Assembly (NCBI GenBank): GCA_030637365.1
Contig: DAOWGR010000088.1
Span: 1-33,467, forward strand
Direction: 5' to 3'
DNA length: 33,467 bases
DNA from: Elusimicrobiota bacterium
GTDB taxonomy: Bacteria; Elusimicrobiota; Elusimicrobia; Elusimicrobiales; UBA9959
Part shown: piece after piece, positions 1 to 33,467 of the stretch
Numbering within the stretch: position 1 is the stretch's first letter
How the letters are laid out: every line of letters begins with the position of its first letter
Made by a program: the position numbers and the translations under genes
Notes under the pieces: model-generated
The model's input: the letters and a program-made list of their open reading frames with translations, nothing else
What the model was told of the DNA's origin: nothing
Database searches by the model: none

Positions 1-2
1 AA

Positions 3-209
3 AAGCTTATTGTGGCGGCGGATATTCCCTCGGGCCTAAGTCCCGATACGGGCCATCATAGCGGCGTTTTTATTATGGCAAAACACACTTTTACTTTGGG
101 TTTTCCCAAAACCGGACTTATGGCGGCTCACGCTCAAAAAAATATAGGAAAGCTTAAAGTGATAGATATAGGCTATCCACAAGGATTATTGGAAGAAGCT
201 CGCGTTTAA
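3..209 (+). CDS. NAD(P)H-hydrate epimerase (YjeF N-terminal domain), C-terminal fragment truncated by window start
   Basis: Frame is open to the window edge; KLIVAADIPSGLSPDTG...AKHTFTLGFPKTGL...KVIDIGYP matches the YjeF_N C-terminal motif pattern. Confidence 0.75.
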   Translation, partial: KLIVAADIPSGLSPDTGHHSGVFIMAKHTFTLGFPKTGLMAAHAQKNIGKLKVIDIGYPQGLLEEARV

Positions 210-220
210 AATCATATGTT

Positions 221-637
221 ATGAATATAATAATCGCCGATGATGATGAAAATTTGCTTTCAATGATTGTTCCTCATTTGAAATTTCTCGGACATAAGGT
301 GTCTTGTGTTTCAAACGGAGAAGAGCTTTTAAAAAAAGTTAAAGAAATTAAAGCCGATCTTATAATAACCGATATCAATATGCCGAATATGGACGGAAAA
401 GAAACTTTTAAAAAATTACGCGGCATGGTTGAATACGCGGATGTTCCCGTTATAATTTGGAGCGGCATTGAAATAAAAGAAGGCGAAGATATCGCGTTTT
501 CAAAGAAAAATGTGAAATTTATGAAAAAACCTTTCGGCCTTGCCGTTCTTGAAACCGCGATAAAAGAGCTTGCCGCCGCGCCCAAAATAATGGATGATTT
601 TGAATCTTTCGGCGATATTTCTCAAATCAAAGAATAA
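221..637 (+). CDS. Stand-alone response regulator receiver (REC) domain protein
   Basis: IIADDDE acidic pocket, phospho-acceptor in LIITDINMPNMDG, and conserved Lys in FMKKPFG; no output domain. Confidence 0.9.
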   Translation: MNIIIADDDENLLSMIVPHLKFLGHKVSCVSNGEELLKKVKEIKADLIITDINMPNMDGKETFKKLRGMVEYADVPVIIWSGIEIKEGEDIAFSKKNVKFMKKPFGLAVLETAIKELAAAPKIMDDFESFGDISQIKE

Positions 638-639
638 CA

Positions 640-662
640 AGTACAACCCTTAGGATTGTACT
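640..662. repeat. Palindromic hairpin AGTACAACCCTTAGGATTGTACT
   Basis: 7-bp arms AGTACAA/TTGTACT plus inner CC/GG; related to the hairpin at 769-787. Lies just after the response regulator stop. Confidence 0.6.
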
Positions 663-664
663 GG

Positions 665-692
665 TCTCAAGTCACATGTCACCAGTCACAAG
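665..692. repeat. Heptamer short tandem repeat, about 4 units (TCTCAAG TCACATG TCACCAG TCACAAG)
   Basis: Read directly; period 7. Confidence 0.7.
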
Positions 693-768
693 TAAAAAAA
701 ATCGTAAACCATGTCGGTTTTGGATGACTGGGATTTCGAAGGTTTACTCGGATATTTTAAAAAACCAA

Positions 769-787
769 TACAACCCGTCGGGTTGTA
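769..787. repeat. Perfect palindromic hairpin TACAACCC-GTC-GGGTTGTA
   Basis: 8-bp perfect inverted repeat with a 3-nt loop, in the gap between the convergent response regulator and tilS genes. Confidence 0.7.
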
Positions 788-846
788 CCGGTTTTCTATC
801 AGACTGCCAAATTTTAAAGCGTTAACTAATCTCTTACCCCTCTGCC

Positions 847-1605
847 CTATCCTCTATTTGTTTTCAGTTCTTTATTCAATTTTACGGACATTTCAATGAT
901 ATGCCGCCTGAATTGAGGCTGTTTTTTTTCTATGAGTGGAAGAAGAGTTTTTCTTATCCAATTTCTGGTATATTTCTCATCTTCATTGGTTTTATCTTTT
1001 CTTGAAGAAAGTTTATGGTTTTTTATATAGGCCAATATCTCCCCGCGAGTAATCGCCATAAGCGGCCTTATGGCATAAATCTTTTTAGAGGCTTTTTTCC
1101 ATAGAATTCTTTTTATGGGTATACCAAGCAAACCTTTTGGATTGGTTCCTCTTATTAAATTGAGTAGAACCGTTTCTATATTATCGTCCGAATGATGAGC
1201 GGTCGCTATGATGGAGCAATTCTTTTTTTTCGCCGTTTGAATTAAAAAATCATATCGCGCGAGCCTTGCCGCGTGTTCAAGGCTTGTTTTTTTCTTTTTG
1301 GCCAAAAGGGGAACATCAATTTTTTTACTTATGGTTTCAATATCGTATTGTAGTCCGAGTTTTTTTACAAAAGTTTCGTCCATATCCGCGTTTTTACCGC
1401 GAAGCATATGATTTATATGGCAGATACAAAGATTGATATTTCTTTTTTTTGAATGCTTGGCGAAAAAATCCAGCATCATTATGGAATCCGGTCCGCCCGA
1501 TATCGCGAGTAATATATTGTCGCCTTTTTTTAAAAGCGAATATTTTTTGGAGTTTGAATTTATCTTGTCTAAAATTTTAAGCGTGAGAGACTTGTTGCCG
1601 GCCAT
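847..1605 (-). CDS. tilS: tRNA(Ile)-lysidine synthase
   Basis: PP-loop motif LLAISGGPDSIMMLDFF, ATAHHSDDNIETVLLNLIRGT and a C-terminal RNWIR motif. Start placed at MAGNK (1605) rather than the longer ORF. Confidence 0.9.
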   Translation of the reverse strand: MAGNKSLTLKILDKINSNSKKYSLLKKGDNILLAISGGPDSIMMLDFFAKHSKKRNINLCICHINHMLRGKNADMDETFVKKLGLQYDIETISKKIDVPLLAKKKKTSLEHAARLARYDFLIQTAKKKNCSIIATAHHSDDNIETVLLNLIRGTNPKGLLGIPIKRILWKKASKKIYAIRPLMAITRGEILAYIKNHKLSSRKDKTNEDEKYTRNWIRKTLLPLIEKKQPQFRRHIIEMSVKLNKELKTNRG

Positions 1606-1701
1606 ATTATAATTATACAAATATAGAGAGAGCGTAAAAGCAGAGGTATTTCTGATGCGATATTTAATATAATTTAAAAGCCAATTCAATTGGGGAGTCA
1701 A

Positions 1702-2850
1702 ATGAATATAAAGAATATTAAATTTTCAGCGGAAAAGATAAGAAACAGTTTTATCCCTTTTTTGGTTTTTATCGCTTTAATTCAGAATTTAATTGTTTCA
1801 TGGCAGGTATTTTCCAAAATCCCGCTTTCAGATCCCGCTTCATATCCTGAAATAGCCAAGGCTTCAAAATTTTTTTATGATACCGGCATAAGGGAGCCCG
1901 TTCAGATATACATTGTAAAATTTTTCATGCTTTTTGGCTTAAATGATGTTTTAAGCGTAAGAGTCGCCACCACGGCAATAGTTGTTTTTTTTGGAGTTTT
2001 ATTGGTTAGGCTTGTTTTTAAAAGATATGGTTTCACAGTCGCTATGGTCGCGGGATTTGTTTTCGCGATCAATCCGTTTGTGGGCTATTATGGCGTTCAG
2101 GGCGTAAATAATCTTACAAGCGGATTTTTTCTGATGCTTTTTGTATATTTTCTCACCAAAAAAGAATATATTCGCGGAAATTTAATTTATACGGCCTTGT
2201 TCGCCGCTTTAAGCATGCTGACAAGGCTTGAAAATATATTGATTATTTTTTTAATTTTAGCGTCTTTTGTTTTGATAAATTTTTCAAAAACCAAACTAAG
2301 ATTTTCTCTACTGGTATTTGCTTTCGCGTTTATCGCGGTTTTGCCCTATCCTTTGCATCAGGCTTACAAATATAAAAGTCCCATCCATTCCCATAATCTG
2401 GCGGCCAGATTTTGGGTCAATACCGAAAAAAACGGACCGCAATCCGCTCAGCGGTATAAAGACGGTCCCATGAGCATAAGCGGTTTTTTATTTAGAGGCG
2501 GCGCTTGCGGCGCGGCATTGTCTTTGTGTAAAGGGTATTTTAAAAGCGGTTTTCATTACTTGCCGAGACTTTTGTATTATAAAGTCGCTTTTTTCTTATT
2601 TATTTTTGGCTTTATCGTGATATTGTTAAGAAAAGAATATTTTTTGGCGAGCCTGCTTCCCATAATGATATTGCCGGTGGTTTTCATAGCCGGTATTGAC
2701 CAGATTTCCAAGGGAAGCGGCATAGAGCTCAGATTTTATATTAATGCGCTTTGGTTGTTGGGAATTTACGCGGGGTTTGGCGTGAATACCGCCGCGATGT
2801 ATGCCAAGCAAAAATTTGAAAAGCTTGCGGCAAAAAAACAAATTAATTGA
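1702..2850 (+). CDS. Multi-pass membrane glycosyltransferase-like protein (GT-C / PMT-like)
   Basis: Many TM segments and a GT-C style layout (NPFVGYYGVQGVNN..., ALFAALSMLTRLENILI); ATG at 1702 preceded by GGGGAG. Confidence 0.65.
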   Translation: MNIKNIKFSAEKIRNSFIPFLVFIALIQNLIVSWQVFSKIPLSDPASYPEIAKASKFFYDTGIREPVQIYIVKFFMLFGLNDVLSVRVATTAIVVFFGVLLVRLVFKRYGFTVAMVAGFVFAINPFVGYYGVQGVNNLTSGFFLMLFVYFLTKKEYIRGNLIYTALFAALSMLTRLENILIIFLILASFVLINFSKTKLRFSLLVFAFAFIAVLPYPLHQAYKYKSPIHSHNLAARFWVNTEKNGPQSAQRYKDGPMSISGFLFRGGACGAALSLCKGYFKSGFHYLPRLLYYKVAFFLFIFGFIVILLRKEYFLASLLPIMILPVVFIAGIDQISKGSGIELRFYINALWLLGIYAGFGVNTAAMYAKQKFEKLAAKKQIN

Positions 2851-2958
2851 TTTGCCGCAAGCTCGCGACAGTGCTTTATGGCGCAAATATTTTGTATTAT
2901 TATTGTAATGGTCCGATTGTAAGGCTTTTATTTGCCGATTCGGCTAAAGGGGAAAGTT

Positions 2959-3912
2959 GTGAAGATAAATTTGAATAAATGCAAATTTATAGCGGTTATA
3001 ACCGTCCTTTTTTTAATTCCTTTTCTCATAATGAGCAATCATTTTCTTAATGGCGCTAAAAAAATGGTTGAGAGGAATGCTTTAGAGCGCATGAGTCTTA
3101 GGACAAGAGCTGTTTCAAAAGTGGTTTCCGGCGTATTAAATTCAAATTATGAAATTTTTAGAATCGCGAACACCGAAAAGTTTGTAAATCTTTCCAACTC
3201 GGGAAGAAAAAAGCTTCTTAAAGAGGGAATGGAAAAGCATAAGGGTGTTTACAGGGGGTTCGCTGTTTTTACTCCGACTTGCAAAAAAATATTCTCTATC
3301 GGAGATATTGGCGATTATGATTGTTCAAAAAACGGGCTTTTAAAAAAAGCCGTTTTATCCGAAATGTCGGTTGGGGCGGTGGAATACTCAAAAGATGAGC
3401 CATGCTTTTTGGTTATGGCTGAGCCTATATTTGCCGGTAAACCAAAAAAAACCGGACTAATCGCGTTTGGAAGAATAAATCTGGCGCCTTTAAATAATAT
3501 CATAAGATCGTTTGGAAAAAAATCTCGCAGTGAGCTTGGGATTGCTGACGCCGGAGGACGAATCATAAGCGATTCCACCGGCAGGGCGATAATAAAACCC
3601 GGTATTAGGATTTCCGATGAAATAATCAAAATTATAAATTCTTCTTTAAGACGAGGAATTCGAAATTCAAGTTCACAAATTAAGATGAAGGACAAAATAA
3701 ATTTGGTGGCGGTTTCAAGCGTGCCGGGAACAAAATGGTGGGTTTACGAAAAGATAAATTCTTCCAGTTTGCTTGATTATTCTTTTTGGGCCAAGAAAAT
3801 TATTTATAGCGGCGTTGTTTTAATTATCATATTCGCTTTTGTTTCTCATGAGCTTGCCAAAATATGGCTTGTTCCCAAGAAACTGCAGGTCAAGACCGAG
3901 ATTAAGGCTTAG
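2959..3912 (+). CDS. Membrane-anchored extracellular Cache-like sensor protein with no cytoplasmic output domain
   Basis: N-terminal TM, about 250-aa extracytoplasmic domain with dCache-like features (LGIADAGGRIISDSTGR, VPGTKWWVYEKI), second TM, then a short basic tail. GTG start after AAGGGGAAAG. Confidence 0.55.
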   Translation: MKINLNKCKFIAVITVLFLIPFLIMSNHFLNGAKKMVERNALERMSLRTRAVSKVVSGVLNSNYEIFRIANTEKFVNLSNSGRKKLLKEGMEKHKGVYRGFAVFTPTCKKIFSIGDIGDYDCSKNGLLKKAVLSEMSVGAVEYSKDEPCFLVMAEPIFAGKPKKTGLIAFGRINLAPLNNIIRSFGKKSRSELGIADAGGRIISDSTGRAIIKPGIRISDEIIKIINSSLRRGIRNSSSQIKMKDKINLVAVSSVPGTKWWVYEKINSSSLLDYSFWAKKIIYSGVVLIIIFAFVSHELAKIWLVPKKLQVKTEIKA

Positions 3913-3929
3913 AAGAGCAGAGAGAGGCA

Positions 3930-3958
3930 AGATTTGTAAGGATATTCCTTGCAAATTT
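3930..3958 (+). terminator. Hairpin between the Cache-like gene and the amylase gene (possible terminator or processing site)
   Basis: AGATTTGTAAGG-atatt-CCTTGCAAATTT: 12-bp stem with 5-nt loop; T-rich but not a clean U-tract downstream. Confidence 0.4.
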
Positions 3959-4076
3959 GATTTCTTACCTCTTTTTGTTATTCGTATTATTAGGTCTTGA
4001 TCTCAGTTTATATTGGGTCATAGGTTGCTTGCCAATTAGTGTATTGCTACTAATATATATAAATAGGATAGAGTTT

Positions 4077-6062
4077 ATGCGATATAAATTTTTTCAAAAT
4101 ATTCTGTTTTTTTGTCTTTTTTGCGGATTTTCAAATAACGCGTTTGCCATTAATGATTTGGAGTCCCGGCGAAGTGAAGCCTCCGTGGTTTTTGACGGCG
4201 GCGCGGCGGTTTTTGAAGATTTGTCCGGCTTCAAGTCGGATTTAAAATATTCCCAGCAAAATTATATTTCAGAGCTTCGCCAAGTAATGTCGGCGGGCCG
4301 TTGGAATGGCAGCACTCCCGCTATAAGGCATTTTCAATTTAAACACAGTGAAGAGGGGTGGAACGCGCAAGCTCAAAGTGTCGGTCTCGAAGGGTTTTTT
4401 TGGACAAAAAGGGAGCTTGAAAACAAATACGGCCCAGATAAGTTTATTCATCAGGTTGACGGTTATTTTACATATTTGGAGCATTTGCTTTCTCCCGTTG
4501 CATGGACAAAAGAATTCAGGGAGGACTTGGCCGAGCTTAAAAAGTCCGACCTTAATGTATATGAGAAAAATGACAAATTGAATCTTATTTTGGAGCGTTA
4601 TATTAAAGGGCTTCAGGAAAATATGGAGAAATATGACAGCGCGGGGTGGATTAAAAAAGCGAGGATTTATGAATTGTTTCCGCGCGCTTATAATACCGCC
4701 GGCAGACGAAACGCCGATGGGTTTAAGTCTCCTTCAAATTCCGATAAAACGCTGTTTTTTAAGGATTTCGCCATATCCGATTTTGATGTGATTAAAAGGA
4801 TGGGTTTTGATGTTGTGTGGCCCATGGGCATATTGCCGATAGGGAAAAGAGGACAGACCGGAACGGGCGGCGGTTCGCCTTATTCCATAAGCGATCATTC
4901 CACCGTTAATCCTGATTTGGGCACGGAAGAAGATTTTAAAAATTTTGTTAAAAAAGCGCATATGGCGGGTTTGAAAGTTATAATTGATTTTGTTGTTAAT
5001 CATACATCGCTTGATTCAAAGCTTTTGCATGAAGACCCGGATTATTTTATTAATTTTCGTTATGACGGAGCTTGTCCGAGAGACGGGTATTTTGAGCATT
5101 ATTGTAAAGGGCAAAAATATTGCGTGAATAACGGAGGTTTTGAGTATGGCGGAGGCGTGTCCACTTGGATTGACACCGCTCAGGTAAATTACGGCAATGA
5201 AAAACTCAGAGGCCGAATGACTCAAATACTCAAGGGTTGGGTGTCCAAATTTGATATTGACGGGTTCAGGGTTGATATGGCGCATCTTGATTTGAATAAT
5301 GTTTTTTCGCGAACATGGCAAAAAAGCATGCCGCATGAAGAATTTTACAGGCCGATGATAAGAGAAGTTAAGTCGGCAAAAGCTTCGGTCGCTTTTGTGG
5401 CGGAAGCCTATTCTTTTCAGGAAGATTTGTCGGCTTGCGGTTTTGACGCTATTTACAGCAAATATGAAATGGGCCGGCCCGAGGGCCAAACAGGCTGGTA
5501 TGAAACGAGCGCGAGCGGAAACAGCTATGAGATTGGGAGTTCCATAAACAGAGTGGCGTTTCTCGCGTGGCAAAACGGCGGCGCGGGATCGGTTGTTTTC
5601 GTGGGCAATCATGATGAGCCCGCTCCCGAGACGGTGTACGGCAAGAGGCTTCCGGCCGCTCTTATGATGACTATGCTGATGCCAAGTTCTATAATGGTTT
5701 ATTCGGGCGCTGAGATAGGATATAATGCCGCGATTGCCACGGAACATAAGCCATTGCCTTTTAGCGTGCCCACTGAAATTGATTGGAGCGAGGGCGAAGC
5801 TTGGGTTAAGGAAACTTACCTGAATGTATTTTCAATTTCAAATAAGATAAGAAATGAAATGGGCGATTATGATATTAAACCTCTCTGGCCGAAAGATGGC
5901 GGGCAATGGTCCGGCTATATGATGATATCCAAATCAAAGCCCGATTTGAAAAAAGCCGTTATAGGAAATATAACATGGAATTCCGCCGCGGTTTATCTTC
6001 CGGAATTTCAAATAAATCTGAATCTTGAGCCCGGCGAGTACAAAATAGTGAGCCTTAAGTAG
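4077..6062 (+). CDS. Secreted GH13 alpha-amylase family glycosidase
   Basis: Signal peptide MRYKFFQNILFFCLFCGFSNNAFA; four GH13 regions: DFVVNH, GFRVDMAH, FVAEAY, FVGNHDE. Start at 4077 chosen over 3957. Confidence 0.9.
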   Translation: MRYKFFQNILFFCLFCGFSNNAFAINDLESRRSEASVVFDGGAAVFEDLSGFKSDLKYSQQNYISELRQVMSAGRWNGSTPAIRHFQFKHSEEGWNAQAQSVGLEGFFWTKRELENKYGPDKFIHQVDGYFTYLEHLLSPVAWTKEFREDLAELKKSDLNVYEKNDKLNLILERYIKGLQENMEKYDSAGWIKKARIYELFPRAYNTAGRRNADGFKSPSNSDKTLFFKDFAISDFDVIKRMGFDVVWPMGILPIGKRGQTGTGGGSPYSISDHSTVNPDLGTEEDFKNFVKKAHMAGLKVIIDFVVNHTSLDSKLLHEDPDYFINFRYDGACPRDGYFEHYCKGQKYCVNNGGFEYGGGVSTWIDTAQVNYGNEKLRGRMTQILKGWVSKFDIDGFRVDMAHLDLNNVFSRTWQKSMPHEEFYRPMIREVKSAKASVAFVAEAYSFQEDLSACGFDAIYSKYEMGRPEGQTGWYETSASGNSYEIGSSINRVAFLAWQNGGAGSVVFVGNHDEPAPETVYGKRLPAALMMTMLMPSSIMVYSGAEIGYNAAIATEHKPLPFSVPTEIDWSEGEAWVKETYLNVFSISNKIRNEMGDYDIKPLWPKDGGQWSGYMMISKSKPDLKKAVIGNITWNSAAVYLPEFQINLNLEPGEYKIVSLK

Positions 6063-6136
6063 TTTTATTTGGCGGTATTTGGGGAAAAAGTAATTATTAT
6101 AGTTTTAAAGAAAATTTGCTAATCGCGATACGTGCC

Positions 6137-7642
6137 GTATTGGAGGTTGTTTTGCTTCGTTCAAATCCTCATTTAATAGAAATTAACGCGAGACTTTGGA
6201 TAAATCAGCTTAGGAAGAAATATTCGGAAGATATAACTCTTTCAACTATTCCCGAAGAAGAATTATTGAAAATTAAGCATTTGGGTTTTGACATAATTTG
6301 GCTTATGGGCGTATGGGGGCCAAGTCCCCAATCGGCTGAAATAGCCAAGAAAGAGCCGGAACTTATAAAAATCGCGAAAGAAATTATTCCTGAATTTAGT
6401 CCGGATAAAATAGGAGCGTCTCCTTATTCCATTTTTGAATATAAGCTCAATGAAGATTTGGGTTTTGAATGGGAAATTAAGGCGCTTAAAGAAAGATTAA
6501 ATTCTTTAGGCATTGGTTTGTTTCTTGATTTTGTTTCAAATCATATGGCAAAAGATAATCCTTTTATTAAAGAATGTCCCGAATGTTTTGTAAGCGCGAG
6601 CGCCGAAGATTACGCTGCGCGCCCCGATCAATTTTTTGTTTTTGAGACAAACGGCGAAAAAAAAAATATCGCTTACGGCAGAGACCCCAATTTCCCGCCA
6701 TGGACCGATACGGCTCAGCTTAATTTTTTTAATGCTCGCGCGAGAGAGAAGATGCTTCAATTTTTAATGGATATAGCCGATATGTCCGACGGCGTTCGCT
6801 GCGATATGGTGATGCTGACATTGAATGATATTTATGAAGGGACATGGGGCTGGCTTTTAAATAAAGAGGGGCTTCAAAAACCCGGCAATGAATTTTGGGC
6901 CCAAGCCATAAAAAAAGTTAAGCGGAAATATCCCAAATTTATTTTTATCGCGGAAGTTTATTGGGGGCTTGAATGGCGTTTCCAGAATATGGGTTTTGAT
7001 TATACCTATGATAAAATAATTTATGATCGTTTAAGAAACAGCGACTGTGATAATATCCGAGGGCATTTGAGAGCCGAAAAATTATATCAAAAGCGTTCGG
7101 TCAGATTTATAGACAATCATGATGAAGTGTCTTCAATTAAATCGTTCGGCAGGGAAAAGGCTTTCGCGGCGGCCGTTATAATGTCAACGATTAAAGGGCT
7201 TAGGTTTTATCAGGACGCGCAATTGGACGGAGAGATTGTTAAAGTGCCCGTGCAAGTCCTTGATTATGATTGTCCGGTGGATTTGGGCGCGAGAAAATTT
7301 TACGAGAAACTTCTTAAAATAGTTGATCATCCCGCCTTTCACGGCGGAGAATGGAATTTGCTTGAAGTTAATCGTTCCCATCCGGAAAATAAAAGCAATA
7401 TTAATATTTTAAGCTGGTCGTGGTCGCAGATGAGAACGGTTAAAATTGTAATTGTTAATTATTCCCAGGAGACTTCATCGGGAATAGTAAGAACCAAGAT
7501 TAAATCTTCCGAGGATAATACGGCATTGTTTGAAGAATTGTCCGGCAGATTCATTTCATTTAATTCAAGTGATATACAGGACGGTCTTAAAATGGAAAAT
7601 ATGCCGCCGTATTCGGCCTATATTCTGGATATGGAGTTCTGA
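6137..7642 (+). CDS. GH13 alpha-amylase family glycosidase, no obvious signal peptide
   Basis: DFVSNHM, GVRCDMVML, FIAEVYWG and FIDNHDE keep the Asp/Glu/Asp catalytic residues. Exact start (TTG, 6116 or 6137) is uncertain. Confidence 0.85.
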   Translation, partial: VLEVVLLRSNPHLIEINARLWINQLRKKYSEDITLSTIPEEELLKIKHLGFDIIWLMGVWGPSPQSAEIAKKEPELIKIAKEIIPEFSPDKIGASPYSIFEYKLNEDLGFEWEIKALKERLNSLGIGLFLDFVSNHMAKDNPFIKECPECFVSASAEDYAARPDQFFVFETNGEKKNIAYGRDPNFPPWTDTAQLNFFNARAREKMLQFLMDIADMSDGVRCDMVMLTLNDIYEGTWGWLLNKEGLQKPGNEFWAQAIKKVKRKYPKFIFIAEVYWGLEWRFQNMGFDYTYDKIIYDRLRNSDCDNIRGHLRAEKLYQKRSVRFIDNHDEVSSIKSFGREKAFAAAVIMSTIKGLRFYQDAQLDGEIVKVPVQVLDYDCPVDLGARKFYEKLLKIVDHPAFHGGEWNLLEVNRSHPENKSNINILSWSWSQMRTVKIVIVNYSQETSSGIVRTKIKSSEDNTALFEELSGRFISFNSSDIQDGLKMENMPPYSAYILDMEF

Positions 7643-7643
7643 A

Positions 7644-7691
7644 GCAGTACAACAGCGCGGCAGCGATACAGTGTGGCAGTGTAACAGAGAT
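7644..7691. repeat. Octamer short tandem repeat, 6 units (GCAGTACA ACAGCGCG GCAGCGAT ACAGTGTG GCAGTGTA ACAGAGAT)
   Basis: Period-8 array beginning directly after the amylase stop codon. Confidence 0.7.
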
Positions 7692-7702
7692 TTATTATTA
7701 AA

Positions 7703-7728
7703 AACAATAAAAGTTGTTGGTTTTTTTT
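7703..7728 (+). terminator. Weak intrinsic terminator-like structure after the second amylase
   Basis: AACAA...TTGTT stem followed by GG and 8 T residues. Confidence 0.4.
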
Positions 7729-7753
7729 GCATAGTTTACTTATTGGGTCATGT

Positions 7754-7864
7754 TAGTTGTATTTACACGCATGACCAAGGTCTCCTAGAGGTCGTCTTTC
7801 CGTATCTCCCCCGCCCGAATGCCCAAGTCGGGCTCCGAACGGCCATGCTTAGCAAACACAACTA
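7754..7864 (-). ncRNA. Candidate structured non-coding RNA (no known family recognised)
   Basis: Minus strand: TAGTTGTGTTTGC (7864-7852) pairs with GTAAATACAACTA (7766-7754), 13 bp with 2 G-U. GCATGGCC (7848-7841) pairs with GGTCATGC (7776-7769), 8 bp with 1 G-U. Inner hairpin GCCCGA/TCGGGC at 7813-7833. GC-rich island in an AT-rich genome, in a convergent intergenic gap. Confidence 0.5.
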
Positions 7865-7954
7865 CCATTCCTTTATCTATAATTATTTTTTTGTAGTAAG
7901 TGCCCCACCCTATTGAGGATAAATTTGAATTACCCCAGCCTAAATAAGGAATAC

Positions 7955-8704
7955 TTAGACTTCTCTGGCGAGGGTAAACGCCGCCACTTTGCGCGCCCCG
8001 GCTTTTTTTAGCGTTTTCGCGAGTTCCTCAAGCGTGTTTCCCGTTGTGGCGACATCATCAATCAATATTATATTTTTTCCTTTTATGAGTTTTGGTTTCA
8101 AAGCGCTGAACGCTCCGGAAATATTGGTTTTTCTGGCCTCTTTATTTAAGGTTGCTTGAGGTTTGGTGTTTTTGACGCGGATAACGGCGTCTTTTATAAC
8201 TTCAAAATCTTTTTTTTCGGCTATGATATCGGCCAATAAGTCGCTTTGATTAAAACCTCTTTGAGCCAATTTTTTTCGCGCGAGCGGCACAGGCAATAAA
8301 AAACTGAAATCTTTAAATTCGGAATTTGTTTTTAATGTTTCTCTCATCCATAAGCCGAGTGTTTTTGAGAGATAAGGCTTGCAATTATATTTATATTCAT
8401 GAATAGCGGAACGCATGGGTTCATTGAAAATAAAGGCCGATCTTATAAAAGAGCATTTCGGCTTTATTTTCAGCTTTTTGCAGGGATAACAATGCATCTC
8501 TGAATCTATGGGTTTGCCGCATTTGGCGCAGAAAAAGCCGCTTATTTGTTTTAGCTGCCGGAGGCAAGCCAGGCATAAAATATTTTCATTTAAATGATGA
8601 ATATCATTTTTGCAATGCAGGCATATTCTGGGAAAAAGAATGTTTATGAAGAATTTCAAAAAATTTGAATGAAACACTTTGTTTGTAATTTTTTTTATAT
8701 TCAT
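7955..8704 (-). CDS. comF: ComF family phosphoribosyltransferase-like protein
   Basis: Two N-terminal CxxC zinc pairs (CLHC, CLAC, CAKC, CYPC) and PRTase motif NIILIDDVATTGNTLEE. Confidence 0.88.
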   Translation of the reverse strand: MNIKKITNKVFHSNFLKFFINILFPRICLHCKNDIHHLNENILCLACLRQLKQISGFFCAKCGKPIDSEMHCYPCKKLKIKPKCSFIRSAFIFNEPMRSAIHEYKYNCKPYLSKTLGLWMRETLKTNSEFKDFSFLLPVPLARKKLAQRGFNQSDLLADIIAEKKDFEVIKDAVIRVKNTKPQATLNKEARKTNISGAFSALKPKLIKGKNIILIDDVATTGNTLEELAKTLKKAGARKVAAFTLAREV

Positions 8705-8752
8705 CGCGCTTGTTTGCAATGCTGTTTCGTATTTATTCTATTTCTTGCTTCT

Positions 8753-8811
8753 CCCGCCACTAAAGCCCTCCACTGCGGCTTTGGCGGGTCCGCCGAAGAA
8801 GTAATGGCGGA
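8753..8811. repeat. Compound palindromic (REP-like) element
   Basis: CCCGCC(act)AAAGCC...GGCTTTGGCGGG (8753-8788) followed by TCCGCCGAAGAAGTAATGGCGGA (8789-8811); the second hairpin recurs at 15530-15550. Confidence 0.65.
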
Positions 8812-8827
8812 GATTTTTGTTTCTTAA

Positions 8828-11800
8828 TTAGAATTGAAATGTGACTGAGCTTCCGATTTGATATGAAAAATATTCCTCTTGTTTAAGGTGTTTATGCCAT
8901 AGTCTTTGAACAGAGGCGTTTAACGCGATTCTAAGATTTTTTGTGGCTTCATAATCGCTGTTTGTATTTAAAGAAAATAATCTTGAATTTTCGGCTATGG
9001 TGATGGGGGATTTTTTGATGGCATAGCTTAATGTGGTGGTCCAAACTATTCTATTGGTAAAAGCCACAATATTTTTCATAAAAGGCAATCTGAGCCCTTT
9101 GGGAATTTTAAAGTCCGAACGCATAAGCAAGCTTGGCGTTAAGGACATGCTGTCTTGAGTGGCGACTCCCAATCCGCTTTCGGTAAAATCCGAAGTATAA
9201 TCCACTTTAGGCGTAAATCTGAATTTGTTTATATCAAATGTTCCCTGAATGGTGGCGTCATTATGTCTGGTATTGCTTACTTTTTGGTTTATGCGCAGAT
9301 CTTTTTTTTCGGAAAGCCGCAAATTATAGCTTATGGCCGCGTCTAAAAAGTCGAAAAATTTAAATCTTAAATCCGTTCCGTAACTGGAGCTTTGTTCAAT
9401 ATCCACCGCTATGTTTTCTTTCGTGTTTTTTGAAAATTTAAAATTTAATGTCGCGTTTTTTGCCCATTTTTCCGTTTTTGTCAGTATTTCAAGCTTGCTC
9501 ATGGAAAACAATATGTCCGGAAAAGTTCTGCTTATGGTTTTGCTTTTGGTTTGGGTTATTTCGGAGCGCTGCACGGTATTTGTAAAATTATTGGTCAAAG
9601 ATATGGTTGAAAAAGGCGCGTATCGCCCTTTTAAGTTATAACCTTCAAACGGCTGCCATCTCTGTGTTGAATTATAAGTGTCTCTTACGGTCAGAGAGTT
9701 TTGCTGAGCTACTGAATTTTCAGGTTTCAGGTCGCGCCTTATCCAGAGATCCTTTTTGGAGTTGTAGCTTTTTTCCACATAGTCCCATGAATCTCCGTCT
9801 TGCAATTGATAATTGGAGGAAATTACCATGGACCTCAAAAGCCTGTTTCGCGGCATTAATTTATTCATATTGAGCGATAGGCTTAGAGCTCCTTGAGAGG
9901 TTCTTCTTATTGTTTTAATTTCACCGGTATCAAATGTGGTGGATGATTGAAGAACGGTTACCGTGGTTACGGACAGATTATTGTTTTCCATCGTGTTAAT
10001 GGAATAATTAAGGCTGGGATTCAGCCAATCAAAAAATCTAAAATTTGAATTAAACCCTGCTGTTTGCTGAAGAGATTTGGGATATTTTAAAGAATTCGCG
10101 GTATTTGATAAATTGAAACGGTCTTCTTTTACTTTTTTTAAATCGTAAGAGGGATTAAATGAAGATCCTTTCCACGGAATAAATGTAAGTTTCGCGCCGT
10201 AATTTCGGCTCACTTCATCAGTATTATAAAGATTTGACAAATCACTTAATTTAGCCGCGTTGTAATTTACTTGGGTTTCATTGATGCCGTAGTTTAAAAC
10301 AACGGTTCTTGGAATTATAAAAAAGTTGAAAGGCGCGCTATAGTTTAAACTGCCGGAATAGGCGTTGTTTTCATCATGCCTTTTAGCCAGATCATATTCC
10401 GTTTTATTTCGCGAATAATTGAGGCCTATTTGCGGAAGTTTGCCAAAGTTGAAATTGCCGCTCGCCGATGTGTTCTGTTTTTTCACCTTTCCCTGCTGAA
10501 GTGAATTAACAAGGTTGTTATTTCCCGTTATAAGTGTATTGGGGGTATCTGTTATTTGATTTGAAACATTTACATTTATCGGGAAAAAACGAAGTTTGGT
10601 AAAGTTTAAATAGCCCGTATTAAGTTCATTATCCTGATTTGAAATGGCTGAAACCGGAGTCTGGAAATTTTTATCCACAAGCCTGTGTTTTCCGCCGAAA
10701 CTCATCCATCCGGGAATATCAAAATTTCCTTCAATTTTTTTCGCGGTTCCCGTTTTTTTCAAAGGTACAGCCAAGTGTATTTCATTAATATAAACCGTTC
10801 CGCTGTAAGTATTTGAATCCGCCGTTTCAATACCCACGGATATCATTGGCACCTGTTGGAGGCTTAAGAGCCCTTTGGATGATACGCTTATATCATAATT
10901 TGATTCGTTTTCGCTCCAAACATCGGGTATATTGTCGCCGTTTATATCTTCCTGCTTAAGCGTAATAAGCCGCCAGCCAGTGAAAGAGTTTAAAGATACG
11001 GAAACCTTTTGATAATTATTATCATCTCCGAGTTTAAGATAAAAATTCGTGTTGGAGGTCGCGCTGCTGTATAAAAGAAACTTAAATTCCTCGTGTTGGG
11101 CGATATTAATCGCTCTGGCGTATTTTCGGTAAACATAAACGGTTGATGAGGAGGATATATTTGAATAATTGAATGAAAGAGACTGTTCTATCAGATTTTC
11201 GGAATTTGTTTCTTTTTGCTGCTTGGCCGCCGAGCCGTAAAGGTCGTTGTAAACAGCGGTGGCGTCTCCTCCCGCGTCATATATGGGCGTATAGCCCGGA
11301 TTATCAACATTGTTTACGGCCAAAACTTCCATAGTTCCGCTATGCGTGCTTTGGCTTATGTTCCAGGTATTGCCCACGACTGATATTCTGGCTATTTTAA
11401 TTGTGCCGGTGGAAGTTCCGCCGGGCGTTTGTTTTAATGATATTCGGATTTGTTTTATGGCATTCCATTTGTATGTGTCGCTTGATGTTATATGGAGAGA
11501 TGTGTAAAGAGTATGCCAGCCGCTAAAATCTATATTGTTTTTTGTATTTAGACTGTCATCATTGTCTATAAAAAGCGAACTGTTGACATAACCGAAGTCT
11601 CCGCCGGTATAATCTTGGGGATCCAGGCGGCCGTTCCTGTTTAAGTCCGCGGAATCCAGGCGGCCGTTATCTTCGCCATAGCGCTTCCAATGGTCATCGT
11701 GCGGCTTGTAAAGCCAGCCTATATCTTCATCATTTGAAAGTTGTCCGTCGCAATTTAAATCTTCGCTTTTGGGCGCGCCGTGAATATCTATTCCGTTTGA

Positions 11801-14236
11801 ACAGTTAAAAGACTGTCCGCTTTTTCCGTCCGCGTCTTCGCTGATTTGGCCGAGATGAAAATTTATTTGAGGGCCGGGAATTCCAATTGAGTTTTCTCCG
11901 TAAGCTACAAATTCAAAAGTGTTTTTTTGAGAAAAATCAAGGCCCGTATTGGAAAAAGGATACACTATTGATATTTCCGGCGATATGTTGAAATCATAAT
12001 TAACGGTCAATACCTGCTGGTCTCCCTCGCTTGTTGACGCGGAATTTATTGTTTTGGATTTAATATCTTCGCTTGCCCACGCTAAAGCCGAGGGATACGC
12101 GGGATTTTCCGTCGGGTTTGCGGCTATATGCCAGAAATTATGGTCCAAAGAAGGAGTGTCGTCCTGTTTAACGCCTTCCATATTGTCTATAAGAGCGAAA
12201 TCATTCAGATTGGGTTTGACTATTGATTGGGCGGCTTCCGCCTGTAAATTGGCTTTGATGCCGAGCAGATTCAGATTTTTCAGCTGCGCGTCCCCTTCAT
12301 AAACAAGCATGCTGTTTGTTAAATCGGTTATGTTCGGCACGGTATTTGTTTTCATGCCGCCCTGATACAGCAGAGAACTGCCGAATGATAAATGGGAGCT
12401 TAAATCATAAGAAACTCTTCCGCCGATAAGTGAAAGACTGCCTGCGCCTCCGAAAGGAGCGACTTCATAAGTAATGGTAATGGCGCTGTCCGATTTTATT
12501 TTGTCGGGATGATAAAAAGTTATGAATCCCGAATCATAATCTATAAAATAAGATTCATTGCGCCTGAGTTTTACTTTGTCAATTGTCACGAAATCCGAAT
12601 GGGTGACAATATTGGGCTCAAGCATAAATGTTTTAAAACGATGATAATATTCCACTCTTATCAGGCGTTTTGACACGGGCGAAGGCGCGTAAATCTGCGT
12701 GTCGGGCTCGGTGGAATTATCAAGCGTGAATTGTTTGTCAAGATAAAATATGCCTTGTTCAAAATCCACATGAATGGTTTCGGGGTAAGTTTGTTGGGGC
12801 GATAAGCCGCTTCCCACATTATTCCTGGTTAAGTCCTGAACTTTTAATGAAAAACTGCCTCTGCCGTCGTCGCGGACAATATTCATCTGCCCTATGGAAT
12901 AATAGGTTTTTAACTCTCTTTGCCAGCCAGTCTCCGAATTGTTGTTTATGTAAATATCGTTTTGCGTTTTTATAAGTTTGAAATTTCCGCTTCCGCCCGA
13001 GCCGGTATTCGCCGATGACGGATTTTCCGAAAGTTTGAATCCGCTTGAATTTTTAAAATCAATGATTATCACTTCCTGCGAATCTAAAGCTCTGTTAAAA
13101 GTCAGTATGCCTTTGATATAGTCGATATTATAATCCAAGCCGGGATTTAATCGTTCAAATTTGCCGGTATAGGTGGAAGTCTGGACATCAAGGTCATCGG
13201 CTGTCATATTAAAAATCGTTATGCCGTCGGCGACGGCTTGCTGTTGCTTGTCTATATAAATTGCTTCGCTGTTTGGCTCCAAAGGAAGGCGCGCCGGATT
13301 TCCGAAAGTTAAATCATAATATTTTCTTCTCAGATAGCTTATATCGGAAATGTCCGTGGCTTGAAATTGCGTATTGCCCGTGAATTGTTTTGTTTTTGTC
13401 TGGCCTTTCGTGCGGCTGCCTATGAAAGTAAAACTGAATTTTTTGGTTTTTAAATCCGCTCTTATTCCAAAGAGCTGCTTATTATACGATACGAATTCGG
13501 TTGAGGGCAGAGACAGGTTAATATCGCCGAAAGCGATGTTTTGCACCACTTCTTGGGGGTCTCCTCTATATACCACGGAAATATCCTGTCTGTCTTCTTT
13601 TGTGTCGTCATAGTCCACATTCACATTTATTTTATTTCCGACTTTGCCCTGCATGCGCACCTGAAGCTGTTGATTGATTTCAAAAAGGCCGGATGATTTC
13701 GGGCGGGTAACGGTTTTTTGCTCATTTAAATATTTTTTTCCGGAATAATTGAAGCTTATTATTTTTCTTCCGGTAACCGATAAAGAGGTTCCATAAGATG
13801 TAAATTCCACTTCCGGCGCGGGAAGCGCGGGAATATTTGTTGAGATCGCCACATAAATCGGCGCCGGCGCAATAGCTTTTTCAAATTGTCCGGTTTCAAT
13901 TTTTTCACGGACTTTATTCCATGAGCTTGGAGAATAATTTGAAATCGGCAATTCTTCAAAAATTATTTCAGGGTCGGCTTGAGGAGTCGTGGATTTTTTT
14001 ATTTCAGTTTTTAAAATGGCGGCCGAATCCGGCCTTTCAAGAAGCATGAATCTTGAAGACGGCTCCGGCGTTGGAGCTATGTAATCTTCGCTTTGGCCGT
14101 CTGATGGACATAGCCCATTGTTACGGCATCCGACATAGTCTTGAGAATACGCTCGCGCGCTTGCGAGGTTCAATAATATTAAAAATATATATATCAATTT
14201 ATACATTAATTTATATTTAACAGACCCATCATTCAA
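8828..14236 (-). CDS. SprA/Sov-like giant outer-membrane beta-barrel protein (T9SS translocon family homologue)
   Basis: N-terminal signal peptide. SprA_N-like pattern FEINQQLQVRMQGKVGNKINVNVDYDDT...YRGDPQEVVQNIAFGDINLSLPS...QLFGIRADLKTKKFSFTFIGSRTKGQTK; GLDYNIDYIKGILTF; LIDNMEGVKQDD; Asp-rich EF-like motifs; long beta-strand-rich C-terminus ending in Phe. Start could also be the internal Met at 14206. Confidence 0.75.
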   Translation of the reverse strand: MNDGSVKYKLMYKLIYIFLILLNLASARAYSQDYVGCRNNGLCPSDGQSEDYIAPTPEPSSRFMLLERPDSAAILKTEIKKSTTPQADPEIIFEELPISNYSPSSWNKVREKIETGQFEKAIAPAPIYVAISTNIPALPAPEVEFTSYGTSLSVTGRKIISFNYSGKKYLNEQKTVTRPKSSGLFEINQQLQVRMQGKVGNKINVNVDYDDTKEDRQDISVVYRGDPQEVVQNIAFGDINLSLPSTEFVSYNKQLFGIRADLKTKKFSFTFIGSRTKGQTKTKQFTGNTQFQATDISDISYLRRKYYDLTFGNPARLPLEPNSEAIYIDKQQQAVADGITIFNMTADDLDVQTSTYTGKFERLNPGLDYNIDYIKGILTFNRALDSQEVIIIDFKNSSGFKLSENPSSANTGSGGSGNFKLIKTQNDIYINNNSETGWQRELKTYYSIGQMNIVRDDGRGSFSLKVQDLTRNNVGSGLSPQQTYPETIHVDFEQGIFYLDKQFTLDNSTEPDTQIYAPSPVSKRLIRVEYYHRFKTFMLEPNIVTHSDFVTIDKVKLRRNESYFIDYDSGFITFYHPDKIKSDSAITITYEVAPFGGAGSLSLIGGRVSYDLSSHLSFGSSLLYQGGMKTNTVPNITDLTNSMLVYEGDAQLKNLNLLGIKANLQAEAAQSIVKPNLNDFALIDNMEGVKQDDTPSLDHNFWHIAANPTENPAYPSALAWASEDIKSKTINSASTSEGDQQVLTVNYDFNISPEISIVYPFSNTGLDFSQKNTFEFVAYGENSIGIPGPQINFHLGQISEDADGKSGQSFNCSNGIDIHGAPKSEDLNCDGQLSNDEDIGWLYKPHDDHWKRYGEDNGRLDSADLNRNGRLDPQDYTGGDFGYVNSSLFIDNDDSLNTKNNIDFSGWHTLYTSLHITSSDTYKWNAIKQIRISLKQTPGGTSTGTIKIARISVVGNTWNISQSTHSGTMEVLAVNNVDNPGYTPIYDAGGDATAVYNDLYGSAAKQQKETNSENLIEQSLSFNYSNISSSSTVYVYRKYARAINIAQHEEFKFLLYSSATSNTNFYLKLGDDNNYQKVSVSLNSFTGWRLITLKQEDINGDNIPDVWSENESNYDISVSSKGLLSLQQVPMISVGIETADSNTYSGTVYINEIHLAVPLKKTGTAKKIEGNFDIPGWMSFGGKHRLVDKNFQTPVSAISNQDNELNTGYLNFTKLRFFPINVNVSNQITDTPNTLITGNNNLVNSLQQGKVKKQNTSASGNFNFGKLPQIGLNYSRNKTEYDLAKRHDENNAYSGSLNYSAPFNFFIIPRTVVLNYGINETQVNYNAAKLSDLSNLYNTDEVSRNYGAKLTFIPWKGSSFNPSYDLKKVKEDRFNLSNTANSLKYPKSLQQTAGFNSNFRFFDWLNPSLNYSINTMENNNLSVTTVTVLQSSTTFDTGEIKTIRRTSQGALSLSLNMNKLMPRNRLLRSMVISSNYQLQDGDSWDYVEKSYNSKKDLWIRRDLKPENSVAQQNSLTVRDTYNSTQRWQPFEGYNLKGRYAPFSTISLTNNFTNTVQRSEITQTKSKTISRTFPDILFSMSKLEILTKTEKWAKNATLNFKFSKNTKENIAVDIEQSSSYGTDLRFKFFDFLDAAISYNLRLSEKKDLRINQKVSNTRHNDATIQGTFDINKFRFTPKVDYTSDFTESGLGVATQDSMSLTPSLLMRSDFKIPKGLRLPFMKNIVAFTNRIVWTTTLSYAIKKSPITIAENSRLFSLNTNSDYEATKNLRIALNASVQRLWHKHLKQEEYFSYQIGSSVTFQF
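11621..11668. repeat. 15-bp direct repeat ATCCAGGCGGCCGTT encoding NGRLD in the calcium-binding-like segment
   Basis: Copies at 11621-11635 and 11654-11668, 33 bp (11 codons) apart. Confidence 0.7.
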
Positions 14237-14264
14237 TAATCCAATATATGATAGAATAATTTAA

Positions 14265-15380
14265 ATGCGAATTCCTATCTTTCAGAGGTATATTTTAAAG
14301 GTTTTCATTCCTTTTTTTCTGCTTTCAACCTTTCTTTTTACCGCTTTGTTCATGATGGTTAACTTTATGCAGATTATTCATCGCGGCATATTAAGCGGTT
14401 TTTCATTTTATTTTCTTTTTAAAACGCTTGTTTTTCTCATTCCAAATATTTTCTCCATGGTGCTGCCGCTGGCGTTTTTAATGGCCACTTTGCTGAGTTT
14501 GGGGCAATTATCCGGCGATGGGGAAATTATGGCCATGCGCGCGGGAGGGTATTCATTTAAAGAAATTTTGACATCTCTTTTAGCGAGTTCTCTTGTTGTC
14601 GTTTTTTTGCTTGTTTTTATAACTAATTGGTTCGGACCGCTATCTCTCAAAAAATCCAATGATTATGTTCTGGCGATGGTAAATAAAATCACCAAATTGG
14701 AGCTGCGCGCCCAAACATTTCAGAAAATATCGGATTGGGAGATATATTCGGACGAGGTTGATAATAAGGCGCAAAAGCTTTTAAATGTTAAATTATCCAG
14801 AACATTTAAAAAATCCGATAATAATTCTTTATGGTTGTTAAAAATTGACGCGAAAGAAGGCAGTTATAGGATTATTAAAGAAAAGGGCTTATTGATGAAA
14901 TTTGGAAACGGCAGGTTTAATCAGGTTGATTTTAAGAATAATGAAACGCTGGTGCACGGAACTTTTAAAGCCTATGAAACGCTTATTCCTTTTTTTTCAA
15001 AAAGCACTTTGAACAGAAAACTTTATCCAAAAGAAATGCAAAGTTTTGAGCTTCTTGATAAGATTAAAGCCAATGCCTTAAGTCAAAGCATGCTTATGAA
15101 ATACAAGGTTGATTTTATCACAAGATTCACAATGGTTTTGTCTCCCGTCATATTTTTTTTAATAGGCGCGCCTCTGGGGCTTTTGCTTGAAAAAAAAGGG
15201 AAGGCGATGGGTTTTTCTTTAACTTTATTGATAATTTTCATTTATTACGGCATTAGCGTAATATCCATGGCGCTCGCGAAAAAACACGGAATATTTTTTC
15301 CTTGGATATTATATGTTCCTCCTATTTTGGGTTTCGCGGCGGGAGCTTATATTTGGAGGGCGAAGCTGTATTTAAAGTAG
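14265..15380 (+). CDS. LptF/LptG (YjgP/YjgQ) family LPS export permease, first copy
   Basis: Six-TM YjgP/YjgQ layout; MVLPLAFLMATLLSLGQLSGDGEIMAMRAGGYSFKEIL; C-terminal PLGLLLEKKGKAMGFSLTL. Confidence 0.9.
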   Translation: MRIPIFQRYILKVFIPFFLLSTFLFTALFMMVNFMQIIHRGILSGFSFYFLFKTLVFLIPNIFSMVLPLAFLMATLLSLGQLSGDGEIMAMRAGGYSFKEILTSLLASSLVVVFLLVFITNWFGPLSLKKSNDYVLAMVNKITKLELRAQTFQKISDWEIYSDEVDNKAQKLLNVKLSRTFKKSDNNSLWLLKIDAKEGSYRIIKEKGLLMKFGNGRFNQVDFKNNETLVHGTFKAYETLIPFFSKSTLNRKLYPKEMQSFELLDKIKANALSQSMLMKYKVDFITRFTMVLSPVIFFLIGAPLGLLLEKKGKAMGFSLTLLIIFIYYGISVISMALAKKHGIFFPWILYVPPILGFAAGAYIWRAKLYLK

Positions 15381-15382
15381 CC

Positions 15383-15605
15383 GCAGAGCGGAGCTCTGCT
15401 TAAAGAAGCAAGAGGCACCCTTAGGAATCTGGTCGTTCACATAGTTTGCGACACTTGATGAAGCATAGCTTCCATGTTCCGAAAGATTCCAAGGCTATGC
15501 CAGGTGCCGTGACGCGGACTATGTCCATCCCGCCATTACTGCTTCGGCGGGCAAGGCAGACGGGGCCGAGGCTATGCTCCACGGGACCATGGGCTTGTCC
15601 CGTGG
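15383..15605 (+). ncRNA. Hairpin-rich intergenic segment between the two Lpt permeases (candidate structured RNA or palindromic element cluster)
   Basis: GCAGAGC-gga-GCTCTGC (15383-15399); GGCACC/GGTGCC and CTT(A)GGAATCT/AGATTCCAAG closing helices (15414-15508) enclosing GAAGC-ata-GCTTC (15460-15472); GGAC-tat-GTCC (15516-15526); CCCGCC/GGCGGG (15529-15551); CCACGGGAC/GTCCCGTGG (15579-15605). Confidence 0.4.
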
Positions 15606-15650
15606 TCTCATGGTAAACTCTGAACTTTAAACTGATATTGATAGGAGAAT

Positions 15651-16736
15651 ATGAGCAAAATTTTTCCAAAATATATAGCGGCGTCTTTTTTTGGGCCTTT
15701 TTTCTTCGGCCTTGGAATATTTACCGCTTTGATTTTTTTTGGCACGCTTTTTGATAAATTGAACATATTCATGCGCGCGGGATCAAACTTAAGTTTATTT
15801 GTGAAATATCTTTTATGCCAATTGCCATATTACGCGGCGCAGGTTATTCCCATGGCAACGCTTTTGGCTGTTTTATTCGCGCTTGGAGACTTTATCAAAA
15901 GGGGAGAATGGAAGGCCGGGCAAGCCGGCGGGTACAGGCCGCTAACCATGATAATGCCGCTTTTGCTTTGTTCTTTGATAGTGGCTGTTTTTCATTTCGC
16001 GCTTATAGAATTTGTTTCTCCCGTTTTATACATGAAATCCCAAAGGATTTATCATTCAGAGTTAAAGGGAAAAAAAGACTGGGGAAATATGGCGCGCAAA
16101 AATGTGTCTTTTTTTGCCGGTGAAGGAACTTTTATTTCAGCCAATGTTTTTAACGGTAAAACCCGGAGTATGGAAAAAGCTGTGGTTGATATTTATAAAG
16201 ACGGAGAGATGTCTGTTGAAATATCGGCGAAAAGAGCGTATTGGGACAAAGAAAGCGCGAGGTGGATATTTTTAAACGGAGCGCTTACAAAATATGATGA
16301 TGACAGGCCTTTGACCAAAAGCTTTGATGTGTATAAATCGGAATTTTTAATTCATCCTGAAAAACTGGTTTTCAAGGAGCTTGTAGCGGATGGAATTTCA
16401 ATAAGAAAACTTTTAAATAGAATTGATAAACTGCGCTTTATCGGTTCCAGTATTATAGCTGAAAAAACTCTTCTTTATTATAAGCTGGCTTTTACTCTTT
16501 CAAATTTTGTCATGGCCATGATAGGCATTGTGGTTATACTTTTCTTTAACAGAGTAAATAATATGTTCAATATCGGTATTGCCATTTCGTTGGGATTTCT
16601 TTTATGGGCTTTTATGACAATTTCTTCATCAGCCGGAGTGTCTGAAGTTCTTTCGCCGGTTTGGGCCGGGTTCGGGCCGCTTGTGTTGTTTTTTCTGATA
16701 GCTCTGTTCGGAATGAGAAAAGCGAAAATAATATAA
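15651..16736 (+). CDS. LptF/LptG (YjgP/YjgQ) family LPS export permease, second copy
   Basis: PYYAAQVIPMATLLAVLFALGDFIKRGEWKAGQAGGYRPLTMIMP; RBS AGGAGAAT before ATG. Confidence 0.9.
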   Translation: MSKIFPKYIAASFFGPFFFGLGIFTALIFFGTLFDKLNIFMRAGSNLSLFVKYLLCQLPYYAAQVIPMATLLAVLFALGDFIKRGEWKAGQAGGYRPLTMIMPLLLCSLIVAVFHFALIEFVSPVLYMKSQRIYHSELKGKKDWGNMARKNVSFFAGEGTFISANVFNGKTRSMEKAVVDIYKDGEMSVEISAKRAYWDKESARWIFLNGALTKYDDDRPLTKSFDVYKSEFLIHPEKLVFKELVADGISIRKLLNRIDKLRFIGSSIIAEKTLLYYKLAFTLSNFVMAMIGIVVILFFNRVNNMFNIGIAISLGFLLWAFMTISSSAGVSEVLSPVWAGFGPLVLFFLIALFGMRKAKII

Positions 16737-16816
16737 ATAAATAGTAATCAGAGAGTGGAAAGCAGTGAGTAGTTAACGGCATGGCAATGCGACTGCTATG
16801 GGCAAAAGAGGGAATT

Positions 16817-17488
16817 ATGTCTAAAAAAACAATAAAAGAATTGAATAAAATTGAAAGGCCGCGCGAAAGGCTTATGCGTTATGGCGCGGGGAAATTGTCA
16901 AACGCGGAATTATTATCCATTCTTTTGAGAACCGGCAGAAAAGGGCAGAATGTTTTGGAGATTTCCAAAAAAATATTAAAAAAATCCGGTGAAAAAAATT
17001 TCGGCGACATTAAATTTGAAGAGCTGAAAAAATATCCAGGTCTCGGACCCGTCAAAGCTTGCGAAATTATCGCTTGTTTTGAGCTTGGCAGGAGATTTCT
17101 TAAAGGCAAAAAATTGAATGTGTATTTAAGCCCTGAAGATGTATGGGCCGAACTTAAAGACATTCGGGAAAATAAAAAAGAGCATTTTATCGTTTTTTAT
17201 CTGGATACCGGAAATCAGGAAATAAAACGCGAAATAATATCGGTGGGCACGCTTAATTACAATATAGTCCATCCGAGGGAAGTTTTTGAGTCCGCTGTGA
17301 AAAATCTTGCCGCCGGCATAATTCTCGCTCATAATCATCCGTCAGGCTCTCTTGAACCGTCGCCGGAAGATTTAAGCTTAAACAAGAGGCTTGTGGAAGC
17401 CGGCAAAATACTCGGCATACAAGTTTTAGACCATATAATAGTCACTCAAACCGGTTTTTCAAGCTTTAAAGAAAAAGGATTAATGTGA
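16817..17488 (+). CDS. radC: RadC family (JAB/MPN domain) protein
   Basis: HNHPSGSLEPSPEDLSL metal-binding motif; N-terminal RPRERLMRYGAGKLSNAELLSILLRTG. Start at internal ATG with GAGGGA RBS. Confidence 0.92.
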   Translation: MSKKTIKELNKIERPRERLMRYGAGKLSNAELLSILLRTGRKGQNVLEISKKILKKSGEKNFGDIKFEELKKYPGLGPVKACEIIACFELGRRFLKGKKLNVYLSPEDVWAELKDIRENKKEHFIVFYLDTGNQEIKREIISVGTLNYNIVHPREVFESAVKNLAAGIILAHNHPSGSLEPSPEDLSLNKRLVEAGKILGIQVLDHIIVTQTGFSSFKEKGLM

Positions 17489-17575
17489 AAATTAGGAAAT
17501 AGCCGCTTTATTTACGGCCAGATATATTTTTCTATAAATTTGTTTGTTTAATGTTTTTTAAAATTGGATGACATT

Positions 17576-18073
17576 ATGATGAAAGCGATAAAGGGTGATA
17601 TAACAAAACTTAAGGCTGACGCGATTGTGAATGCCGCCAATTCCACTTTGCTTGGAGGAGGAGGCGTTGACGGGGCGATACATCGCAAGGCCGGGCCTGA
17701 TTTATTGGCTGAATGCCGCCTTTTAAACGGCTGCAAAACAGGTGAAGCGAAACTTACCAAGGGATATGATTTGCCGGCAAAATATATTATTCATACAGTC
17801 GGCCCCGTATGGCATGGCGGCAATCGCAATGAAGCGGAACTTTTGCGGAAATGCTATTTAAATACGCTTGATATGGCGAAAGAGAAAGGTTTTAAATCAA
17901 TCGCGTTTCCATGTATCAGTACCGGTATTTACCATTATCCTGCCGAAAAATCCGCCAAAATAGCTATTGAGACTGTTAGGGAATATTTGGAAAAGGAGGA
18001 TTATAATTGCGAAGTTATTTTCTGCTGTTTTTCCGAAAACGATCTTAAACTTTATCAAAGCATACTTGATTAA
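17576..18073 (+). CDS. Macro domain protein (MacroD/YmdB-type ADP-ribose / O-acetyl-ADP-ribose hydrolase)
   Basis: GDITKLKADAIVNAANSTLLGGGGVDGAIHRKAGPDLLAEC and SIAFPCISTGIYHYP. Confidence 0.92.
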   Translation: MMKAIKGDITKLKADAIVNAANSTLLGGGGVDGAIHRKAGPDLLAECRLLNGCKTGEAKLTKGYDLPAKYIIHTVGPVWHGGNRNEAELLRKCYLNTLDMAKEKGFKSIAFPCISTGIYHYPAEKSAKIAIETVREYLEKEDYNCEVIFCCFSENDLKLYQSILD

Positions 18074-18122
18074 AAAGGCGTTTATTGCTTTTTGGGCATA
18101 TTGACTTTAGTATAATCTTCAA

Positions 18123-18962
18123 ATGGCAAATGTTAAAGACATATTTATAAGAATATTGAAAATATTTAGTAGCGCCATCGGCAAATTCTTAAAAATTAAC
18201 GGTTCTCAAAGAGCCGCGGCTTTCGCTTACGCGGCATTCTTTTCTTTTTTTCCATTGATGATTATTCTTGTTACCTTGGCGTCGGTTTTTATTGATCATA
18301 ATATGGCTGCCAACGCGATTATTGAATATATTAAAAAATATATTCCGCTCAGCGGTTCAATGCAGAGTTATATTTTTAGCGCTATGGCGGGCGTGGTCAA
18401 AATTCGCATTCAGGCCGGTTCGCTCATGTTTATTATGTTGGTTTGGATTTCCATACAATTTTTTATTACTTTAATATCAGCGGCTAATCAGGCTTGGGGG
18501 ATTAAGCATCATAATTGGTGGCATAGTCCGTTAAAAAGCGTAATTCTTTTCGGTTTTATGGCGGGAGCTATGTTTTTGGGCATGGCTTTGCCCATGCTAA
18601 TGCGTATGATTAAGGTTTGGCTTTTTCCAACGAGCACATTTATTTCTTGGGTATATCCCGTGGGATTATTTTTTATTCCGTGGCTGATAATGTTCTTAGG
18701 GCTTGGTTTTTTTTATAAGTTCGCGCCGAGGCGGCGCACGAGTATTCAAGAGGTATGGGCCGGAGCTTTGATTTCCACAATCTTTTTGCAAGCGGGGGGG
18801 AATTTGTTTGTATTGTATCTTAAGAATTTTTCTTCGCTGAATGTGGTTTATGGCGCGTTTGGCGGCATAATGGCCCTGCTGTTATGGATTCATCTTTCCG
18901 GGTGTATTATTATTTTTGGAGCTTGTTTCTGCGCCGCGCGGGCGCAAATTAACAATACTTAA
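18123..18962 (+). CDS. YihY/virulence factor BrkB family membrane protein
   Basis: AAAFAYAAFFSFFPLMIILVT, FKFAPRRRTSIQEVWAGALISTIFLQAGG, VYGAFGGIMALLLWIHLSGCIIIFGA. Confidence 0.88.
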   Translation: MANVKDIFIRILKIFSSAIGKFLKINGSQRAAAFAYAAFFSFFPLMIILVTLASVFIDHNMAANAIIEYIKKYIPLSGSMQSYIFSAMAGVVKIRIQAGSLMFIMLVWISIQFFITLISAANQAWGIKHHNWWHSPLKSVILFGFMAGAMFLGMALPMLMRMIKVWLFPTSTFISWVYPVGLFFIPWLIMFLGLGFFYKFAPRRRTSIQEVWAGALISTIFLQAGGNLFVLYLKNFSSLNVVYGAFGGIMALLLWIHLSGCIIIFGACFCAARAQINNT

Positions 18963-20095
18963 GATTTACGCCTGTCGGAGCGCTCGCGCGTAGCGGGGCG
19001 CGCCACTCCGTTTTCATCAAAAATATGCAGTTTGTCAATGGCAAAAACCAATTTAATCCGGTCGCCGGTTTTAATGGGGAAGTCATGCCTTTGATTGGAT
19101 TGAAACTCAAGTCCTTGAGCTTTGCAATGAAGGGACACATCATTGCCCATGGATTCCGCGAGCTCAATTTCACAATCAATAGCCTCGCTACACAACATGT
19201 CGTTAGGCTTTCTTTCAGCTAAATATATATGTTCGGGCCTTATCCCCAAAGTATAATCGGAACTTTCATCGCTTAAAATATCGGGAAATTTCAAAGGAAG
19301 CGTAAGTGCCGTATTGTTTATCTTAAAAAACAATTGGTCATCCTTTTTTATAATATCGCCCTTAAAAAGATTCATCGGCGGGCTTCCGATAAAAGTGGCT
19401 ACGAATACATTTTTCGGCGAAGAATAAATTTCAGACGGCGCGCCGCATTGCTGAATAATACCGTTGTGAAGCACCACCATTCTGTCGGCCATGGTCATGG
19501 CTTCGCATTGGTCATGAGTTACATAGATTATCGTAGTTTTCAGTTTTTTGTGAAGTTTTGATATTTCAACCCTCATTTGGGTTCTCATTTTGGCGTCCAA
19601 GTTTGACAAGGGTTCGTCAAATAAAAAAACTTTCGGTCTTCTGACTATCGCTCTTCCGACGGCTACGCGCTGTCTTTGTCCGCCGCTTAAATTCTTAGGT
19701 GTTTTGCGCAGAAAATCTTTAATGCCCAGAAGTTCAGCGGCATCATTCACGCGTTTGTCAATTTCTTTTTTATCCGTTTTTCTTATGCTTAAGCCAAAGC
19801 TGATATTTTCATAGACATCCAAATGCGGAAACAGGGCATAGTTTTGAAAAACCATTGAGATGCTTCTGTCTTTCGGCGGAAGGTTTGTGATGTCTTTACC
19901 GTCAATAAACATTTTGCCGCTTGTCGTATTTATCAAGCCCGCGATCATTCTTAGGAGAGTTGATTTGCCGCAGCCGGACGGGCCTACAAAGACCATAAAT
20001 TCACCGGCATTGATTGAAAGATCCAAATCCTTAATTGTGGATTTATCATTATTGGGATAATGTTTTACCACATTTTCTAAAATAACACTTGCCAT
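18959..20095 (-). CDS. Carbohydrate ABC transporter ATP-binding protein (MalK/UgpC-like)
   Basis: Walker A GPSGCGKST, signature LSGGQRQRVAVGRA, Walker B VFLFDEP, C-terminal TOBE-like region; RBS AGGAGAA before ATG at 20095. Confidence 0.93.
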   Translation of the reverse strand: MASVILENVVKHYPNNDKSTIKDLDLSINAGEFMVFVGPSGCGKSTLLRMIAGLINTTSGKMFIDGKDITNLPPKDRSISMVFQNYALFPHLDVYENISFGLSIRKTDKKEIDKRVNDAAELLGIKDFLRKTPKNLSGGQRQRVAVGRAIVRRPKVFLFDEPLSNLDAKMRTQMRVEISKLHKKLKTTIIYVTHDQCEAMTMADRMVVLHNGIIQQCGAPSEIYSSPKNVFVATFIGSPPMNLFKGDIIKKDDQLFFKINNTALTLPLKFPDILSDESSDYTLGIRPEHIYLAERKPNDMLCSEAIDCEIELAESMGNDVSLHCKAQGLEFQSNQRHDFPIKTGDRIKLVFAIDKLHIFDENGVARPATRERSDRRKS

Positions 20096-20193
20096 ATCAG
20101 TTCTCCTAAATACGCAAAATACTCGCAAAACGCGCTGATAAATATATTCCTGAATTTGCGAACAAAGGTGACATATAATTCCTTCTAATCTTG

Positions 20194-20293
20194 CATCTTA
20201 TTTACATATCTACGCCGTTTATCTTCTGTCCGTATTAACTTATCATCTTATTTACATATCTACGCTGTTTATCTTTTGTCCATATCAACTTAT
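20194..20293. repeat. Two tandem copies of a 50-bp unit
   Basis: CATCTTATTTACATATCTACGCYGTTTATCTTYTGTCCRTATYAACTTAT at 20194-20243 and 20244-20293, about 4 substitutions. Confidence 0.85.
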
Positions 20294-20310
20294 AAACTTG
20301 CTTTTATCTT

Positions 20311-21120
20311 CTATCCTTTTATTCCCGAAGACGCAATGCCTTCTATAAAATATTTCTGAAAGAACACATACGCGATAACCAATGGAATCACCAAAAACAT
20401 TGAGGCCGCCATTTGTATTCCAAGATCTCCTCCCGCCTGTCCTCCCACCGCGAACATTGTTATCATTTGCGGCATTGTCATCATGGTTTGTTCTCTTATA
20501 ATCATCATCGGCCAGAGAACCTCATTCCATGTTCCCATAAATGTTATTATTCCCACCGTTACCATCGCGGGTTTTGAAAGCGGCCAAAAAATCTTAGTCA
20601 AAATTTGCAATTCTCCCGCTCCTTCTATTCTCGCCGCTTCCATCAGATCGCCCGGTATGCTTACAAAGGTCTGACGGAAAATAAGAATTCCCATGCCGCT
20701 TATCATCCACGGAACTATAAGGCCGGGATAAGAATCCACCCATCCGAGTTTAACGATAAGGGTATATAAGGGAATCAGAGTCAATTGGCCGGGAATCATC
20801 ATTGTAAACAGAACTATCATAAAAAGAGTTTCTCTGCCAGTGAATTTGAGCTTCGCGAGAGCGTAGCCGACAAGAGAACTGAAAAAAATAACCGATGCGG
20901 TGGTGGCTCCGGCCACAATAGTACTGTTTAAAAGAGCGCGGCCTATCGGAATTTTTTTAAAAACCGCTATATAATTATGGAATGTGAAATTGGAAGACAA
21001 AAGATTCATGGAAGTAGCTTCAGCGACAGGTTTTAAAGAAGCCGAGGCCATCCATAAAAACGGATAAATGAAACTCACAGCCGCGAAAAGCAATATAAGA
21101 TGAAGAATAAGTTTTTTCAT
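20311..21120 (-). CDS. Carbohydrate ABC transporter permease (MalG-like)
   Basis: Multi-TM; EAA loop DLMEAARIEGAGELQILTKIFWPLSKPAMVTVGI. Confidence 0.92.
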   Translation of the reverse strand: MKKLILHLILLFAAVSFIYPFLWMASASLKPVAEATSMNLLSSNFTFHNYIAVFKKIPIGRALLNSTIVAGATTASVIFFSSLVGYALAKLKFTGRETLFMIVLFTMMIPGQLTLIPLYTLIVKLGWVDSYPGLIVPWMISGMGILIFRQTFVSIPGDLMEAARIEGAGELQILTKIFWPLSKPAMVTVGIITFMGTWNEVLWPMMIIREQTMMTMPQMITMFAVGGQAGGDLGIQMAASMFLVIPLVIAYVFFQKYFIEGIASSGIKG

Positions 21121-21292
21121 TGTATTTCCTGTTTTAGTAAATGCTAAATTATAATCATCTATCCTTTAATTTGGCGAATTACCATTTTATCATTCGCTAT
21201 TTCCGTTTCTGTCTTTTTGCCTCTGTTTTTTCCATGGCAAAGCTTTGCTTTGCGGCTACCTTTCATAATTGCTTTTGTGCTTTTTCTTGTTT

Positions 21293-21324
21293 CTTTCTGC
21301 CATACTGCCGCGCTGTTGCCTGTC
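21293..21324. repeat. Octamer short tandem repeat, 4 units, same family as 7644-7691 on the opposite strand
   Basis: CTTTCTGC CATACTGC CGCGCTGT TGCCTGTC; the 14-mer CAACAGCGCGGCAG is shared with 7650-7663. Confidence 0.65.
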
Positions 21325-21332
21325 GCGCTTAT

Positions 21333-22208
21333 TTAATACTCCGTTTCTTTGCCGAGATATTTTTTCTGCACAAGAACAACCATAAGTATTACAATCGCCA
21401 GAGCAAAACCGATGGTGGCGGCATAGCCCATATGCTGAAACAAGAAAGCGTGTTTGTACATATAAAGCACAACCGACATGGTTTTATCCAGAGGTCCGCC
21501 GCCCGTCATTACATAAGGCTCAATAAAAAGACTGAATGCTCCGAAAGTGGAAAGAACAACCACTAAAAGCATGGTTGGCCGCAAAAGCGGAAGCGTTATG
21601 CGCCAAAAATCCTGCCATCTGCTCGCCCCTTCAATCCGGGATACTTCATAGAGATGACCCGGAATACTAAGCAAGCCGCCAAGAAAAAGGATTATATAAA
21701 AACCCATATTCTTCCAGGTCGCCATGATGGCGATTGCTGGCATGGCGATTTTTGTGCTGGTAAGCCAGCCGACCGGAGATATGCCGATTAAACTCAGAAG
21801 ATGATTAAAAATTCCGGTGTCGGTCGCGTAAAGTTTTTGCCATAAAATTGTTACAACCGCGCCCGAGATTATCACCGGCAAGAAAAAGGCCGCGCGAAAA
21901 AATGTTCTCGCGAATATTTTTTCCGCCAGCACCATGGCTATTATTATTGAAAAAAATATTTGCAGAGGAATATGAATCAAAAGAAAAACGAGCGTGTTTA
22001 AAAGAGCCTGCCAGAATTGCGTGTCATGCAGAAGGAAAATGAAATTATCCAAACCGACAAAGGCGGGAGAAGTCAATAAATCCCATCTGTGAAATATCAG
22101 ATAAAATGAAAAGACTAAAGGATACGCCGTAAAGGCGAGCAAGAAAATTATATACGGAGATATAAAAGCGTAGCCTATGTTTTCGTTTTTTTCTTTACCA
22201 ATAGTCAT
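21333..22208 (-). CDS. Carbohydrate ABC transporter permease (MalF-like)
   Basis: Multi-TM; EAA loop HLYEVSRIEGASRWQDFWRITLPLLRPTMLLV. Confidence 0.92.
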   Translation of the reverse strand: MTIGKEKNENIGYAFISPYIIFLLAFTAYPLVFSFYLIFHRWDLLTSPAFVGLDNFIFLLHDTQFWQALLNTLVFLLIHIPLQIFFSIIIAMVLAEKIFARTFFRAAFFLPVIISGAVVTILWQKLYATDTGIFNHLLSLIGISPVGWLTSTKIAMPAIAIMATWKNMGFYIILFLGGLLSIPGHLYEVSRIEGASRWQDFWRITLPLLRPTMLLVVVLSTFGAFSLFIEPYVMTGGGPLDKTMSVVLYMYKHAFLFQHMGYAATIGFALAIVILMVVLVQKKYLGKETEY

Positions 22209-23451
22209 ATATATTCTGCACATTTTCCGCGGCCATTTTCATTGATTTTTCAGGGCTTATCACTCTGTAAATGGCGGCGGCTTCAAATTGTCTTGAGATT
22301 ATATCCAAAATCTGTATGAGATGCGGCGAGTCGTCCATAGGCACGACGAAATCCGCCTGCCGCGCCGCCTTTTTTAAAAGAGGATTTTTTTTAAAAAAGC
22401 TTTTAAAATACGCGTCATCGGCAATATGGGCTCGCGTCGGAATTTGGCTTGTCAGTTCAAGAAGTTTTAAATCCGCTTTTTTACTTATTAAAAATTTAAT
22501 GAATTTCCATGCTTCGTCGGGATGTTTTGTCGTTGAAAATATCACCATGTTTTTGGGATCGCCATAAGTGTAAACGGGGCCTTTATGATTGTCGGGAACG
22601 GGAATAGGCGCGAAATCAAACTTAAGATTTGGATTAAGCCTCTTATAATATTCTATTATCCATGGCCCCACCATGCTCATTGCCGTCTTGCCGTCAACAA
22701 AAGTATCTCTGGAGAATCCGAGCATTGGAAAATACCGATTTTTAAAACCATCCGCGAAAAATTTCATCGCGGCAATGGCGCCGTCATTATTGAAAATGGC
22801 CTTATCGCCTTCAAGCAGAGTTTTACCGCCCGTTGCCGCCACATAAAACGGATAAAAATCAAAAAGCCTTTGATACCAAACGGTTTTTATGGATACTTTC
22901 ATCGCCCAATGGTCAAGTATGCCGTTTCCGTCTTCATCACTGTTAATGGATTTGGCGACATTAATAAATTCGCTGTAGGTTTTCGGAGGTTTCAATTTGA
23001 GAGATTTAAATATTTCCGTATTATAGGCCAGCATAACCGGATTGGATTTCCACGGGATTTGACAAAGCTTGCCGTTATTTGAGCGAAATTTATCCGTGAG
23101 TTTCGTTCCCGTCCTGTCTACAATAACCTTTTCACTGTCTTTAAATCTGTCCAGACAAACAACCGCTTTTGACTCTATGAATTTTCCCATTATCGCGGGA
23201 AGAATATTGGAGCATATATCGGGAGTGGTTTTTGACATTATTGCCGAAAGAAGTATTTCCTCGCTTGAGCCCGTGGCGGGAATCGGCTGCACTTTTACAT
23301 GAATATCGGGATGAAGCTCATTCCACTCATTTACCAGAATTTTCGCAAGTTTAATTTCTTCGGTATTTGAAGACGACCAATACAAAAGCTCAACCGCCTG
23401 ACAATTGCAAGCCGAAAATAAAAGAAATATTGTAAAAAGGTTTGAAAGCAT
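22195..23451 (-). CDS. Extracellular solute-binding protein, sugar family 1
   Basis: Signal sequence with Cys, then ELLYWSSSNTEEIKLAKILVNEWNELHPDIHVKVQPIPATGSSEEILLSAIMSKTTPDI; overlaps the permease start. Confidence 0.9.
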   Translation of the reverse strand: MLSNLFTIFLLFSACNCQAVELLYWSSSNTEEIKLAKILVNEWNELHPDIHVKVQPIPATGSSEEILLSAIMSKTTPDICSNILPAIMGKFIESKAVVCLDRFKDSEKVIVDRTGTKLTDKFRSNNGKLCQIPWKSNPVMLAYNTEIFKSLKLKPPKTYSEFINVAKSINSDEDGNGILDHWAMKVSIKTVWYQRLFDFYPFYVAATGGKTLLEGDKAIFNNDGAIAAMKFFADGFKNRYFPMLGFSRDTFVDGKTAMSMVGPWIIEYYKRLNPNLKFDFAPIPVPDNHKGPVYTYGDPKNMVIFSTTKHPDEAWKFIKFLISKKADLKLLELTSQIPTRAHIADDAYFKSFFKKNPLLKKAARQADFVVPMDDSPHLIQILDIISRQFEAAAIYRVISPEKSMKMAAENVQNIYDYW

Positions 23452-23508
23452 TCTTAGTATAGTATAATAAATCTCTATTATATATAAAGCGTTTCGGAGG
23501 AAATTTGA

Positions 23509-24495
23509 ATGGAAAATACCATGGAACAGAAAAAAAATTTAAAGGGTAAATATCACGATGAAATATTATTCGCGCGGCATAAGGATAATCCGTTAATTAC
23601 GCCCGATATGTGTCCGTATCCCATTAACACCATTTTTAATCCGGCGGCGGCGGAAGTCAATGGCGAAACCGTTCTTCTGACCCGCGTGGAAGACAAACAC
23701 GGCATTTCCCATTTAACGGTGGCAAGGAGCAAGGACGGAATAAGCGATTGGAAAATTGACAAATCTCCGTCGCTTGAGCCCGAACCTGAAAAATATCCTG
23801 AAGAAGAATTGGGAATTGAAGATCCGAGAATTACTTGGCTTGAGGAATTAAAAGTTTGGGCCATTACTTATACCGCGGTTTCTAAAGACGGGCCTTTGGT
23901 TTCGCTTGCCACGACAAAAGATTTTAAGACATTTAAAAAATTAGGCCCGATATTGCGGCAACATGACAAAGACGCGGCTCTTTTCCCAAAACGCGTCAAT
24001 GGCAGATGGGCCATTATTCATAGGCCGACTCTTTCCCATTTGGTTCCGGCTCATATGTGGATATCTTTTTCGCACGATTTAAAGCATTGGGGAGATTTTC
24101 AGATTATTATGCGTGCAAGGAAAGGAAACGCGTGGGATGGAGCAAAACTTGGAATTTGTCCCGAGCCTCTGGAAACTCCCGATGGATGGCTCATTTTATA
24201 TCACGGCATAAGGAAAACATGCTATGGCTCCATATACAGAATAGGTTTGGCATTGCTTGATTTGGATAAGCCGTGGCAGGTTATTCGCAGAAGCAGAGAC
24301 TGGGTAATGACTCCGCTTGCTCCGTATGAGCTTTTCGGCGATGTCGGCAATGTTATCTTTCCGTGTGGCTGGATTCATGATAAGAAAACGGGAATTGTGA
24401 GTTTATATTACGGCGGAGCCGATACCAGTATAGCGCTTGCCACCGCGCCAATGAAAGAAATTCTCAGCTATATGAAAAATTGCCCCGAAAAATAA
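23509..24495 (+). CDS. GH130 family (mannoside phosphorylase/hydrolase-like) enzyme
   Basis: NPAAAEVNGETVLLTRVED, GIEDPRITWLEELKVWAITYTA, DKDAALFPKRVNGRWAIIHRP, WDGAKLGICPEPLETPDGWLILYHG; divergent from the sugar ABC operon; RBS CGGAGGAA. Confidence 0.88.
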   Translation: MENTMEQKKNLKGKYHDEILFARHKDNPLITPDMCPYPINTIFNPAAAEVNGETVLLTRVEDKHGISHLTVARSKDGISDWKIDKSPSLEPEPEKYPEEELGIEDPRITWLEELKVWAITYTAVSKDGPLVSLATTKDFKTFKKLGPILRQHDKDAALFPKRVNGRWAIIHRPTLSHLVPAHMWISFSHDLKHWGDFQIIMRARKGNAWDGAKLGICPEPLETPDGWLILYHGIRKTCYGSIYRIGLALLDLDKPWQVIRRSRDWVMTPLAPYELFGDVGNVIFPCGWIHDKKTGIVSLYYGGADTSIALATAPMKEILSYMKNCPEK

Positions 24496-24550
24496 TGAAC
24501 GGAAAGTAGAATATTGTAGCGGGTGATTTACAAGCCCGTGGTTGCGAAAT

Positions 24551-24587
24551 AAAATCGCGCTCTGATGTATATCGGGGCGCGATTTTT
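24551..24587 (+). terminator. Intrinsic terminator after the GH130 gene
   Basis: AAAATCGCGC...GCGCGATTTT, 10-bp perfect stem followed by T. Confidence 0.7.
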
Positions 24588-24674
24588 CAATGGGGAATCA
24601 TTTTATTTGTTTTTTAATATGTTCCCAGCCGCTTTTGGCGGGACAGGCGGAGGTTATGCCTATTGGGCGGCGAA

Positions 24675-24802
24675 ATCTAAACACGGAGGGGTAAAAAATA
24701 CACAATGATAAACCCCCCGTAGATTCCATTCCCCGTGTCCCGCATAGCGGGATAATCACGGGAAATAATAGAATCTAAGCACGGAGGGGTAAAAAATACA
24801 CA
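24675..24802. repeat. 30-bp direct repeat pair flanking a nested hairpin
   Basis: ATCTAARCACGGAGGGGTAAAAAATACACA at 24675-24704 and 24773-24802 (29/30 identical); CCCGTG-TCCCGC-ata-GCGGGA-taat-CACGGG at 24732-24762 between them. Confidence 0.8.
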
Positions 24803-24826
24803 GGTATTTTTTATAAAATTATATAT

Positions 24827-25561
24827 ATGCCCATATTGATTTGTGAGGATAAAACCATTGAGTATTATTTAACGCCTTCAAAAAGACGCCGAAGCATTAT
24901 TATGCGCGTGGATAGAGACGCTCGCGTGCAAGTGAGCGCGCCGAAATTCGCGACTCTAAATTTTATAGAGGGTTTTCTTAAAGAAAGAGTTGATTGGATT
25001 ATTAAAAGGCGGAATAATTTTAAAAATCTTGATCGTTTGTATCCGGTTAAAGAATTTAAGGCAGGTGAAATGTTTCCGCTTTTTGGCAAAAGTTTGAAAT
25101 TGAATATTGAAAAGAGGTTAAGGCCTGTCGTATGTGAATTGGGCGCTGAAAATATTAATCTTTTTATCGGAGATGGGATTGATTTGAAGTTTAAAGCTAT
25201 GGCTTCGCGCGCGATTATGGATTTTTACAGCGAGCAACTTAAAATAAAAGCGATTGATATTATAGGCAAATATTCAAAATCCCTGGATGTGCATGTCGCT
25301 AAGCTGTCAATCGGCAATCAGAAAAGAATATGGGGCAGTTGTTCAAGGAAAGGAGATATAAGGCTTAATTGGCGTTTGGCCATGATGCCTTTTGCCGTTA
25401 TGGAATATATTGTGGTTCATGAAGTTTGCCATTTAAAAGTTCATGGGCATTGCGCGAAATTTTGGAAAGTGGTTGAGGGCGTTTTGCCCGATTATAAAAA
25501 ACACCGTAAGTGGCTGCGCCTTAACGGCATATCCTTTTTTTTAATTTCAGATTGGGAGTAA
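24827..25561 (+). CDS. M48-type zinc metallopeptidase, YgjP-like (DUF45)
   Basis: KLSIGNQKRIWGSCSRKGDIRLNWRLAMMPFAVMEYIVVHEVCHLKVHGHCAKFW; HExxH-like HEVCH motif. Confidence 0.88.
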   Translation: MPILICEDKTIEYYLTPSKRRRSIIMRVDRDARVQVSAPKFATLNFIEGFLKERVDWIIKRRNNFKNLDRLYPVKEFKAGEMFPLFGKSLKLNIEKRLRPVVCELGAENINLFIGDGIDLKFKAMASRAIMDFYSEQLKIKAIDIIGKYSKSLDVHVAKLSIGNQKRIWGSCSRKGDIRLNWRLAMMPFAVMEYIVVHEVCHLKVHGHCAKFWKVVEGVLPDYKKHRKWLRLNGISFFLISDWE

Positions 25562-25644
25562 CAGAGCAATAGGGATAAATTCCAATCTCAAATTACAAAA
25601 TTCAATAAAATCATAAAGTAGAAAGCGGATAAGTAAAGAAAAGC

Positions 25645-26847
25645 CTATGATATTTTATCCACAATTTTGGCTACCACCAGATCGGATGTGACATTTAATG
25701 AAGTCCTGAACATATCTAAAATTCTGTCCACCGCGACAATTAAAGCGATATAGGCAACGGGAAGGCCGATCTGATTTAAGATTACCACCATCATTACCAA
25801 TGAGGCGCTTGGCAGCGCGGCGACGCCGACACTCAGCATTACAACTGTCAGACCCAGCATTAGCTGTTCGCCCAAACCGAGCGGAACTCCGGCAAGATTG
25901 GCAATGTAAAGCACCGCGATTACTAAATAAGCGGCTGTTCCATCCATGGAAATGGTCGCGCCCAAAGGCAGTACAAAACCCGCGCTTCGCTTGCTTACTC
26001 CGCCTTTTTCTTCGGCAACTTTCAATGAAACCGGCAAGGTTGCCGAGCTTGAAGCGGTAGAAAAAGCCATAATTGAAGCGTCCTTAACCTTTGAAAGATA
26101 GCGATAAGGATTGATGTGCCCCAGAATTAGTAATATAAGCGGGAGCGTGATAAAACCGTGCAGTAAAATCACACCGATTACCACCAGCATATAACTCCAG
26201 AGTCCGAGTATAACCTCAATGCCTTCTTTAGCAATTACATATGAGAGCAAACTGAAAACACCGATAGGTGTCAGTTTAATTATCCATTCCGCCAGTTTCA
26301 GCATCGCATTATTAATGCCGGTAAAAAAATCTCTGAGCAAATTTTGATGATGTTCAGTGAGGTACAAAGAAGCTATCGCGAACAGAATGGAAAAAACAAT
26401 CACCTGCATCATTGCGCCTTGCGTCAATGACGCGAATACATTGGTCGGGACAAAACTCAAGAGCATTCCTTCAAACGAGAAAGGTTTCATGGACTGGGCA
26501 ATGGCAAAACTCAGTCCGTCCGCAGACACCTTTTGTCCGATTTTTATCATATTCATGGCAAAAATGGCTAAAGCCGCGGATAATGCCGTTGTCATCAGAT
26601 AGAGCGTGATTGTTTTCAAACCTATGTTTTTCAATTGTTTAAGTGAACCTAATCCCGATATGGCGATAAAAATACTCGCGAAGACCAAAGGAACAACCAG
26701 CATTTTTAATAGCGCGATAAAAATCTGTCCGATAACTCTTTGCTTGATGGCCAATTCCGGCATTAGTAATCCAAAAATTATTCCAAGGAATATGCCCAGC
26801 ACAACAAGGTTATTGGTGTTCGTAAATTTTTTTAATCTCTTTCTCAT
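25645..26847 (-). CDS. Dicarboxylate/amino acid:cation symporter (DAACS family)
   Basis: AFSTASSSATLPVSLKVAEE, GFVLPLGATISMDGTAAYLVIAVLYIANLAG, VDRILDMFRTSLNVTSDLVVAKIV. Confidence 0.93.
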   Translation of the reverse strand: MRKRLKKFTNTNNLVVLGIFLGIIFGLLMPELAIKQRVIGQIFIALLKMLVVPLVFASIFIAISGLGSLKQLKNIGLKTITLYLMTTALSAALAIFAMNMIKIGQKVSADGLSFAIAQSMKPFSFEGMLLSFVPTNVFASLTQGAMMQVIVFSILFAIASLYLTEHHQNLLRDFFTGINNAMLKLAEWIIKLTPIGVFSLLSYVIAKEGIEVILGLWSYMLVVIGVILLHGFITLPLILLILGHINPYRYLSKVKDASIMAFSTASSSATLPVSLKVAEEKGGVSKRSAGFVLPLGATISMDGTAAYLVIAVLYIANLAGVPLGLGEQLMLGLTVVMLSVGVAALPSASLVMMVVILNQIGLPVAYIALIVAVDRILDMFRTSLNVTSDLVVAKIVDKIS

Positions 26848-26863
26848 TGAAGTAATTCTCCAT

Positions 26864-28441
26864 TCAATTAATGTTTAACAGACTGTTTTCCACGGCTTTT
26901 ATGGCGTCAACCGCCGAACTTGTTATGCCGCCGGTATAGCCGGACCCTTCGCCTATCGGATATAAATTTTTCATATTTAGCGATTCATGGTTTTTGCCTC
27001 GCGTAATTCTGATAGGGCACGATGTCCTTGTTTCGGGGGCAAGCAATATCGCTTGGCTTGAAACAAATATCGGATAATTTTCTTTCCATTTATTAAACGC
27101 TCTTTTAAGGACAATGCGTATGAATTTGGGGAATATTTTATTCATATTAACGGATATTGTTCCCGTTTTGCATGAATTTTTATTTAATTTCAGGGACGAT
27201 TTTTCATGTAAAAAATCCATTAGATTTTGCGCCGGGACTTTCCATTTTCCGCCCGCCGCGTTAAAAGCTTTCCTTTCCATGTTTTTTTGAAACGCGATGC
27301 CGGCCAAGGGATGGTTTGATTTATAATCTTCTTTGTGGCAGGTTATGACAATGGCTGAATTTGAAAATGCGGACGCTCTGTTTGAATAGCTCATGCCGTT
27401 TACAACCAGCAGGCCGTTTTCAGATGAAGCGTTTACTATTTCTCCGCCGGGGCACATGCAAAATGTATAAGCGCCGCGCTTTATTTTTTTGTCGGTATAG
27501 GTAAAAGAATAAGCGGCGGCTCCTATGGCGGAAACATTTTTATATTTATGGCCGTATCTTATGAGATTGATTGTTTCGGCGGGATGTTCCAGCCTAACGC
27601 CTACGGCAATCTCTTTTTGCTCAATCGCAATGCCTTTTTTATGAATCATTTCAAATGTGTCGCGGGCTGAATGTCCCACCGCGAGATAAATAATTGAGGA
27701 GTGATACTCCTTTTCGCCGTTTATAATTATGCCCGAAACTTTATTTCCCGATATAATCATATCTGTCATTTTTGAGTTATAGTGTATTTCGCCGCCGCGC
27801 TCAAGGATATAATTTCTTATATTGCGCGTTATTTTGCATAATACATCCGTTCCCAAATGAGGTTTGCTGATATAGTCTATTTCTTCGGGCGCGCCGAATT
27901 TTATGAAAGTGTCCAGCACTTTGTTTAAGTTTTCAGAATTTTTTATTCTGGAAAACAATTTGCCGTCCGAATATGAACCGGCCCCGCCTTCGCCGAATTG
28001 GATATTTGATTCGGAATTTAATGTTCCCTCTTTAATAAATTTTTGAATATCAATGGAACGGTCTTCTATTTTTTTGCCTCTTTCAAATATTAAAGGTTTT
28101 ATTCCGTATTCAAGAAGTTCAAGAGCGGCGAATATGCCGGCGGGGCCGAAACCGATTATTATCGGCTTGTCTTTAAGTTTTTTTTCTTTCTTGGCAGGTT
28201 TTATGTTTTCTGCGTACGGGAGAAAGTTTTTTTTATTATTGAAGCCGGCGGGAACGCCTGCGGCTATTGAGATTTCATAGTAGAATTGTCTTTTATCGCG
28301 GGCGTCAAGGGATTTGCTAAGTATTTTAATGAATTTTATATGTCCCCTGCTAATCACCAATTTATCGGAAGCGGCTTTTATATATTCGTTTATATCGTCT
28401 TTTTCAACGGGCACTCTTAGATTGTTTATTATTAAATTCAT
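26864..28441 (-). CDS. NAD(P)/FAD-dependent oxidoreductase, COG2509-like FAD dehydrogenase
   Basis: IIGFGPAGIFAALELLEYGIKPLIFERGKKIEDRS, IQFGEGGAGSYSDGKLFSRIKN, YPIGEGSGYTGGITSSAVDAIKA. Start at internal Met 28441 avoids overlap with the upstream gene. Confidence 0.88.
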   Translation of the reverse strand: MNLIINNLRVPVEKDDINEYIKAASDKLVISRGHIKFIKILSKSLDARDKRQFYYEISIAAGVPAGFNNKKNFLPYAENIKPAKKEKKLKDKPIIIGFGPAGIFAALELLEYGIKPLIFERGKKIEDRSIDIQKFIKEGTLNSESNIQFGEGGAGSYSDGKLFSRIKNSENLNKVLDTFIKFGAPEEIDYISKPHLGTDVLCKITRNIRNYILERGGEIHYNSKMTDMIISGNKVSGIIINGEKEYHSSIIYLAVGHSARDTFEMIHKKGIAIEQKEIAVGVRLEHPAETINLIRYGHKYKNVSAIGAAAYSFTYTDKKIKRGAYTFCMCPGGEIVNASSENGLLVVNGMSYSNRASAFSNSAIVITCHKEDYKSNHPLAGIAFQKNMERKAFNAAGGKWKVPAQNLMDFLHEKSSLKLNKNSCKTGTISVNMNKIFPKFIRIVLKRAFNKWKENYPIFVSSQAILLAPETRTSCPIRITRGKNHESLNMKNLYPIGEGSGYTGGITSSAVDAIKAVENSLLNIN

Positions 28442-28533
28442 TAAATATAGTCCGTTAATACACTGTTGCTTTTTTTCTTTGTGCCTGTCCGATAATTGCT
28501 CTCCCGAATCGGAAATTTGCGGAAGCAAATTAC

Positions 28534-29211
28534 TTATTCGGGAGTGGATTGGGTAGCATAAATGGCTTTTACGCAATTGAGATAATGCCGGCGTTTTTCC
28601 TCGGGAAAATTCTCATATCTTAATTCCACGGCTTTTCCCGCTCCAAACATGGCATTGTCTATGGGAAATAATTTATCAAATTCTTCAGGCAGAAATTCTT
28701 TTTTAATCTCTATTCTAAGCCCATAGCTCGGAATAAAAGTGAGGCAATATACCCATTTTTGAGTTGACGGATTACAAAGTTTAAGCGCCGGACCGGGATT
28801 GTTGCCGGTGGAGGATTTCATTTCCCATGTTTTGCCGGGGATGTCGCCGGCTATGTCCAATAATTCCCGCCAGAAAATTCTAAAAGCTTCTTCCGAAGCG
28901 GGATATCTGACAGCGATATGTTTTAAAAATTTATCAAATTCATAACGGATATGCGCGGGATCAATTATTCTTCGGGATGTTTTTTTGGGTTTTTCTTTTT
29001 CATCGGTTTTTACTTGCTCTATCAATTCTTTAAGACTTGATGTTTCTTCTTGTGACGCTTGCTCAAGATATTGGGCGCGAAAGGTTATTTTATATCCGCC
29101 TTTTGCGGGATAGATGGTTACATTTTCACCGATAACTTTTATAACTATGCCGAAACTTTTATTTATTGTGTTTTTTACCACGGAATATTGCTCGAATTTG
29201 GGTGTTTCCAT
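28534..29211 (-). CDS. Protein of unknown function with a possible small beta-barrel N-terminal domain
   Basis: Long ORF with coding-like composition. N-terminal YSVVKNTINKSFGIVIKVIGENVTIYPAKGGYKITF has an SH3/KOW-like pattern; remainder not recognised. Confidence 0.6.
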   Translation of the reverse strand: METPKFEQYSVVKNTINKSFGIVIKVIGENVTIYPAKGGYKITFRAQYLEQASQEETSSLKELIEQVKTDEKEKPKKTSRRIIDPAHIRYEFDKFLKHIAVRYPASEEAFRIFWRELLDIAGDIPGKTWEMKSSTGNNPGPALKLCNPSTQKWVYCLTFIPSYGLRIEIKKEFLPEEFDKLFPIDNAMFGAGKAVELRYENFPEEKRRHYLNCVKAIYATQSTPE

Positions 29212-29275
29212 TTTTAGGGCCTCAGTAATATAATACAGAATATAGAGGGCGGAGAAAATAGCGTGACAGTTCAAC

Positions 29276-29333
29276 TCACTAATCACTTGCCACTAGACAC
29301 TTGTGCCACTTGTCACTAATCACTAAACACTGA
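29276..29333. repeat. Heptamer short tandem repeat, about 8 units (TCACTAA TCACTTG CCACTAG ACACTTG ... CCACTTG TCACTAA TCACTAA ACACTGA)
   Basis: Read directly; period 7 with one 2-nt interruption. Confidence 0.8.
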
Positions 29334-29489
29334 TATGGCTGAAAGCGGGATAGCGCGTATAAAAGGTGCCCATGCAGTCTATAGGTCTTTTTATCACCGT
29401 AAATTAGGCCTTTGGACACTTAGCTGCTTGCGCGTATTCCGGTACAATATAAATAATATCAGGAGCATAAATAAGAAAGGAGAATCTAT

Positions 29490-30758
29490 ATGAAAAGAAT
29501 TATATTAGCGGTAGCGATGGTTTTCTCAATGTCAGCCATATCTTTGGCGGAAAATAATTTTTTGCTGAACTCAAGGACAATTTTGCAATCAATGGATATG
29601 GATAATGCCATAGCAATTGAAGATGTTTCACTTCCAAATCCCGCTTATGCTATTGCCGCGCGGTCCAAATCTCCGGTTATTTCTCCGGCGCTTGATTTAA
29701 GCGTCAAAATTCCTTTTGCCATGATTAGGCAGAGCATGACCGAAGGGGAAGATGTTAGCTTGGTTGATTCTTCCAAGCCGATTTTAAAGCGTGAGGGCAA
29801 TCATTTGATTTTAAGCAATATAAAAGTGAATATCAGCGGAGTGGGGGTTAAGCCGATAATATTTATCAAACCATGGTTTGAAAGCAAGAATAACTTGGCT
29901 ATCAAGTTCCTCAAATTGGATTTTGATTTTGGTTTGGGCCTAAAAGCGGGTTTTCCGATTTTTGGCAAAGATGAGGCAATGTCGTATTTGGCCAATTTAG
30001 TCACGGAGCGCATCACGGAAAGCGTAAATGAAGCTTTTATAGAAAATGAAGTTCCTCTTAAATCCGAAGATGTTTTTATTTTTTCTTATGATCCTGAAGC
30101 ATGGATTTTGCGCGTGAGCATATCTCCGGACTTTGTGGCGCCTTTGCTTCCCGGATTAATAGATAATATCAGTTTGACCGCTTTTGACTTTGACGATAAA
30201 AATTTTATTATGGGCGTGAATTCCGGTGTCGCCGAGATAAAACAGCTTAAAGGCTATAATATGGCGATTAGCGATGGTTTGATTACAAACTTTTTGGTCA
30301 AAAACATGGAAGATCCCACAATTGACTTCAGTTCCAATGTTAAAAACGGCGGTCTTCAATTTCGCGATGACGGACAAATTGAATTGACAGGCAAGGCGAA
30401 AGTGGATGCTCTTCCTTTTGATCCCAAAGTGTATTTTACGGTTGATATAAAGCCGACTTTAGCGGCTCCGAATACCATTAGATTCTCCATTGAAAAAATA
30501 AAAGTGAACAGGATTTACGGAATGAATTTTATGGGTTCAATAATCGGGGTATTGGAAAGAATGATTATTTCATCGGCTGTTGATGATATAGTGAAAAATC
30601 CGGAACTTGCCAAGGTTATGTCCGTTCGCAAAATTGACAGAAAGACTGTTGAATTAAAACTTGAGGATAAAGCTTTTCTGCCCGCTTTTGCCAAGGGTGC
30701 GGTAATCAATAATTTGCTTGTTAAACATGGCTTGATATATTTGGGTTTTGAATTTTAA
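29490..30758 (+). CDS. Exported protein of unknown function (paralogue A)
   Basis: Signal peptide MKRIILAVAMVFSMSAISLAE; RBS AAAGGAG; aligns with the next ORF (KIPFAMIRQSM...IILSNIKVNISGV...). Confidence 0.75.
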   Translation: MKRIILAVAMVFSMSAISLAENNFLLNSRTILQSMDMDNAIAIEDVSLPNPAYAIAARSKSPVISPALDLSVKIPFAMIRQSMTEGEDVSLVDSSKPILKREGNHLILSNIKVNISGVGVKPIIFIKPWFESKNNLAIKFLKLDFDFGLGLKAGFPIFGKDEAMSYLANLVTERITESVNEAFIENEVPLKSEDVFIFSYDPEAWILRVSISPDFVAPLLPGLIDNISLTAFDFDDKNFIMGVNSGVAEIKQLKGYNMAISDGLITNFLVKNMEDPTIDFSSNVKNGGLQFRDDGQIELTGKAKVDALPFDPKVYFTVDIKPTLAAPNTIRFSIEKIKVNRIYGMNFMGSIIGVLERMIISSAVDDIVKNPELAKVMSVRKIDRKTVELKLEDKAFLPAFAKGAVINNLLVKHGLIYLGFEF

Positions 30759-30779
30759 CCGCATTAGGAGATGGTTGTT

Positions 30780-31553
30780 ATGAAGAAAGCCGCTGAAAAA
30801 TTCGGGAAACATATGGTGGTAAGTATTATTGCGGTTGTCGCGGTGTTTATGGCTGTGAGATATGTTTCGGCCGAGAACTTTAATCTTAACGGTATCGGCG
30901 CGGATGCTATTCTTCAATCTGAATTATCAGGCGATATATTGCCCGCATACGCGTCTAAATCTGTTCGGAAAAATGACGATATGGTTGATATGAATTTTTC
31001 CGTTCGGATACCGTTTAAGGCCGTTAAAAAGGCGTTTCTTAGCGCGGCCGCGTCCAATAAGCGGCTTAGTATGATAAATCCTGCAAGTCCGATTATTGTT
31101 CAGGAGGGAGATTTATTGGTGATTAAGAATATTCGCGTTGATATTGGGGGTATTATCGCGGAACCTGTTGTCAGACTTAAGCCTTATGTCGCGGGTAAAG
31201 GCGCTTTGAATATTGTAATTGAAAGAATTAAAATACATGTTTCCATGACGCCGTCCAAGTCAGCCGCCGTTCCCGAGTTTTTTAGTCAGGAAGAAATAAT
31301 GGCGGAGATTATGGATACGGCCATTAAAGGCATTATGGAAGAGATAGACAGACAATTGATTGAAGAAAAGATGCCGTTTAGAGCGGATGAAATGCTATCT
31401 CTTGAGTATGATGAGGCTTCGTGGATATTTCGCGTTATTGTTTCTCCCAAGCTTTTTAATCGCTTGTTGCCTCAGATGGTTGGAGAGACTTGTTTTACCG
31501 GATTCAGTTTTAATGATTCCGCCATATTTATTAATATCGGAACGGAGAAATAA
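30780..31553 (+). CDS. Exported protein of unknown function (paralogue B, shorter)
   Basis: Signal anchor followed by VRIPFKAVKKAFL...PIIVQEGDLLVIKNIRVDIGGI, parallel to paralogue A; same operon-like spacing; lacks A's C-terminal part. Confidence 0.72.
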   Translation: MKKAAEKFGKHMVVSIIAVVAVFMAVRYVSAENFNLNGIGADAILQSELSGDILPAYASKSVRKNDDMVDMNFSVRIPFKAVKKAFLSAAASNKRLSMINPASPIIVQEGDLLVIKNIRVDIGGIIAEPVVRLKPYVAGKGALNIVIERIKIHVSMTPSKSAAVPEFFSQEEIMAEIMDTAIKGIMEEIDRQLIEEKMPFRADEMLSLEYDEASWIFRVIVSPKLFNRLLPQMVGETCFTGFSFNDSAIFINIGTEK

Positions 31554-31586
31554 GCGCGAAAGAACCATCATATTTAAAGAGAAATA

Positions 31587-31626
31587 AAAAAATCCCGACA
31601 GGTTTAATTGTCTGCCGGGATTTTTA
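31587..31626. terminator. Bidirectional intrinsic terminator between convergent genes
   Basis: AAAAAATCCCGACA...TGTC-tgc-CGGGATTTTTATT, A-tract and T-tract on both sides. Confidence 0.8.
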
Positions 31627-31665
31627 TTAGTAATTGGATGTTTTATTTGGCGCCGCTTTGTGATT

Positions 31666-32364
31666 TTATCGTCCGCTTCTTCCACCGCTTCTATTGCGTT
31701 GGATATTTCTATTGCGGTTTTGCATTCTTTCGCCTTTGCGCTGCATTTTTTCGCCGCGATTTTGCATTCTTTTGCCCTTACGCTCCATTTTTTCGCCTTT
31801 TTCATTCATTTTTTCGGCGGCGCGATTAAGTTTATCGGCGGCCTTATCATGGCCAAGCTCCGATTGTCTTTCCGCTTTGCGCTCCATTTTTTCGCTTTTA
31901 TTCTGCCATTTTTCGCCGCGATTTTCTTTTCTTTCTCCCTTGTGTTCCAATTTTTCGCCTTTGCGCTCCATTTTTTTACCAAGGGTTTTTAATCGTTTGG
32001 CTTTTCTCACAGCTTTCATTTTCTTAAAAGCCGTCCTTTCTTTTTTGCTTATTTTGCCGTTTCCGTCGGTGTCCATGTGTTTCTTTTTAAGAGCTTTTTG
32101 TTTTTTCTCGTTTTTATTAAACGCCTTTTTTTCTTTTTTGCTTATTTTGCCGTTTCCATTTGTGTCCATTTGTTTCTTTCTGAAAGCGGCTCTCTCGGTT
32201 TTATTCATTTCATCCATGGAGTCATTGGCTTCTTGCCATGCGTGATATTCCATTTGCTCTTGGTTTTGCTCTTTGTTTGATTCTTTATTTTGTTCTTGGG
32301 CGCGCAGTAAAACGCCGGAGCAAAAAAAGATACCTATTACCGCTACTGTTATTTTTATTTTCAT
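31666..32364 (-). CDS. Secreted EF-hand protein with highly charged heptapeptide repeats
   Basis: Signal peptide MKIKITVAVIGIFFCSGVLLRAQ; two canonical 12-residue loops DTNGNGKISKKE and DTDGNGKISKKE; C-terminal (KMERKGE-like)n repeats. Confidence 0.78.
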   Translation of the reverse strand: MKIKITVAVIGIFFCSGVLLRAQEQNKESNKEQNQEQMEYHAWQEANDSMDEMNKTERAAFRKKQMDTNGNGKISKKEKKAFNKNEKKQKALKKKHMDTDGNGKISKKERTAFKKMKAVRKAKRLKTLGKKMERKGEKLEHKGERKENRGEKWQNKSEKMERKAERQSELGHDKAADKLNRAAEKMNEKGEKMERKGKRMQNRGEKMQRKGERMQNRNRNIQRNRSGGRSGR

Positions 32365-32433
32365 TTTATCTCCTTTATGACGGCAGATTAAGATTAAGGT
32401 TTAGATTTGCCTGCAATCTGCCGTTCTGTTTTA

Positions 32434-33180
32434 TTATATGGGTTTTAAGAGCGCCGGCCACATGGGAATAAGCGAGCGGACAAAAGCTTTGGTTACGCCG
32501 GACATTGCCGATGAAATATCAAAACCTTCATAACTCATGGACGCCGACCACATGACTGAACCTGTTTCTATGTCCACCATGCGCGATATCAGGGATGTGC
32601 TGGCCGCGGTGGTTACCAAATGGGAATTGGGCACGCCCATAACCGAGCCTTCCGAACGCATAGTGCTGCCGGCCACTTTTTTTACTTTGTTTAGCGAAAT
32701 CCCTTGGGACGCGCTTATAAGATAGCTTGTTGCCGGAGTATTTTCAACTACGGAACCGAGAAACAGCGCGTCCACACCAAGCAAATTGCCGATTTTTTTC
32801 GCGGTGGTTCTGTCAAAACCGCTGGAAGCGGTAAGCTGGTGTTCTTTTAGAATGGAGTCTAATTGTTGGCGTTCAACAACATCTATTCCGTGCGCGAGCA
32901 GGTTTTGAGTCATAAGATCGGCGGCAATATTTCCTTTATGTCCATTGAATGTCATTACGGCGACGCGGCTAATGCCGGAAAAATCAGCTCGCGGGTTAAT
33001 GGCAACCTGCGGAGTGGCGCAGCCCGCGGAAAAAATGGCTATGACTAGTGTAGCAACAAAGAAGTTTTGAAAGTATTTCAGGAATTTAGAATTGTTCCTT
33101 ATTCCTATTTGCCTGGTTGCCGAATTACCTAGTTGCCTAATTATAAGTAGTAGAGGTGTGTTTCTCATTAAATTTTTCAT
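32434..33180 (-). CDS. CsgG-like lipoprotein
   Basis: Lipobox-like IAIFSAGC; RVAVMTF...LMTQNLLAHGIDVVERQQLDSILKEHQLTASSGFDRTTAKKIGNLLGVDALFLGSV...RMVDIETGSVMWSAS matches the CsgG-family pattern. Confidence 0.75.
   Translation of the reverse strand: MKNLMRNTPLLLIIRQLGNSATRQIGIRNNSKFLKYFQNFFVATLVIAIFSAGCATPQVAINPRADFSGISRVAVMTFNGHKGNIAADLMTQNLLAHGIDVVERQQLDSILKEHQLTASSGFDRTTAKKIGNLLGVDALFLGSVVENTPATSYLISASQGISLNKVKKVAGSTMRSEGSVMGVPNSHLVTTAASTSLISRMVDIETGSVMWSASMSYEGFDISSAMSGVTKAFVRSLIPMWPALLKPI
33104..33143. repeat. Octamer short tandem repeat, 5 units (CCTATTTG CCTGGTTG CCGAATTA CCTAGTTG CCTAATTA) inside the 5' end of the CsgG-like ORF
   Basis: Read directly; period 8. Confidence 0.75.
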
Positions 33181-33467
33181 TTTGCCCTCAAAAAATGAAG
33201 ATGTTTAATCGCGGTCTCGCGCATCTTTTTTTTAACGGCATTATCAAGGCAGGCTTGCCACGCGGATATGGCTTTGTTTTTCAGTCCTTTTTTTTCATAA
33301 ATAAGCCCAAGCATGAAATGAGCTTTGGCCTTTTTGGGGTTTAAACGAACCGCGGTTTCAAAAGCTTTTTGCGCTTCATTTATTTTTTTCAGTTTGCTGT
33401 AAATAAAACCAAGCTGAGTATACAGTTCAACATTTTTTGGCTCTTGTTTTATTTTTTCTTCACTCAT
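33177..33467 (-). CDS. TPR-repeat protein (may continue past window end)
   Basis: NVELYTQLGFIYSKLKKINEAQKAFETAVRLNPKKAKAHFMLGLIYEKKGLKNKAISAW; stop/start ATGA overlap with the CsgG-like gene. Confidence 0.8.
   Translation of the reverse strand: MSEEKIKQEPKNVELYTQLGFIYSKLKKINEAQKAFETAVRLNPKKAKAHFMLGLIYEKKGLKNKAISAWQACLDNAVKKKMRETAIKHLHFLRAK

What the first reader, a model, noticed from the sequence alone, without database searches (positions are those of the whole stretch)
8828..14236. SprA/Sov-like type 9 secretion translocon homologue divergently paired with lptF/lptG
The 1802-codon protein has a signal peptide, an SprA-like N-terminal repeat pattern (GNKINVNVDYDDT...YRGDPQEVVQNIAFGDINLSLPS...QLFGIRADLK), an IDNMEG motif and a beta-rich C-terminus ending in Phe. 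SprA/Sov is the outer-membrane channel of the Bacteroidota T9SS and is usually about 2300-2500 aa; this one is about 25% shorter. It sits head-to-head, 28 bp apart, with two LPS-export permease genes, not with por/gld genes. This could be a T9SS-like exporter in another lineage, or a SprA-family barrel repurposed for envelope biogenesis.
Basis: partly seen in the sequence, partly recalled or inferred. Interest (0 to 1): 0.78.

Follow-up and report, generated by a model that had tools for sequence, protein, structure and literature searches.

The report
SprA-like secretion channel of Elusimicrobiota
An uncultured Elusimicrobiota bacterium, like nearly its whole phylum, carries a relative of SprA, the giant outer-membrane channel of the Bacteroidota type 9 secretion system, together with many PorV-like carrier proteins that are mostly encoded right behind their own signal-tagged surface protein; this suggests a type-9-like export system outside the phyla where it is known, with the usual motor genes not detected.

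Summary
ORF 8828-14236(-) encodes a distant but clear SprA homologue (TIGR04189 E=2.6e-30, below the equivalog cut-off; its family profile hits SprA 6h3i at E=1.7e-19). AlphaFold models of both halves have SprA as top PDB match (E about 1e-32; next barrels 4e-6 or weaker). The organism belongs to Elusimicrobiota; the gene is found in 139 of 151 genomes across the phylum. The best reading is a T9SS-like translocon. The same genomes hold PorV-family genes (typically 9-34 in the window's family) and T9SS-type C-terminal sorting domains, and CTD proteins usually sit directly 5' of a PorV gene (28 of 30 in PorV-rich loci; 12 of 19 in CTD-picked loci). All 7 PorV-less genomes also lack SprA. GldL, GldM and C25/PorU were not detected (no positive control rang). 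The lptF/lptG neighbourhood is conserved (67 of 85 loci) but explains less. So: T9SS-like, with type-A-like CTDs on apparently dedicated PorV carriers; not filed as canonical T9SS. In passing: PorV genes head a conserved MotA/MotB + FliF-FliG-fusion locus in genomes without FlhA, some with giant CTD proteins, a candidate new surface motor. Function is inferred throughout.

The parts
8828..14236 (-). SprA-family outer-membrane translocon homologue (1802 aa from TTG; likely ATG start at 14206, 1792 aa)
   Evidence: TIGR04189 E=2.6e-30; profile A1 vs PDB SprA E=1.7e-19; AlphaFold halves match SprA 8gl8 at E=1.2e-32 and 1.5e-32
8831..10852 (-). C-terminal barrel part (about residues 1129-1802): about 30 long antiparallel strands, ending in Phe
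   Evidence: AlphaFold2 mean pLDDT 86 for residues 690-1802, DSSP strand list
13310..13813 (-). Best-conserved SprA N-terminal region (residues 142-309), with DYDD, FGDI.LSLP and KQLFG motifs
   Evidence: best TIGR04189 stretch 142-309; invariant columns in alignment A1
14265..15380 (+). lptF, LPS-export permease, divergent neighbour
   Evidence: PF03739 E=9.9e-61, TIGR04407 best; lptF/lptG neighbourhood kept in 67 of 85 SprA loci
15651..16736 (+). lptG, LPS-export permease
   Evidence: PF03739 E=8.6e-60, TIGR04408 best
7955..8719 (-). ComFC-like phosphoribosyltransferase, co-directional neighbour downstream of the SprA-like gene
   Evidence: PF18912 + PF00156; downstream of SprA in 63 of 79 loci

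Best explanation
The protein is the outer-membrane translocon of a T9SS-like export system that is ancestral to Elusimicrobiota. Proposed mechanism, by analogy with F. johnsoniae (PMC10994853): a surface protein crosses the inner membrane by Sec; its C-terminal Ig-like sorting domain enters the SprA-like barrel from the periplasm; a PorV-family barrel docked at the lateral gate binds that domain and carries the cargo out. Unlike Bacteroidota, where one PorV serves all type A cargo (PMC12618676), most cargo genes here have their own PorV gene directly downstream, so carriers appear dedicated. Shown here: homology and fold of the channel, presence and number of PorV-family genes, presence of CTDs, gene pairing, joint absence in 7 genomes. 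Inferred: transport itself, the lateral-gate mechanism, carrier specificity. Unknown: the energy source, since GldL and GldM were not detected.
For: Channel: TIGR04189 E=2.6e-30, 15 of 15 family members match; profile vs 6h3i E=1.7e-19; both AlphaFold halves match SprA first at 1.2e-32 and 1.5e-32, other barrels at 4e-6 or weaker. Core gene: 60 of 61 relatives, 53 of 53 high-quality; 139 of 151 phylum genomes. Carriers: NF033709 PorV family in 61 of 61 relatives, up to 34 per genome, 144 of 151 in the phylum. Cargo: PF18962 hits over the Pfam cut-off in 32 of 61 genomes; TIGR04183 over its cut-off in two cargo proteins. Pairing: 28 of 30 CTD C-termini lie directly 5' of a PorV gene; 12 of 19 loci picked by CTD alone have PorV within 140 bp downstream. 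CTD and PorV of 40 pairs co-diverge, Mantel r=0.875, 0 of 5000 permutations. Every PorV-less genome (7) lacks SprA, Fisher p=2.6e-9.
Against: No direct evidence of secretion. TIGR04189 and PorV/PorQ equivalog cut-offs are not reached. Five SprA-less genomes still have PorV-family hits, and all losses are in one family, so the Fisher test overstates independence. In the gut family f2 CTD hits are rare although SprA and 2-6 PorV hits remain. The 28 of 30 count comes largely from loci fetched by PorV. Co-divergence of neighbours partly reflects joint inheritance (r falls to 0.39 among distant pairs). No PorV enrichment near the SprA gene itself was found.
Confidence: 0.8

Rival explanations
1. 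It is simply a complete, canonical T9SS whose GldK/L/M/N and PorU components have diverged beyond the profiles used here; nothing about its energetics is different. (A narrower form of the best explanation, not exclusive with it.)
For: GldM, GldL and C25 searches found nothing above cut-off, but no control genome rang for them, so their sensitivity in this phylum is unknown. One weak GldL-like hit exists, E=2e-4, in G006. GldK, GldN, SprE, PPI, Plug were not searched.
Against: SprA, PorV and CTD models from the same curated libraries were all found in the same genomes, so divergence would have to spare those three. Carrier-cargo pairing already differs from the Bacteroidota type A scheme.
Confidence: 0.3
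2. A SprA-family barrel repurposed for envelope biogenesis, working with LptF/LptG, for example in LPS or lipoprotein delivery.
For: lptF/lptG lie upstream of SprA in 67 of 85 loci, 64 divergently and 3 co-directionally, across two families of the order and some deeper branches. SprA persists in f2 genomes with few CTDs. LptD barrels appear far down the fold list.
Against: Adjacency is absent in 18 of 85 loci, many of them deeper branches, while PorV and SprA co-occur phylum-wide. comFC is about equally conserved as a neighbour (63 of 79) without an evident functional link. The fold match to SprA exceeds that to LptD by over 25 orders of magnitude. LPS attachment of T9SS cargo would explain the neighbourhood equally well.
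Confidence: 0.08
3. The gene was recently acquired from Bacteroidota.
For: SprA-based T9SS is otherwise reported from Bacteroidetes or the FCB group (PMC4793230, PMC11205867).
Against: Present in 139 of 151 genomes of the phylum with identity falling with taxonomic distance; only remote similarity to Bacteroidota SprA (12-14% in structural alignment); conserved local synteny.
Confidence: 0.03

Closest known systems
[quoted passage not shown] PMC10994853)
   Same: Same fold family over both halves, detectable sequence homology over residues about 142-1157, signal peptide, C-terminal Phe, PorV-family and CTD proteins in the same genomes.
   Different: 25% shorter, about 12-14% identity, no Pfam SprA_N hit, below the TIGR04189 cut-off, no por/gld neighbours, in a phylum from which no T9SS was reported in the library searched.
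PorV (type A cargo carrier) of Bacteroidota T9SS
   Same: Members of NCBIfam PorV/PorQ family NF033709, many above its cut-off.
   Different: Typically 9-34 copies per genome in the window's family rather than one PorV for all type A cargo (PMC12618676); adjacent to cargo; some with TPR or other C-terminal extensions.
Type B CTD / PorP-SprF cognate carrier pairs (PMC12618676, PMC9143113)
   Same: Cargo gene followed directly by its own carrier gene; some cargo giant, like SprB.
   Different: Carriers are PorV/PorQ family, not PorP/SprF; CTDs score mostly as type A (PF18962/TIGR04183), some as CHU_C.
GldLM and MotAB-type rotary motors
   Same: PorV-headed loci in many f1 genomes carry MotA, MotB and a FliF_C-FliG_M-FliG_C fusion.
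   Different: No FlhA in 59 of 61 genomes, so no flagellar export apparatus; a link to the SprA-like channel is only through PorV/CTD genes, and is not shown.

Membership tests
SprA/Sov (TIGR04189) | Score above the equivalog cut-off (200 bits) | tested here: not met
   104.5 bits, E=2.6e-30; 15 of 15 family members match significantly. Homologue, not filed as equivalog.
SprA/Sov | Pfam SprA_N domain PF14349 | tested here: not met
   No match in hmmscan nor in the genome search
SprA/Sov | SprA fold: very large outer-membrane beta barrel | tested here: met
   Both halves match SprA first, E about 1e-32; about 40 long strands over the two part models
SprA/Sov | Exactly 36 strands and a lateral gate that binds PorV | not testable with these tools
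   Protein longer than the folding limit; folded in two pieces, no complex prediction
Type 9 secretion system | PorV/PorQ-family carrier | tested here: met
   NF033709 over cut-off in 40 of 61, any hit in 61 of 61 relatives
Type 9 secretion system | Cargo with C-terminal sorting domain | tested here: met
   PF18962 over cut-off in 32 of 61 genomes; TIGR04183 over cut-off in L051 and L052 cargo
Type 9 secretion system | GldL/GldM (PorL/PorM) motor | tested here: inconclusive
   GldM 0 of 61, GldL 0 of 61 over cut-off; no control genome rang, so sensitivity is unproven
Type 9 secretion system | GldK/GldN ring, SprE, PPI, Plug, SkpA | not tested
Type 9 secretion system | PorU-type C25 sortase (type A surface attachment) | tested here: inconclusive
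   PF01364 0 of 61; no control rang

The most novel reading that the evidence does not exclude
In Elusimicrobiota a SprA/PorV/CTD export system exists without the GldLM motor, and in many genomes its PorV carriers and giant CTD proteins are coupled to a flagellar-type rotor-stator (MotA, MotB and a FliF-FliG fusion) in cells that have no flagellum: a new surface-motility or secretion machine assembled from T9SS and flagellar parts.
Probability: 0.25. Interest if true: 0.93.

Novelty: new variant of a known kind. Interest (0 to 1): 0.76.

Why it matters
T9SS is described as confined to Bacteroidetes (PMC4793230) or the FCB superphylum (PMC11205867), and the library searched held no paper on one in Elusimicrobiota. 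A phylum-wide SprA-like translocon with expanded, cargo-linked PorV carriers would extend the system's range, give natural variants for working out what PorV recognises, and allow a direct test of whether the GldLM motor is essential to SprA-type export or a lineage-specific add-on.

Tried and rejected
Single-sequence phmmer against the PDB found nothing; only the family profile reached SprA. Pfam SprA_N was silent. Viral contigs gave no relative. PorV genes within the SprA neighbourhoods (L057, L080, L082, L085, L095) were considered as linkage, but five among about 98 loci is no more than PorV copy number predicts by rough estimate, so I do not claim it. Greedy ORF calling in GC-rich loci hid lptF, so neighbour counts were redone with tblastn. 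A literature search with 'SprA' returned 'Sprague' papers. Recent transfer from Bacteroidota and a purely LPS-related role were considered and set aside for the reasons given under rivals.

Full report
What is there. The minus-strand ORF at 8828-14236 is real and open for 1802 codons from a TTG. An ATG at 14206, directly before a hydrophobic signal sequence, is a likelier start. lptF and lptG follow divergently, and a ComFC-like gene lies downstream on the same strand. The window is contig C178 of a 1.5-Mb, 79% complete assembly; its relatives in the named genome collection are Elusimicrobiota, several labelled Elusimicrobiales.

Identity. The protein matches NCBIfam TIGR04189 (Sov/SprA) at E=2.6e-30, 104.5 bits against a cut-off of 200, and all 15 members of a diverse family alignment match the same model. 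Pfam SprA_N does not match. A profile of the family hits F. johnsoniae SprA in the PDB at E=1.7e-19, aligning profile stretches 142-284, 521-600 and 979-1157 with SprA 148-293, 701-780 and 1316-1542. The offsets show that the 25% shortening is spread along the protein rather than one lost domain.

Fold. The protein exceeds the folding limit, so residues 130-1000 and 690-1802 were modelled separately with 43-sequence alignments. Mean pLDDT is 77 and 86. The C-terminal piece ends in about 30 long antiparallel strands. Against the PDB, SprA entries are the top four matches of both pieces (1.2e-32 and 1.5e-32 for the best); the next barrels are TonB-dependent receptors and LptD, at 4e-6 or weaker. 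The exact number of barrel strands cannot be read from two part models.

Distribution. The gene is present in 60 of 61 relatives and in all 53 high-quality ones, usually as one full-length copy, and in 139 of 151 genomes sampled across the phylum. This is a core gene of Elusimicrobiota, not an accessory one. The genomes without it all belong to one family (f10), mostly one genus (g29) with 0.6-1.4-Mb genomes; I infer but did not verify that these are Endomicrobium-type symbionts.

Partners. PorV-family genes (NF033709) occur in 61 of 61 relatives: 5-34 hits per genome in the window's family (12 in this incomplete genome; the 5 is a 60% complete one) and 2-6 in the second family f2. T9SS C-terminal sorting domains (PF18962) occur in 46 of 61 relatives at E<=0.1 and above the Pfam cut-off in 32. 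Cargo examples score with TIGR04183, CHU_C or FlgD-like Ig models. In loci in hand, 28 of 30 CTD-type C-termini among 9094 ORF ends screened lie directly 5' of a PorV gene. As those loci were mostly fetched by PorV, I took 19 loci picked by CTD alone: 12 have a PorV gene within 140 bp downstream; of the seven without, three are short f2 proteins and four are large proteins of similar tail. CTD and PorV sequences of 40 pairs co-diverge (Mantel r=0.875, 0 of 5000 permutations; r=0.39 for distant pairs only), as expected of pairs inherited, and possibly selected, together.

Joint absence. Of 151 phylum genomes, 139 have both SprA and PorV, 7 have neither, 5 have PorV only, none has SprA only (Fisher p=2.6e-9). 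The losses are clustered in one family, so the p-value overstates the number of independent events.

What was not found. GldM, GldL above cut-off and C25/PorU were absent from 61 genomes, but none of the 14 control genomes rang for them, so these negatives are inconclusive. GldK, GldN, SprE, PPI, Plug and SkpA were not searched.

Neighbourhood. lptF/lptG lie upstream of SprA in 67 of 85 loci with enough sequence, 64 divergent and 3 co-directional, and comFC lies downstream in 63 of 79. Conserved order of unrelated housekeeping genes is a weak functional argument. If cargo is anchored to LPS, as type A cargo is in Porphyromonas (PMC9143113), the proximity could still matter.

Mechanism. By analogy with the substrate-trapped F. 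johnsoniae structures (PMC10994853), the CTD of a Sec-exported protein would bind PorV loops inside the SprA pore and leave with PorV through the lateral gate. In F. johnsoniae all type A CTDs use one PorV, and only type B CTDs have cognate downstream PorP/SprF carriers (PMC12618676). Here the cognate arrangement is seen with PorV-family carriers. The steps shown are homology, fold, gene content and gene order; transport and carrier specificity are inferred.

A second machine noticed. In G000 contig C49 a PorV-TPR fusion heads a locus with a histidine kinase, MotA, a FliF_C-FliG_M-FliG_C fusion, a coiled-coil protein, MotB and a response regulator. All 17 such loci examined keep PorV near the FliF-FliG fusion, and 14 keep MotA and 14 MotB by tblastn; some of these loci were chosen because a CTD or PorV lay on the same contig, nine were chosen by the fusion protein alone. 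In several the preceding gene encodes a giant protein with a CTD. FlhA is absent from 59 of 61 genomes, with controls ringing, so these are not ordinary flagella. The f2 genomes have SprA but no such locus, so this motor cannot be a general requirement of the SprA system; a surface-adhesin or gliding motor is the more likely use. This is a lead, not a demonstrated link.

Verdict. A T9SS-like translocon of Elusimicrobiota: membership in the SprA fold family is well supported, membership in the canonical T9SS is not established because motor, ring and sortase were not found or not tested.

Noticed in passing
L050 (G000:C49), L198-L213: Conserved locus PorV(-TPR) / histidine kinase / MotA / FliF-FliG fusion / coiled coil / MotB in Elusimicrobiota without FlhA; some copies follow a giant CTD protein. 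Candidate non-flagellar rotary motor tied to T9SS-type parts.
   Followed up: partly
L214, L215, L216, L217: In family f2, PorV genes lie beside what looks like a Tad/Flp-pilus gene set (L214, L216, L217, by eye only), or after a large putative cargo (1403 aa in L214, 1191 aa with CTD in L215).
   Followed up: no
L219, L228, L234 (G049, G050): A few f2 genomes carry short proteins whose CTDs resemble Bacteroidota type A tails and lack a PorV neighbour; possibly acquired from gut Bacteroidota.
   Followed up: no
L222, L232, L235, L236: Large CTD proteins (several of about 1540 aa) without an adjacent PorV in several f1 genomes, an 'orphan' cargo class.
   Followed up: no
G009:C20, G012:C22, G016:C67: CTD-bearing open frames of about 5500-7000 codons, comparable in size to the gliding adhesin SprB.
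   Followed up: no
L244 (G006:C4:13286-13672): Single weak GldL-like hit, E=2e-4, below cut-off.
   Followed up: no
window 18962-24495: Sugar-type ABC transporter genes next to a GH130 mannoside phosphorylase; two amylase-family proteins at 3957-7642.
   Followed up: no
G072, G132, G160 (family f10): Genomes with degraded or partial SprA matches (E=3e-10, 4e-11; stops inside in G160) also have only weak PorV hits, as if the system is decaying.
   Followed up: no
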